Source: a virus
Length of the DNA stretch: 46,880 nucleotides
Direction: 5' to 3' (one strand)
Virus record (IMG/VR): IMGVR_UViG_3300018890_000005
Coordinates: 1-46,880 of that record
Below the pieces are notes generated by a model that worked only from the letters and a program-made list of their open reading frames with translations, was not told the DNA's origin and searched no databases. Both the position numbers and the translations under genes were made by a program. Of the stretch, positions 1 through 46,880 are shown piece after piece (the stretch's first letter is position 1; the number at the start of each line of letters is the position of its first letter).

Positions 1-193
1 CGTCATGGCGCTCGAGGGCCATCTCGACGATCTGCTCGATGGCAGACAGCTCCTCAGGCGTCCAGCTGGCACCAGGCACCGGCGGAGGAGGCGGGGGCGG
101 AGCAGCTGGCCGGCGGGGCTCCACACGCTCTACGCGGGCCACAGGGGCGCTCTCAGGGACGGCCGGCCTGCGACCTCTCTCGGCACCAGGCAC
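1..193. repeat. Terminal direct repeat, left copy
   Basis: Bases 1-193 match 46688-46880 with a single difference (A at 78, G at 46765). The repeat lies inside one coding frame that continues correctly through the join, so it most likely marks a circular or circularly permuted genome and not a fixed terminal repeat. Confidence 0.9.
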
Positions 194-250
194 GGCGGCG
201 TACGGCACCGAGGGGCGCGGTGAGCCGGGCTGTGGTCTGGTGTCGGCCAT
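1..250 (-). CDS. Proline-rich single-pass membrane protein, 5' part (gene crosses the contig join)
   Basis: The start codon is the ATG at 250-248. The frame runs to base 1 and continues at 46687, because bases 1-193 duplicate 46688-46880. Joined, the product is 194 residues. This part holds the N-terminal tail, rich in Pro, Arg and Ala with a run of prolines, probably disordered. The transmembrane segment and acidic C-terminus lie in the 46353-46880 part. The gene follows the P-loop gene (ends at 256) by five bases. Base 78 gives a Val codon where the other copy (46765) gives Ala. Function is not recognised; a late membrane or virion-associated role is inference from position. Confidence 0.75.
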   Translation of the reverse strand, partial: MADTRPQPGSPRPSVPYAAVPGAERGRRPAVPESAPVARVERVEPRRPAAPPPPPPPVPGASWTPEELSAIEQIVEMALERHD

Positions 251-255
251 TGCGA

Positions 256-714
256 TCACATTGTCCCGTCGATTTGCAACAGCTGCGACCACCCTTCACC
301 TGCCTGCCTAGGGGGATGCAGGTGGAATGCCAACGCGGCCCTATGGCATACCGCACCCGGGACGCGACGCCAGACAGGGCGCAAAGCTTGCCGACGCAGG
401 CATTCATCCAAAGGGGTCCGCACCCACACGCAAATGGCGTCTTTCCCGGCCGCGCGGATTTGACGGGCGATCTGCCGACGCCGCCCAGGGTCGGCAAATA
501 CGGCGTCAAAGATCACCCGATGCGGCAGGTCATTGGCGGCGGCCCAAGTCGACTTCCCCGAGCCAGGTGTACCCACCATGACCACGACCTCGGTGATCCT
601 CGCATCAAGCAGCGCAGCCTTGAGAGCTCGCCGCGATTCCGCCCACGCATGGGCGATGACGCCGCGGTCGCGCGACGCCTGACCGACGAGAGCCTCGGGC
701 GAGAGGATGGTCAT
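256..714 (-). CDS. P-loop NTPase, kinase-like (AAA_33 type)
   Basis: This 152-residue protein has a clear Walker A motif, GTPGSGKS, at about residues 48-55, preceded by a hydrophobic strand (EVVVMV). The later DAVFADPG and an Arg-rich segment (about 77-85) fit the small polynucleotide-kinase/zeta-toxin-like AAA_33 fold. Family knowledge suggests phosphotransfer or nucleotide binding; substrate is unknown. It overlaps the portal gene by four bases (ATGA at 714-711), so translation is probably coupled. It sits between portal and a membrane protein at the end of the late operon, an odd place for a metabolic kinase, so a packaging or end-processing role is possible but not shown. Confidence 0.75.
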   Translation of the reverse strand: MTILSPEALVGQASRDRGVIAHAWAESRRALKAALLDARITEVVVMVGTPGSGKSTWAAANDLPHRVIFDAVFADPGRRRQIARQIRAAGKDAICVWVRTPLDECLRRQALRPVWRRVPGAVCHRAALAFHLHPPRQAGEGWSQLLQIDGTM

Positions 715-2264
715 TGCCCCTGAGCCGACGGCAGCATACGGACGTTTTTGCGGGCGTGCTCAATGATGTGAGCGCGACTATATTTCCAACGTCCTCCCAC
801 GCGCCACGCGGGGAACGCACCTTTAGCCGCGAGACGGTGGATGACATTGGGCCGGACCCCGAGCAGCTCCGCCGCATCGGTACCGTCGATGGGGTCGGGA
901 GGCGGGTCGCCGGCCTGCGGCACTGGGTCGACGAGCGCCGGGTCTGGCTCCTCGGTGACCGTACCAGGCGCCTCCGCCTCGGGGTCGAGGTCATAATGGC
1001 GATGCAGGTCAGCATCCGTCCTGGCTTCCTGAGGGGAGACGATGCCGCTCCGGATGTCGATCTCCCGCCTGCTCGCGCGGGTGACATCGATGTTGGCCTG
1101 ATCCATCTCCGACGGTGCCCAGAGCGGGAACCAGTCAAACGCCGCCGGCTCGACACCTAACTCCGCCGTGAGCAGGTCGAGGATGCGCTGCGTCGGACGT
1201 CGGTAATGCCGGTCCTGCAGCGTCGAACAAAAGCTGTACCAGCCACGGATCTCCCCGCTGGCCTCGCCCGAGTGCAGCCCGCCCGGCGTCTCGCCGAACA
1301 GGATGACGCGGGGGATACGACTGACTGCGACCAGGGCGCGGTCGATGATGCTCGACCCCTCCTGTATCCCGGCAATGGGACGCCCGACGACCTCCATCCG
1401 CTCATTATCCATGTCGAGCATGTGCGCCCCGAATAGACCCAGGCCCAGGGCGAGCACCTCTGCACGCTCCGCCAACCCGTCGCCCAACCCAGCACCCTTG
1501 GCGATGTCGGTGTTTTTGCGCGAGAACACGGTCTGCGTCATCAGCTGCACAGCCTCGGCGGCGTGGTCATTGGTCACCGACCAGTTGCGCAACTCCGCCC
1601 AGGCAAGGTCGATGTCCGACCCACCCCACCCACCGGCCGCAAACTCCTCGCGCGGGGTCAGGCGAAAGCCTCGGAAAAACAGCATGCGCGAGCGATGCAC
1701 GACCATGTCATGCGACCCGCCTTGGCCGATCCGCCATCTCTCCGCCCGCCACCACTTGTCCGTCCCCTCAGGCCGCATGCTGTGACGGTCGACGGTCATC
1801 ACCTGCTGCAGGGGTCCTACGCCCATGGGAGCTTCGAGGGGTAGGTTATCTGCGACGATCAGGATGATGGCCGATCCGCCATACGCCTTCGCCCACGTTC
1901 GCGCCAAAGCAAGCTCACCCCACCATCCGCCCTGATCGGGGTCACCGATCGCAGCGAGCCGAGCATGCAGCTCGTCGACCACGGAGGGGTCAACGTGATG
2001 CAGGTCGATGCCCTCCCGCGTGCAGTCGTCGGGCTCCTGCGACACGATGCGCCGAGCCATCGCAGACCCCCGCATCAAGGCGTCGACGTCATACGACGTC
2101 AGCGGCTCATCCGGCTCGAACCGCGTCCACATCGTGCGGTGCAATGGGCCACCCAGACCCGTCGCGGGATTGGTCCAGCCGTCCTGGCGCTGCAGGACCC
2201 TCGTCGACGTGGGGAGGGGCTTGGCGTCCATGCGGCCTAGGAGTCGGTCAGCGAGTCGTCCCAT
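711..2264 (-). CDS. Portal protein (DUF1073/gp6-like) with a C-terminal excisionase-type HTH domain
   Basis: This 517-residue protein would form the dodecameric ring at the capsid vertex through which DNA is packaged and ejected. Residues 1 to about 430 match the DUF1073 portal group in layout: an N-terminal arm with TSYDVDALMRGS, then ARRIVSQEPDD, KAYGGSAIILI, SRMLFFRG, and a wing/crown part with PRVILFGETPGGLHSG. A Pro/Asp-rich linker (about 430-460) leads to residues 461-505, which read as a MerR/excisionase-like HTH_17 domain (TDAAELLGV, then the wing AWRVGGRWKYSR). That domain is not expected on a portal. A good ribosome site (AGGAG) overlaps the stop of the terminase gene. The head-morphogenesis (Mu F-like) gene that often follows a portal is absent. 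Confidence 0.88.
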   Translation of the reverse strand: MGRLADRLLGRMDAKPLPTSTRVLQRQDGWTNPATGLGGPLHRTMWTRFEPDEPLTSYDVDALMRGSAMARRIVSQEPDDCTREGIDLHHVDPSVVDELHARLAAIGDPDQGGWWGELALARTWAKAYGGSAIILIVADNLPLEAPMGVGPLQQVMTVDRHSMRPEGTDKWWRAERWRIGQGGSHDMVVHRSRMLFFRGFRLTPREEFAAGGWGGSDIDLAWAELRNWSVTNDHAAEAVQLMTQTVFSRKNTDIAKGAGLGDGLAERAEVLALGLGLFGAHMLDMDNERMEVVGRPIAGIQEGSSIIDRALVAVSRIPRVILFGETPGGLHSGEASGEIRGWYSFCSTLQDRHYRRPTQRILDLLTAELGVEPAAFDWFPLWAPSEMDQANIDVTRASRREIDIRSGIVSPQEARTDADLHRHYDLDPEAEAPGTVTEEPDPALVDPVPQAGDPPPDPIDGTDAAELLGVRPNVIHRLAAKGAFPAWRVGGRWKYSRAHIIEHARKNVRMLPSAQGQ

Positions 2265-2273
2265 GGTGTCTCC

Positions 2274-3854
2274 TTATCGCACGCGGAATCCCGCAAGTGG
2301 GGTGCGCAGGCGGGCGCTAGCGAGAGCCGCAGCCCGACGCCATGCGTCGACATCGGTCATGGCCCGCACGGCCTGCATATCGGAGTGCTGCCCGTCGAGA
2401 GCGAGGGCCGCCCAGACCGCAGCATCGAGGCGGTCACTCGCCCCCTTACCCGAAAAATAGGCCATCTGGTACTCAAGGCGCACCCACTGCTGATAGGGCG
2501 CCGCAGTCCCGTCACCCACGTGGACGACCCGACCCTCCTCCCACTTGCCCACGACCAGCGAGGCGCGCTCGAGCTTATTGCGGGTCGCTTGCAGGGGTAG
2601 GTAGCGCAGCTGTATGCCGCGCCTATTGGGGTTGAGACGGTGATACCTCTCGACCGCAGCACGCACGTTATTTTCGACGTACGTCCCGCCGAAATTGCGC
2701 TCGGCTGCGACGCGCGCAGAGGGGTAGGTGAGCAGCAGCTCGACCACGATGTCCCCGGCCTCATTGGGCGTCCACACGCCTGAGCGGTCCTGCAGGTACC
2801 ACAGGCGACCATCACGAGACATGCCCGCCACGACGATTCCGACCTCGCAACCGTCGGACATCGACTGCCCCTCGATGACAGAGGCGGCAGGGTCAACAGC
2901 GATGACAATGTCGGTCAGCTCGACATCATCCGGCACCCGGTCCATGCGCTTGAAGTAGGTGTATTTCCAAAGGGCACCGGCGCTGCCCATGAGCAGGCGT
3001 CCGTGCACCTCCTGCATCGCGAGCTTACCGGTCATCGTGGCGACGATTTCGGTCAGCCATTCGCGCGGGACGTTTGCAGCATTGTCGGTCGTCGACCCGT
3101 GAACGACGCGTGTCCTGGGATTGAGGTTGCCGTGCTCGTCATGGGGCTTACGCGTGTCGATCGGCAGGGGGACCCCGTGCTCGTCGCACTCGTAATACAG
3201 CGACAAGATGGCGGGGATACTCAGAGGTGTCGTCGTGATGACGGCGCGCGGCTGTGGCCCATGCCTGAGCGCCATCTTGAATGATGACCAGGCCTCCCAA
3301 CTAGCTGCCCAATACGCCAGCTCATCCGCCCACAGAAAGCCTAGGTTTGAGCCACGACTAGCCGCTGCGACGTCACCGGAAAACAGGCGAGCCTGCGCGC
3401 CATTGGGCCAGGTCAGCAGCTTGGCGTTCTTGTTGAGCGTCGGCACGAAGTCCGGTGGCGACCACGCGAATATCCCGCTGGGTCCCTCGACCTGCTGCGC
3501 AATAACGTCCGACAGGGTACGGCCGGCAATGCCAATCATCGCCCCGCGACCATACGTGCGGTCCTCAGGCCCCCTAGGCTTGCGCCCGCCAGCGAGCCAT
3601 GGGTGTTGGGCGACGTAGATGGTGGCATGTGACCCCGTGAACCCCTTGCCCCACCCGCGGCCCGCGAAATAGGCTGTGAACATCTCCGGCCCGGGTTCCC
3701 AGCATTGCTCGGGCCTGGCCCAGAAATCGCGCGAGTAGGGCAGCGCCCGCTGCACGTCCTCGGGCAGCTCGCGGATGAACATCTCGCGCTGCGCATGGGG
3801 CAGCATGGCGACCTGCTCGGCTGGAGACAGGCCACGCTGCGCCCGCGCGCTCAC
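2274..3854 (-). CDS. terL: Terminase large subunit (packaging ATPase and nuclease)
   Basis: This 526-residue packaging motor pumps DNA into the prohead and cuts concatemers. The ATPase domain shows a Walker A-like AGRGWGKGFTG at 64-74, unusual in having Gly, not Ser/Thr, right after the Lys, and Walker B LGFLWADE at 171-178. Coupling motif III may be VITTTP (about 205-210). The RNase H-like nuclease domain begins with IAVDPAAS (Asp321), followed by AAERNFGG (Glu385) and SDRLDAAVW near 485, giving the expected acidic triad. The start overlaps the small subunit stop by four bases (3854-3851). Length is normal for the family. Confidence in the assignment is very high. Confidence 0.97.
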   Translation of the reverse strand: MSARAQRGLSPAEQVAMLPHAQREMFIRELPEDVQRALPYSRDFWARPEQCWEPGPEMFTAYFAGRGWGKGFTGSHATIYVAQHPWLAGGRKPRGPEDRTYGRGAMIGIAGRTLSDVIAQQVEGPSGIFAWSPPDFVPTLNKNAKLLTWPNGAQARLFSGDVAAASRGSNLGFLWADELAYWAASWEAWSSFKMALRHGPQPRAVITTTPLSIPAILSLYYECDEHGVPLPIDTRKPHDEHGNLNPRTRVVHGSTTDNAANVPREWLTEIVATMTGKLAMQEVHGRLLMGSAGALWKYTYFKRMDRVPDDVELTDIVIAVDPAASVIEGQSMSDGCEVGIVVAGMSRDGRLWYLQDRSGVWTPNEAGDIVVELLLTYPSARVAAERNFGGTYVENNVRAAVERYHRLNPNRRGIQLRYLPLQATRNKLERASLVVGKWEEGRVVHVGDGTAAPYQQWVRLEYQMAYFSGKGASDRLDAAVWAALALDGQHSDMQAVRAMTDVDAWRRAAALASARLRTPLAGFRVR

Positions 3855-4396
3855 TCTTCGCCCTCGTCTCCAGGCTCAGGCAGGGCCTGCACGTCGAGGA
3901 TGCGTCGGGAGACGGCGTGGAGGCGCTCGATGACCACATCGACGGATGCCTCCGGAGTCTCCGGGGCGATCGCCGGCACACCCATGCCCGCCTGAGGCCC
4001 ATAGCGCGCAGGAGAGGCCTTGGACAGCCACCATGTCGCCGCCCTCAGGCGGACAGCCGGCTCGATCAGAGGGTCCGTGGCGAGCTTCTGCACGATGGCC
4101 AGCATGCCCAGCTCCGCCCGACTCTCGGCGGCCACGACCTCCCCAGCAAAGTAGGCGTGCTCATTCATCGGGGGCGAGCTCACCCCCTGGCGTTCGCAGG
4201 CGTCGATGTGGCGCAGTCTGGTGAGACCCAGGGATAGCCAGCGGTCCGCCACGGGGCCCGGCACACCAGCAAGCTCGCACGCCAGCGCGAAGCGGGCCCC
4301 CGACTCGATGTGACTGATGATCTGCTGCTGCACCGGCGTGGTCAGGGTGCGCTCCCGCTTATGGGCGTCGACGTCGCGTCTGACCTTGCGTGCCAT
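3851..4396 (-). CDS. terS: Terminase small subunit
   Basis: This 181-residue protein likely recognises phage DNA and recruits the large subunit. The N-terminus is basic (MARKVRRD), followed by a helical HTH-like segment (QQQIISHIESGARFALACEL, then AGVPGPVADRW) in which successive helices resemble the DNA-binding region of small terminases. A central helical part (about 75-130) could be the oligomerisation region, and the C-terminal tail is acidic (EPGDEGEE), as is common where the partner subunit binds. Its place directly before terL with an ATGA overlap supports the call. The start ATG at 4396 abuts the stop of the preceding glycine-rich tail gene (4397). Confidence 0.85.
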   Translation of the reverse strand: MARKVRRDVDAHKRERTLTTPVQQQIISHIESGARFALACELAGVPGPVADRWLSLGLTRLRHIDACERQGVSSPPMNEHAYFAGEVVAAESRAELGMLAIVQKLATDPLIEPAVRLRAATWWLSKASPARYGPQAGMGVPAIAPETPEASVDVVIERLHAVSRRILDVQALPEPGDEGEE

Positions 4397-5470
4397 CTAG
4401 ACCTCGTACGTGTAGAAGTGCCCGGCCGTACCGTTGGCTCCCGACGGATTGCCGCCACTGGTACCGCCCGTCCCACCAGCCACCGACCACGTGCCAGAGC
4501 CGGTGATGGACCCATACACCGCTCCGCGGATGATCGCCCCGCCTCCGCCTCCGCCTCCGCCTCCGCCGCTGGCCGGCGCGGCACCATTCCCGCCGACCGC
4601 ACGGATAATCCCATTGTTCGCGATCATCGGCGCCCACAGAGACATGACGCCCCCGCCTGCTCCGCCCCCGCCTCCGCCCTGAGTCGCCGCATCGCCACCT
4701 CCACCCCCGCCTCCCGCCCCGCCGGTGAACAGGGTCCCATCTAGAGCGCGACCGTTGATGGCTTGCAGCAGGTGGCCTAGGCGGTTCATGGCCTGGCCGC
4801 CAGCGAGAGGCACCGTCGCACTGCCACCGTTGGCCACCGTGGGGGCGACGACGATCCCCCCAGTCCCGCCGGCGTTGCCCGATCGAGTGCCACCATCGCC
4901 GCCCTCGCGCCCAAGCGCATAGGTGACGCCCGGCCCTTGGACTCCCGCTACGCCTACAGCCCCACCAGGCCCGCCGGCCACGGTCGCCGCCAGCGTTCCC
5001 GCAGCCCGAGCAGCACCGGCCGTCCCTGCAGTCGCGCCCGACGGCAAACCGCCGGGGTTGCCGTCACACGAGATAATCCCGCCCACGTCGACGGTGATCG
5101 AGGTGCGCGCGAATACCCGGTAGCCGTTGGTCCGCAGCTCACCGCCGGACTGCACGACCAGCGTCTCCGCATGCATGTCAGCCGTCAGCGTCGTGACGCC
5201 AGCGCCGATGGTGACCGCGAAATCCATCCCGTGGCCAAAGAGCGTCACGACCGGCGTGCGGTAGCGATACTCGATATGCTCCCGCGCCAGTGCGAGCCAG
5301 GCATTGAGTTGCTCCGCATTGGTGGGCAGCTCAGGAGTCAGACCCGCGGCCGCGAATGCGCTGAGCCCCGAACTGTTGACCCGCGGCTGACCATTCCACG
5401 GCTCGCCAGGTGCAGAATAAGCGCCGTCGGTCGCCCACGCGGGCAGGGATTGTGATGGTGCGGTGGGCAT
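4397..5470 (-). CDS. Glycine-rich tail tip/adhesin-like protein
   Basis: This 357-residue protein begins with about 90 residues resembling a fibre or baseplate attachment region. A segment of beta character follows (about 95-145, with TLTADMHAETLVVQSGG). From about 150 to the end it is dominated by glycine, including runs of seven to ten Gly interrupted by short hydrophobic stretches such as MSLWAPMIANNG. This recalls the polyglycine-helix sandwich of receptor-binding tip proteins (T-even gp38 type, e.g. phage S16), though similarity of sequence cannot be claimed. It is the last gene of the tail module, right after the tail protein at 5474, where receptor-binding proteins sit. The GGC/GGN-rich DNA makes this region repetitive. 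Confidence 0.65.
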   Translation of the reverse strand: MPTAPSQSLPAWATDGAYSAPGEPWNGQPRVNSSGLSAFAAAGLTPELPTNAEQLNAWLALAREHIEYRYRTPVVTLFGHGMDFAVTIGAGVTTLTADMHAETLVVQSGGELRTNGYRVFARTSITVDVGGIISCDGNPGGLPSGATAGTAGAARAAGTLAATVAGGPGGAVGVAGVQGPGVTYALGREGGDGGTRSGNAGGTGGIVVAPTVANGGSATVPLAGGQAMNRLGHLLQAINGRALDGTLFTGGAGGGGGGGDAATQGGGGGGAGGGVMSLWAPMIANNGIIRAVGGNGAAPASGGGGGGGGGGAIIRGAVYGSITGSGTWSVAGGTGGTSGGNPSGANGTAGHFYTYEV

Positions 5471-5473
5471 AGC

Positions 5474-6151
5474 TCAGCTTCCCATGGGTTGTGCGTGAGA
5501 CCAAAGGGGCCGGACGACTGCGCCGCCGGCCGTCGAGGACCAGGAGCCCAGCGGGGTCGCGCCCCCGTGGACGCTCTGCCACCCGCCGACCACGGCCGTG
5601 TCATAGGTCTCGAGCTGCAGATTGTCTCCCGCCGCCGGCACGTCGATGAGCAGCGAGCGCATGGCCTGGTAGACGTCCGCGTCGAGGTCGGTCACTGTCG
5701 CGCGGATGTGCTTCACGATGCCCATCCGGCGCACGATGACCTGGCTGGTCGGTGCCATGCGCTGCAGCAGGTCGATGAGCTCGGGGATCGTGCCCGACGC
5801 GTAGAGTGAGGCTGCATCGGCGTAGATGGCCAGGCGATACAGGTCGTCGTCATCGACCCACGGACCACGCGGGGTGCCAAAGCCATAGCCGATCTCGGTG
5901 AGGGTCGCCCCGGTCGCCGTGCGCACCGAGTTGCCGCCGCGGATCTGGTCGAGCACGAGCTCGCTCTCCTGCAGCATCTGCCCCATGAGCTCCATGAGGG
6001 CGCTCCAGTTGGGCAGCCCCTCGAGCTGCTTCCACAGCCGGTCGAGGGCTGTCTGCGAATACGAGAGCTCGCCGATCGGTAGCTCTGTATCCGGTGCCCA
6101 TGTCGTCCCCGCGCCAAAGGGTGAACCAAATGCCGATCCAAAGAGGCTCAT
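5474..6151 (-). CDS. Baseplate/tail protein (DUF2612- or gpI-like)
   Basis: This 225-residue protein has an acidic helical centre: ALDRLWKQLEGLPNWSALM, then LVLDQIRGGNSVRTATGATLTEIG, then DDLYRLAIYADAASLYASGTIPELIDLLQ. The pattern of joining a baseplate wedge to fibres, with TATGATL...G and YR..I......G....L..., is typical of phage tail protein I and DUF2612 families that follow baseplate J. The C-terminal 60 residues are Gly/Trp/Ser-rich and probably a short binding extension. It lies after the baseplate J, fibre and spike genes with three- to four-base gaps. I infer that it joins fibres to the baseplate. Confidence 0.7.
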   Translation of the reverse strand: MSLFGSAFGSPFGAGTTWAPDTELPIGELSYSQTALDRLWKQLEGLPNWSALMELMGQMLQESELVLDQIRGGNSVRTATGATLTEIGYGFGTPRGPWVDDDDLYRLAIYADAASLYASGTIPELIDLLQRMAPTSQVIVRRMGIVKHIRATVTDLDADVYQAMRSLLIDVPAAGDNLQLETYDTAVVGGWQSVHGGATPLGSWSSTAGGAVVRPLWSHAQPMGS

Positions 6152-6154
6152 TGG

Positions 6155-8170
6155 TCAGCCGCTCCTCGGGGTGATGCGCCAGGAGATACCTAGCGTCGTG
6201 CCTGCCGTCGGGGTCCCGCTAGGAAACACGGCCGCTGTCGTCGTGGTGGGGTCCGACGTGTAGACAATGCCGGTCGCCACGGCGTTGCTCGCGTTGCCCT
6301 GATTGCGCCAGGCTTGGAAGCGAGGCGCTACAGAGTAGGCCCCTCCTGGGAATGTAATCGTCGCTGTCGGCTGCGACCCTGGCGTCGTGCCGACCGTGAT
6401 CACCATGCGGCCTGACTCCTCGGTCGACCCCGCATCGACGCTGACACTCGCCCCAGCCCCCCAGTTGGCATGCAGCGCAATGTCAGCCGCCGTGACTGCC
6501 GTCTGCCGCCCCATCACCCTGCGCACCCACCCCGTGCCCGGCGCGTTCGGAGCCCCTGAGGTTTTCTCCCAGAGCGCCCCCACGCCATCGGTCGTGTCCG
6601 TCTGCACCCACGTCGACCCCATGCCGCCATAGACCAGGTTCGCCGGCGACCCCGTGCCGCGCTGGTGGATGACGCAGTGTCCCGTCGTCATGTTGGTGCG
6701 GATTCCCTGCGACTGCACCGAGTAGGCCTGGATGACATCGCGAATGACCACGTCCTCGGAGTAGGTGGAGTCGACCAGGATATTGCGGTCGTGCGTCGGC
6801 GTGGCGGCAGTCAACGTCGCATCGACGAACACCGCGTCAGGGTCGACGCCGAATACGTGCCCGCCCAGCATGCGGATATGCTTGCCGCGCAAGTAGACAC
6901 CATTCCACGTGCCCGCCTGGGTCCCATTGGCGACGACCATGCAGTCGCGCAGGGTAACGTTGATCGCTCGCGTGCCGACCTCGATGCCATGCTCGCCATT
7001 GGCTTTGACGAGCGACCCCGAGCACACCAGGTTGTGCGCATCCAGCCATAGACCCGTCTCCCGATTGCCCTCAAAATGTCCCCCGACGACGAGCGCGTGA
7101 CAGGGCATCGGCATCGTCGTAGCGTTGTTGCTCGGCGGATTGTCAAAGTAGGCATTCCGCGTCGCACGATACGCGTAAATGCCCATGCCATAGCCAGGAT
7201 TGTTATTTCGACACCTAACCCCGATCACCTGAATATTGCGGACGTACCCGTACGTCGCGGCATCATCCCGCGTCAGCGAGTCCGTCTTGATCGTGATTCC
7301 GTTGCCGAGGTTGCCGTCAAAAACCCCACCGAGAATGAGGAACGTGTCACCGCCCGCGAATGCGTCGATGCCATCGCCCGCACTCGACGGAGCCTGCCCA
7401 TTCTCTGACGCCGAGCAGTGGTCAAGCGTCACATTGCGCGTGTCTCGTCGGACCTTGAAGCCGTCGAGCCAATTGCGGTCCGCACGGCATCGTCGAAAGA
7501 TGACGTCGGCACACTCACTCGCCTCGAACCCCCAGAGGGCGACGGTGTCGTGTGCGCGGCAGCGGTCGAACGTGATGGCCCTGGCGGTCGCCGGCGTGCT
7601 CCCCTCCTCGCCGCGCACGATGAACCCACCCGCCATGCCAGCCGCGTAGCAGCGCTCCACCTCGATGTCCGAGCAGGCCCCGCGGATACGCATCGCATAC
7701 CCACCAGACCCCGGCGTGCCCGCACTCGCAACCGTCACCCCGATAATCGCCACATCGGTCACCGCATCAAGGTCGAGTGCCGGGTACGTCGCCCCGTTGG
7801 GCACCACGATCCGCGCCCCTCGAGCCCCTCGAATCGTGACCCGGCTCGGCACGTCAAGCCGCGCCGTAATCGGCCAGTCCCCGGGAGGTAGATACACCTC
7901 GCCGCCACCTTGCGCGGCCGCGTCAGCCAGCGCCGCCTGCAGTGTCGCGTGCTCCGCAGCGTTGACCAAGACTTTGGTGATCTTGCGCTGTATCTGCCTC
8001 TCGGCATTGTCCGCCGCATTGGCCCACTGCGCCGTGATGTACTTGACCATCGCCGACGGGGCGTCCATGGCCGCGTCCTCATTGACGTGACCCACCCACC
8101 TTGCAGCGCTCGCGGCTGCGTACGCGGCGGGGGTCTGGTCAAGGTCGAGCTCAGTTGTTTCGTCGGCCAT
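6155..8170 (-). CDS. Tailspike with right-handed parallel beta-helix (pectate-lyase-like)
   Basis: This 671-residue protein likely binds and may cleave host surface polysaccharide. About 85 N-terminal residues look like a helical attachment region. A classic beta-helix entry follows (LQAALADAAAQGGGEVYLPPGDW, cut here for length, about 98-120) and many short-strand coils: IEVERCYA, ITFDRCRAHD, VIFRRCRADRNW, VTLDHCSASENG, VRNIQVIGVRCRNNNPG, VTLRDCMVVANG. The stacked Asn/Asp/Cys positions are typical of pectate lyase-like coils. The C-terminal ~130 residues form another beta-rich part that may trimerise or bind. I see no certain catalytic pair. It overlaps the fibre gene by one base (8170). Confidence 0.85.
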   Translation of the reverse strand: MADETTELDLDQTPAAYAAASAARWVGHVNEDAAMDAPSAMVKYITAQWANAADNAERQIQRKITKVLVNAAEHATLQAALADAAAQGGGEVYLPPGDWPITARLDVPSRVTIRGARGARIVVPNGATYPALDLDAVTDVAIIGVTVASAGTPGSGGYAMRIRGACSDIEVERCYAAGMAGGFIVRGEEGSTPATARAITFDRCRAHDTVALWGFEASECADVIFRRCRADRNWLDGFKVRRDTRNVTLDHCSASENGQAPSSAGDGIDAFAGGDTFLILGGVFDGNLGNGITIKTDSLTRDDAATYGYVRNIQVIGVRCRNNNPGYGMGIYAYRATRNAYFDNPPSNNATTMPMPCHALVVGGHFEGNRETGLWLDAHNLVCSGSLVKANGEHGIEVGTRAINVTLRDCMVVANGTQAGTWNGVYLRGKHIRMLGGHVFGVDPDAVFVDATLTAATPTHDRNILVDSTYSEDVVIRDVIQAYSVQSQGIRTNMTTGHCVIHQRGTGSPANLVYGGMGSTWVQTDTTDGVGALWEKTSGAPNAPGTGWVRRVMGRQTAVTAADIALHANWGAGASVSVDAGSTEESGRMVITVGTTPGSQPTATITFPGGAYSVAPRFQAWRNQGNASNAVATGIVYTSDPTTTTAAVFPSGTPTAGTTLGISWRITPRSG

Positions 8171-9348
8171 TAGCCCACCCTCAGGACGCGCATTCGGTTG
8201 ACGGTGAGAGCATCTGTCGGGGTCGCGTCATTCGTGCTGGCGAAAGAAAAGCCGACCAGCATGTCCGCACGGCAGTAGGCGCCAAGTGTGGCGATCGTGT
8301 ATTGCAGAATGCCAATGGACTCGAGCATCGGGAAGCCACTGGCGTAGGTGCCGATGCTCTGCATCGCGCGACCCCATGGATCGATCACGATGCTCATACA
8401 ATTCTCTGTGCCCGCGTTGACGGTCGCCTGCGTCGTCGACCCGTTCATGATCATGTTTTGCATAACGCCCGCCAGGTTTCGGCGCCCCACGCCAATGAGA
8501 CGCGACGACGACCCCGTCGGAGTGCCGGCCGCCGAACGCACGTGAAACTGCCAACGCGCGGAACTCTCGAGCACACTCGTCGTGAAGTAAAACTCGAATG
8601 CGTAGGTGCCCCGTGGGTCCCACCCCGGAATCAGTGTGCCGGCCGCGATCTCGAACACGGGCGACGTCTGCGTGCCCGCGGTCATTTCGTAAGACCCCGT
8701 CGACGTCCCGTGCACCCACTGAAATCCAGTGCCGTTGGTAATCGCGAACGTCCCCGCCAGCGTCGCATTGCTGACGGTCCACCCGCGCCCATCCACCGTC
8801 CGCGTACCATTCGTCAGCGCCAATGTCGGCTGCGCTGAGAAGTCCACGTCATACAACACACGGTTGACCGCGGAGATCGACACCGAATGCACATGGTCCG
8901 ACCGCGCGGCCGTCGTGGCCACACCAGCGGAGAGCGAGTCCCCCACCGGCACGGGAGTGCCAAACGAGGCGGCGTGGACGTGGTCGGAACGAGCGATTGT
9001 CGTCGCCACGCCAGCGCTGTTCGCCGCCCCTACCGAGACCGGCACGCCAAACGAGGGCGAGTAGCCCGGCGTCGCCTCGAGTGCATCGACACGGGTGTCG
9101 AGGGCAGCGACATCCGCCGCTAGCGTCCCCCCGCTCTCCAGCGTCGCAATGCGTTCCTCGAGGCCGACGACCAACTCCTGGGCCGCCAGCATGAAGTCGT
9201 CGACGAGATTCACCCACCGCGCGCCCACACGCCATCGGTGGTCGAGCACCGGTTCCTCGTCGACCTTGGTGGGTCCTAGAACGTCCGCGAATGCGGCCAG
9301 GAATGCCGCCGGGTCGACGAGCAGATTGAGTGGCGTGTCAGTGCTCAT
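8170..9348 (-). CDS. Tail fibre protein with DHVH collar repeats
   Basis: This 392-residue protein has a conserved tail-attachment N-terminus with a short helical coiled-coil segment (LEERIATLESGG, then ALDTRVDALEAT, about 72-105). Two near-copies of a repeat follow, containing FGVPVSVGAANSAGVAT/FGTPVPVGDSLSAGVAT and RSDHVH (about 109-167). Such SDHVH repeats are common in phage fibre shafts, where the His may bind metal; that is family knowledge. The C-terminal two thirds are beta-rich with TYAFEFYFTT, resembling concanavalin-like carbohydrate-binding heads. It overlaps baseplate J by four bases (9348-9345) and precedes the spike, so the virion probably has at least two receptor-binding proteins. 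Confidence 0.8.
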   Translation of the reverse strand: MSTDTPLNLLVDPAAFLAAFADVLGPTKVDEEPVLDHRWRVGARWVNLVDDFMLAAQELVVGLEERIATLESGGTLAADVAALDTRVDALEATPGYSPSFGVPVSVGAANSAGVATTIARSDHVHAASFGTPVPVGDSLSAGVATTAARSDHVHSVSISAVNRVLYDVDFSAQPTLALTNGTRTVDGRGWTVSNATLAGTFAITNGTGFQWVHGTSTGSYEMTAGTQTSPVFEIAAGTLIPGWDPRGTYAFEFYFTTSVLESSARWQFHVRSAAGTPTGSSSRLIGVGRRNLAGVMQNMIMNGSTTQATVNAGTENCMSIVIDPWGRAMQSIGTYASGFPMLESIGILQYTIATLGAYCRADMLVGFSFASTNDATPTDALTVNRMRVLRVG

Positions 9349-10799
9349 GTCGTCACCGTCACCCGGCTAGAGTCGACCCGCAGAATCGTCCGGTAATTGA
9401 CGGCGATGTCCGAGGCAAGCAGCGTCGGCGTATCCCCAGGCGCAGGGGTCGTGTCCGCGGTGATCGTCGCCCCCGCCACCCCCGGAGCCGCCGTGTTAAT
9501 CGGGTACCCCAGCGCGAACCGTCGGAAGTCAGTCCCCATCTTGAGCTCACCAGCCCCACCCTCCCCGAGGTAGGCCACGATGGCCGCCTGGATGGCACCG
9601 AGTGGGTCGCCCACCGTCGGCCATCCCTCGCCTGGGGTGATCACGACATTGAGGTGCAAGTAGAGCTCTGTCGGCCTCGAGAAAAGGACGGTGTGTAGGC
9701 CCCCCGCAGAGTCCGTTACAGCCACTGACGTGTTGCCAAAGTAGGCGTCGCCTGCCGCCACTGTCTGAAACAGCAGATTCGCGATCGTCGCGTCCTCGCC
9801 CCCGAGCACGATGGCCTCCACGCTGTGAGGGTCAAGCCCGTTCGCGTCGATGTCGTCGGTCCTGTTGGACAGCACGATGGCCTGCTCCACGCCGGGAGCC
9901 TGGGCAGGGTCGAGCAGGCGGGAGCGGATCGCCTCGACGCTCGCATTGCCCCCGCTGTTGAGGCTGCGGAAGTGCCGGGCCCGCAGCTCGCTGGCGGTCT
10001 CCTGCAGGCGCCCCAAGTCCGCATCTACGTACGTCGTCACCCCCTCGATGCCGGTCAGCGGGGTTCCGACTGTGTTGAGCGTGCCGGCCAGAGCAATCGT
10101 CGGCCCCTCCACCGTGGCCGTCGATGCGACCTGGGCCGCCCGGTAGGCCGTCATCCCGCCAGCCGTCACCGTCACCGTCGGCCCTGCCACCACGACCAGC
10201 AGCGCCCGCCCATCCGCATCCGCGCCCGCCTCGTAAGCCTCGATGCCGCCTGCTGTCAGGGCCACAGCCAGCGCCGCCACGATTGCCGGGCCGCTCGCCG
10301 GGGACCCGCTGGTGATCGGGTACTGCACCCCGTTCACCGTCAGCCTGTACAGGGTGAGGTTGGCCACCGTGTCCACCCGCGCAACCCATGTCGCGGTGCC
10401 GGTCGTGACCGCCGTGTCGGTCGCAAAGCGGACGTCCGGGCTGCTCGTCGTGGCGATGCTGCCCTCCGGGATGCTCGTCGCGTCGGCCCCATACCACACC
10501 AGGTTCGCCGTCGACCGCGTGGCGGGCAGGTAGGACTTGCCAAAGGGGTCGAGGAGCATCGCTAGGCTTGCGCCCGTGGCAGTCCGCACGTGGCTCTGCA
10601 GGTAGAGCTGCGCGACACCCTCCCAATGCAGCGTCATCAGCAGCGACAGGACGTCGATGATGAGCCCGTCGGGGGAGTCGCTCGAGGTCTGCGCATTGGC
10701 GCCGAACTTGGCACGCCACAAATCGACGACCCGCGCTCGCACGTCGGGGAGCAGGCGGGGGGTTTCGAGACCGGCATCGGTGAGGGCGAAAGTGGGCAC
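9345..10799 (-). CDS. Baseplate J-like wedge protein
   Basis: This 484-residue protein shows the baseplate J layout: N-terminal PRLLPDVRARVVDLWRAKFG, then DSPDGLIIDVLSLLM, YLQSHVRTATGASLAMLLDPFG, and near the middle ELRARHFRSLNSGGNASVEAIRSRL, the hallmark strand-helix region of the family. It would build the wedge ring that triggers sheath contraction. Residues about 147-222 (YRLTVNGVQYPITSG through VTAGG) form an inserted small beta domain also seen in the sheath and cement proteins here. The C-terminal part is typical (VAYLGEGGAGELKMGTDFRR). It follows the gp25-like gene by one base. Confidence 0.92.
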   Translation of the reverse strand: MPTFALTDAGLETPRLLPDVRARVVDLWRAKFGANAQTSSDSPDGLIIDVLSLLMTLHWEGVAQLYLQSHVRTATGASLAMLLDPFGKSYLPATRSTANLVWYGADATSIPEGSIATTSSPDVRFATDTAVTTGTATWVARVDTVANLTLYRLTVNGVQYPITSGSPASGPAIVAALAVALTAGGIEAYEAGADADGRALLVVVAGPTVTVTAGGMTAYRAAQVASTATVEGPTIALAGTLNTVGTPLTGIEGVTTYVDADLGRLQETASELRARHFRSLNSGGNASVEAIRSRLLDPAQAPGVEQAIVLSNRTDDIDANGLDPHSVEAIVLGGEDATIANLLFQTVAAGDAYFGNTSVAVTDSAGGLHTVLFSRPTELYLHLNVVITPGEGWPTVGDPLGAIQAAIVAYLGEGGAGELKMGTDFRRFALGYPINTAAPGVAGATITADTTPAPGDTPTLLASDIAVNYRTILRVDSSRVTVTT

Positions 10800-10800
10800 G

Positions 10801-11202
10801 TCAGCCTCCGTCGATCAGAGTTGGCATGGTAAGTGACACGACGTCGTGCGTGGGGATGCGGCGGCGACCATCCTCTGCAGACGTGGCGCCCGACCATCGA
10901 CACGTGGCGTTGCGCAGTGCATTCGGGGCCGACACCTCGATGCTGGTCACGGACACGACACCAGGGGTGCCCAGGATGCGCTCGGTGAGGTGACGCTCAG
11001 AGAGCTGTGGAAGGGTTCCCTTCTCGAAGAGCATCCCCAGCCAGCGCGTGAAATTGCGCGCATCGAGAAACAGCTCGCCCTCAAAGATTCCCAGGCGCAG
11101 TTGCGCGTGCTGCCGATACTCCTGCGGCCCCGATACACGCACGAAGGTGTCGCCCTCTCGGACGAGGTCGCGGGTGACTGGGTCAATGCGCAGCTGCGTC
11201 AT
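10801..11202 (-). CDS. gp25/W-like baseplate wedge protein
   Basis: This 133-residue protein has the order expected for the gp25-like/DUF2634 wedge family: IDPVTRDLVREGDTF, a central QHAQLRLGIFEGELFLDARNF pattern, KGTLPQLSERHLTERI and a GVVSVTSIEV strand. It would link the tube and sheath base to the wedge and start sheath assembly. It sits directly before baseplate J and after the spike gene with two-base gaps, the classic order in contractile tails. Length is normal. Alternatives are unlikely given its place. Confidence 0.82.
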   Translation of the reverse strand: MTQLRIDPVTRDLVREGDTFVRVSGPQEYRQHAQLRLGIFEGELFLDARNFTRWLGMLFEKGTLPQLSERHLTERILGTPGVVSVTSIEVSAPNALRNATCRWSGATSAEDGRRRIPTHDVVSLTMPTLIDGG

Positions 11203-11204
11203 AG

Positions 11205-11843
11205 CTACTCCGTGAGGACGACGTTGGACACCGATAGAGTCCGCAGGAGGGGGAGCAAGGTGAGGATGATCGCGTTGAGAGCAGCCGCCGCGGCGGTGCC
11301 CGAGGGGTCTGCGGGCACGGGTGTGAGCGCGGTCCCCAGAGGCGGAATGGCAAGCGCTGCAAGGGCGTCGATCGCCGCAGTGAGGGCGGCTGCTGCCGCA
11401 GGCGTGCCTGCCACGTTGCCCAGAACCGCCCCTGGTCCACCGATGCGGATGGTCCCCGGCAAGGTGCCAGGCGGCGTGCGAAACGAGACGGGGACCGCCA
11501 CGACGTCGCTCAGGTCGTGCATGCGCTCGCTCGCCGCGTCGAATGGGGCGCCGGTCGCAAAGTAGGGGGAGTGGTCGCGGTCGAGGGCGACGAGCAGGAC
11601 GTCATCCCCCGGCATGAGGGTCCCGCGGATTGCCAGTTGCCCTCCGATGCCCGGCCACAGCACAGGCACGCCTGGGATGGGCGGCTGCAGGATGGGCAGG
11701 CCCCGACGGTCTCTCGGGCGGCGCAGCAGCTGCACCGTGGCACGCCCGGTGGCATCGACGTACGACACGACCCGGCCAATCCGCCCGGTCACGATGCGCA
11801 TCTGCAGCGAGCACAGTGCGACGTCGATGTCCCGCACGTTCAT
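11205..11843 (-). CDS. Gp138-like baseplate spike protein
   Basis: I take the ATG at 11843, which overlaps the upstream amidase stop (ATGA), giving 212 residues rather than a longer reading that would run far into the amidase gene. The N-terminal half (IVTGRIGRVVSYVDATG, then ATVQLLRRP and PIPGVPVLWPG) matches the OB-fold-like beta domain of Gp138-type puncturing spikes. GDDVLLVALDRDHSPYFATG is the usual following strand-loop. The C-terminal third is Ala/Leu-rich and helical, where a needle or Gly-rich tip might be expected. It would cap the tube and pierce the outer membrane, next to the tail amidase. Confidence 0.78.
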   Translation of the reverse strand: MNVRDIDVALCSLQMRIVTGRIGRVVSYVDATGRATVQLLRRPRDRRGLPILQPPIPGVPVLWPGIGGQLAIRGTLMPGDDVLLVALDRDHSPYFATGAPFDAASERMHDLSDVVAVPVSFRTPPGTLPGTIRIGGPGAVLGNVAGTPAAAAALTAAIDALAALAIPPLGTALTPVPADPSGTAAAAALNAIILTLLPLLRTLSVSNVVLTE

Positions 11844-12688
11844 GCGACGCGGCCGTCCATCCGGATTGTCGACCCGTCGAGGAAATGACGGCAGCGTGGC
11901 CAGTAAGGCCCGTGCCAGGAGTCGGGAACCGGAGCCCCGCCCAGCGTCCACCCAGGGCCGGGCACCCGCAGGCCCAGCTCAGCGCCGGCACGCTCGCCGA
12001 CGAGCGACCATATGCGCGAGCCGGGGTCGATGGTCCGGTTGGGCCTGCCATGCTTGTCCCGGCCGCTCACGATGTGCGGAGCGATGCCGTAGAGCTCCAC
12101 CCCGAGGGCGTCGAGCCCCTCCTGCACCGAGCACACCCAGCGCCAGGCGGCCTCGATCTGCGCGTCGGTCGCGCGCCCCTTGCCGAATAGGTCCGGGCGG
12201 TACCAGTTGCCCCGCCCGTCGACACCCTCGGCATTGGTGACCACCTCGAGGTTGATCGCATGCCACGGCGCCCGATCGAACCGATTGGCGGCAACCAGGC
12301 GGGTCGTCCACGGGTGCAGGTGCACCGTCGCCGCATCTGCCCGGATGACGTCGTGCGCCGTGATGAGGGCATGGCGGGTATTCGAGGGGCGCCACGTGAA
12401 CCCCGTCTGATGCAGCACCGCGACCACCCTGCGCTTGCGCAGGTCGACCGGCGGGTAGCGGCGGCGCTTGTTGTGGCCGTTCTCGTATTCGGCCCGGCTA
12501 GCCTCTGCCATGAGGTCGACCGTGGTCGTGACTGCCTGCGGGTCGAGCACGGACAGGACAGCCACCTGCTCCGCCTCGCGGGTCTCGTGTACCGCCGTGG
12601 CGTCCCCAGGGGTGGCGCGGATCGGGGTGCCGTCACGGGCGATGCCCATGGCGGCGAGGAGCTTATCGAGCAGTCCCATCGGTCCCAT
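11840..12688 (-). CDS. Tail-associated N-acetylmuramoyl-L-alanine amidase-like lysin
   Basis: This 282-residue protein has about 80 N-terminal residues of unknown role, with a conserved YENGHNKRRRYPPVDLRKR segment, followed by an Amidase_2/PGRP-like domain: VVAVLHQTGF (first zinc His), an HLHPW segment, AANRFDRAPWHAINLEVV, IAPHIVSGRDKHG (second His) and RTIDPGSRIW (third ligand Asp). This order of His...His...DPG is that of zinc amidases cutting the MurNAc-L-Ala bond. Encoded between hub and spike proteins, it is probably carried in the virion to open peptidoglycan during DNA entry. It could also serve in lysis, since no other muralytic enzyme is obvious. Starts at 12688 or 12679 are both possible. 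Confidence 0.78.
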   Translation of the reverse strand: MGPMGLLDKLLAAMGIARDGTPIRATPGDATAVHETREAEQVAVLSVLDPQAVTTTVDLMAEASRAEYENGHNKRRRYPPVDLRKRRVVAVLHQTGFTWRPSNTRHALITAHDVIRADAATVHLHPWTTRLVAANRFDRAPWHAINLEVVTNAEGVDGRGNWYRPDLFGKGRATDAQIEAAWRWVCSVQEGLDALGVELYGIAPHIVSGRDKHGRPNRTIDPGSRIWSLVGERAGAELGLRVPGPGWTLGGAPVPDSWHGPYWPRCRHFLDGSTIRMDGRVA

Positions 12689-12690
12689 CG

Positions 12691-13662
12691 TCAGACTCCC
12701 AATCCCCGAAGCTCCACCTCGGTCACGAATTGTCCGCCCCTATTATCGCCGGTGTGCGTGATTCGCTCGACGCGGTAGGACCCGGATAGCTCGCTCTGCC
12801 CACCAGCGATCGTCATCCGCTGGCCCGGCCGCAGGGTCGGCCAAAGCCTCATGCGGATACGCGCCCCACCGCCCTCGGTCCGCTGTGGCTGCTCCAGTAG
12901 GGCCGCTGCCCCGGCAATCGGCTCCACGGACACGATGACGACCGGCAGCGGTAGCGTCGACACCGAGGGGGCGAGGCCCAGCTCCGCCTGTATGCCAGGC
13001 AGCTCGAGCAGGACCAGCACCCCGTCGTCGACCCACCACTCCAGCGGCAGCGAGGCGAGCAGGCTGTCGAGTGCATCTCGGGCGCGGCCGAAGCAGACCA
13101 GCGGCCCTTGCAGGGTGTACGAGGCGAGCCCCGAGGGAATGGCCCCTGGTGCCAGTGCAACCCCGAGGACCTTGCACAGGTACTGCAGGACGGACAGCGC
13201 TGGAGTGCCGGGAGCGAACGTGCGATTGGCCGTCGCCTGAGATAGGGCCCACGCGTGCTCGCCTGCGCGGATCGTCGTCACCCAGTCGACCCGGTCGTGC
13301 CGATGCTCCACGCTCGCCCCGCCGCCCCGGAACACCTCTGCCACGGCCCCTGCGTAGCCGGCAAAGACCTGCACGAAGGCGGTGGAGGGCTCCCGCGCAT
13401 CGATGACCGCGCCAATGCCGACGTCATCGTCGACCGACTTGATCACACCGTCAGCACGCCGACGCTCAATCTGCCCGAGGTTGTAGATGCGAATCTCCGC
13501 CGTGTTGGGCTCATGCGTCAGCGATTTATTGACGGTGAATTGCACGCGCAACTCATTGCCCGGACCTGCCGAGTGAGCCTGCGGGTTCACCAAGATGCCG
13601 GGCCCGTCCATCGGGATGACATTGACGGCGATATGGCGGTCCCGCTGCAGCAACTCGACCAT
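12691..13662 (-). CDS. Baseplate hub protein (gp27/gpD-like)
   Basis: This 323-residue beta-rich protein shows features of phage hub proteins that sit between tube and spike: VQFTVNKSLTHEPNTAEI with RIYNLG, a VQVFAGY strand, TTIRAGEHAWALSQA, VLQYLCKVLGV, and C-terminal PGQRMTIAGG...GSYRVERITHTGDNRGG with VTEVELRG. The final GxYxVxxxxHxGDxxGxxFxTxxE pattern is a strong signature of this family. It would form a trimer at the tube end. It overlaps the plug gene by one base and precedes the amidase by two, keeping hub, lysin and spike together. Confidence 0.85.
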   Translation of the reverse strand: MVELLQRDRHIAVNVIPMDGPGILVNPQAHSAGPGNELRVQFTVNKSLTHEPNTAEIRIYNLGQIERRRADGVIKSVDDDVGIGAVIDAREPSTAFVQVFAGYAGAVAEVFRGGGASVEHRHDRVDWVTTIRAGEHAWALSQATANRTFAPGTPALSVLQYLCKVLGVALAPGAIPSGLASYTLQGPLVCFGRARDALDSLLASLPLEWWVDDGVLVLLELPGIQAELGLAPSVSTLPLPVVIVSVEPIAGAAALLEQPQRTEGGGARIRMRLWPTLRPGQRMTIAGGQSELSGSYRVERITHTGDNRGGQFVTEVELRGLGV

Positions 13663-14030
13663 CAGTGAATCTCCTCCGCCGTGCCAACTGCCGCAGCAAC
13701 GTCCGCGGCACTTCGATAGACGATCCTGATATCGCTGCGCAGGTCATCCTTGCCGGGGTCGCGATGCTTGCCGCTCGTGTCGACCACAAACAGCTGACCG
13801 GGGGGTAGCCTGGCGTCGTGGCGGAACGGCGCCCAGAGGTCGGTGCCCTCGACGAGCGCCAGACCCTGCACAATGGGTGCACCGTCCTGCGCATAGATGT
13901 CCATCACCCACAGCCTCGCCCGCGTGTTGAAGTTGAGTCGAATGCTAATGGTGACGTCGTCAAGCCGCTGACGAAAGCGCATCGCCATGCTGTCAGTTGC
14001 CGAGGGGGCGAGGAGTATCTGGTCCGCCAT
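13662..14030 (-). CDS. Baseplate plug-like protein (DUF6983 type)
   Basis: This 122-residue protein has an early strand pattern typical of small baseplate plug proteins: DVTISIRLNFNTRARLWVMDIYAQDG, with the later GTDLWAPF and PPGQLFVVDTSG. Such proteins lie between tape measure and hub genes and close the baseplate centre. Known DUF6983 members share the Y-N/F-N plus W-x-(L/M)-D-I centre. It follows the Dit-like gene after three bases and overlaps the hub gene by one base. Assignment rests on short motifs and position. Confidence 0.65.
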   Translation of the reverse strand: MADQILLAPSATDSMAMRFRQRLDDVTISIRLNFNTRARLWVMDIYAQDGAPIVQGLALVEGTDLWAPFRHDARLPPGQLFVVDTSGKHRDPGKDDLRSDIRIVYRSAADVAAAVGTAEEIH

Positions 14031-14033
14031 GGC

Positions 14034-14558
14034 CTATATCGTCCCTTGCACCCCGAGGTCGACCTCGGCAGCCGCCAGCTCGAATGCAGCATCGGCCACC
14101 TGCTGCGCGATATCGACGCTGCCAAACTCCATCTTGCGGCACTCGACCCGGATGATGAGTGAGCGGCCATCCTCAGGAGACCGCGAGGTCGACACGCGGC
14201 GCCCGAACATGTCGGTGTAGACGTCTAGTGTCGTGACGACGTCAAAGAGCTGCCGCGACTTGATCAGGTCGACGAATTTCCCCCAGGTGTGGACATGACG
14301 CGCCATCCTGGGCACCGACGATAGGGTCGGCAGGGGGTCCTCGGTGCAGGCCGATACCACCCCGGTGATCACGAGCGTGCGGGGCAGCAGCATGATGTGG
14401 TCGGCTACCAGGGCGCCCGAGGCCACGGGCTCCTCGGTGGCCTCCGCCTCGATCGAGTGCTCCTCGGCAAGGGAGACATCGAGCTCGATGGTGTCCGAGC
14501 TCGACAGCTTCCCGAACTGGGGTCTTTTACGCGTGAATATCTTGATCAAGTCGGGCAT
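14034..14558 (-). CDS. Dit-like phage tail protein
   Basis: This 174-residue protein starts with RKRPQFGKLSSSDTIELDVSL (split here), followed by EEHSIEAEATEEPVASGALVADHIM and LLPRTLVITGVVS, then HTWGKFVDLIKSRQLFDVVTTLDVYTDM. The order 'metal-like SIEAEATEHPVE(x)GA...DHV...P..l.i.G.vs', then a long linker and a 'L..l......i.v.T.l..Y..m.i' block, matches the N-terminal domain of Dit-like proteins in contractile phages. It likely binds the tape measure end to the hub. Spacing to neighbours is 3-9 bases. Confidence 0.8.
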   Translation of the reverse strand: MPDLIKIFTRKRPQFGKLSSSDTIELDVSLAEEHSIEAEATEEPVASGALVADHIMLLPRTLVITGVVSACTEDPLPTLSSVPRMARHVHTWGKFVDLIKSRQLFDVVTTLDVYTDMFGRRVSTSRSPEDGRSLIIRVECRKMEFGSVDIAQQVADAAFELAAAEVDLGVQGTI

Positions 14559-14567
14559 GGCAATTCT

Positions 14568-16331
14568 CTAAGGTCGGACTGCCTGCCGATAGTGGTCGTA
14601 GGCGGTGTTGTTGCGCTGCGTCATGGCGTCCGCTGCCGCCTCGCCAATGCGCTGACCCGCCGCGACATCGCTCTCCCCGCGACGCGCGGCGACGTTGACG
14701 TTAACCGTCGTGGGCGCGTTGAACGAGGCGTCGACGCGCACGAAGCTGGCACCCGCGACCGCCGTGGCACCCCCGCCGGCAGCCCCTTTGATGAGGCCCT
14801 CGATCTCGTCTTTTTTGCCCGACTTGGCGGGCTTGAGACCGCGCCCCACGGTGTCCGTGTCCTCGGAGAGTACGCCGTCGAGCAAGTCGTCCACGTCGTC
14901 CTCATCCACCTCGACCGATACCTTTTTCTTGCCCTTGCCCTTGCCCTTGCCCGGCTTCAGTTTTTTCGGCACGCGGCGCCCATAGCCCTGCCCGACGGTC
15001 GACTCGTACTTCATCACCAAGGCGGTCGTGACGGCCGCTGCATTCATGGCGGCGGCGAGCTGCTGCTGCCCCTTTGCTTGCTCGCGCAAGCGTCGCTCCT
15101 CGTTCGCTGGGTTGAGGAATGACGCATTGCCTCGCTTCGTGGTCGTCCCGCCATGCAGGCGGTCGGTGAGCTCGTCGATGCTCTCCCCCATGAAGGGGAG
15201 CTTGTTCCAGGCGTCCCGCAGGATATCGAGCACGCCCGTGTATTCGAGCACCATCTCAATCGCAGTGCCGATCGCCTGCGCCCCCTGCGTAAAGCCCGAG
15301 AACATGTCCGAGAGGGCTGTAGTGACGCCCTCCAATACGGGTTGCAGCGTCTCTCCGATCCCAGTCGCGAGCTCCTTGCCAGAGTCCCAGAGAAACCCGA
15401 TCTCCCGCCCGAGCTGCTTGGCTTCCTGGTAGCCCTCGACCAGCGTCGTGGCGAGCCACCCGACAGATTCGCCGATGGCGGTGATGATGGCAGGCAAGTC
15501 CTGCTCGATGAATTGGTCGTTCGCGGCGACCCAATCGCTGACGCCGCGCGCCATGTCGGTAAAGGCCGGGGCTAACTGAGCGCCCACGCGGACGCCCGCC
15601 GCCTTCGCCTGTAGGCCGACATCGGAGATCGCGTCATTGAGGGCCTCGGCTTGCTTGAGCGTGTCCCCGCTCATCACGAGCCCGAGCTCCTCAGCCTTTT
15701 CGCCGAGCCCGATAATCCCGTCGGACCCCTCCTTGAGCAAGGGCGCCATCTCGATGCCGGCGGACTTGCCGAATAGCTTGGCGGCCGTCGCCGCGCGCTC
15801 GGTGGGGTCCTCGATGCGCTGCAGTGCGTCCGCGAGCAGGCCGATCCTGCTCTCTGCGTTCATCCCCTCAAGGTCCTCGATCGCCACCCCAGCCATCTCG
15901 AGGCCATCCGCAAACGGCCCCTTGCCGGTCCGCGCAGCCTCCGTAAGGCCCGTGTTCATCTTGGTAATCGCGCCCGTCAAACTACCGACGTCGACACCCG
16001 AGCGACCTGCCGCAAACCTCAGCCTCTGGAGCTCCTCGCCCGTAACCGCCAGCTTCACGGCCGACTTGGCGACCTCGTCCCCATACGCCGCAAAGCCCTG
16101 CACCGCAGCCCCTGCAGCCCCCGCCAGTGCCGCGCCCACGCCCACGGCCACCGTGGCCATGCCACTCAGCACGCCGCCCACTTTGGACAGAGCGCCCGAC
16201 AGACCCCCGGCCTTTTTCTCGGTCTCCTCGAGCGACTTCCCAGTCTCGTCGATAGCCTTGTCGGCCTTGTCAAACGAGGCGTAGTCGGCGTCGATGCCCA
16301 GTTTCGCGAACAGTGACGCAACCTCGCTCAT
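14568..16331 (-). CDS. Tape measure protein
   Basis: This 587-residue protein sets tail length. Its N-terminus is helical with charged coiled-coil (DKADKAIDETGKSLEETEKK), a Gly/Ala-rich hydrophobic hairpin (about 45-80, VGGVLSGMATVAVGVGAALA) that may cross the membrane, and the conserved ELQRLRFAAGRSGVD / ALQRIEDPTERAATAAKLFGK block found in many tape measures. A basic low-complexity patch (KPGKGKGKGKKK, about 455-470) and a beta tail ending in TTVNVNVAARRGESD follow. At about 1.5 angstroms per residue it predicts a short tail near 85-90 nm. Its ATG overlaps the stop of the frameshifted chaperone (ATGA 16331-16328). Confidence 0.93.
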   Translation of the reverse strand: MSEVASLFAKLGIDADYASFDKADKAIDETGKSLEETEKKAGGLSGALSKVGGVLSGMATVAVGVGAALAGAAGAAVQGFAAYGDEVAKSAVKLAVTGEELQRLRFAAGRSGVDVGSLTGAITKMNTGLTEAARTGKGPFADGLEMAGVAIEDLEGMNAESRIGLLADALQRIEDPTERAATAAKLFGKSAGIEMAPLLKEGSDGIIGLGEKAEELGLVMSGDTLKQAEALNDAISDVGLQAKAAGVRVGAQLAPAFTDMARGVSDWVAANDQFIEQDLPAIITAIGESVGWLATTLVEGYQEAKQLGREIGFLWDSGKELATGIGETLQPVLEGVTTALSDMFSGFTQGAQAIGTAIEMVLEYTGVLDILRDAWNKLPFMGESIDELTDRLHGGTTTKRGNASFLNPANEERRLREQAKGQQQLAAAMNAAAVTTALVMKYESTVGQGYGRRVPKKLKPGKGKGKGKKKVSVEVDEDDVDDLLDGVLSEDTDTVGRGLKPAKSGKKDEIEGLIKGAAGGGATAVAGASFVRVDASFNAPTTVNVNVAARRGESDVAAGQRIGEAAADAMTQRNNTAYDHYRQAVRP

Positions 16332-17148
16332 CGCCGGCCCCCCTGGTCAGCCTGCTGCTGCGCGACGCGGCGCCGATATTCGCTGAGGTCCGACGACACG
16401 TCGAGCGCCTCATTCGCATCGAGCACGTCCTCGATGGACCATGACTCCTCGATCTCCCGCAGGCTGATGCCGTCGAGGACCAGCCGCCAGACGTACCAGA
16501 CGTCGTCGACGTTGGGTCCTCGGAGGTCCGGCGGAAAGCCGATCGGCGTCTCGTCGAGTGTCAGGTCGGCGCCACGGACGTACCGAGGGCGGTAGAGCCG
16601 ACGAGCACGAAAGGGCGCAGGTTGAGCTCCACACCCATCCTGACGGCCCCAATGAGCGAGAACGCATCCGGGAATACGTCGTCGAGCTGCTCGGCTCTCA
16701 CGATGCGCTGTGTCCCCGGTACGCCCGGCTCGCCACCCACCCACGTCACATCGACGAGCAGCAGCTCGGCAAGCTCCACAGCCTCCTCGGGCTCCACCCG
16801 CTCGAGGCTGTTGAGGACCCGCCGGCCGACCTCGAGCCACGCCTCCGCCATGATCGGGTGCGTCCCCAGGGAGACCGTCTCTGGCACCGCCTGACCCGTG
16901 CTCATGTTGGACACCGTCACGTTCCCCCATTCGCCGGTCCTTGGGTCGCGCTTGTACAGGTCGGCGACCTGCAAGGGGGTCATGCGCCAGGGCCCCAGCT
17001 GTATGCCAGTGCCCAGCATCAAGGCCTCGAGTGTCGGGCCTAGCACCCGAGCAGCACGCAGAGCAGCGGCCATACCGCGACGCGGGGGGAGCTGCTCGAC
17101 GATCACCCGCTGGTCGCCAAGCATTCGGTCGAGTCGTGGTCGCTGCAT
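16328..17148 (-). CDS. Tail assembly chaperone, long form made by -1 frameshift (gpGT-like)
   Basis: After 180 codons in the first frame the ribosome can slip back one base on CCCTTTC (16615-16609) and continue for 93 residues, to a stop at 16330-16328; total 273 residues. The extension (RARRLYRPRYVRGADLTLDE... ending in QQQADQGGRR) is acidic and helical, with WRLVLDG and REIEESWSIEDVLDANEALD, typical of the second half of such chaperones. It has no plausible start of its own and its stop overlaps the tape measure ATG. In lambda, SPP1-like and many contractile phages the long form binds tape measure and tail tube subunits. Confidence 0.8.
16561..17148 (-). CDS. Tail assembly chaperone, short form (gpG-like)
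   Basis: This 195-residue protein is the unshifted product between tube and tape measure genes. It is mostly helical (RRGMAAALRAARVLGPTLEALM, EAWLEVGRRVLNSLERV, EEAVELAELLLVDVTW) with no enzyme motif, as expected for the chaperone that coats the tape measure during tail assembly. A slippery heptamer lies 49 bases before its stop, and a downstream reading frame without its own start runs to the tape measure start, so it also forms the N-terminus of a -1 fusion. The ATG at 17148 follows an AGGA site that overlaps the end of the tube gene. Confidence 0.85.
   Translation of the reverse strand: MQRPRLDRMLGDQRVIVEQLPPRRGMAAALRAARVLGPTLEALMLGTGIQLGPWRMTPLQVADLYKRDPRTGEWGNVTVSNMSTGQAVPETVSLGTHPIMAEAWLEVGRRVLNSLERVEPEEAVELAELLLVDVTWVGGEPGVPGTQRIVRAEQLDDVFPDAFSLIGAVRMGVELNLRPFVLVGSTALGTSVAPT
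16609..16615 (-). promoter_or_regulatory. -1 ribosomal frameshift slip site CCCTTTC
   Basis: Read on the minus strand in the chaperone frame the sequence is C CCT TTC, a perfect X XXY YYZ heptamer with XXX=CCC, YYY=TTT and Z=C. Slipping one base back keeps tRNA pairing on CCC and TTT, and enters the open frame that ends at the tape measure start. The relative frames of the two reading frames require exactly -1. I did not find an obvious strong stem just downstream by eye. Confidence 0.78.
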
Positions 17149-17160
17149 GCTTCACTGGTC

Positions 17161-17604
17161 CTATTGATTGGGCGTGGGGTTCAGTCCGCCGACGACACCG
17201 TATACACGCGTGGCAACAAACACCCACGACCGCGACTCCTCACCATCGCTGTACGTCACGTCGGGGAACTTGTTGATCTTCGCGGCCGGGCTCGCCATCA
17301 CCGTCCGACCATTCAGGTCCTCGATCACCAGCGGCTTTTTTATGCCGAACGGCGAACCCCTATCCGCGTTCAAATCGGCGCTGAGGATGTCATTGTGATC
17401 GGCCGCTAGGTTGAGCACGACCGTGAATCGGGCGCTGATATCATCGCTCATCGAGAAATACCCGATACCGTCGATGCCCACGACCTCCCGGTTAGCCTCG
17501 GCGTTGAATACCACCGACACAACCGTGCCCTTGGCGCGACCCGTCAGACGAATGCCGCCCCACAGCACGTGCACATTTTTCCAGCTGAGTGATCCGCCGT
17601 CCAT
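17161..17604 (-). CDS. Tail tube protein (DUF3277-like)
   Basis: This 147-residue protein directly follows the sheath gene. Its sequence reads like the DUF3277 family of tube proteins: SLSWKNVHVLWGGIRLTGRA at the start, VVFNAEANREVVGIDGIGY, then ARFTVVLNLAADHNDILSADL with PFGIKKPLVIEDLNGRT, and the final FPDVTYSDGEESRSWVF. These are strands of a tube-type beta barrel. It would form the hexameric rings around the tape measure. Length and neighbours (sheath before, chaperone after) are as expected for this module. Confidence 0.88.
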   Translation of the reverse strand: MDGGSLSWKNVHVLWGGIRLTGRAKGTVVSVVFNAEANREVVGIDGIGYFSMSDDISARFTVVLNLAADHNDILSADLNADRGSPFGIKKPLVIEDLNGRTVMASPAAKINKFPDVTYSDGEESRSWVFVATRVYGVVGGLNPTPNQ

Positions 17605-17613
17605 ATCGACCCC

Positions 17614-18960
17614 TTACGGCGCGAGTGCGCCATTGATTGTCATTGAGTGCACGGCCCCAGTGAGGCGCGCTGAGAAGGTAATGCCGCTCCAATGCCGGCT
17701 CGCCCGGTTCGCAGAGCTCAGAGCTGTCGTCGCTGGCACCGTGATGTTGATCGAGTCCGCATCGACGAGCCCCTCACCTGCCGCCTCGAGCAACGCCCCG
17801 CGCAGTGTGCCGCGAATCATCGCGCGACCCGTCTCGTCCATCGGAATCTTATCGACGTCCCGCTGTAGCTCAATTAGTCGCGTCTGGATGAGGTTGTGCA
17901 GGTAGTCGCGTCCGATGATGACGTCAACAAATTGACCGCCAATCGTGATCCCGTTGCGCGTCATCGAGAACCGCGCCGCCACAAACCTCTCAAGGAAGTT
18001 GTACCGCTTGGCGTGCAGAAACGACTCGCCCGTCGGCACAATGCCGTCAACCCCGACAAGCGTCTTCGCATGCCACGTCGCGTTGCCAGGCCGGCTCGAG
18101 GCCATACGCCCCACCCACGCCGCATCGACGTACTCGCCGTCGTCGTCGTGCCAGACCACCGCATGCCGAACGTAGCCCAGAGCACCCAGCTGCGAGCCAA
18201 TGTCGCTCGACCCCGCCGCCTGCGCGGCTGCATCGCTCGTCTGCGACCACGACATCTTGCGGATCGGCGCCGTGGCAGCCGCGATCTCCCGCGCGCTACC
18301 TGCCGTGCGGGTGAGCTCGAGCGCGTGATACCAGTCGTCGACCTGAGCGCGGACCGCCGCCACGTCGCTCCGGATGCCCACGTTCGGCGTCGTGACAGCC
18401 GCAGACAGCCCCGTGGCCCCACCCGACATGCTGGCCGATGCCGTGAATGCCACGCCAGCCTCGTCCGACGTGATAACCACCGACGTCGTACCCGTCGCCG
18501 TCACAGCGGACGCCGCAGCACCCCCGTTGATCGCCGTGCGCAACGCATTCGCCACGTCCGTCTGGCTCGCCCCCGAGGCGACGTACGAGTGCGTCACCCC
18601 GTTGACCGTGACTGTGTACGTCCCGTCCGTCGGGCTGGCCGGCACCGTAATCGTCGACACCTGGGCCACTGCCGTCGACCGACGGGCAAGGTACGCACGG
18701 TCCGGCTGCGCCTCCTGACTGAACATCGTCGCGACCGCCGTGTAGATCGGGTCGGAATCCGTCACCCCGATGGCCGCCAACGAGGCCTCCCACGTCGCCG
18801 GGGTCAGCTCGATGTACAGGTTGCCTCCGTGCTCCGCCGTCCACGCCGTCCCCTGCGGGCCCGATAGCGCGACGAAGATGATCGGCACGCCAAACGACGT
18901 GAGGGGGATAGGAGCTTCGCTGAGTGAGATATTGAGATTGACGAGCGTGTCGAATGACAT
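17614..18960 (-). CDS. Tail sheath protein (DUF3383-like) with inserted beta domain
   Basis: I choose the ATG at 18960, 448 residues, because it follows an AGGAG site that overlaps the upstream stop (18974-18972); longer readings run into the upstream gene. The N-terminus (FDTLVNLNISLSEAPIPLTSFGVPIIF, split here) and C-terminus (GRDYLHNLIQTRLIELQRDVDKIPMDETG, then IRGTLRGALLEAAGEGLV) are those of DUF3383 contractile sheath proteins. Residues about 101-197 form an insertion beginning VSTITVPASPTDGTYTVTVNG, resembling insertions in cement and baseplate J proteins here. The sheath contracts to drive the tube into the cell. Confidence 0.88.
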   Translation of the reverse strand: MSFDTLVNLNISLSEAPIPLTSFGVPIIFVALSGPQGTAWTAEHGGNLYIELTPATWEASLAAIGVTDSDPIYTAVATMFSQEAQPDRAYLARRSTAVAQVSTITVPASPTDGTYTVTVNGVTHSYVASGASQTDVANALRTAINGGAAASAVTATGTTSVVITSDEAGVAFTASASMSGGATGLSAAVTTPNVGIRSDVAAVRAQVDDWYHALELTRTAGSAREIAAATAPIRKMSWSQTSDAAAQAAGSSDIGSQLGALGYVRHAVVWHDDDGEYVDAAWVGRMASSRPGNATWHAKTLVGVDGIVPTGESFLHAKRYNFLERFVAARFSMTRNGITIGGQFVDVIIGRDYLHNLIQTRLIELQRDVDKIPMDETGRAMIRGTLRGALLEAAGEGLVDADSINITVPATTALSSANRASRHWSGITFSARLTGAVHSMTINGALAP

Positions 18961-18971
18961 AGCGGGCGCTC

Positions 18972-19607
18972 CTACGGCGTGAGGTCGAACTCGAACGGTT
19001 CGGGATTTTCGGGGGGCGCAGGGGTGATCGTAGATTCGCCGGACACCGTCTCCACCCACGGCGTGCGCTCGTACACCATCGGCGTGATATGGACGCGCAG
19101 ATCAAACCCGGCGCCCGTCTCCCATTGCACACCCCGCATGAGGCGCGGCAGAGGCTGGATCGACCCGCGACGGTTGACACCTACACCCGCGGCGTCAAGT
19201 CCCACGGTGAAGGCCCGGGAATACACGCGGGACCAGATCCGCCGCACGATCTGGTCCGCGTCCTGGCTGAAGGAGGGAGCAGCAGGATTGCGGCGCGAGT
19301 AACACTTGATGTTGAGCGTGACGTTCAGGAAGTCTCGGTAACGCGTCTCGAGCACCTCTTCGCCGTCAACCTCGACGGTCCGGTCGATGTCCTCGGTGGG
19401 CGCCGCCTCATCCGACCCCACGATGCTCAGGACGACCCTAGGACCGTCCGAGGGGCGGGGGCCGTCCTGGTGGTCCCAGATCACCGAGCCGCTGGGGACA
19501 AGCGGCAGGGCGGGCGACAGGACGTTCAGGGGCTGGCCGTAGTCATCGACCCCGAGAGCCGCGATCACCCACGCCCGCACCGCGTCGGACTGCGCTGGAC
19601 TGAGCAT
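18972..19607 (-). CDS. Tail terminator/neck protein
   Basis: This 211-residue protein lies just before the sheath gene, where the tail terminator is found. It contains a typical block: VIWDHQDGPRPSDGPRVVLSI (residues about 43-63, split by motif), RYRDFLNVTLNIKCYSR, a helical ADQIVRRIWSRVYSRAF and a beta end DLRVHITPMVYER. The P-R-P...D.P......Y pattern and V.l.v.cys....A...a..l...l fit the gp12-like neck terminator fold. It would cap the finished tail and join it to the head. It overlaps the upstream gene by one base at 19607. Confidence 0.72.
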   Translation of the reverse strand: MLSPAQSDAVRAWVIAALGVDDYGQPLNVLSPALPLVPSGSVIWDHQDGPRPSDGPRVVLSIVGSDEAAPTEDIDRTVEVDGEEVLETRYRDFLNVTLNIKCYSRRNPAAPSFSQDADQIVRRIWSRVYSRAFTVGLDAAGVGVNRRGSIQPLPRLMRGVQWETGAGFDLRVHITPMVYERTPWVETVSGESTITPAPPENPEPFEFDLTP

Positions 19608-20008
19608 CAGGTGCCCTCCGGACGCCCGGTGACCTGCACCGCGCGAATCTGCCGATACACCTCCGAGTCCTGCGCCATACCACCCTGCCAGGCGGCGACC
19701 GACACGACCTCGTACGTGACTCCCTGCCAGACCACCTCGTCAGCCCGCAGCCCGGCCTGCTCGTCGTGAGTACGGACGTCGTCAGGCGTGCAGCCCTCGA
19801 TCGTGCGCCCCATTTCCCACCCCTCGGGCAGGTGCTGGTCCGGACCGCCCGCCGGCCAGGCGTGCAGGCGGATGACCTCCTCAGTCACCGCTCCCATGAC
19901 CTCAAGCCCGCTCGAGTTGCGCGAGGACGAGGCATAGCGGCGACGGGTGGCAGGTACGCAGAAGCGCGCCACCGTGCTCGCCATCCTCGGGGGCCCAAGA
20001 GCCACCAT
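19607..20008 (-). CDS. Head-tail connector/adaptor-like protein
   Basis: With the ATG at 20008, two bases after the upstream stop, the product is 133 residues; an ATG at 19984 would give 125. The reading frame extends further upstream but only antisense-like sequence is found there. The protein has beta-rich motifs (VIRLHAWPAGGPD, IEGCTPDDVRTHDE, ADEVVWQGVTYEVVSVAAW) resembling small stopper or adaptor proteins between DUF4054 and terminator genes. The run EVVWQGVTYEVV followed by a hydrophobic end is typical of a barrel. Function is inferred from position. Confidence 0.6.
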   Translation of the reverse strand: MVALGPPRMASTVARFCVPATRRRYASSSRNSSGLEVMGAVTEEVIRLHAWPAGGPDQHLPEGWEMGRTIEGCTPDDVRTHDEQAGLRADEVVWQGVTYEVVSVAAWQGGMAQDSEVYRQIRAVQVTGRPEGT

Positions 20009-20009
20009 G

Positions 20010-20468
20010 TCAGCGCGCCCCCACGTGGTAGCGGATAGCTCCGGCGATCGCCCCCGTGTCGTGCAGGGGCACGTGAGACCCCTCGTCGTGCTTGGGGTCG
20101 ATGGCCGGGCCAATGCCACGGTCGAACCGGGCTCGCATCGCCTCGGCATGCTTGGCGCCCACGCGCTCGAGCTCCGCCTTAGGGTCCGCTCCGTCCATGA
20201 CCTTGCGTGTGACCTCCTCGAGGTCCGCCGTCAGCTCCCGCTCCCCGCCGTTGGCCAGGTACCCGCGTACGATGGGCCGCGCGGGAAGCGTGGGGGTGCC
20301 GTGTTCGTGGATTGCCGCCAGCTCCGCGATGCTGAGCCCCTTGGCAGTCGGGTGGGGACCCGTGTCGGCGCCGCCCGGACCCATGATGCCGATGCGTAGC
20401 TCTAGGCCTGCCATCATCTGCAGACGCTTCTGCAGGTCATCGAGCCCCTTGCGGTCTACCGCGACCAT
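20010..20468 (-). CDS. Neck/tail completion protein (HK97 gp10- or Mu G-like)
   Basis: This 152-residue protein has the family hallmark IAELAAIHEHGTPTLPARPIVRGYL (about 46-70): a helix, the E-H/F-G turn, and the P-x-R-P that starts the next helix. The N-terminal GLDDLQKRLQMMAGLELRIGIMG and the C-terminal HDTGAIAGAIRYHV (the 'L..tG.l..si...v' end) complete the pattern of gp10-like virion morphogenesis proteins. It would complete the head-tail joint. It overlaps the DUF4054 gene by 13 bases and precedes the adaptor by one base. Confidence 0.82.
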   Translation of the reverse strand: MVAVDRKGLDDLQKRLQMMAGLELRIGIMGPGGADTGPHPTAKGLSIAELAAIHEHGTPTLPARPIVRGYLANGGERELTADLEEVTRKVMDGADPKAELERVGAKHAEAMRARFDRGIGPAIDPKHDEGSHVPLHDTGAIAGAIRYHVGAR

Positions 20469-20905
20469 ACGAGCCCCCTTACGTACCCGGTCGCCCAGGA
20501 CGTCGACAGGGGGCCGCCATGTGCACTGGCACCAAAGCTCGCCGCGAGGACGGCGCGGCGGAGCTCGATGAACTGCTGCCCGTACATCGTGCCGGCAAAC
20601 GCCGCCTCGCCCGCCTCATAGCTGGGTACAGCAAAGCTCCTCGAGCTGGGTCCGTTGCTTTCGGCGGTGACGACCACGTTCTGCTCGCCCACCCCGACCG
20701 CTGCGGCCTCGGGCTGCAGGACCAGGAAATGGGCGGTCAGCAGCGCATGGCCCGTGCTCGCCACGCTGCCCCACGCCTGCAGGCCGATGTACGCCTGGGC
20801 GACGAGGAGCCAAGCGTCGACGAGCGAGGGGTCGAGGACGGCGAGACCGGGGGCGATTCCCGTGGCCCCGACGACCTCCGCAGCAGTGGCAAAGCGAGCT
20901 GCCAT
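20456..20905 (-). CDS. Head-tail connector, DUF4054-like
   Basis: I choose the ATG at 20905, four bases after the upstream stop, giving 149 residues. The pattern VDAWLLVAQAYIGLQAWGS, then TGHALLTAHFLVLQ, a variable strand segment SNGPSSRSFAVPS, and TMYGQQFIELRRAVL matches DUF4054 proteins: two helices, an 'A.....a.HlL' helix, then the 'T.yG..y..l.r' C-terminus. The family lies next to DUF2184 capsid genes and probably forms the ring under the portal (gp15/gp6-like). The upstream part of the longer frame is not protein-like. Confidence 0.8.
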   Translation of the reverse strand: MAARFATAAEVVGATGIAPGLAVLDPSLVDAWLLVAQAYIGLQAWGSVASTGHALLTAHFLVLQPEAAAVGVGEQNVVVTAESNGPSSRSFAVPSYEAGEAAFAGTMYGQQFIELRRAVLAASFGASAHGGPLSTSWATGYVRGLVWSR

Positions 20906-20909
20906 GACC

Positions 20910-21401
20910 TTACGCCGTGATGACAGCCCCTTGCGACGGGCGCTGCGGCTCGGCACGGGTGACCTCGTCGATGTGCTTGCGCAGGGCTCGCTCGACGTCG
21001 TCCCGGCGCTCCCCCTCGAGGAGGCGGCGTAGGGTGGCGACGTCGGCAGACTCCCGCACCATGGCAGAGGCGCGGATTCCCGGCACCGCCGAGAAGTCCA
21101 CGACCTCCATGAGCTCCCCATCGGCAATGCGCTGTGCCACCCGGGGGGTCACATACAGCTGCTCCCACATGCTCCGGCGCACGAAGGTCAGACCCGGGAA
21201 GCAGGTCATCGTGCGCACCTGGATTCGCTGCTGCCGCTCGCTTGAGTGCTCCTCGACCACCTGCGGCAGATGGGCCATGTAAATGCCCCTGCGCGCGTTG
21301 TACACGAGCACGTCGTTTGGCTGCGGGCGGTCGTCGATTCCACCTACCACCTCAGCTCCGAGGGGGTAGGCGTTACGCTCTTGGGATTGGGCTCGTGCCA
21401 T
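20910..21401 (-). CDS. Unrecognised head-module protein
   Basis: This 163-residue protein lies between capsid and DUF4054 genes. It has no motif I can name. The first half holds short hydrophobic strands (DVLVYNARRGIYMAHLPQVV, EQLYVTPRVAQRIADGEL) and the second half a charged helical tail (SADVATLRRLLEGERRDDVERALRKHIDE). Short helical proteins at this place in related phages are annotated as hypothetical head or connector proteins. The start at 21401 lies eight bases after the capsid stop. A minor head protein is likely from position alone. Confidence 0.7.
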   Translation of the reverse strand: MARAQSQERNAYPLGAEVVGGIDDRPQPNDVLVYNARRGIYMAHLPQVVEEHSSERQQRIQVRTMTCFPGLTFVRRSMWEQLYVTPRVAQRIADGELMEVVDFSAVPGIRASAMVRESADVATLRRLLEGERRDDVERALRKHIDEVTRAEPQRPSQGAVITA

Positions 21402-21409
21402 GGGGTACC

Positions 21410-22516
21410 TCAGGACAGCCCGATGCCGTCCATGCGATGGGCAGCGAGGGGACGCTGCATGATGACTCCGCCGGTCGTCGACTCGCAGGGGACCTTGAAC
21501 ATCAAGTCCACCGTCTGCACGGGGTACTGACGGAACACGATCGGCGCCACCGCACGCACGCGGTCCGCCGCCCTCACGTAGGCGTAAGCGCTGTCGGAGC
21601 TCAAGTTGCCGCCCGACCCGCTTGCCGACAGCTCGTCGACGATGCGGAACTCGACGCCCGGATACGCCTTGCGCACGTACTCGAGCACCGTGGTGGTCTC
21701 ACCCGTCGTACCAAGGCGCAGGGTGCTGACGAGCAGCATCGCACTGCGCGGCAGCAGGACGTTCGTCACCTTCTCACGTCCGCGGGTCAACGACTCAGGC
21801 CCCGTGATCAGCGTGAAAATGTCCGCCAAGATATTGTCGACCGACTTTGCCGACCAATACGTCGAGGACCCCGTGCCGTTGGCCGGAGAGTCCGAGATGA
21901 TGATGTTCGGGTGATTCAAACCGCCGGGCAGCCCGAGGTCCGAGCGCCCCCACGCGATCGTGTCATTGAGGAGCTCCTCATGCGCACGACGGGCAATGCG
22001 GCCCAGCTCCACCTGTAGGGGGTAGCCCGCCTGCTGGCTGTCGCGGATGTCCTGCACGGACCAGGCGTAGGCGTTGCCGAATGGCTGCACCTGGCCGGTC
22101 TGCATCGCACCCTGCATGCTCACGAGCGGCAGGTTTCCGACGGCATACGAATTGATGAACCGCGCAATGCCAGCGCCGGTGTAGAGGTACCAGCGGAACG
22201 TGCGGGCGTTCTCAGGCACCTCATTGTCGAACGGGAAGATGTCCCCCGACGCGAACGGCAGGTCGTCGAACTCCTCGCGATACGTCTCGCGCATCACGTA
22301 TTCGAGCTGCTGAGCGAAGTAGATCGCCCCCTGCGCGTCCTGGTGACCTTGATTGAGGACCTCAGCCGCGTCGGATTTCATCACCCGATCGAAAATCTTG
22401 CGCGCCGCATAGGCACGCTCATTGGCGGCGACCTGATCGGCCCCCTCGGACATTGCGTCATTGCGGACTCGGAGTTCAAGTCCCGCGGCGGCTTTGCGTA
22501 GTGCACTGGTATTCAT
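21410..22516 (-). CDS. Major capsid protein (DUF2184-like)
   Basis: This 368-residue protein has the DUF2184 pattern throughout: an N-terminal helical arm, QDAQGAIYFAQQLEYVMRETY, the loop DLPFASGDIFPFDNEVPENA, RTFRWYLYTGAGIARFINSYA, HEELLNDTIAWG with GLPGGLNHPNI, then IFTLITGPESLTRGREKVTNVLLP and the final VPCESTTGGVIMQRP. 'GL.NhPni' and the T.g....P..l.lp pattern are typical of HK97-fold capsids that follow a DUF2213 protease and a cement protein. A ribosome site (AGGGAG) precedes the ATG. I expect it to be the most abundant virion protein. Confidence 0.92.
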   Translation of the reverse strand: MNTSALRKAAAGLELRVRNDAMSEGADQVAANERAYAARKIFDRVMKSDAAEVLNQGHQDAQGAIYFAQQLEYVMRETYREEFDDLPFASGDIFPFDNEVPENARTFRWYLYTGAGIARFINSYAVGNLPLVSMQGAMQTGQVQPFGNAYAWSVQDIRDSQQAGYPLQVELGRIARRAHEELLNDTIAWGRSDLGLPGGLNHPNIIISDSPANGTGSSTYWSAKSVDNILADIFTLITGPESLTRGREKVTNVLLPRSAMLLVSTLRLGTTGETTTVLEYVRKAYPGVEFRIVDELSASGSGGNLSSDSAYAYVRAADRVRAVAPIVFRQYPVQTVDLMFKVPCESTTGGVIMQRPLAAHRMDGIGLS

Positions 22517-22535
22517 TGTCGTGGTCTCCCTGGGA

Positions 22536-23390
22536 TCAGCAGCGCAGCATGATTGCGCCTAGGGCCCCAGCCGGAGTGGCATCCGCCCAGTACGCACGTG
22601 ATAGCGACATTTGAATTGCGTTCGCGCCGTCGTCATCCGCGCGTGCCATGCCGCGCTCCTGACCACCAGCGCTGTTGACGACGACAAACACCGCGCCACC
22701 TTTCGCGGCCGCGACAGTGCCATTGTTGCGCATCAGCACCTTGCCTTGGTAGGCCACGGAGACCAGCGCAGGAGGCTGCACCTGGTCAATCGCCGTCGAC
22801 AGCACCGCGCCTTGATTGAGGCCGCCATGCTCGCGCACGACGATTCCGCGCACTGCCGTCTCGTCGTCGGCATTCGCCAGCGCCTGCACGCTGGGGATTC
22901 CACCAATCGAGGTCCCCGCCGCAACGAATCGACCTGGGGTGACCGCGACACCGCTGGGGGCCTGGGTCTGAGCCACGACGCCCGTCGTGCCCGTGAGCTG
23001 GGTGGCCACGGTGTAGACGGTGTTGGGGTGCCTAAAGGTCAGGGTCAGCACCGCCGCTGCGGAGGTCGCCTGCACGTGATTGTTGAGGCTCGCATTGGCG
23101 TTGATCTGGGTCGCCAGCGCTGCCGCCATCGCCGTGTCATCCGCAGGTGCTCCGCCCGTACGAGTCGTGTCCGCGCCGGTGACCACGGTGCCATCGGGCA
23201 GCGTGATGAGCACGATCACCCGGTCCGTGTCCGCACCAACGCCGCCGATCGTGACGGTGTTGATCTGCCCTTGCGCCGGCACACGGTAGGTGTCGCCCAA
23301 AATGAGCTGCGACTCCGCGATTTCGCCCTCAAGCCCACGCGACATTCGACGCGGGTAGCTCACGATTCCAAGTCCGTTTTGGATAGCCAT
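22536..23390 (-). CDS. Capsid cement/decoration protein with an inserted beta domain
   Basis: This 284-residue protein starts and ends like the short cement proteins that precede DUF2184 capsids: IVSYPRRMSRGLEGEIAESQ at the start, and after residue 150 GRFVAAGTSIGGIP, ADDETAVRGIVVREHGG, VSVAYQGKVLMRNNGTVAAAKG and the final LSRAYWADATPAGALG. Residues about 42-148 interrupt this core with a beta domain (INTVTIGG, VIVLITLPDGTVV, MAAALATQINANASL, AVLTLTFRHP) of the kind also found in the sheath. It would lock capsomers after expansion. The gene is 8 bases downstream of the protease-scaffold gene. Confidence 0.82.
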   Translation of the reverse strand: MAIQNGLGIVSYPRRMSRGLEGEIAESQLILGDTYRVPAQGQINTVTIGGVGADTDRVIVLITLPDGTVVTGADTTRTGGAPADDTAMAAALATQINANASLNNHVQATSAAAVLTLTFRHPNTVYTVATQLTGTTGVVAQTQAPSGVAVTPGRFVAAGTSIGGIPSVQALANADDETAVRGIVVREHGGLNQGAVLSTAIDQVQPPALVSVAYQGKVLMRNNGTVAAAKGGAVFVVVNSAGGQERGMARADDDGANAIQMSLSRAYWADATPAGALGAIMLRC

Positions 23391-23398
23391 TGGTCAGC

Positions 23399-24775
23399 TC
23401 ACTTCCCCGCGGCCGCCTGGGCCGGTTTGCGGTTGCGGTCCATCTTGCGGCGGCGCAACTCGGCAGCCGCTCGCTCGAGGCTGTCCATGCGCACCGTGGG
23501 CAGGCTCTGCGCACGCGCGTCCTGCAGTCTCTCGATCTGCGACTCTGCGGCGTCGGCACGGTCCTCGACCTCGACGTCCTCCGAGTCCTCGCGGGCCGCC
23601 ATCTCATACATCTCGAGCATGCCGAGCAGCCGCCCTTGAGCACGCTGATTGTCTTTCTTCGCGTGGGTGGCAAGGGCCTTGGCGTCGTCGCGGCGGTCGG
23701 CAGCGGCGTGCCCGATGGCCACGGCGGCGACGTCCCAGACATTGCCGTCAAGACGCTTGCCCACAATGCGGGTGGCCATCTCGCGGATTCCACGCTCGGT
23801 CTCGGAGGCGTCCGCGTGCTGGCGGATTCCCTCGGCGACCTGACGGGCAACCTCGGCGCGGATCTGGGCAGCTGTCATGCTGTCAAACTTGGGGGCAGCG
23901 TCAGGCACGGCCGCCACCTCGGTGCTCGCCGGTGGCTCCTCGCTCACCGCTTCTGAGGCCGACCCGCCACCGAGAAGCGCGAGCAGCTGCTGCACCAACG
24001 CCTCGGGGAGAATCATCGTCTCGCCGGCAATGGTGACCTCTTGTGGATTGAGGGCGTCTTTGCGCTTGGCAGCGTCGACGCGTCCAGCTCTCCACGCGGG
24101 CACCAGAATCTCGGGCACGTCGATGGTGCGCCCGTCGGCCAGCTTCACTTTTACTTTGCCCATATCACTGTTCTCACTGTCGTCGGGGTCCGTGGCGAGT
24201 CGCTGTACACCGTCGAGGCGCAGGCGGGCCACGTGCCCCACCCTTGCCATATCGACGAGAGCCAAATGGTTGTAGCGACGCTCCGTCTGGATTGCGTCAT
24301 AGGGCTCACCCGCATCGGTGACCCCCCTCGTGGGTGCCACGCGAGTTTCGTAGCCACACGAGAGCTCCACTGTGCCGCCCTCGATGGCCGCCAAGGCGTC
24401 TTTGGTGGCGATCCGGATGCGCGTCTCAATCGTGCCATCCGCCGGCTTTGGCCGCACCTCGAGCACCCACCCGTGCGTCAGCTCGCTCGCGTTATCGGCA
24501 GTGACGTCGCTGGCGGGATGCTGCACCGTGAATGGCACCCCGTGCAGAGTGGCGATCGAGTCAGGTGCGAATAACTCCTGCGGGGGGACATATTCGCGGA
24601 CCGTCCCACCCTCGCCATCGGAGTAGGAAAAGACGCCGACGCGGGTGGCCACACCCCATGCGTCGACCATCCCATTGGCATGGCGGGTGACGGTGGACGC
24701 ATCGAGGCGCCAGTGCACGCGGTCGACACGGGCTCGGAGGCCCGCGTCATCACGCCGCCTGGCACGGACAGTCAT
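23399..24775 (-). CDS. Prohead protease-scaffold fusion (DUF2213-like)
   Basis: This 458-residue protein has an N-terminal DUF2213 domain (about 10-180): YVPPQELFAPDSIATLHGVPFTVQH with the conserved GxPxTxxHP-type His, TIETRIRIATKDALAAIEGG, VELSCGYET and RYNHLALVDMARVG, where the NH(L/I)A..........R motif is typical. This is the family assigned to prohead maturation protease. The C-terminal 240 residues are charged and helical (RLLGMLEMYEMAARED, VEVEDRADAAESQIERLQDA) with a basic end, as in capsid scaffolds. Protease and scaffold are therefore probably one polypeptide. It overlaps the upstream gene by four bases. Confidence 0.85.
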   Translation of the reverse strand: MTVRARRRDDAGLRARVDRVHWRLDASTVTRHANGMVDAWGVATRVGVFSYSDGEGGTVREYVPPQELFAPDSIATLHGVPFTVQHPASDVTADNASELTHGWVLEVRPKPADGTIETRIRIATKDALAAIEGGTVELSCGYETRVAPTRGVTDAGEPYDAIQTERRYNHLALVDMARVGHVARLRLDGVQRLATDPDDSENSDMGKVKVKLADGRTIDVPEILVPAWRAGRVDAAKRKDALNPQEVTIAGETMILPEALVQQLLALLGGGSASEAVSEEPPASTEVAAVPDAAPKFDSMTAAQIRAEVARQVAEGIRQHADASETERGIREMATRIVGKRLDGNVWDVAAVAIGHAAADRRDDAKALATHAKKDNQRAQGRLLGMLEMYEMAAREDSEDVEVEDRADAAESQIERLQDARAQSLPTVRMDSLERAAAELRRRKMDRNRKPAQAAAGK

Positions 24776-25248
24776 TGACCGCCTGGGCCCTCGCGGAATA
24801 GGCGCTGCATCTCGCCCTGCACGGCAGCCTCGGCTTGAGCCGGGACGGCAATGCCGTGATTGCGGAGCGTCCGGACGACGGACTGCGTCAGCGTAATGGC
24901 GATGGTGAGGTCGCGGGGCTGGTCGGCGGTGGTGGCAGGCCCGAGGGAAGGCTCAAGAGGTTGTTTAGGATCGCGCCCAGACCGCTGATGCGCCATGCGC
25001 TCAGCGTGTTCGCGTTCGCGCGCCTGCTGCAGACCGGCTTGCCGCTGGGCCTGCTCCATGGCCTGGCGATAGGGGTCCTGCGCCTGGCGGTCGGCCTCGG
25101 GCGTCTGGTCAGAGAGAGTGCCACCCTCCCGGCGTTGGGGCTGGGCGGGTGGCGGAGAGCCGGCCGGAGTGCGAGGTGTGTCGGTCGGCTCTGGGGGCAC
25201 GCCGGGCGGTGAGGTGTCGTCGGACCCGGATCGCTGTGAGCGCGCCAT
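24772..25248 (-). CDS. Unrecognised low-complexity protein at the head of the capsid operon
   Basis: This 158-residue protein has an N-terminal half rich in Pro, Thr, Ser and Gln (about 1-75), a Gln/Arg/Ala helical segment (QAMEQAQRQAGLQQARERE) and a folded-looking C-terminus with DLTIAITLTQSVVRTLRNHG and EAAVQGEMQRLFREG. It overlaps the protease-scaffold gene by four bases (24775-24772), so the two are coupled. A role in head assembly is inference. The start ATG has a poor ribosome site, and the 115 bases upstream hold no gene. Confidence 0.65.
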   Translation of the reverse strand: MARSQRSGSDDTSPPGVPPEPTDTPRTPAGSPPPAQPQRREGGTLSDQTPEADRQAQDPYRQAMEQAQRQAGLQQAREREHAERMAHQRSGRDPKQPLEPSLGPATTADQPRDLTIAITLTQSVVRTLRNHGIAVPAQAEAAVQGEMQRLFREGPGGQ

Positions 25249-25363
25249 TGGAGGCGAGCGTGCCGACTTCGCGCGTTGGCCGCAATACTATCAACTCACG
25301 GGTAGACGCAAACACCGCAAGAGCCTCTAGAGTAGAGCGAGTGCCACATATTCCGGCGTTACG
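25249..25363. other. Intergenic gap before the capsid operon; possible late promoter
   Basis: The 115 bases between the lipoprotein stop (25364) and the capsid-operon start hold no gene. Read on the minus strand there is a relatively A+T-rich patch with TTGCGT about 15 bases before TAGTAT (around 25278-25304), a weak sigma70-like match that could drive the late genes. An eight-base palindrome CTCTAGAG (25325-25332) lies upstream of it. No terminator-like stem with a T-run is visible. Confidence 0.3.
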
Positions 25364-25729
25364 TTATCGCTGGTGCGTCTCAGCGACGGCGCGGGACAAT
25401 TCGTCGAGCGCCTTGTCGAGGTCACGTGCCGCGCGGCGGCGGTCGGCATCGGAGGCATCGTCGGCCCCTGCCCCTCCGGGTCCTACCATGCTGGCTCGCT
25501 CAACTGCCTTGCGCGCGCGTTCGAGCAGGACCTCAAGAATCGGCGAGGCCGCGGCGGCTCCGAGGCAAGCGGCACGGCTAGCCGCGCCGCCCTCGGTGGC
25601 ACACCTGACGACCGTGCGCGCATCGACACGGCTGAGGACGTCGACCAGGCCGGGCGCGAAGGTGGAGCCGTCGCAGCCCGAAACCATCCACAAAACACAC
25701 AGAACTGGGGTTGTGTGGATTTTGTGCAT
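25364..25729 (-). CDS. Predicted lipoprotein, possible outer spanin
   Basis: This 121-residue protein starts with a short hydrophobic segment ending in a lipobox, MVSGC (residues 15-19), so the mature protein would begin at Cys19. The rest is helical and Ala/Arg-rich (EVLLERARKAVERASM, ADRRRAARDLDKALDELSRAVA). The gene begins four bases after the stop of a two-span membrane protein, an arrangement often seen for holin or inner-spanin/outer-spanin pairs. Asp follows the Cys, which in enterobacteria favours the inner membrane, so the spanin idea is tentative. A further Cys at 11 lies in the signal segment. Confidence 0.55.
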   Translation of the reverse strand: MHKIHTTPVLCVLWMVSGCDGSTFAPGLVDVLSRVDARTVVRCATEGGAASRAACLGAAAASPILEVLLERARKAVERASMVGPGGAGADDASDADRRRAARDLDKALDELSRAVAETHQR

Positions 25730-25733
25730 GTTT

Positions 25734-26108
25734 TCAGCCGCCTTGCCTTCGCTGTGGGGGGCCCTCGGGGTGGAGGGGCGGCAAGAATACGGGCTCCACG
25801 ACAGTCACCGCTGATGACGTGTCGATGGGGGTGACGGGGGTTTTCCGGGCGACGAGCTCGGCGACCAGGTCGCTCACGACCTTCGCAGCATTCTCGCGGC
25901 TGACCGTCTCGGTCCGGGAGCGCAGGGCGGCGGCGACGGTAATGATCGCGGTGACAAATCCGAGCACGACGTCGGGGGGGATGTCGAGGTCAGGAGTCAC
26001 ACCCGACAGCCGTAGGACGAGCAGCAGACTGGTGATCGTGCCCGCCACCGCGGCGGCGATCGGGTCGATGGACGCGGGTCGGACGGCGGTGAGCCTAGCG
26101 ATGACCAT
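25734..26108 (-). CDS. Two-span membrane protein, holin candidate
   Basis: I choose the ATG at 26108, ten bases past the upstream stop, giving 124 residues; a longer frame would run back into the upstream gene. Two hydrophobic segments are clear: about 13-34 (PIAAAVAGTITSLLLVLRL) and about 47-63 (VVLGFVTAIITVAAAL), with a Pro/Asp-rich turn between and a charged helical tail (ENAAKVVSDLVAELVARK). Size and topology fit class II holins or small inner-membrane spanin partners. The next gene encodes a predicted lipoprotein. Function is inferred from topology and neighbours. Confidence 0.62.
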   Translation of the reverse strand: MVIARLTAVRPASIDPIAAAVAGTITSLLLVLRLSGVTPDLDIPPDVVLGFVTAIITVAAALRSRTETVSRENAAKVVSDLVAELVARKTPVTPIDTSSAVTVVEPVFLPPLHPEGPPQRRQGG

Positions 26109-26118
26109 GTCGCACAGC

Positions 26119-26679
26119 CTACCGTTTCCCCTCGGTGTAGGCGACCGCGAGCTCGATCTCCCGGACGTCGAGCGGGCGAACGTCAGCGAGGACGTAGGCA
26201 TCGACGCTGGGGACGTAGGGGCCCAGGGCGCAGGCGTACCCTAGCTCGATCAGGATCGCGTCGATCCCGGCCTGGGCCACCTGCGGTTTGATGCGCATCA
26301 GATAGGGTGCCCCGGTCGCCGCATGGCGGAACACGATGGCATCGGTGGCGGAGAGCCTTTGCTGGGCCATGGGCTCAGGATGCACCTTGGGCGGGGCTGC
26401 GTCGATCGCAGGTTGCAGCCGCGGGCGGAAGGCGGGCGCCTCCTCCTGCAGGATGATCACCTGCCGAATCTGGCTGATGGAGTCCCATACGTCCGCATCG
26501 CTGCAGGCCAGCATCAGGACGTCGAGGGGGTTGCTGTAGCCCGCGTCCCACCAGGGACGGGAGATCGCCTCCGCGATCTCCGCGTGCACCTCCTCGGTGT
26601 CGATGTGGCGCGAGCGGATCGCCTCGACCAGGCGACGGCGACACGCGAGTCGCTCCTCGGCAGTACCCACAGCGATCAT
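26119..26679 (-). CDS. Unrecognised protein
   Basis: This 186-residue, mainly helical protein has EERLACRRRLVEAIRSRHIDTEEVHAEIAEAI at the start, a Trp pair (RPWWDAGYS), a hydrophobic stretch VLMLACSD and a C-terminal half with IVFRHAATGAPYLMRI and VDAYVLADVRPLDVREIELAVAY. No muralytic or other catalytic motif is visible. It overlaps the small gene upstream by four bases and is followed by the holin-like gene. It may belong to the lysis or head-completion set, but the sequence does not decide. Confidence 0.6.
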   Translation of the reverse strand: MIAVGTAEERLACRRRLVEAIRSRHIDTEEVHAEIAEAISRPWWDAGYSNPLDVLMLACSDADVWDSISQIRQVIILQEEAPAFRPRLQPAIDAAPPKVHPEPMAQQRLSATDAIVFRHAATGAPYLMRIKPQVAQAGIDAILIELGYACALGPYVPSVDAYVLADVRPLDVREIELAVAYTEGKR

Positions 26680-26894
26680 CGTGACCCCAAAGCGGCCGAA
26701 TGGGCGCGGGCCATTTTGAACCAGTGGGCTGCCAACTCACGCTGCTGCCCCACCATGACGGCAAGGTGGGCGGCACTGCGTTCGTCACGATTACCTGCAG
26801 CTTTGCACAGTGCGAGAGTTTCCCGAGCGATTGTGGCGCGGCGGGCGTGATATCGAGCGGTGTCCATCGCGAGTTTTTTGAGGTCGGTCAGCAT
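26676..26894 (-). CDS. Small basic helical protein, first gene after an early-type promoter
   Basis: This 72-residue protein is helical and rich in Ala, Arg, His and Lys (MLTDLKKLAMDTARYHARRA, SAAHLAVMVGQQRELAAHWF). It starts at 26894, seven bases after the -10 box of a promoter of the repeated early family, so its mRNA would be leaderless. Its stop overlaps the next ATG (26679). I do not recognise it. A DNA- or RNA-binding role is possible from charge, nothing more. Confidence 0.62.
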   Translation of the reverse strand: MLTDLKKLAMDTARYHARRATIARETLALCKAAGNRDERSAAHLAVMVGQQRELAAHWFKMARAHSAALGSR

Positions 26895-26900
26895 GGATAT

Positions 26901-26929
26901 TAGATAGGTGCCTATCGTGCGGTGCGCAA
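26901..26929 (-). promoter_or_regulatory. Early-family leaderless promoter, copy 1
   Basis: On the minus strand: TTGCGC (26929-26924), the conserved core ACCGCACGATAGGCAC, then TATCTA (26906-26901), spacer 17, and six bases to the ATG at 26894. The core is shared with copies at 28.7, 29.4, 29.7, 30.6, 35.8 and 36.3 kb. Confidence 0.72.
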
Positions 26930-26961
26930 GGGTGACGCGAAAATAATCGACACGGGAAACG

Positions 26962-26991
26962 AAAAACCCGAGCCAGCGGTTGCTGCTCGGG
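26962..26991 (-). terminator. Rho-independent terminator
   Basis: Read on the minus strand, CCCGAGC (26991-26985) pairs with GCTCGGG (26973-26967) around an 11-base loop and is followed at once by five T (26966-26962). It lies just after the stop of the 27020-27238 gene and before the promoter of the next transcript, so it separates the two units. Confidence 0.8.
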
Positions 26992-27019
26992 CCTGGCGGC
27001 GACGTGAATAGGTAGTGCG

Positions 27020-27238
27020 TTACAGGCGCGAAAACTCGAACATCTTGCGCGGCTCTCGCGGAGGAGCGGAGAGGTCGCGTCCGTGCAGAATCGCGAGACG
27101 CAGTAGCTTCATTTGCGCGCCTAGATTATGCAGTTTAGCGCGCTGCCAGTTGGTGAGGCTCGCCAGCTCAACAGGGGCGAGCAGGATATCCTTGTCGGCC
27201 TGGCGCAGGGGAGTGTGAGGGCGGCGTGTCTGTTTCAT
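27020..27238 (-). CDS. Small early protein, tandem paralogue of its upstream neighbour
   Basis: I use the ATG at 27238, which overlaps the upstream stop (ATGA), giving 72 residues. The end of the protein, WQRAKLHNLGAQMKLLRLAI with LHGR, aligns with FTRAKIHGVNAQINGLKLAI with FHAK in the upstream gene, so the two arose by duplication. The N-terminus is basic (MKQTRRPHTPLRQ). A terminator follows about 30 bases after the stop. Function is unknown. Confidence 0.68.
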   Translation of the reverse strand: MKQTRRPHTPLRQADKDILLAPVELASLTNWQRAKLHNLGAQMKLLRLAILHGRDLSAPPREPRKMFEFSRL

Positions 27239-27528
27239 CGGTGTTTCGCGTGGAAGATGGCCAGTTTGAGGCCGTTGATCTGTGCATTTACGCCGTGGAT
27301 TTTCGCGCGCGTAAATGCTGGCATCGCCGCGGCAAGCTGGTCGACGCCGATGAGGTCCGTGGCCAGGCGGTCGAGGGCGCCCGCTTCCCACCGAGCCGCG
27401 ATGGTAGGCGTGCTGTAGCCGGTGCGGCGAGCCACGATGCGGGCGTGCACTGCCGCGGCGGCGAGGTGGGCCGCGCGGGCAGCAGCGGCGGTGTCGGTCA
27501 TCTCAGCGGTGGGGAGTTGCGTCGTCAT
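27235..27528 (-). CDS. Small early protein, paralogue of its downstream neighbour
   Basis: This 97-residue protein has an Ala-rich start (MTTQLPTAEMTDTAAAARAA), a helix-turn-helix-like middle (RIVARRTGYSTPTIAARW) and the C-terminal motif RAKIHGVNAQINGLKLAIFH shared with the next gene. The start is the ATG at 27528, preceded by a second-class promoter whose -10-like GATATA lies six bases away, so a leaderless mRNA is likely. No function is recognised; DNA binding is a guess from the middle segment. Confidence 0.65.
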   Translation of the reverse strand: MTTQLPTAEMTDTAAAARAAHLAAAAVHARIVARRTGYSTPTIAARWEAGALDRLATDLIGVDQLAAAMPAFTRAKIHGVNAQINGLKLAIFHAKHR

Positions 27529-27667
27529 GACACGTATATCGGCACGGGTCGGAAATGCTTTAGGCGATTATTTCGGCTGAAAGGAGGGGGCGAGGGTGCG
27601 CACCTAGCAGGTTCTTGCGGGGTGTAGGTACGCTCCCCCCCTCGCACCCTTCTCTCAGCCCTTACTC
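27529..27667. other. Intergenic stretch with promoter and a weak inverted repeat
   Basis: These 139 bases hold the class B promoter of the 27235-27528 gene (27535-27563). They also hold an eight-base inverted repeat, AGGGTGCG (27593-27600) against CGCACCCT (27643-27650), embedded in G- and C-runs. Without a T-run this is not a convincing terminator. I see no gene. Confidence 0.4.
27535..27563 (-). promoter_or_regulatory. Class B early promoter, copy 1
   Basis: On the minus strand: CTAAAG (27563-27558), 17 bases that include TTTCC, then GATATA (27540-27535) and six bases to the ATG at 27528. The same CCTAAAG...TTTCC...CCGAT pattern stands before the gene at 27988. Confidence 0.5.
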
Positions 27668-27988
27668 TCAGTCCCCCAGCGACGTGCGAGAGAACTGCAC
27701 AATCCACTTGCCGTCCTCTACCCGCCAGGCGGAGGGCTCGGATTTGAGCGCAGGGCCGATGTAGCTGTACTCCAGAGCCTTGAGGCCGCTGCGGGTAGCC
27801 CAGGTCGCCAGCCATTTCGCTGCCCGCTCCGCCTGCTCGCCGGTCACAACCCATCCGGAGTAATTCGCCCAGTCGCTGGTCGCGACGCCAAGCTCGACGG
27901 CGGCGGCGGATGGGCTGCACCCGCACTTGCGCATGGCGGCGACAAGGGCGAGGCGGGCGGTCTCGAGGTTTTCGGTGGCGGCGTTCAT
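27668..27988 (-). CDS. Small HTH-like early protein
   Basis: I choose the ATG at 27988 (106 residues) because it lies seven bases after a -10-like box shared with the neighbouring gene; the frame stays open farther upstream. Residues about 15-45 (ALVAAMRKCGCSPSAAAVEL then GVATSDWANYSG) look like a helix-turn-helix. The C-terminal part is beta-like with AWRVEDGKWIVQFSR. It could be a small regulator of the early region. No partner or operator can be named. Confidence 0.6.
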   Translation of the reverse strand: MNAATENLETARLALVAAMRKCGCSPSAAAVELGVATSDWANYSGWVVTGEQAERAAKWLATWATRSGLKALEYSYIGPALKSEPSAWRVEDGKWIVQFSRTSLGD

Positions 27989-27995
27989 AACTTGT

Positions 27996-28024
27996 ATCAT
28001 CGGTGCGACGCGGGAAACCTTTAG
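27996..28024 (-). promoter_or_regulatory. Class B early promoter, copy 2
   Basis: On the minus strand: CTAAAG (28024-28019), 17 bases with TTTCCC, then GATGAT (28001-27996), and seven bases to the ATG at 27988. A one-base-shifted box, TGATAC, is also possible. The box overlaps the end of the lipoprotein gene region (stop at 28026). Confidence 0.42.
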
Positions 28025-28025
28025 G

Positions 28026-28472
28026 TCATCCCGGACAATTTGTTGCCCAGCTGTTGGCGGCATTTTGGAGGTCTTCCCACTCTTCGTACGTCAGCTGCTC
28101 ACCGTAGCAATTGGGACACATGAGCGGACCCTCGATGTCCGACAGGTCGGCAGGGTTTTCGACGTGGCGCAGGTTATGCGCGTGGGCGATTTCATGTGCG
28201 ATCGCCTTGGGGATCGGCTTCACGCTGATCTCCCTGCGGCACCCCTTGCTCGGGTGCGTGATGCCCTCAATGCCACCCTCCATCTCCGCATCCATCGGCA
28301 CCAGGTTGACCCGGATGGACTGCCGTGAGTTGCCCGCCCGGCACTCGACCCCGAGGATATCGCAGGCCTCCTCGACCTCGGCAGGTAGCTCGCGGCTACC
28401 CGTGTTCAGCTCGATGGCCTGGTCCTCGCAGCCGACCAGGAGCAGGGCGAGGATGGTGAGTAGCGCCTTCAT
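28026..28472 (-). CDS. Lipoprotein with a metzincin-type zinc protease motif
   Basis: This 148-residue protein begins with a textbook lipoprotein signal, MKALLTILALLLVGC (Cys15). After Cys comes Glu, which allows outer-membrane sorting in Gram-negatives. Near residue 104 it has HEIAHAHNLRH, matching HExxHxxGxxH of metzincins except Asn in place of Gly. GPLMCPNCYG some 22 residues later could supply the Met-turn. Several extra Cys (EACD, VECRA, KGCRR, PNCYG, TNCPG) suggest disulfides in the periplasm or outside. A strong AGGAGG site stands before the ATG. A surface or periplasmic peptidase acting on the host or on competing phages is inference. Confidence 0.75.
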   Translation of the reverse strand: MKALLTILALLLVGCEDQAIELNTGSRELPAEVEEACDILGVECRAGNSRQSIRVNLVPMDAEMEGGIEGITHPSKGCRREISVKPIPKAIAHEIAHAHNLRHVENPADLSDIEGPLMCPNCYGEQLTYEEWEDLQNAANSWATNCPG

Positions 28473-28504
28473 GTTTCCTCCTATCGGCCAACGGCCCGGG
28501 GCCT

Positions 28505-28690
28505 TTAGCGGTTCCTCAACGCGTCGTAGAGCTCGCCGGCCATGCGATCGAACGCTCCGGCCCCTAGGACGTGGTCAAACGCCGTGCGCTCGTCCATGCC
28601 GCTGCGGAGTGCCAGGAGGATACGGGCCGAGATCAGGGCGTTGATGGCGGTGCGGTCGGCGGGAGTGCGGGCGGTCTCGGTGGCGGTCAT
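28505..28690 (-). CDS. Small early protein
   Basis: This 61-residue protein (start MTATETARTPADRTAINALI) is helical, with ARILLALRSGMDERTAFDHV and a C-terminal LYDALRNR. It begins seven bases after the -10 box of an early-family promoter. Its first dozen residues resemble those of the genes at 29374 and 29731 (Thr/Ala-rich with an Ala-Asp). It heads a short operon with the metzincin lipoprotein. Function unknown. Confidence 0.62.
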   Translation of the reverse strand: MTATETARTPADRTAINALISARILLALRSGMDERTAFDHVLGAGAFDRMAGELYDALRNR

Positions 28691-28696
28691 GATTTA

Positions 28697-28724
28697 TATA
28701 TAGTGCCGATCGTGCGGTGCGCAA
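28697..28724 (-). promoter_or_regulatory. Early-family leaderless promoter, copy 2
   Basis: On the minus strand: TTGCGC (28724-28719), core ACCGCACGATCGGCAC, then TATATA (28702-28697), spacer 16, and six bases to the ATG at 28690. This is the cleanest copy and may be close to the ancestral form. Confidence 0.78.
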
Positions 28725-28736
28725 GAGGTCGACAGA

Positions 28737-29186
28737 TTATTTTGCGATCAGCTTCAGCGCCCGCGCCTCTGCCCTGCGCGCCTTGCGGATCGCCCGGGTG
28801 TAGGCCCTCGAGCACGTCACACAGCGGCGCGCCTTGGGGTTGCTGGGGAGGTAGTAGCTATTCTCCGGCGTGTATTCGTGTCCGTACTTGCAGTGCGTCA
28901 CAGGCACGCGGCGCTCTTTGAGGCAGACCAGGAGTCCTGCGCGGACGGTCTGCCCTGGCTGAGCCATGGCGAGGTGGGCCGGGTTCACGCACCGCTTGTT
29001 GCGGCAGGTGCGGTAGATCTGCACACCGGGCGCGATGAGCCCGTGCTCGCGCTCCCACACCAGGCGGTAAGGCACCTGGGCGTGCAGCCACAGGTGACAG
29101 TCCCCGCAGGGGTCCGGCATTACGTGGTCCTCGAACTGGCCGGGCCACTGGTAGCGCAGGCACTGACTCAGCGGGCGGGCGGTCAT
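28737..29186 (-). CDS. HNH-family protein with a degenerate first His
   Basis: This 149-residue protein has the layout of phage HNH endonucleases with two zinc ribbons: CGDCHLWLHAQVPYRLVWE, then YRTCRNKRCVNPAHLAMAQ, and a C-terminal CKYGHEYTPENSYY...RRCVTCSR module. In active relatives the central block starts with His-x-Cys; here it is Arg-Thr-Cys, so the usual catalytic His is missing while Asn and the later His (NPAHL) remain. It may be an inactive or altered DNA-binding relative. It overlaps the small gene upstream by one base (TGATG at 29188-29184). Confidence 0.78.
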   Translation of the reverse strand: MTARPLSQCLRYQWPGQFEDHVMPDPCGDCHLWLHAQVPYRLVWEREHGLIAPGVQIYRTCRNKRCVNPAHLAMAQPGQTVRAGLLVCLKERRVPVTHCKYGHEYTPENSYYLPSNPKARRCVTCSRAYTRAIRKARRAEARALKLIAK

Positions 29187-29374
29187 CAGGTGTACCAGGC
29201 CCCTTCCTGACGCTGGTAGGCGGCGTAGAGCTCTGCCTCAGTCCTCGCGGGAATCCGCGCGTACCAGAGGCTGTGGCCATCTTCCTCGTCTTTGTAGGCC
29301 AGCTCGCCGAAGATCTCGACGACGCGGAGGTTGGAGATATCGAGGTCGGCAGCGGCAGTGTTCGTGTCGGTCAT
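29186..29374 (-). CDS. Small early protein
   Basis: This 62-residue acidic protein (start MTDTNTAAADLDISNLRVVE) ends with YARIPARTEAELYAAYQRQE and aromatic residues. It begins seven bases after the -10 box of an early-family promoter. Its N-terminal Thr/Ala-rich stretch matches that of the next gene at 29731 in protein and DNA (ACGAACACTGCCGC against ACGAACACCGCCGC), suggesting a duplicated promoter-plus-leader cassette. No function is recognised. Confidence 0.6.
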   Translation of the reverse strand: MTDTNTAAADLDISNLRVVEIFGELAYKDEEDGHSLWYARIPARTEAELYAAYQRQEGAWYT

Positions 29375-29380
29375 GACTTA

Positions 29381-29409
29381 TCTATACGTGCCAGAGGTGT
29401 GGTGTGCAA
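29381..29409 (-). promoter_or_regulatory. Early-family leaderless promoter, copy 3
   Basis: On the minus strand: TTGCAC (29409-29404), core ACCACACCTCTGGCAC, then TATAGA (29386-29381), spacer 17, and six bases to the ATG at 29374. Upstream, TCTGTCGATATCACT (15 bases) is identical to the flank of copy 4. Confidence 0.72.
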
Positions 29410-29434
29410 GTGATATCGACAGACAATGCGACGA

Positions 29435-29731
29435 TCACAGCGCGGTCCAGACTGCTTTGAGGTCGCGGCGGGCGGTGTTCGTCATCTCGCCGCAAACGTC
29501 GCACAGGACGCCGTCCGCTGTGGCGCTGACATACACGCGGAAGTAGGCGTCGCCCTTCACGCCCTGGTACTTGACGTACACGCGCACTTCGCGGGGATTC
29601 TCGCGCGGCTCCCACACCTTGGCGCTCCGAAACTTGGCGGCCAGCAGGCCCGCGAAGTGGCGGCAGTCCTCGATCGTGTAGGGCAGCTCGTCGGCAGGGG
29701 TCTCGGCGGCGGTGTTCGTCGTGGCGTCCAT
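29435..29731 (-). CDS. Small early protein with a CxxC pair
   Basis: This 98-residue protein starts MDATTNTAAETPADELPY, has a helical IEDCRHFAGLLAAKFRSAKV, strands EVRVYVKYQGVKGDAYFRVYV and a C-terminal VLCDVCGEMTNTARR with one Cys-x2-Cys. With the Cys at about 27 it could bind zinc, but a full ribbon is not present. Preceded by an early-family promoter, with the ATG seven bases after the -10 box. Function unknown. Confidence 0.62.
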   Translation of the reverse strand: MDATTNTAAETPADELPYTIEDCRHFAGLLAAKFRSAKVWEPRENPREVRVYVKYQGVKGDAYFRVYVSATADGVLCDVCGEMTNTARRDLKAVWTAL

Positions 29732-29737
29732 GCATCT

Positions 29738-29765
29738 ATCATAGTGCTGGACGTGCGGTGTGCAA
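29738..29765 (-). promoter_or_regulatory. Early-family leaderless promoter, copy 4
   Basis: On the minus strand: TTGCAC (29765-29760), core ACCGCACGTCCAGCAC, then TATGAT (29743-29738), spacer 16, and six bases to the ATG at 29731. It shares 15 bases of upstream flank with copy 3. Confidence 0.74.
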
Positions 29766-29784
29766 GTGATATCGACAGATCATT

Positions 29785-30543
29785 TCACCAGCGCCTTGGC
29801 ACCTTATTGGTCCACGGTCGGCGCTTGTGCCGGAATCCGCCTTTGCCCTCACGAACCGCGTTGATCACGTACCAGGCCTCGGCGTAGCGCCACTCCCGCG
29901 AAGGCGCGCGCATGCGCTTATACCAGGCCGCCCATTTCCGCCCCTCTCGTGCGATCGGGCTGGTTGCCTCCCGCTGCGCATCAAACTCGGCCTGTATACG
30001 CCGCGCCTCTGCGAGCTGCGGATCCTCGGGGTCGACGCTGGCATCCTCCGGCGGCTCGTCAGGGACGCCCTCTTCTCGCGTGTCCCAGTACGCCCACTGC
30101 GGGACGTCGGCTCCGTTGCCGGTCGTCGTGTCGTAGGCACTGCACCATGGCGGCGGAGGTGCGCTGCGATAGCGCCGCTTGACGAGCCCCTCGGCGGCTA
30201 GGCGTCGGAAGATGGCATCGAGGCGCTCAGCGGCGCCTGGCCAGCCGTTTCGCGCAAGGTGGTCGCCGAGCTCCTGCGCGTGGATGGACCAGCGAAAAAA
30301 ATCGCACCCGTGCCAGGACACCCCATCGCGGCCGCCGCTGCAAATGTAGTCACGGATGATGTCGAGCGGCTGGCGGCGGGTGTCGTCAGGGCGCTTGGCT
30401 GCACGCTCGAGCCGGTCGAGCTCGGCATACTGGCTGTCGAGCCAGGCCTGGCGATGAGCGGCAGCTTTGGCGACAAGGGTACTCACCTCGGATGCGATGT
30501 CGCTGGCCAGCGGAAGCTCGACCTGCCTGGGACCCTTGGGCAT
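29785..30543 (-). CDS. Unrecognised early protein
   Basis: This 252-residue protein has charged helical ends: AKAAAHRQAWLDSQYAELDR near the start and YKRMRAPSREWRYAEAWYVI near the end. In between lies a block with HAQELGDHLARNGW and AAERLDAIFRRLAAEGLVKRR, which resembles a winged-helix (HTH plus wing YRSAPPPPW). That suggests DNA binding, perhaps a regulator or replication accessory. It starts seven bases after the -10 box of promoter copy 5. I cannot name a family. Confidence 0.62.
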   Translation of the reverse strand: MPKGPRQVELPLASDIASEVSTLVAKAAAHRQAWLDSQYAELDRLERAAKRPDDTRRQPLDIIRDYICSGGRDGVSWHGCDFFRWSIHAQELGDHLARNGWPGAAERLDAIFRRLAAEGLVKRRYRSAPPPPWCSAYDTTTGNGADVPQWAYWDTREEGVPDEPPEDASVDPEDPQLAEARRIQAEFDAQREATSPIAREGRKWAAWYKRMRAPSREWRYAEAWYVINAVREGKGGFRHKRRPWTNKVPRRW

Positions 30544-30549
30544 CTACCG

Positions 30550-30578
30550 TCTATAGTGCTAGACGGTGCGGTGCGCTA
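30550..30578 (-). promoter_or_regulatory. Early-family leaderless promoter, copy 5
   Basis: On the minus strand: TAGCGC (30578-30573, a weak -35), core ACCGCACCGTCTAGCAC, then TATAGA (30555-30550), spacer 17, and six bases to the ATG at 30543. It overlaps the stop of the upstream gene at 30576. Confidence 0.62.
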
Positions 30579-30905
30579 GCCCTGTACGTAGCAGGCCGAC
30601 CCGCCGACCTGCGTCGGGCCCGCAAATTCCAGGGTCACGGCCCCCGCATCGCCCTCCCCGGCAAGCGGCCCGAACGTGTATTGCGCATCGGCGGCCACGC
30701 TGATCGGTCCCACGACCGGCGCTCCACCGATGAGCAGTGTCAGCGTCCCTGCCCCATCGGGAACCAGGTCGATCGACCACACTATCGTCTTCGTCCCAGC
30801 CCGCGGGGCAGGGACCAGGACCGACCCGGAGACCGTCACGTTGACCGCCAACGTCCGCGCGAATCCGGGCCTGCGATTGGCGGATAGAAAGGCCGATGCG
30901 TCCAT
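30576..30905 (-). CDS. Small beta-rich protein, accessory virion-like cluster
   Basis: This 109-residue protein is mostly strands: ARTLAVNVTVSGSVLVPAPR, KTIVWSIDLVPDGAGTLTLL, GGAPVVGPISV and VTLEFAGPTQVGG. It looks like a small beta-sandwich or fibre knob and not a regulator. It closes a four-gene run with the 21-residue repeat protein and two other structural-looking proteins. I infer a virion or surface role. No family is recognised. Confidence 0.6.
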   Translation of the reverse strand: MDASAFLSANRRPGFARTLAVNVTVSGSVLVPAPRAGTKTIVWSIDLVPDGAGTLTLLIGGAPVVGPISVAADAQYTFGPLAGEGDAGAVTLEFAGPTQVGGSACYVQG

Positions 30906-30919
30906 AGCGCAACCCTACC

Positions 30920-32458
30920 TCACCGGCGATGTCGACGGGCGCGGAATGACCGCACCAATGACGACTCCGCACCGCGCCGCGGCGGCGACGTCACTGCGTC
31001 GAGATTCCCCGCGACTGTGCCGGTGACCTGCACCGCCCCGTGCGACTCCCCAGCCGCATCACCGAGGCCGGCCCCGGCGGACCCCGCCACCCGCACGCCG
31101 GCCGTCCCGACTCCCATCGCAGCGTCAAGTACAGAGGCCCCCTGCCCCGCCACAGAAACGTCCGCTTCCGTCACTGCAATCGCCTGCCCAAGGGTCGCCG
31201 ACACCGCGGCGTGGTCGGGCACGTCGACCTCAGAGGTCGACGAGGCGGCGCCCAGGGTGGCAGAGAGAGTGCCCCGGCTCGCAACATCCACCTCGCCCGC
31301 CGACGTCGCAGGGCTCAACGTGGCACCCCCTGCCGCGCGGACCGAGACGTCTGCCTCCGCCGTCACAGAGGCAGCTCCGAGGGTCACAGAGGCGGCTCCC
31401 GCCGCCACCACATCGACATCCGCCGTCACCGATGCATCGCCGAGGATCGCGGATAGCCCGGCCCGCTGGGCGACGTCGACCTCCGAAGATACGCCCGCGG
31501 CTCCTAGCGTGGACGCCACTGCACCGCGGCTCTCGACGCCGGCTTGGGCTGCCGCAGACGCAGGGGCGAGCGTGGTAGAGACTGACGCACTCGCTGGCCC
31601 CGCGCCTAGGGTCACTGTCGACGCCGCAGTCGCTGCGTCTAGAGGCCGTGAAACACTGCCCAGCACCGCGACGTCAACGTCCCCCGCCGCCGTAGTCTCG
31701 CCCAGGACGGTCGAGAATGAGGCTGTCACGGGGACGTCTGCCTCCGAGGTCGCAGTCGCGGGGCCCAGCGTCGTGGAGAGCGAGCCACGGGTGGCGACGT
31801 CAGACTCCGCCGAGGCCGTCGCGGGACCGAGCGTCGCAGTTGTGGCCCCCCGGACCAGTGCGTCCGTCTCCGCCGTGGCAGCTGCTGCCCCAAGCGTCGA
31901 GGCTGCTGTGGCACGGGTCGCGACGTCGACCTCCGAGACTGCGGTCGCCTGCCCGAGAGTGGCGGAGACCGTACCTGCCGTCGCCACGTTGGCCGCGGAG
32001 GACGATGTCGCAGCCCCCAGGGCGGCCGATACATTCCCCCGCGCGGCGACGTTCGCCGTCGAGGCCACGCCGGCCTGCCCCAGAGTCGAGGAGGCGGTCC
32101 CCGTAGCAATGACGGTCGCCGTGGAGCTTACGGTCGCTGGCGCCAGCGTGGCCGACACCGAGGCCGACACTGGGGTCGACCCGACGCTCCCCGCCGACGT
32201 GGCAGTCGCAGTCCCGAGGGTCGCAGAGGCGGTCCCTCGGACTGGCACGGTGGCCGTACCTGCCGCAGTCGCGCTGCCCAAGGTGGCGGACGCGGTGCCC
32301 TGGGTCGCCACCTGGCCTGAGACGGCAGCCACAGCCGCCTCGAGGGACGACACGACGACACCAGCGCGCCCGGTCGGCTCATCGAGCCACTCCCCCCGCA
32401 GGAGCAGTAGCCGGGGCCTCGTCGTCGTCCCTAGGGGGTAGGCGCGAGCGAGCGCCAT
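30920..32458 (-). CDS. Protein of about twenty 21-residue tandem repeats
   Basis: This 512-residue protein has a short unique start (MALARAYPLGTTTRPRLLLL, then GEWLDEP) and, from about residue 54 to 485, some 20 copies of a 21-residue repeat: consensus G-x-x-S-A-T-L-G-x-A-T-x-x-S-E-x-D-V-x-x-R. Most copies have exactly 21 residues; three run slightly longer or shorter. Each could give two short strands, as in a beta-solenoid or stacked beta fibre. The C-terminus is basic (FRARRHRR). Ala, Thr, Ser, Val and Gly dominate and there is no Cys. Between structural-looking genes, it is probably a virion fibre or capsid decoration. I know of no named family. Confidence 0.75.
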   Translation of the reverse strand: MALARAYPLGTTTRPRLLLLRGEWLDEPTGRAGVVVSSLEAAVAAVSGQVATQGTASATLGSATAAGTATVPVRGTASATLGTATATSAGSVGSTPVSASVSATLAPATVSSTATVIATGTASSTLGQAGVASTANVAARGNVSAALGAATSSSAANVATAGTVSATLGQATAVSEVDVATRATAASTLGAAAATAETDALVRGATTATLGPATASAESDVATRGSLSTTLGPATATSEADVPVTASFSTVLGETTAAGDVDVAVLGSVSRPLDAATAASTVTLGAGPASASVSTTLAPASAAAQAGVESRGAVASTLGAAGVSSEVDVAQRAGLSAILGDASVTADVDVVAAGAASVTLGAASVTAEADVSVRAAGGATLSPATSAGEVDVASRGTLSATLGAASSTSEVDVPDHAAVSATLGQAIAVTEADVSVAGQGASVLDAAMGVGTAGVRVAGSAGAGLGDAAGESHGAVQVTGTVAGNLDAVTSPPRRGAESSLVRSFRARRHRR

Positions 32459-32459
32459 G

Positions 32460-33287
32460 TCACCCCTGCGCGATGTTGACCGACCCCTGCAGGTTGCCGG
32501 TGGTCGTGCCTATGCACAGGACCATCATGGCGATGCAGGCGTCATCGTAGATGCGGGGTTTGCCGATCGTGAAGGCGTCGAACAGCTGAGCGACATTCGA
32601 GGCTGTCAACGGGACCTCCACGATCCTCCGCAGCAGGGTGATCCCCACGTCGCCGGCCAGCCCGGAGCTCGCGCTCGCGGTGAATGACGTCACCTGCCGA
32701 ATGCCCATCGTCGTCGCCGGGTTCGCGCCTCCGGGGACCAGGGGCGCCATCTGGCCGATCGACTCCGTAGTGTTCGGCTTTACGTATCGCCACGTCCGAC
32801 CCGTGTTGCCGGCCGCGTCCACCCCCGTGATGTCCCAGTTGCCCACGACGCTGCCCCCTGATGTGTACACCTCGAGCCACGGCTCGACGTCCGCTCCTGC
32901 GGTGGGGTCTCGACCCGCGGGTAGATTTCCCGGGGTAGTGACCGTCTGCGCGGTCGTGAGCGTCGTATTAAGACCGCTCGCCGCCCATAGGCGGTCGTAC
33001 AGGATGACCGTCCCCTGCGTCGTCCCGGCCATCGCAATGCGACCGAGGTACGACAGGGCAGGCGCTACAGGGTTGGTCAAGGTAATGGCCCCCGCGGTCG
33101 ATGCCGTGGGCACATAGCCACTGCCAGCCGAGATCAGCGGTGGGTTAGAGCCGGCGGCCGGCTGCCCAGCTGCCTTCCACATGCTGTGCCAGGTGCCCGC
33201 TCCCTTGCTCACCTGCGCAGCCTTGAAGATCCCTCTCCACTGCCCGGGGAGGGCGGCGACGAGGTCGTCCATGGTCGCAATGGCCAC
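32460..33287 (-). CDS. Virion-like structural protein
   Basis: This 275-residue protein starts MAIATMDDLVAALPGQWRGI, followed by GTWHSMWKAAGQPAAGSNPP, a block that I have seen in virion structural proteins of uncultured and contractile phages, then strands such as PALSYLGRIAMAGTTQGTVI, LYDRLW and WLEVYTSGG. The C-terminal IGKPRIYDDACIAMMVLCIG is hydrophobic but too mixed for a clear membrane span. It is followed after one base by the repeat protein. Surface or head-fibre base is inference. Confidence 0.6.
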   Translation of the reverse strand: MAIATMDDLVAALPGQWRGIFKAAQVSKGAGTWHSMWKAAGQPAAGSNPPLISAGSGYVPTASTAGAITLTNPVAPALSYLGRIAMAGTTQGTVILYDRLWAASGLNTTLTTAQTVTTPGNLPAGRDPTAGADVEPWLEVYTSGGSVVGNWDITGVDAAGNTGRTWRYVKPNTTESIGQMAPLVPGGANPATTMGIRQVTSFTASASSGLAGDVGITLLRRIVEVPLTASNVAQLFDAFTIGKPRIYDDACIAMMVLCIGTTTGNLQGSVNIAQG

Positions 33288-33694
33288 TACGCATTCCCGT
33301 CGGTCAGCGCGAATGTCGCGACCGTAACCTGCTGCCCCACCGCAATCGACAGGTTATCCAACTCCATCGACCCACCTCCGCCCGTCGCCGTGCAGTCTCC
33401 CTGCATGTGGCAGGTGGTACCGGCGGAGTCGTACAGGCGCCAGTGCCCGGCTGTCCCCGCGGCGTCACCCGCCAGGTCCTGCCAGGTCCCCGACTTCGCC
33501 TTGCTGCCGGACGCCGCATTGGCGGCCCAGTCCGACGGCAGGGTCATCGTGGCCAGAACCGTACCTGAATCTGCGGTCGCGCAGCTGGCCGGCATGGCAC
33601 CAGTGCGAATGCGCAGGATGGGGGCAGTCCCGATGGCGGTCTCGATTGCGTCAAGGCGGGCGTTGCGCACAGTGGCGGACATCTGGATTGGCAT
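33287..33694 (-). CDS. Small virion-like protein
   Basis: This 135-residue protein begins MPIQMSATVRNARLDAIETA, a typical start of small phage structural proteins, then GTAPILRIRTGAMPASCATA, ATMTLPSDWAANAASG, and strands ending GQQVTVATFALTDG. It overlaps the next gene by one base (33287). It may begin at 33694 or at an ATG at 33682. The upstream 33 bases carry a degenerate copy of the early promoter core (ACGGCACGATCGGC). Structural role inferred from pattern and neighbours. Confidence 0.6.
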   Translation of the reverse strand: MPIQMSATVRNARLDAIETAIGTAPILRIRTGAMPASCATADSGTVLATMTLPSDWAANAASGSKAKSGTWQDLAGDAAGTAGHWRLYDSAGTTCHMQGDCTATGGGGSMELDNLSIAVGQQVTVATFALTDGNA

Positions 33695-33727
33695 CGGAGC
33701 CGATCGTGCCGTCCGCGCCGTCCAGTG

Positions 33728-34054
33728 TCAAACGCCCTCGATCTTACGAATCACCGCCTCTAGCGCATCGTTGTACCCATCGTAGTAATCGTCGGAACTG
33801 TAGGGGTCGGCGGCACCGGCCAGCAGTCGCACCTCGTCGGCCAGTGCGGTCCGCCGGTCCTCGCACTCACACCTGGCGCAGGGGCCTTCGTGGCCCGCTT
33901 TCTTGCGACACCTCAGTTGGTCGTGAAAGTCGAGCGTCACCCAGCTGTCGGACACATCCTCGAGGCGATGCCGAATGCCGTCGATGCGGCTGACCAGGCT
34001 AGCCACAGACGCCTCGAGGAGGGTGATCCGGTCGCACAGATCAGCGTCGTGCAT
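33728..34054 (-). CDS. Small early protein with Cys/His cluster
   Basis: This 108-residue protein has a helical start (DLCDRITLLEASVASLVSRI), a Cys/His cluster CRKKAGHEGPCARCEC (about 49-64) that could bind zinc, and a C-terminal YYDGYNDALEAVIRKIEG. The last motif (Y-x-x-G-Y-x-D-A-L) recurs twice in the protein encoded at 34389-34862. It is the last gene of the run driven by the promoter at 35.8 kb. Function unknown. Confidence 0.6.
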   Translation of the reverse strand: MHDADLCDRITLLEASVASLVSRIDGIRHRLEDVSDSWVTLDFHDQLRCRKKAGHEGPCARCECEDRRTALADEVRLLAGAADPYSSDDYYDGYNDALEAVIRKIEGV

Positions 34055-34056
34055 CG

Positions 34057-34392
34057 TCAGACCTCGCTCCGGCTGTCCGCCTCGCCCTGCTCGAGTTCCT
34101 TCCTGATGCGGGCTAGGGCCGTATCGAATAGGTCTATGAACACGCCAGCGGGGTCCTTATTGAATACCGCGAAGCGGCACGCGGCGTACTGACCCTTCTC
34201 GTTCGGGTAGCTGCGCACCTCCCACTCTAAGCCTTGGAGGCGCACACCTACGCGGATGCTGTACCCGACGGGCAGGGCGCACATGCGCTGCAGGAGTTGA
34301 TAGCTCTGCGAGGTTTGCGTCGGCTGGCTAGGACCTCGCGTCTGGCGAACGTCTGCAGCGGTCCATCCGATTTTGTCGTCGTCGTCCATCAT
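34057..34392 (-). CDS. Unrecognised small early protein
   Basis: This 111-residue protein has an acidic start (MMDDDDKIGW), a centre of strands (GYSIRVGVRLQGLEWEVRSY, QYAACRFAVF) and a helical end (DLFDTALARIRKELEQGE). It overlaps the upstream gene by four bases (34392-34389) and ends two bases before the next start. It is likely co-translated with its neighbours. No family is recognised. Confidence 0.6.
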   Translation of the reverse strand: MMDDDDKIGWTAADVRQTRGPSQPTQTSQSYQLLQRMCALPVGYSIRVGVRLQGLEWEVRSYPNEKGQYAACRFAVFNKDPAGVFIDLFDTALARIRKELEQGEADSRSEV

Positions 34393-34862
34393 TTTGACTC
34401 TCCACAGGGTGAGGGGCTCGGGATTCGGCCAGTCTCAGCGGCGCCAAGTATGATATCGAGCGCATCGAGGTACCCCTCCTGATACGAGGTGCGTCGGGGG
34501 CGCGGCCAGACCTCGGAGCAGTCGGCGTAGTGCTGCTCGAGTATGATCAGCAACTGACTGCGGTTTTCCTCCACGCCCAGCGGCGGCATGTCATCGATGG
34601 GAAAGTTGACGTGCATAGGCGTGGTCACGATCGGCGGCATCCGCATGGTTCCCTCCTCTGCGGCCTTGATGGCTCTCTCCAGTGATTCGATGGCCACTCT
34701 GACGCCGGTCAGGTAGCCGGACCAAAAAGCATCGCGGGGGCGCGGATCGTTGCCTACCGCGTCGTGGTGGTGACGCAGGAACTCCAGAGATTTGGCGACA
34801 GAACTAGCCAGGCTGCGTTTCTCGGTGAGGCCAATTGTGACCGTAATTTCATCGTCGCTCAT
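34389..34862 (-). CDS. Small early protein with two GY-type repeats
   Basis: I choose the ATG at 34862 (157 residues) because it overlaps the preceding short membrane gene (ATGA); the frame stays open upstream without a better start. It carries two copies of a helical motif: DAFWSGYLTGVRVAIESLER and TSYQEGYLDALDIILGAAE. A related copy ends the protein at 33728-34054. Such self-similar helices may oligomerise. Otherwise it has DDEITVTIGLTEKRSLAS at the start. Function unknown. Confidence 0.62.
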   Translation of the reverse strand: MSDDEITVTIGLTEKRSLASSVAKSLEFLRHHHDAVGNDPRPRDAFWSGYLTGVRVAIESLERAIKAAEEGTMRMPPIVTTPMHVNFPIDDMPPLGVEENRSQLLIILEQHYADCSEVWPRPRRTSYQEGYLDALDIILGAAETGRIPSPSPCGESK

Positions 34863-34978
34863 GGCATATCTCCCGGGGGTATGAGCAGGTGCAGGGCGAC
34901 CGCCAGTCCGCCGACGATGAGCCATGCCAGGACGGTCAGAAGGATGAGGACGCGCCAGGTTTTCTCGCGGTCCGTCAT
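34859..34978 (-). CDS. 39-residue single-span membrane protein
   Basis: The start is the ATG at 34978; the longer frame starting at 35050 has a charged, unlikely N-terminus. The peptide is MTDREKTWRVLILLTVLAWL followed by IVGGLAVALHLLIPP: a charged start, one membrane span of about 22 residues, and a short end. Its stop overlaps the next ATG (34862-34859). Small membrane peptides of this kind are common in phage early regions. No function can be assigned. Confidence 0.55.
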   Translation of the reverse strand: MTDREKTWRVLILLTVLAWLIVGGLAVALHLLIPPGDMP

Positions 34979-35043
34979 AGGGCTGCCGTGACCCAATCCG
35001 TCAAGCCCATGGCGGCCCATGTGACAATGACGACGGCGACCAC
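34975..35043 (-). CDS. Possible 22-residue membrane micropeptide
   Basis: A GTG at 35043 opens a frame of 22 codons (VVAVVIVTWAAMGLTDWVTA...) that ends in TGA overlapping the next ATG (34978-34975). It lies right after the gene ending at 35051. The hydrophobic run and the ATGA coupling are like those of its neighbour, but the ribosome site is weak and the length tiny, so this may be chance. Confidence 0.28.
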   Translation of the reverse strand: MVAVVIVTWAAMGLTDWVTAAL

Positions 35044-35050
35044 TGCCCAC

Positions 35051-35395
35051 TTACTTACTGGCTCGAGCTCGTTTTTTCTTGTTGGCATTGGCTTTTTTCT
35101 CCTGCTCGTCGATCTTGCCCTCGGCGACGACCTCATCAGTCGCCGCCTCAATCATATGAGACACGATGTGCGAAGCGATGCTCCCGTCATCACTCCTCGG
35201 GACCGCGAATGCGCGGCCCCCCACATTTGCGTCGATGACCTCGATAGCGAGGCTGCACGGAAGGGACACAAGCCGCATCGACCAACCCTTAGGGAGGCGA
35301 AGGGCATACTCCCCGATTTCGCAGAGGCTCTTGCGGTCGATGTCGTCGGGCTGCGCAGGTTTGCGCGTGTTTCCTCGAGGTCGAATCGTTCTCAC
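35051..35395 (-). CDS. Unrecognised small basic early protein
   Basis: This 114-residue protein has a central strand part (LRLPKGWSMRLVSLPCSLAI, EVIDANVGGRAFAVP), a helix HIVSHMIEAATDEVVAEGK and a very basic end (KKANANKKKRARASK) that could bind nucleic acid. It overlaps the upstream gene by four bases (35395-35392). It belongs to the operon starting at the 35.8 kb promoter. No family is recognised. Confidence 0.6.
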   Translation of the reverse strand: MRTIRPRGNTRKPAQPDDIDRKSLCEIGEYALRLPKGWSMRLVSLPCSLAIEVIDANVGGRAFAVPRSDDGSIASHIVSHMIEAATDEVVAEGKIDEQEKKANANKKKRARASK

Positions 35396-35589
35396 GTGCC
35401 CTCCGCTGCGTCGCGCTCGGCATCGCGCAGGCGCCAGTACTCGCGCAGCAGGAGGTCCTCGATGCGGTAACGGATCTGCGTCGGCCAGTCCCCGTCAACG
35501 TGAACATCGAGGTGGCCGTCGCTGCGGTACACCTGCCCCGTCGCACTTGCTGGGATACCCCCGACCTCGAACTCAACATCAATGCGCAT
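35392..35589 (-). CDS. Unrecognised small early protein
   Basis: This 65-residue protein has a beta start (MRIDVEFEVGGIPASATG, HLDVHVDGDWPTQI) and a charged helical end (RIEDLLLREYWRLRDAERDA). It overlaps the previous gene by 11 bases and the next by four. The pattern suggests a small two-part fold. Function unknown. Confidence 0.58.
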   Translation of the reverse strand: MRIDVEFEVGGIPASATGQVYRSDGHLDVHVDGDWPTQIRYRIEDLLLREYWRLRDAERDAAEGT

Positions 35590-35806
35590 GACTCACCCCC
35601 TCATTGGCACAGCGCACTTGAGCGCGCTCGGCGAGCTGGGCCCGGTAGGCTCCCTCGAGCGTCGCCGCGACGATCATCTCGATGCGCTGGCGGGCGGCCT
35701 GGCTGACACTGCGTCCGCGGATGGCAACGGCAACAGCCTCGGCAGGGGTCAGGCCGCGCAGGGCGGCTGCGATCGCGGCGGTCGTGATGTTTGCTTGGGC
35801 TCTCAT
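35579..35806 (-). CDS. Small helical early protein, first gene after promoter copy 6
   Basis: This 75-residue protein is almost wholly helical and Ala-rich (NITTAAIAAALRGLTPAEAV, GRSVSQAARQRIEMIVAATL, RAQLAERAQVR). It begins eight bases after the -10 box TACAAT of the early-family promoter at 35814-35841. It leads a run of about eight small genes down to 33.7 kb. Function unknown. Confidence 0.62.
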   Translation of the reverse strand: MRAQANITTAAIAAALRGLTPAEAVAVAIRGRSVSQAARQRIEMIVAATLEGAYRAQLAERAQVRCANEGVSHAH

Positions 35807-35813
35807 GATTTTG

Positions 35814-35841
35814 ATTGTAGTGCTAGACGTGCGGTGTGCAA
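35814..35841 (-). promoter_or_regulatory. Early-family leaderless promoter, copy 6
   Basis: On the minus strand: TTGCAC (35841-35836), core ACCGCACGTCTAGCAC, then TACAAT (35819-35814), spacer 16, and seven bases to the ATG at 35806. Confidence 0.76.
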
Positions 35842-35848
35842 GTGGGAA

Positions 35849-36325
35849 TTAGCAGGCGATCACCTTTTTCCCCTTTGGGCCGTCTTGAGCACGGGCCCAG
35901 GCGGCGAGGATTTCGGCTGCGCGGGTCGAGGGGTGGGGGCCCAGGGCGGTGCGAGTGGAGGTCGACACGTAGATGTTCAGCCTGGTCTTAGGGTCTCCCG
36001 CCGGGGCCGGGGCTTGGTGCGTGTGGCTGACGACGAGGTCCGGAGGGCCTTTCCCGCAGTCGGGGCAGGGGGTCGCTAGGGGGCTGACCGCGCCGCGCTT
36101 GCCCGTCCACCCGCAGGACTGACAGCGGACCGTCCGCCTCGGGGGCTCGGGCTCGCGGCCGCTGACCAGCCGGCGGGCCCAGGTCGGGGACTTGCCGAGG
36201 GCCTCAGCGACGCGCTGGTAGGACCAGTCTCGGGAGCGCAGGCGCAGGGCGACTGCCTCGCGGTCACCCCCCAACTCAGCTAGCAGGGACGCGGCGACTG
36301 CCTTGTCGGATTTCTCTCGGGCCAT
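35849..36325 (-). CDS. HTH plus zinc-ribbon regulator-like protein
   Basis: This 158-residue protein has an HTH segment (AVALRLRSRDWSYQRVAEAL, then GKSPTWARRLVSG, about 24-56), a four-Cys zinc ribbon (CQSCGW and CPDCGKG, about 68-93) and a C-terminal strand-helix part (RLNIYVSTSTRTALG, RAAEILAAWARAQ) that could be a ribbon-helix-helix-like module. The order is the same as in the protein at 36368-37288. It starts eight bases after the -10 box of promoter copy 7. It may bind the repeated early promoters, but this is a guess. Confidence 0.68.
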   Translation of the reverse strand: MAREKSDKAVAASLLAELGGDREAVALRLRSRDWSYQRVAEALGKSPTWARRLVSGREPEPPRRTVRCQSCGWTGKRGAVSPLATPCPDCGKGPPDLVVSHTHQAPAPAGDPKTRLNIYVSTSTRTALGPHPSTRAAEILAAWARAQDGPKGKKVIAC

Positions 36326-36332
36326 CCTAGCC

Positions 36333-36360
36333 CTAATAGCACCAATCGTGCGGTGCGTGT
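36333..36360 (-). promoter_or_regulatory. Early-family promoter, copy 7 (weak -35)
   Basis: On the minus strand: core ACCGCACGATTGGTGC followed by TATTAG (36338-36333) and seven bases to the ATG at 36325. The -35 position reads ACACGC, so sigma recognition may be weak or need an activator. Confidence 0.55.
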
Positions 36361-36367
36361 ACGCGGA

Positions 36368-37288
36368 TTAGCGATGGCGGCGCTGATCGTCCTGGCCGTC
36401 CTGCGGTTGGGCCGGGGGCTGGACTTGAGGCGCGCTCGGGCCGCGCTGGGGGGCCTGCTGTTGCTGCTGGCGACGGGGGTCGTCCACGCGGGGGTTGGCC
36501 GGGGCGGCTGGCGTGGGGCCGGTCACCGGAGGTGGCTGCACCTGGCCGGGCACTGGGTCGCTCCATGCTGCGTCACCAGGCTTGGGAGGGCCAGGGTTGG
36601 GCTGGTTCGGCTCGCGGCCGTCTTTAGGGTCGGTGGTCTCGGGCATGCCGATAGCCTGCGACGGGGTCGGCGGCGGGGTCAAATGGCGGATGTGAGCTGA
36701 CGCGCCAAACGCTGTATCGTAACCATCTTCGCTGGGTAAAGTGTGCTTTTTGCATTCGTGGGGCTCCCGAATCGGCGGGTCCCAGCCGGCGGGGATCTGC
36801 AGCCCCTGCGCCCACCGGTCGAGGACGGCCCCTGCGATTGCGCCCCGGACCGACAGACAGCCCGCAACACCCTCGTCTGCCGTGCGCAGCAGGGCGTCAG
36901 TCTCCGGCAGGACATACACCCGGAGACAGACGAGCCGATCGACACCCCGACGTTCCGCCAGCGTTGCAACCCGGCGAGGCCTGCCTGACGGGTGCATCCT
37001 GGCGCCACAGCGGTAGCAGGGTCGCAGCGTGGCTGTGGGGCGGATTCTCTGCGTACGCCAGCCACAGCGCCCGCAGATGACGACGATGTCTCCCGGCTCC
37101 GGCGGCGTCAGCTGTCGGACCAGGGCTTCCGGAGTCGTCTCCCAATGCTTGGCGATCCGCGTCAGTGGCCACCGATAGCGGTCCCGTAGCATCAGGATCG
37201 CCTCGAGGTCCGAGGAGGTCGCCTGGCGCACCCTGGCGACCAAACGCTCGTCTCGCACCCACTGAGGGTCCCTAACGCGCTTCGGCAC
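36368..37288 (-). CDS. HTH plus zinc-ribbon protein with long disordered tail
   Basis: This 306-residue protein starts with GTG at 37288 and overlaps the upstream gene by 17 bases. Residues about 28-63 form an HTH-like helical region (ILMLRDRYRWPLTRIAKHWE, TTPEALVRQL), followed by a zinc ribbon CGRCGWR...CYRCGARM (about 72-98), then DRLVCLRVYVLPETDALLRT and AGAVLDRWAQG, matching the 36.3 kb protein. The last 110 residues are Pro, Gln and Asp-rich with a Gln run (QQQQQ), probably disordered. The architecture suggests a DNA-binding regulator. Target unknown. Confidence 0.66.
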   Translation of the reverse strand: MPKRVRDPQWVRDERLVARVRQATSSDLEAILMLRDRYRWPLTRIAKHWETTPEALVRQLTPPEPGDIVVICGRCGWRTQRIRPTATLRPCYRCGARMHPSGRPRRVATLAERRGVDRLVCLRVYVLPETDALLRTADEGVAGCLSVRGAIAGAVLDRWAQGLQIPAGWDPPIREPHECKKHTLPSEDGYDTAFGASAHIRHLTPPPTPSQAIGMPETTDPKDGREPNQPNPGPPKPGDAAWSDPVPGQVQPPPVTGPTPAAPANPRVDDPRRQQQQQAPQRGPSAPQVQPPAQPQDGQDDQRRHR

Positions 37289-37520
37289 GGAGCTCGTCGG
37301 CCAGGGTGATCACCAGTGTGCGCCCTACCGTGGGGGTCACATGGCAGCGCAGCTCGCCGTCGTGCATCACCCACCACGTCGCCCGGCGCTGCTCCAGGGC
37401 GGGCAGGAGGCCGTCGAGGCGGTACAGCTCTGCTCCATTGTCGGCGAGCACAGCCTTGGGCTTGAGCCCGCAGATGGGACACAGCCCCGCTGCCAGCGCG
37501 TTGACGACCTGATCGCTCAC
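37272..37520 (-). CDS. Small protein with one CxxC pair
   Basis: This 82-residue protein has LAAGLCPICGLKPKAVLADN at the start, one Cys-x2-Cys pair, a helix ALEQRRATWWVMHDG, and CHVTPTVGRTLVITLADEL. A third Cys at about 59 could complete a metal site. Overlaps of four bases on the upstream side and 17 downstream place it firmly in the operon of zinc-ribbon proteins. Function unknown. Confidence 0.6.
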   Translation of the reverse strand: MSDQVVNALAAGLCPICGLKPKAVLADNGAELYRLDGLLPALEQRRATWWVMHDGELRCHVTPTVGRTLVITLADELRAEAR

Positions 37521-37870
37521 CGGCCACCTCGGATGAGCCGCAAGTGGCCCTTGCCTGGCTGCATAGCCCGCAGCTCCCGACTGCGCTGCCTGCCCATCGT
37601 CTGCAGCATCCTGGTGATCGAGGCCCAGTCCGCCGGAGGCAACAGGTGATGCCGGCGCAGCTCCTCCACCTCCCCGAGGACCTGTATGGGGTCGGTGATG
37701 CGGTCGCCCAGGTGCTCAGCGGCGAGCGTCACCAGGCGCGGAATGGACCCCATGCAGTAGGTGTTAGGCCGATCCTGACCATCTGTCACGCAGTAGGCGC
37801 AAAAATACTCACTGTCGCGCTCGGGCCGCAGGGTGCGGTCGCACTGGCGACATTTGTGCAAACCGGTCAC
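37517..37870 (-). CDS. Zinc-ribbon protein
   Basis: I choose GTG at 37870, which overlaps the upstream stop (GTGA), giving 117 residues. The longer frame would be antisense-like Pro/Arg sequence. Residues 6-24 form a ribbon CRQCDRTL...YFCAYC, and a later Cys (NTYCMG) may add a ligand. The C-terminus is helical and basic (DWASITRMLQTMGRQRSREL, HLRLIRGGR). It resembles small phage zinc-finger regulators. Coupled to its neighbours on both sides. Confidence 0.64.
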   Translation of the reverse strand: MTGLHKCRQCDRTLRPERDSEYFCAYCVTDGQDRPNTYCMGSIPRLVTLAAEHLGDRITDPIQVLGEVEELRRHHLLPPADWASITRMLQTMGRQRSRELRAMQPGKGHLRLIRGGR

Positions 37871-38355
37871 GACTTCGCATCGAGACTGCGGGTGGCATGC
37901 CGCCGCCGCTTTGTGGCCAGGAGGTCGACGTCGAGGCCTAGGGGGGTCGGGAGCCACTGAGACTCGCCGTGGCGAGTCACCAACTGGCGGTCGATGAGGG
38001 CAGCGACAGTGCCAGAGGAGCCGCGGCCGGTGGGCTGGTCGATCGGCTTGCGGCCCAGGCGGGAGTCGACGATGAGCTGGCGTAGGGCCGCCAACTGCAT
38101 AAACGTCATGGTGGAGATCGCCTTGCGCGCCTCCTCAAGTCTGTGTATCCGCCGCTTGGGCGGCTGACGGACGCGACCGTCGATGCCCTGCACCGTGCGG
38201 ATGAGGTACGCCTCCGGGAGCTCGAGGGCGACGGCACAGCGACCCGGAGACCACCCCTGACGCATCAGCGTTTGGATGATCGTCGTCAGGTTCGTGTGAG
38301 CTTTGCGCAACACACGCACGACCGCCTTGTCACCCGCGACGTCCGGCCGGCTCAT
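37867..38355 (-). CDS. HTH-containing regulator-like protein
   Basis: I choose the ATG at 38355, which overlaps the upstream stop (ATGA), giving 162 residues. It has a helical start with TNLTTIIQTLMRQGWSPGRC and AVALELPEAYLIRTVQG, a likely HTH, and a second part with TMTFMQLAALRQLIVDSRLG, then GTVAALIDRQLVTRHGESQW, a winged-helix-like end ('L...glv....g.......lt.lG'). It is therefore probably a two-domain DNA-binding protein of the early operon. No family name is certain. Confidence 0.65.
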   Translation of the reverse strand: MSRPDVAGDKAVVRVLRKAHTNLTTIIQTLMRQGWSPGRCAVALELPEAYLIRTVQGIDGRVRQPPKRRIHRLEEARKAISTMTFMQLAALRQLIVDSRLGRKPIDQPTGRGSSGTVAALIDRQLVTRHGESQWLPTPLGLDVDLLATKRRRHATRSLDAKS

Positions 38356-38696
38356 GCCCGCATCGACCTCCGATAGGCCCGCATCCGCATCCGGGATAGT
38401 ACCCACCTCCACCACCTCGAGGCTAGCCAGCGCTTCGCTCGCTGCACCCACGTGACCGGGCGACCCCGCAGGACGAGCTGGGTGCCCGCCGGAGCGTGCT
38501 CGGACATGTGGGCATAGGCTCGCTCGGGCTCAGGGCCGTAGACGGTCACCAGGACCGTGCCAGGCGGCTCAAGGCTCTCCTCAAGCTCCACCCAGACAAG
38601 GTCGGGCAGGGTGTCGGCGGCGAGCAGGGACGCTCGTCCGCACAGCCACACCCGCTCTGCAGCGCGCATTCGCGCAATGCTGACGCGGTCGCTCAT
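38352..38696 (-). CDS. Unrecognised early protein with basic C-terminus
   Basis: I choose the ATG at 38696, overlapping the methyltransferase stop (ATGA) and preceded by GGAGG; 114 residues. The centre has LVWVELEESLEPPGTVLVTV and QLVLRGRPVTWVQRAK, and the end is very basic and aromatic (WLASRWWRWVLSRMRMRAYR), which may bind membrane or nucleic acid. It lies between the methyltransferase and an HTH gene. Function unknown. Confidence 0.62.
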   Translation of the reverse strand: MSDRVSIARMRAAERVWLCGRASLLAADTLPDLVWVELEESLEPPGTVLVTVYGPEPERAYAHMSEHAPAGTQLVLRGRPVTWVQRAKRWLASRWWRWVLSRMRMRAYRRSMRA

Positions 38697-39214
38697 ACAC
38701 CCTCCTGCAGCTCGAGCCCCTGCGTACTCCACCCCGGGCGAGGGGCGCGGGCGAATAGTTCGAGGCGCGGGCCCGGACTGACCGCCTCGATAATCTCATA
38801 CGCTCGTGCAGGCTTCTCCGAGTGCCTGCCACGGCGTGCAGCGAAGGCGCTGGGCTGAGCGCGGGACTCCGCCGGGAGCCGTCCCCGAACGCCGAATAGG
38901 CAGACCTCGTGAGCACCGCGCAGGTACTGCCCGAGGCCGATGTTGCCCTCTTTGTGCCAGACGAGCAGGCGGACGTAGCGGAAGCCTACCGCCCTCATCA
39001 CCTCGAGACCGTGCGTCAGATGATTGTCTGTGCACCACATCCAGAGGTGACACGGACTGTCGCCGGTGAACTGGCCGGTCTCGCGCATGACGGTGACGAT
39101 CTGCGCGGGCTTGAGCAACGCATAATGCCGGTCTGCTCCCCGCTTGATTTTGCCGCCGCCGCGTTCCATCCACGGAGGGTCGGCTGCAATGCAGCGGTAC
39201 CTGGTCACTCCCAT
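38693..39214 (-). CDS. MT-A70-family adenine-N6 DNA methyltransferase
   Basis: With the ATG at 39214 the protein has 173 residues. It has the catalytic motif CIAADPPWMERGGG near the N-terminus, then RHYALLKPAQI, CHLWMWCTDNHLTHGLEVM, FRYVRLLVWHKEGNIGLGQY, the SAM-side block GAHEVCLFGVRG and the final KPARAYEIIEAVSPGPRLEL followed by FARAPRPGW. These are the standard blocks of phage MT-A70 enzymes that methylate adenine in DNA, often to evade restriction. It overlaps the upstream gene by 10 bases. The compact size is normal for phage members. Confidence 0.9.
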   Translation of the reverse strand: MGVTRYRCIAADPPWMERGGGKIKRGADRHYALLKPAQIVTVMRETGQFTGDSPCHLWMWCTDNHLTHGLEVMRAVGFRYVRLLVWHKEGNIGLGQYLRGAHEVCLFGVRGRLPAESRAQPSAFAARRGRHSEKPARAYEIIEAVSPGPRLELFARAPRPGWSTQGLELQEGV

Positions 39215-39612
39215 CCCCTCCACCTCCGACAACGGTGATGACGGTCGCATGCCGCTGACATCGCCCGGCGAGCCGCCACGTAAGCACTCACCGCCGGGAC
39301 ATCGAGGACCCAGGGTTCGCACCGCAGGGGCTCAGGAAGGAATCGCATCGAGTAACCTGCCATCAAACCATGGATGCCACGCGTCGACCATGAGTCATCG
39401 CGGTTCGGGCATCGACGAGGGCGCACCCGAGGGGATGCCCAGGCGTCGTCGGCGTGCACGCTCACCAGCTGGCAGCGAGGCGATTCGCGATGGCAGATCC
39501 GCAAGAGCTGGTCTCCGAGCTCGGGATGACCGGCCGCGAGGGCGCCTAGCAGCGTGCCGATGCGCGGGTCGAGGATGGTCGCGAGGATGGCGTCAATCAT
39601 TGTGGTCTTCAC
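39205..39612 (-). CDS. Unrecognised early protein
   Basis: The product is 135 residues from GTG at 39612, or 131 from the ATG at 39600. The start is helical (MIDAILATILDPRIGTLLGA, then AAGHPELGDQLLRIC), followed by Arg/Cys-rich sequence with HRESPRCQLVSVHADD, RPRRCPNRDD and a basic end (CDRHHRCRRWRGW). Paired Cys/His could bind metal. It overlaps the methyltransferase gene by 10 bases and follows a possible 24-codon frame. Function unknown. Confidence 0.52.
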   Translation of the reverse strand: MKTTMIDAILATILDPRIGTLLGALAAGHPELGDQLLRICHRESPRCQLVSVHADDAWASPRVRPRRCPNRDDSWSTRGIHGLMAGYSMRFLPEPLRCEPWVLDVPAVSAYVAARRAMSAACDRHHRCRRWRGWE

Positions 39613-39667
39613 CCATGTCCGACAGCAACTCCCCTAGCCCTTGCATGCTCTTAATCGGGTTGCTCAT
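39593..39667 (-). CDS. Possible 24-residue peptide coupled to the ERF gene
   Basis: An ATG at 39667 overlaps the ERF stop (ATGA) and opens a frame of 24 codons (MSNPIKSMQGLGELLSDMGE and four more) ending at 39593, eight bases into the next gene. The ATGA junction matches that of its neighbours, and without it 50 bases would lie empty between tightly packed genes. It may be a true peptide or a translational relay. Confidence 0.35.
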   Translation of the reverse strand: MSNPIKSMQGLGELLSDMGEDHND

Positions 39668-40449
39668 TCGCGCCCCTCGTAATACTGGTCGGCCGTGGGG
39701 TCGGACACCATGTCGATGCCGTCGGCGATCATGTCCGATGCGGCAGCCTCGACGATCCCAACCTGCGCAGCGATGTACGTGTCAATGGCTAGTAGATGCT
39801 GCAGCGTCAAGGATTGGCCCCTCGGGACGCCAGCTGCGGAGAGCACCTCGCTCCACGGTTTCCACGCCTTTCCGCCGAGGCTCTCGTACAGCACTCTCAC
39901 ATTCTCGCGCAGCTCTGCGACGCGGTCGGCCTCCTGTTTCGCCTTGCTGGGCTTGGCGGACTGAGTAGCGGTCCGGGGCGCGGGCGGGGAATACGACGAT
40001 GGTGTATCGCTGGCTGCATTGCCGTCGTCGTCGTCGTCGTCCGGTGCAACGCCGACCATCGCGGATAGCGCGTACCGCCGCGCGTAGCTGATCGCCGACC
40101 CGATGCCGTGCGCGTTGCCTTGCGCCACGGGCATCTCGAGTCGGCTTACGAGCGTCTGCCCTGACGTGTGCAGCATGATGGTGTCCACGACGACGCCGCC
40201 GTCGTAAGACCTCTGCGGCATCTGCACGATTGATAGCCCGTTTTTTGTAAGTGGACCGCGGCATGCGTTCCACACGTCGGCAAGCGTGGCGTATTTGAGC
40301 ACCTTGCCATCGCGCTTAAATGCCGGGTTGAGTGCCGATTTTTCGGCGTTGTGGATCTCCGCCTGCGCCTTCGCTAATGCGGTCGCCAGCTGGTCAACAG
40401 GCCCAAGTGGGGCGGGTCGCGGGGCGGGCCCGTCTGCGTCGTCGTCCAT
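39664..40449 (-). CDS. erf: ERF-family single-strand annealing protein
   Basis: This 261-residue protein anneals complementary single strands in phage recombination. Its ERF domain (about 18-135) is clear: LATALAKAQAEIHNAEKSAL, NPAFKRDGKVLKYATLADVW, GPLTKNGLSIVQMPQ, LHTSGQTLVSRLEMPVAQG and AISYARRYALSAMVGVAPDD, ending in a run of Asp (DDDDDDG). A Ser/Pro linker follows, and a helical C-terminus with YESLGGKAWKPWSEVLSAAG that may bind partners. It is the first gene of the long minus-strand early operon, starting six bases after the -10 of a promoter at 40456-40484. The exonuclease partner is encoded on the plus strand at 44290. Confidence 0.92.
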   Translation of the reverse strand: MDDDADGPAPRPAPLGPVDQLATALAKAQAEIHNAEKSALNPAFKRDGKVLKYATLADVWNACRGPLTKNGLSIVQMPQRSYDGGVVVDTIMLHTSGQTLVSRLEMPVAQGNAHGIGSAISYARRYALSAMVGVAPDDDDDDGNAASDTPSSYSPPAPRTATQSAKPSKAKQEADRVAELRENVRVLYESLGGKAWKPWSEVLSAAGVPRGQSLTLQHLLAIDTYIAAQVGIVEAAASDMIADGIDMVSDPTADQYYEGRE

Positions 40450-40455
40450 GGCCCC

Positions 40456-40497
40456 GTTGTAACGCCCCTTGACTTCTGCGTCAAGGCCTATTACAAG
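40456..40497. promoter_or_regulatory. Interlocked divergent promoters with a TTGAC/GTCAA inverted repeat
   Basis: Minus strand: TTGACG (40484-40479), 17 bases, TACAAC (40461-40456), then six bases to the ERF ATG. Plus strand: TTGACT (40469-40474), 17 bases, TACAAG (40492-40497), four bases to the ATG at 40502. The two -35 boxes are the arms of TTGAC-TTCTGC-GTCAA (40469-40484), so RNA polymerase cannot occupy both at once and a single dimeric regulator could control both operons. Confidence 0.72.
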
Positions 40498-40501
40498 CCG
40501 A

Positions 40502-40783
40502 ATGGTGATGGCTCAGATGGACGACCCAGACATCTCCGATTGGATTCGCGAGTCCGAAGTGGCCCGCATGCTCGGCTTGGCGAGGGCGACCCTCAGGATG
40601 CGCAGAAAAGTGAAAGGTCAGCTACCCCCCTATTACCTTCTCGGCGGGAACAGCGTGTTCTACAGGCGTAGCGAGGTCCTGGCATGGATCGACGCGCGCA
40701 GAAAGGAGACCGACCCGGACCAGAAGACACTTCCGCGCACAGCGCACAAGCCGGCGTCAAAAAAACGGCGAGGTGGCAGGTGA
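40502..40783 (+). CDS. Excisionase-type HTH DNA-binding protein
   Basis: This 93-residue protein starts at the ATG at 40502 (others at 40508 and 40517 possible), only four bases after the -10 box. Residues about 14-60 are an HTH_17/MerR-type domain: WIRESEVARMLGLARATLRM, RRKVKGQLPPYYLLGGNSVF and YRRSEVLAWIDARR, with the expected HTH, wing and last helix. The C-terminus is basic (KPASKKRRGGR). First gene of the replication operon, it may regulate the divergent promoters or act with replication proteins. The portal's C-terminus has the same fold type. Confidence 0.78.
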   Translation: MVMAQMDDPDISDWIRESEVARMLGLARATLRMRRKVKGQLPPYYLLGGNSVFYRRSEVLAWIDARRKETDPDQKTLPRTAHKPASKKRRGGR

Positions 40784-40836
40784 GAGTGCTCTGCGAATCC
40801 CACGCGGCCCCTGACGATAAGGAGCCTTCGCTCGTG

Positions 40837-41031
40837 ATGACGACGGTGGAGATTGGATCAGTCCGGTTTATTCCCATGGGCGACGTAATCCTGGTCGAGT
40901 CAATGCGGGACCACGGTCACGGTGATCAGTGGGAGGACGCCGGGACCCTATCCGCTGAGGGCGCGCGCGATCTGATCGACGCCCTGAGACAAATGGTGAG
41001 GAAGTTAGCAAAGCGTCGAGGTGGTAAGTGA
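40837..41031 (+). CDS. Small unrecognised protein in the replication operon
   Basis: The likely start is the ATG at 40837 (or GTG 40834), 9-12 bases after AAGGAG (40819-40824), giving 64 residues. A GTG at 40780 overlapping the upstream stop would give 83. The protein has strands (TVEIGSVRFIPMGDVILVES), a His/Asp-rich turn (RDHGHGDQWEDAG) and a basic helix at the end (LIDALRQMVRKLAKRRGGK). It ends in GTGA overlapping the initiator start. Function unknown. Confidence 0.55.
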   Translation: MTTVEIGSVRFIPMGDVILVESMRDHGHGDQWEDAGTLSAEGARDLIDALRQMVRKLAKRRGGK

Positions 41032-41879
41032 AAATACCGCGCGAAGCCTATGCGGCCCCCGTCGACGCCGCGGCCCGCTTAGTGCTGCTGCTGCTCTGGG
41101 AATACGCCAGGATAGACGCTTCCGATCCGGAGTTTCCATTCGCCTGGCCATCGACCGACACGCTCGCAAACGAGCTCCGATGCACCGAGAGATCCGTGCG
41201 CCGCAGCCTCGCCTCCCTCCGCTCCGCTGGTCTGGTCTGGCCGGCCACCCGGTCAGGCCGATTCGACGACACCGGCACCGGGCGCATACGCCGCGGATGG
41301 TGCCTCCGAGCTCCGTCCGAAGCGGACGAGATCGTCCGCGATCCAACCGACACCGAACGGACGATACCGTCCGACCGAACGGACGATACCGTCCGCGAAA
41401 ACGGACGAGATCGTCCGCGGCCTAAGATGAGTAGACCTGACATTGACCTGACATTGACCCGACAGGAAACAACCACCCCAACCCCTCCGCACTCGGAGGG
41501 GACGACGGGGCGGAAACGCTCACGCAAACCCAGGCCCGTCGAACAGCCGGACATCCGCGCCGTGCCAGTGCTCGAGGCGCTCGACCGTGAGCGAGCACGC
41601 CACGGCCTACGCCCACTGCCGCCAAGCGAGCGGAGCGACCGCACGATTGTCGCCCGACTCGACGACGGCATCAGCGTCGACGAGCTGATCCTCGCTGTCG
41701 AGCTGCACAGCCGCGCCACGGACGGCGCCGGAAGACTCAACGCAACGACGCCATTCACCGGCCCCTCCGCCCGCGGTCCCGGCGGGTGGTCGTGGTCGCG
41801 TCGACTCATCGACGAACACCAAGCAGCCAAACGCGACGACTACGCCGACCAGTGGCAACGCCGCGCCCAGGAGCACTAA
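41028..41879 (+). CDS. Lambda-O-like replication initiator (HTH_36 type)
   Basis: This 283-residue protein begins at GTG 41028, overlapping the previous stop. The N-terminal domain (about 1-95) is a winged helix of the replication-protein-O/HTH_36 type: ARLVLLLLWEYARI, then FAWPSTDTLANELRCTERSV and RRSLASLRSAGLVWPA. It is followed by a charged linker (RPDTERTI-like, residues about 96-150) whose codons contain four palindromic iterons, and a C-terminal helical part (TIVARLDDGISVDELILAVE, WSWSRRLIDEHQ) likely to contact the helicase. As in lambda, protein and origin coincide. The DnaB-type helicase gene follows after four bases. Confidence 0.78.
   Translation: MKIPREAYAAPVDAAARLVLLLLWEYARIDASDPEFPFAWPSTDTLANELRCTERSVRRSLASLRSAGLVWPATRSGRFDDTGTGRIRRGWCLRAPSEADEIVRDPTDTERTIPSDRTDDTVRENGRDRPRPKMSRPDIDLTLTRQETTTPTPPHSEGTTGRKRSRKPRPVEQPDIRAVPVLEALDRERARHGLRPLPPSERSDRTIVARLDDGISVDELILAVELHSRATDGAGRLNATTPFTGPSARGPGGWSWSRRLIDEHQAAKRDDYADQWQRRAQEH
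41323..41417. repeat. Four palindromic iterons inside the initiator gene, putative origin
   Basis: Four 16-base palindromic units lie at 41323-41338, 41358-41373, 41380-41395 and 41402-41417. Units 1 and 4 read CGGACGAGATCGTCCG and units 2 and 3 CGGACGATACCGTCCG. Starts of units 2, 3 and 4 are spaced exactly 22 bases, about two helical turns. This resembles lambda ori, where the O protein binds iterons in its own gene. Confidence 0.72.
41436..41457 (+). repeat. Tandem 11-base repeat next to the iterons (possible unwinding element)
   Basis: CCTGACATTGA occurs twice in tandem (41436-41446 and 41447-41457), followed by a partial third start. The stretch 41421-41480 is clearly less G+C-rich than its surroundings, as expected for a duplex-unwinding region beside an origin, although it is also coding. 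Confidence 0.45.
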
Positions 41880-41883
41880 CACC

Positions 41884-43185
41884 ATGACGCGCACACCGCC
41901 CACAGACACCCACCTCGAACACGACCTGCTGGCCGCCATCCTGCGCGATATCGCACTAGCTCAGACGATCTGCGAGAAGTGCTCCGACATCGACTTCGCC
42001 GACCCAATCCTACGGTGTTTAGCTGCCGCCATATGGCGCCTTGAGGACCGTGGAGGTAGCTGGGACCGGAGAGATCTGTCAGCCGCTCTCAAGCCGACTC
42101 CGGACGTCTGGGTGCGCATGCAGGAAATGGTAACGGAGCCTACTCATCAGGACATCGTCGACGCGGCGACCGCCCGGCGTCATGCGGTGAGGCTGGCACA
42201 GCTCGGGCAAGCTCGTCGGATGTGGCAGACACTGAGCGCCGCAGTGGAATCCGGCGCTGCTGCGGTGGACAACCCGGAGAAGTGGGTGGCGTCTGTGCAG
42301 GCGTCCTTTGCTGAGGCGGCAGAGAAGGTGACGTCACAGGGCGGCGTCCTACTTAACCTCCGCAGGTCAATGCATAACGCAATGGCACGCAGCCGCGGTA
42401 AGGCGACAACAGATCTTCCTACCGGGTTCCCCAAGCTCGATAGAGTTACGGGTGGCCTGAAGCGGGGGGCCGTCACCGTCATCGGCGCTCGTACCCGCGT
42501 AGGCAAGAGCGCATTCGCAATGACACTCGCTCAAGTAAATGCGACCCGCGGAGTGCCAGTAATTGTCTACTCCTATGAAATGACCGAGGAGCAGATCGAA
42601 GACCGCGTCCTTGCTTCACAGTCGCGTGTCGAGCTCGGCAAGATACTCCACGGACTGCAGTCGCATGAAGACGAGCAGCGGATGGCACACGCATGCGAGC
42701 GGCATTTGCCGATCACCGTGGATTGTCACGCGGGGGATATCCGACAGGTCGGACTGCGCCTCCGATCGTGGATGCGGTCGCATGGGAGACCAGACGCCCT
42801 GGTCATCGTTGACTACGCACAATTGGTGGAGGGGACCAAAGAGCGCGGGATTTCGCGAGAGCAGGAGGTCGCGTCGATCAGCCGCGCCGTCAAGCGACTC
42901 GCTCAGCGAGAGCAAGTGCCGATCGTGTTACTCTCGCAACTCAACCGCAAGGCGGACAGCGGCGGTGAGCCTCGACTCGCCGACCTGCGTGAGTCCGGAG
43001 CCATCGAGCAGGACGCAGACGTCGTCATCTTGTTGCACCGACCAGAGGTCGATGCTCGCTCCGATGAGGAGCGTGCCAAGCTGCGCGGCCTAGCGACGGC
43101 AATCGTCGCCAAGAATCGTCAAGGTCCGACGACGACGATACCTCTGCTGTTCGACGGTCCATTCACAACCTTCCGGGAGCCCTGA
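41884..43185 (+). CDS. dnaB: Replicative DNA helicase, DnaB-like
   Basis: This 433-residue hexameric helicase has the DnaB N-terminal helical domain (about 8-100: LEHDLLAAILRDIALAQTIC) and RecA-like ATPase domain: GFPKLDRVTGGLKRGAVTVI, Walker A GARTRVGKSAFAM, VIVYSYEMTEEQIEDRVLA, Walker B LVIVDYAQLVEG, IVLLSQLNRKADSGGEPRLA, DLRESGAIEQDADVVILLHR and the final IVAKNRQGPTTTIPLLFDGP with its arginine finger. It would unwind DNA at the initiator-bound origin. Parts of this gene are visibly less G+C-rich than neighbours (for example 42510-42600), a possible sign of transfer. Confidence 0.96.
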   Translation: MTRTPPTDTHLEHDLLAAILRDIALAQTICEKCSDIDFADPILRCLAAAIWRLEDRGGSWDRRDLSAALKPTPDVWVRMQEMVTEPTHQDIVDAATARRHAVRLAQLGQARRMWQTLSAAVESGAAAVDNPEKWVASVQASFAEAAEKVTSQGGVLLNLRRSMHNAMARSRGKATTDLPTGFPKLDRVTGGLKRGAVTVIGARTRVGKSAFAMTLAQVNATRGVPVIVYSYEMTEEQIEDRVLASQSRVELGKILHGLQSHEDEQRMAHACERHLPITVDCHAGDIRQVGLRLRSWMRSHGRPDALVIVDYAQLVEGTKERGISREQEVASISRAVKRLAQREQVPIVLLSQLNRKADSGGEPRLADLRESGAIEQDADVVILLHRPEVDARSDEERAKLRGLATAIVAKNRQGPTTTIPLLFDGPFTTFREP

Positions 43186-43187
43186 TT

Positions 43188-43301
43188 ATGCGGTCTCTCA
43201 TCAAACGTATCATCCTCCACCCGCTGCACTGCGACTGGCCCATGCCTCGAATCGTACGCGTCACGCTCTTGAGGGCTGCACGTGCACTGCATGCGCATTG
43301 A
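43188..43301 (+). CDS. Possible 37-residue basic peptide
   Basis: An ATG at 43188, two bases after the helicase stop and eight bases after GGGAG, opens a frame of 37 codons: MRSLIKRIILHPLHCDWPMP, then RIVRVTLLRAARALHAH. It overlaps the primase start by 11 bases. The composition, basic with hydrophobic residues, and the good ribosome site support translation. The peptide is not recognised; it might simply link helicase and primase translation. Confidence 0.45.
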   Translation: MRSLIKRIILHPLHCDWPMPRIVRVTLLRAARALHAH

Positions 43302-44106
43302 CCTTTCCACCGGCCGCGTCTACGCCGGACGCTACTGGCGCGGTCCCTGCCCCTCCTGTTCAAAGGGGGGGAGGGACGATGCGCTACTGGTCGACATGTC
43401 TACAGGGCGTCGCCGCTGCTGGCGGTGCGATGAGCGCGGCACCGTCGATGACTTCACGCCAGTCACAGCCGACCCCGACGTCGTTGCGCAGCGCCTCGAA
43501 GAGGCCCGCTTCGCCGCGTGCCGGCTGTTCTCGCGGGCCACACCCATCTGTGACGGCGACCCCGTCGCGACGTACCTCCACCGTCGTGGGATTCCCACGC
43601 CGCCGGATGGATGGCCTGCCGACCTGCGCACGCTCGCCAGTGCACGCCATCCCAGCGGACACGTCGGCCCTGCGATGGTCGCCTTGATCCGCAGTGTCGA
43701 CTCTCGTCCCGTCGCCGTACAGCGAACCTGGGTGACCAGCGATGGCCACAAGGCCGATGTGAGACCCGCCCGGCTGTCGCTGGGCCCTGCGACCGGCGGC
43801 GCTGTGCGATGCGGCAGCGCTGAGGACGTCGTCATCTGTGAGGGGGTCGAGGACGCTCTCGCGGCCGGAGCGCTGTGGCCCGACTTGTGCGGATGGGCGA
43901 CGCTGGGATGCTCGGGGATGGTGAGCCTCGAGCTACCACCCGAGCTGCAATGGGCGACGATTGCCCCTGACCAGGACGAGCCGGGGCGTAGAGCTGCACA
44001 GAGCTTAGCGAGGCGCCTCAAGGCTGAGGGACGCGCCGTGGCCATACGCGAGGTGCGCGGCCACGACCCCAATCAAATGCTGCAGCTGCGGCAAGAAAGG
44101 AAGTGA
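43291..44106 (+). CDS. Primase with zinc ribbon and Toprim domain
   Basis: I use the ATG at 43291 (271 residues), with GTG at 43282 as an alternative. The N-terminus has a four-Cys zinc ribbon, GPCPSCSKGGRD...CWRCDERG (about 17-49), typical of DnaG-type primases, then a helical linker with VATYLHRRGIP. The Toprim part shows DVVICEGVEDALAAGALWP (the conserved Glu), GCSGMVSLELPPE and TIAPDQDEPGRRAAQSLAR (the D-x-D), ending in REVRGHDPNQML. It would make RNA primers with the helicase. Shorter than DnaG and close to the phage Toprim_3 primase group. Confidence 0.88.
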   Translation: MRIDLSTGRVYAGRYWRGPCPSCSKGGRDDALLVDMSTGRRRCWRCDERGTVDDFTPVTADPDVVAQRLEEARFAACRLFSRATPICDGDPVATYLHRRGIPTPPDGWPADLRTLASARHPSGHVGPAMVALIRSVDSRPVAVQRTWVTSDGHKADVRPARLSLGPATGGAVRCGSAEDVVICEGVEDALAAGALWPDLCGWATLGCSGMVSLELPPELQWATIAPDQDEPGRRAAQSLARRLKAEGRAVAIREVRGHDPNQMLQLRQERK

Positions 44107-44107
44107 C

Positions 44108-44293
44108 ATGGATAAGCAATTTGCGGCCACCGTTCACGACGTCATTTTTTTGATCGACCGCCGCGTGCGTGGCCTACAGGTCACCCTTCGATACGACGAT
44201 GGCCCCAACCTCCGAGCACTCGCACGCGCCATCGCCGAGCTACAGCGCCTGCGCGCGGAGATCGTTCACGGTTGCGAGGTCTCGATCACATGA
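44108..44293 (+). CDS. Small unrecognised protein
   Basis: This 61-residue protein begins two bases after the primase stop and has strands and a helix: MDKQFAATVHDVIFLIDRRV, RGLQVTLRYDDGPN and LRALARAIAELQRLRAEIVH. Its stop overlaps the ATG of the exonuclease (ATGA at 44290), so translation is coupled. Its place suggests a small helper for replication or recombination. No family is recognised. Confidence 0.62.
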   Translation: MDKQFAATVHDVIFLIDRRVRGLQVTLRYDDGPNLRALARAIAELQRLRAEIVHGCEVSIT

Positions 44294-45102
44294 GACTCCT
44301 CATCGACCCCAACGTACAACCCGTCGTCCATGACGGTATCCGCTGGTACCCGATATCAGGGGAGTGGCTCCCGTCTGTCACCTCGGTGCTCTCCGCAACG
44401 GACATCGAGGGTGGCAACCTCACACGCTGGAAAGAGCGTAAGCACGGCGAGAGTGAGGCGGAGCACCTGCACCGCACCGTCACCATGCCCACCCTGCATC
44501 GCGACCGGGGAGCCGAGCGCGGGCACCAGCTCAACGACGAGATCGAGCAATGGTGCATCGACCGTCGCCTGCCCACCTCGACGTGGGGGCAGTCCGTGCA
44601 CGGCGTCCTCTGTGACATCCAAGAGGTCTACGGCCGCGAGCTGCCCATCGTGCACCCCGAGCTACGCGTCGCCTCGCGTCTCGACATCGCGTGCGACTAC
44701 ATGACCCGGCCGACGATCATCGACTGGAAGACAGCTCGGCGCCCCAAACGCCGCGAGTGGATCGCCAATTACGAACAGCAGGTCGCGCTGTACGTGCGCG
44801 CCGTGGGCTTCTGCTACCCAGACTTCCCTCGCATCGACCGCGGGGCGGTCATCATCGCCCTTGAGCAGTGGCGCCTGCGCTGCCCGTCCTGCGAGTGGGA
44901 GTCGACGCTGACGTACGAGAGCGACTGCCCTCAGTGCCTCATGCCCACAGACACCGTGTGGCGCAAGGCGAGGCACTGTCAGCGCATTCACCTTGACCCG
45001 TCGGAGATCGACGACGCATTCGACCGGTTTGCCGAGCGGTGCTCCCTGTTCTGGGCCACACATGAGCCGCCTGAGATGCCGCTACCGGAGGCGGCCGAAT
45101 GA
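44290..45102 (+). CDS. PD-(D/E)XK exonuclease (RecB/Cas4-like) with zinc-ribbon insertion
   Basis: This 270-residue protein has the catalytic core of RecB-type nucleases: a Glu-containing helix (RGAERGHQLNDEIEQWCIDR, about 76-95), the metal-binding Asp in VASRLDIACDY, IIDWKTARRPKRREWI (D-x-K motif) and YEQQVALYVRAVGF (QxxxY). After the core a four-Cys insertion, CPSCEWESTLTYESDCPQC, adds a zinc ribbon not typical of lambda-like exonucleases. It probably resects DNA ends for the ERF protein encoded on the other strand. It overlaps the RusA-like gene by four bases. Confidence 0.82.
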   Translation: MRLLIDPNVQPVVHDGIRWYPISGEWLPSVTSVLSATDIEGGNLTRWKERKHGESEAEHLHRTVTMPTLHRDRGAERGHQLNDEIEQWCIDRRLPTSTWGQSVHGVLCDIQEVYGRELPIVHPELRVASRLDIACDYMTRPTIIDWKTARRPKRREWIANYEQQVALYVRAVGFCYPDFPRIDRGAVIIALEQWRLRCPSCEWESTLTYESDCPQCLMPTDTVWRKARHCQRIHLDPSEIDDAFDRFAERCSLFWATHEPPEMPLPEAAE

Positions 45103-45689
45103 AGACGTCAAAGGCGCCAGACCGCGCTCGTGTGCAACAGCATGACAAGCAGGCCGACGGCAAACGCATACAGGCCGGGAGTCTGCGCACGCGAGGGCCC
45201 GAGCGCGTAAACGAGCAGGCCGACCAAAGCGACGATGGCAGGGGTGATGAGCAGCTGCATGCGCCCAAGCCTGCACCATCGCCTGGGCTGCGCCGCATCG
45301 ACCTCGAGGTCCCAGGGCCTCCGCCCCGGAAAAACCGCAGGATCGCCGTCGTGGGCGGGGCAAGGCCGCGGCTCGTCACGCACAAAGACACGCGTGAGTG
45401 GTGGGCCCGGCTGGCCCTGGCATGGGTGGGGACACGCGAGCGACCGATCGCCTCGGGCGCCTGGTCCATTCAGATCGTCTCCTACTGGGCGCGCGAAAGA
45501 CACATGGACGATCTGTCGTTCGCGATGGGTGACGTCGACGCTCCGGTGTCCTGCATCCTCGACGGGCTGCAGCAAGTAGGAGCGCTGGACGACGACGTCC
45601 GCATCGATGCCGTGCACGCCGAGAAGCGTTACGACTGCGCACGCCCGCGTGTGCAAGTCACACTCATCGAGGTCCTACCCGATGAGTGA
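45099..45689 (+). CDS. RusA-like Holliday junction resolvase homologue, changed active site, long N-terminus
   Basis: The 196-residue frame starts at ATG 45099 (ATGA with the exonuclease stop). The conserved part begins near residue 65 (RRIDLEVPGPPPRKNRRIAV), followed by EWWARLALAWVG, GAWSIQIVSYWA, DVDAPVSCILDGL and GALDDDVRIDAVHAEKRYD. In active RusA the D-x-D-N-x-x-K motif holds catalytic Asp and Lys; here Asn is Ala and Lys is Ser, so activity may be reduced or lost. The first ~60 residues are Gln/Arg/Asp-rich, unlike the family, and lie opposite a membrane-protein frame. A non-standard start near 45288 would give the usual length. Confidence 0.78.
   Translation: MKTSKAPDRARVQQHDKQADGKRIQAGSLRTRGPERVNEQADQSDDGRGDEQLHAPKPAPSPGLRRIDLEVPGPPPRKNRRIAVVGGARPRLVTHKDTREWWARLALAWVGTRERPIASGAWSIQIVSYWARERHMDDLSFAMGDVDAPVSCILDGLQQVGALDDDVRIDAVHAEKRYDCARPRVQVTLIEVLPDE
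45108..45260 (-). CDS. Two-span small membrane protein encoded opposite the RusA-like N-terminus
   Basis: The minus-strand frame from ATG 45260 gives 50 residues: MQLLITPAIVALVGLLVYAL, GPSRAQTPGLYAFAVGLLVM, LLHTSAVWRL. Two clean hydrophobic segments with a short polar turn match a widespread small phage membrane protein type (L.P.IALVGLLVY.L...G...FA.GLLV.LL), which I recall from other phages without a known function. It lies wholly inside the plus-strand RusA-like gene. The ribosome site is weak and no promoter of the early family is visible, so expression is uncertain. Confidence 0.5.
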   Translation of the reverse strand: MQLLITPAIVALVGLLVYALGPSRAQTPGLYAFAVGLLVMLLHTSAVWRL

Positions 45690-46005
45690 CCCCGCCCACG
45701 GTGAGCAATCAGCTAGGTGCAGGCAGTCGGTGTGCTGTGTCTGCCTGGCCTACGGGGAGCGGCAGCGCTCCCGCACCGAATCCCATCACGAGCTACCGAT
45801 CGGCCACGTGTCGAACCGCGGGCGCGACCGGGCGGAGTTGGATGCGGACTGCATTCCGCTGTGTGGCGACCATCATCGCGAGCGCCACGACAAGGGGTTT
45901 GGCGCGTTTTGGGAGCGACATAACCGCGTCGATTGGGTCGAGGTCAGGGACGCGATGCGGCGGCCGATGATGATCTGGGACGCCCTGCAGCTGCAGGGGC
46001 CCTGA
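45682..46005 (+). CDS. HNH nuclease (DUF968/recombination type)
   Basis: With the ATG at 45682, overlapping the RusA-like stop by eight bases, the protein has 107 residues. It holds a Cys pair CCVCLAYG, then TESHHELPIGH, IPLCGDHHRERHDKGFGAFW and a helical end, i.e. the C-x2-C...H-H...C-x2-H-H order of small phage HNH nucleases often found beside RusA, NinG and recombination genes. A metal ion would sit between the His pairs. It is the last gene of the plus-strand replication operon. A role in recombination or DNA degradation fits. Confidence 0.82.
   Translation: MSDPAHGEQSARCRQSVCCVCLAYGERQRSRTESHHELPIGHVSNRGRDRAELDADCIPLCGDHHRERHDKGFGAFWERHNRVDWVEVRDAMRRPMMIWDALQLQGP
45983..45998. repeat. 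16-base perfect palindrome at the convergent gene ends
   Basis: CCCTGCAGCTGCAGGG is perfectly self-complementary and lies at the 3' end of the HNH gene, eight bases before the convergent minus-strand gene end at 46006. It could help stop transcription from both sides, but lacks a loop and a T-run. Confidence 0.4.
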
Positions 46006-46356
46006 TCACCACGGTCCGCCGGTGCGGGCCTGGTCTGCTGCGACGACGCGCCCGATCAGCACGCGGGCGAGCATGCGCAGGTCGTAACCCTCGACCGAGA
46101 TCTCCGCCTCATGCAACCGCTCGCCAATGGCAGCGATGGCCGGGGCGGTGAACCGGATGGCGTCCGGCACATCCTCGGCGCTTTCGAGAATGCACGCGAT
46201 CGTGCGCAAGCGTATGGCCTCTGCCTCAAGCCCGCCGTGCGCCTCGACCTCGTCCGCAATCCCCCGGAGCTGCAACACCCCATCCTGCACGCCGTCGCGC
46301 AGTCGCTCGACCGCATGCTCCACCTTCGCGATTCTCAAATCTGCCGCAGCCATCAT
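46006..46356 (-). CDS. Unrecognised helical protein, last gene of the late operon
   Basis: This 116-residue protein is almost entirely helical, with RIAKVEHAVERLRDGVQDGV, ADEVEAHGGLEAEAIRLRTI, AIAAIGERLHEAEISVE and YDLRMLARVLIGRVVAA. It overlaps the preceding proline-rich membrane protein gene by four bases (46356-46353) and ends one base from the convergent HNH gene. It has no membrane segment or Cys pair. A coiled-coil partner of the membrane protein is possible but not shown. Confidence 0.62.
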   Translation of the reverse strand: MMAAADLRIAKVEHAVERLRDGVQDGVLQLRGIADEVEAHGGLEAEAIRLRTIACILESAEDVPDAIRFTAPAIAAIGERLHEAEISVEGYDLRMLARVLIGRVVAADQARTGGPW

Positions 46357-46880
46357 CGCCTCCCTTTCGACTTCGGAGCCGGCTCAGGCTCAGGCTCGTC
46401 GAGCTTGGCTCGCATAGCAGCGAGCTCCGCAGCCATCCGCTCGAGGGCGGCGGCATCCTGCGACGGCACCGGGACCTCCACGGGGATCGTGATAGGCGGC
46501 GCCACCTCAGCCTCCGCCTCGACGTCCCGCGCGATGCGGACCCCCTCCTTGACGACGAATGACATGATCGCGACCGCGAACGCCACCCACGCGGCGATCT
46601 CCCGCATCTGCAGCTTGCGAGTCCGATCGCGCACCTTGGTGTCGATCATCGTCGACGCGGCCCGGAACATGTCCCCCTTGGACTGGACGTCATGGCGCTC
46701 GAGGGCCATCTCGACGATCTGCTCGATGGCAGACAGCTCCTCAGGCGTCCAGCTGGCACCAGGCGCCGGCGGAGGAGGCGGGGGCGGAGCAGCTGGCCGG
46801 CGGGGCTCCACACGCTCTACGCGGGCCACAGGGGCGCTCTCAGGGACGGCCGGCCTGCGACCTCTCTCGGCACCAGGCAC
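46353..46880 (-). CDS. Proline-rich single-pass membrane protein, 3' part (continues at the contig start)
   Basis: This frame is open at the right edge and continues, via the 193-base overlap, to ATG 250, so the full protein has 194 residues. After the Pro-rich N-terminus come a helix (TPEELSAIEQIVEMALERHD), VRDRTRKLQMREIAAWVAFA with one membrane span (about 113-130), and an acidic/Pro-rich tail with AALERMAAELAAMRAKL and EPEPEPAPKSKGRR. A cytoplasmic N-terminus and a helical outside part recall inner spanins in topology, but the position after portal and P-loop genes leaves the role open. GTG at the edge is not the start. Confidence 0.72.
   Translation of the reverse strand: MPGAERGRRPAVPESAPVARVERVEPRRPAAPPPPPPPAPGASWTPEELSAIEQIVEMALERHDVQSKGDMFRAASTMIDTKVRDRTRKLQMREIAAWVAFAVAIMSFVVKEGVRIARDVEAEAEVAPPITIPVEVPVPSQDAAALERMAAELAAMRAKLDEPEPEPAPKSKGRR
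46688..46880. repeat. Terminal direct repeat, right copy
   Basis: This is the second copy of bases 1-193. The one mismatch changes a codon of the proline-rich membrane protein (Ala here, Val in the left copy), suggesting population variation or a sequencing error at the contig end. Confidence 0.9.

Follow-up and report, generated by a model that had tools for sequence, protein, structure and literature searches.

Seven copies of one promoter element with leaderless-type geometry in an uncultured contractile-tailed phage

A repeated element precedes seven genes

The DNA analysed, here called the window, is a stretch of 46,880 nucleotides from an uncultured, GC-rich bacterial virus (GC content 66-67%). 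The ends of the record overlap by 193 bp, with one interruption, which closes it into a circle of about 46.7 kb. Protein families identify a contractile-tailed phage, with portal, TerL, tail sheath, tape measure, baseplate, MCP and protease. Further families present are ERF, a DnaB-like helicase, a primase, an exonuclease, a RusA-like resolvase and a DNA methylase. No tRNA genes were found in the window genome, and no DNA-level relatives in the phage collection searched. The actinobacterial marker WhiB was absent from the six records checked for host assignment.

Seven near-identical minus-strand elements, which we call class A, precede the starts at 26894, 28690, 29374, 29731, 30543, 35806 and 36325 (Table 1). 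An earlier reading, made from the sequence only, had listed the same seven, and each is indeed present. Across the 46.7-kb genome the elements are confined to these starts, always on the minus strand and oriented towards the gene. The -35 hexamer, described in that reading as usually TTGCRC, has this form in five of the seven copies; the exceptions are TAGCGC at 30543 and ACACGC at 36325. The shared core is ACCGCACGNNNNGCAC, with deviations at 29374 (ACCACACC), 30543 (one extra base) and 36325 (a GTGC end). Distances are near constant. From the first base of the -35 to the ATG there are 34-35 nt, and from the end of the core 12-13 nt, in all seven copies. Likewise, the -10 box always lies 6 or 7 nt from the ATG, as had been claimed. 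T6 of the -10 box is present in two copies and missing in five, and the core is better conserved than the -10. A consensus promoter scan of the window gave no matches, because the scan demands T6. The core is asymmetric, and we found no convincing palindrome or direct repeat within it (best palindrome score 0.5 over 6 pairs). Note that, in copy 5, the TAG stop of the upstream gene supplies the first bases of the -35, and that the promoter at 26894 also heads a gene run leading into the head genes.

Table 1. Promoters, hairpins and candidate regulator genes in the window
Feature	Position	Strand	Details
Class A copy 1	26895..26929	-	TTGCGC..GCAC; -10 TATCTA, 6 nt; ATG 26894
Terminator-like hairpin and T-run	26963..26994	-	Just before class A copy 1; RNA fold
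Class B promoter	27529..27568	-	CCTAAAG..TTTCCG..CCGATATAC before ATG 27528; by eye
Long stable hairpin, -52 kcal/mol	27571..27660	-	Between genes 27668 and 27528
Class B promoter	27989..28028	-	CCTAAAG..TTTCCCG..CCGATGATAC before ATG 27988; by eye
Class A copy 2	28691..28724	-	-10 TATATA, 6 nt; ATG 28690
Class A copy 3	29375..29409	-	Most divergent core ACCACACC; -10 TATAGA, 6 nt; ATG 29374
Class A copy 4	29732..29765	-	-10 TATGAT, 6 nt; ATG 29731
Class A copy 5	30544..30578	-	Spacer +1 base; -10 TATAGA, 6 nt; ATG 30543
Class A copy 6	35807..35841	-	-10 TACAAT, 7 nt; ATG 35806
HTH + zinc-ribbon protein, 158 aa	35849..36325	-	Behind class A copy 7; candidate regulator
Class A copy 7	36326..36360	-	Weakest -35 (ACACGC); -10 TATTAG, 7 nt; ATG 36325, HTH-zinc-ribbon gene
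Paralogous HTH + zinc-ribbon protein	36368..37258	-	Directly upstream, start uncertain; second candidate regulator
ERF promoter	40450..40484	-	TTGACG-17-TACAAC-6-ATG
Divergent promoter	40469..40501	+	TTGACT..TATTAC-7-ATG at 40502 (HTH_17/AlpA-like gene)

Motif searches of the 46.7-kb unit gave no site beyond the seven. The sites exceed chance: TTGCRCACCGCACGNNNNGCAC, with at most three mismatches, matches the genome 5 times against 0.25 expected, and none of 100 shuffles reaches 5. A weight matrix recovers six of the seven copies, at 22-34 bits; the copy at 30543 falls outside it because a one-base gap is required. The next-best site scores 11.2 bits, and the top score among 60 random genomes is 21.4 bits. 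When each copy was left out in turn, six of the seven ranked 1-6 and the one at 36325 ranked 9th. The chance of all seven lying at an ATG is about 1e-13, given that some 1.5% of minus-strand positions qualify (an ATG opening at least 60 codons at one of two offsets).

Class A starts have the geometry of leaderless genes

Actinobacteria and Deinococcus have an established class of leaderless genes, in which a -10 box (TANNNT) adjoins the start codon at a distance of about 6-7 bp (PMC3160421, PMC12340547). In the window, TANNNT peaks 6-7 nt before gene starts, if modestly (p = 1e-3; 4 starts against 0.45 expected); the gene calls used gave -10 boxes no credit. Four genes outside class A (ERF, 40502, 27528 and 27988) have independent promoters with the same -10-to-start geometry. 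For ERF, the 6-base spacing and different core had been noted before, and both are confirmed (Table 1).

Six of the seven class A starts lack any Shine-Dalgarno match of at least 3 bases, and the seventh has 3 bases. For comparison, such a match precedes 25 of 28 structural genes, and one of at least 4 bases precedes 15 of them. With only those 15, the earlier statement that late genes use clear AGGAG sites is weakened. The 5' coding ends also differ. For the putative leaderless set, comprising the seven class A genes, 27528, 27988, ERF and 40502, the A+C content of the first 48 nt is 0.62 versus 0.51 (permutation p = 5e-5). Folding of the first 40 nt is weaker, at -4.7 versus -8.7 kcal/mol (p = 0.001). 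The A+C signature is not general, because it is not clearly repeated in the related phage G001 (0.57 versus 0.55; see below).

Leaderless mRNA is the best reading of this arrangement, because the -35/-10 geometry would put the +1 at or beside the A of the ATG, with no room for a leader. Leaderless transcription is well supported: the geometry is fixed, Shine-Dalgarno sequences are missing, the 5' coding ends have a distinctive composition, and relatives that have no promoter sequence in common with the window keep the same spacing. Judged by the usual rule, however, the -10 boxes are of low quality, so the RNA could begin a few bases away. The case is unusually clear and phage-wide; the mechanism itself is already known from some bacteria and phages.

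Relatives keep the spacing with other promoters

Two distant relatives stand out at the protein level. Searching with TerL or MCP singly did not succeed in bringing out relatives, but alignments with G001 did. For 27 of the genes called in the window, G001 (IMGVR_UViG_3300027831_000001, 68 kb) encodes a homologue (E <=0.01), in the same structural block, with protein identities of 41% for TerL, 33% for MCP and 34% for sheath. A translated search of G003 (IMGVR_UViG_3300037478_000342, 49.8 kb) gave matches to 30 window genes, with identities of 41% for MCP and 40% for protease. The sequence-only reading had suggested looking for the same core in related phages; no homologue of the element was found in any. 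A scan of IMG/VR with the 22-bp element gave four loci; as none has an ATG at the expected distance, we took them to be chance matches rather than homologues. In G002-G006, matches to the core at 3 mismatches were not above the reversed control, and pattern searches of G001 turned up different families in its place.

Other promoter families with the same spacing occur in G001 instead. These are CGGTTGAC..TA, at 9 starts; GTGCTA, which occurs 27 times and precedes a start in 21 of them; and TAGSCT, at 17 starts (TAGSCTC occurs 18 times in all). All 47 family starts open frames of at least 40 codons, a weak count given that 65% of all ATG or GTG codons in G001 do so too. The TANNNT peak 6-7 nt before starts is pronounced in G001 (p = 1e-27), G003 (8e-8) and G004 (4e-6), and absent from most other loci compared. 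Furthermore, the starts of ERF and of the HTH_17 gene are of leaderless type in the window and in G001 alike, although the promoter sequences differ. Elsewhere, a few leaderless-type starts occur in the freshwater actinophage DSL-LC01 and in Thermus phage P23-45, and none or one in phiC31 and a Brevundimonas phage. GTA-like Rhodobacterales terminase relatives were set aside; they have the terminase alone in common and no leaderless peak.

Judged from these comparisons, the -10-to-start geometry is common to distant relatives and the core is lineage-specific, because G001 and G003 lack the class A core and keep the same spacing with other promoters. This argues that leaderless starts would be a host and clade property, and the core a separate regulatory layer.

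Candidate regulators

Class A copy 7 precedes the gene for a 158-aa HTH-zinc-ribbon protein, and a paralogue is encoded directly upstream (34% identity over 88 aa, E 2e-6). The HTH of the 158-aa protein gives weak Pfam and sigma-region-4-like matches. A Foldseek search with this protein returned nothing below E 0.14, and resemblances were to HTH and rubredoxin-like zinc-ribbon folds only. A third homologue occurs in G003 (profile E 9e-7), within a run of genes whose leading start is TTGACA-17-TAGGCT-6-ATG. The paralogous pair are the best regulator candidates; that they bind the core is a guess. Since conservation is higher in the core than in the -10 box, a common regulator of class A is plausible. 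The earlier proposal of a leaderless regulon under one regulator or sigma form is well supported as to the geometry; no phage sigma factor was found in the window genome, and the single regulator is only plausible. That the transcripts are early, as the same reading proposed, is a conjecture, given that copy 1 heads genes running into the head block.

Competing explanations for the element

We consider it probable that, at the seven class A copies, host polymerase makes a leaderless start and a phage DNA-binding protein reads the core. The host RNA polymerase holoenzyme would recognise the weak -35 (TTGCRC) and the TA-rich -10, 16-17 nt apart, and RNA would begin at the A of the ATG or at the base just before it. 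In the spacer lies a core that is asymmetric and hardly varies, and that sigma by itself does not require. Its reader is most likely a DNA-binding protein encoded by the phage, which would switch all seven small-gene units in concert; the foremost candidate is the HTH-zinc-ribbon protein behind copy 7 or its tandem paralogue. The sequence directly shows the copies and their uniqueness, the constant spacing, the missing Shine-Dalgarno sites, the signature of the 5' coding ends, and the spacing kept in relatives; from these we infer the transcription start, the use of host polymerase, the regulator and its sign, and the timing.

It is also quite possible that these are ordinary host promoters in which the core is a phage repressor site, shutting off the seven units in lysogeny or late. 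The leaderless geometry would then be a host habit, and the core could be likened to asymmetric stoperators or to cluster K ESAS repeats. An operator would suit an asymmetric core that is better conserved than the hexamers, relatives that keep the geometry without it, and nearby HTH proteins, one of them behind a class A copy. However, neither an integrase nor a repressor of a known family was seen among the scanned proteins of the phage, which leaves lysogeny unsupported. In addition, both hexamers are weak, and an activated promoter fits at least equally well. Recognition of the whole 26-bp block by a phage polymerase or sigma factor, in a T7-type or phage-sigma manner, is improbable. Nearly the entire block is conserved, with CACTATAG at 30543, and a sigma-70-type protein is encoded in two relatives, G001 and G008 (PF04542/PF04545 matches). 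Yet sigma regions 2 and 4 (PF04542, PF04545) have no match in the window genome. Nor did T7-type RNA polymerase (PF00940) match in the window, although this search was weak, being silent in every control genome; the longest ORF listed, at 671 aa, also argues against such a polymerase. The T7-like reading of CACTATAG was rejected, since that weak search gave no polymerase; a very diverged or helper factor could still be the recogniser.

Two further explanations were weighed. The element might act in RNA or near the ribosome, with the true promoters farther upstream. The 13-bp SAS of cluster K phages, likewise tied to starts, is suspected of acting in this way (PMC3203893), and the tight link of class A to start codons would agree. 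We think this very improbable: what is kept is the -35/-10 spacing, not anti-Shine-Dalgarno complementarity; a terminator-like hairpin directly precedes copy 1; and the same spacing occurs in unrelated promoters with a consensus TTGACN -35. Recent duplication of a promoter cassette, spread by recombination without functional constraint, seems hardly credible. The neighbours at 28690, 29374 and 29731 do share the upstream TCTGTCGA and similar first codons, but elsewhere similarity ends at the element. Moreover, four core positions vary freely with the remainder fixed, and copies up to 9.4 kb apart precede unrelated genes.

Alongside the favoured account, of host polymerase with a phage protein on the core, stands a wider proposal for the contractile-tailed clade. 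Here regulons, perhaps each temporal class, would be under their own leaderless promoter family, with a core read by a phage factor (HTH-zinc-ribbon here, sigma in G001). This would separate their transcription and ribosome loading from those of Shine-Dalgarno genes. We regard this wider proposal as doubtful.

Relation to known systems

By analogy, the closest known systems are the ESAS promoters of cluster K mycobacteriophages and the TANNNT leaderless genes of Actinobacteria and Deinococcus. Adephagia (cluster K) has seven ESAS copies (PMC11373665), and in the K4 phage Yasnaya_Polyana three of seven repeats end on the start codon (PMC12699233). Like ESAS, class A is a long conserved sequence present in seven dispersed copies, all intergenic and each preceding a gene. 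ESAS has SigA-like hexamers 17-18 bp apart; those of class A are SigA-like but weak. Unlike class A, ESAS carries 15-17-bp inverted repeats, and no such pair was found in class A, where the core is asymmetric, lies within the spacer and in all seven copies is placed for leaderless RNA. The SAS (GGGATAGGAGCCC), which in most cluster K phages comes after the ESAS and ahead of the start codon, is absent before the seven starts. As in the genes described by Zheng et al. 2011 (PMC3160421) and in Deinococcus-Thermus (PMC12340547), the -10 ends 6-7 bp before the start with no ribosome site. Those genes are a general host feature with variable promoters, whereas class A is a single phage promoter that recurs with its specific core and often lacks T6 of the -10.

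The stoperators of cluster A mycobacteriophages are also many asymmetric sites oriented with transcription, but they serve a known repressor and are not tied to start codons, whereas class A keeps its fixed distance from the ATG. Mycobacteriophage Corndog (cluster O) has the predicted leaderless SigA promoters PL1, PR2 and PL2 (PMC4351075). Like the proposed class A starts, these phage promoters place +1 on the first nucleotide of the start codon, and they include a divergent pair (compare ERF/40502). However, they are few, single and without a shared core, and the 17-bp repeats of Corndog are palindromic and mostly away from promoters. Repeated promoters, leaderless phage promoters and -10-adjacent ORFs are each already known. 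In the open-access literature, we found no precedent for one repeated leaderless promoter with an asymmetric spacer core, or for sets of leaderless promoter families as in the relatives. If our reading is right, the distance from -10 box to start codon would be enough to recognise dispersed phage regulons in a DNA sequence, and the starts of phage genes in such hosts could be annotated correctly. The clade would also offer a natural test of how leaderless translation is balanced against Shine-Dalgarno translation in infected cells, and the core would give direct access to a new phage regulator.

Other promoters and hairpins

Class B, a second promoter of leaderless type, consists of two copies only. 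The strong hairpin preceding class A copy 1, which resembles an intrinsic terminator, fell outside the loop limit of the scan and was found by folding. The -35 elements of the ERF promoter and of the divergent 40502 promoter together form a palindrome.

Promoter-like boxes and sigma-70-type proteins in relatives

In the distant relative G001 (IMGVR_UViG_3300027831_000001; stretches L182-L185), the TAGSCT box of the class L promoter family lies 6-7 nt upstream of the next start codon. In at least 10 of the 17 sites, the first three bases of this -10-like sequence double as the stop codon, TAG, of the gene before. Three further copies, which have no gene on the same strand immediately upstream, resemble operon heads. 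Several starts in other GC-rich phage contigs (L339 and L325/L326) are preceded, again by 6-7 nt, by TAGCTT or TAGCCT boxes (p = 1e-8 to 6e-5). Note that the leaderless-rich relatives G001 and G008 (the record of L325) both encode sigma-70-type proteins. None was found in the window.

Positions of features in the window and its relatives
Record	Position	Feature
G001	9509, 9968, 20984, 23373, 38535	Class L, overlap of TAG stop and -10-like box (examples)
G001	4196, 18009, 66545	Class L, resembling operon heads
G001	49262-50572 (L184:9262-10572)	Sigma-70-type protein, regions 2 and 4
G008	24164-24361	Sigma-70-type protein, region 2
G001	L183:16831-18537	Fusion protein
Window	256-714	152-aa protein
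Window	25688-25726	Imperfect inverted repeat, CACAAAATCCACACA..TGTGTGTTTTGTG
Window	27571-27660	90-nt hairpin
Window	30920-32458	512-aa repeat protein
Window	35849-37258	HTH-zinc-ribbon paralogues
Window	36368-37258	Upstream paralogue

Other features of the window

The 152-aa protein has a 52% match to a G001 fusion protein, in which an AAA_33 kinase-like part is joined to a Mu F-like head domain; the alignment covers the N-terminal, kinase-like portion. The inverted repeat, a possible operator or terminator, abuts the ATG at 25687 on its upstream side. The hairpin is very stable (-52 kcal/mol) and flanked by two leaderless-type units. Two HTH-zinc-ribbon paralogues are encoded side by side, the upstream one having a long tail rich in proline and glutamine. 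Finally, the 512-aa protein, encoded upstream of promoter copy 5, is built from many degenerate repeats (A/SATLGxAT..xxxDVA) and has no family match. The genes around it are possibly fibre genes.
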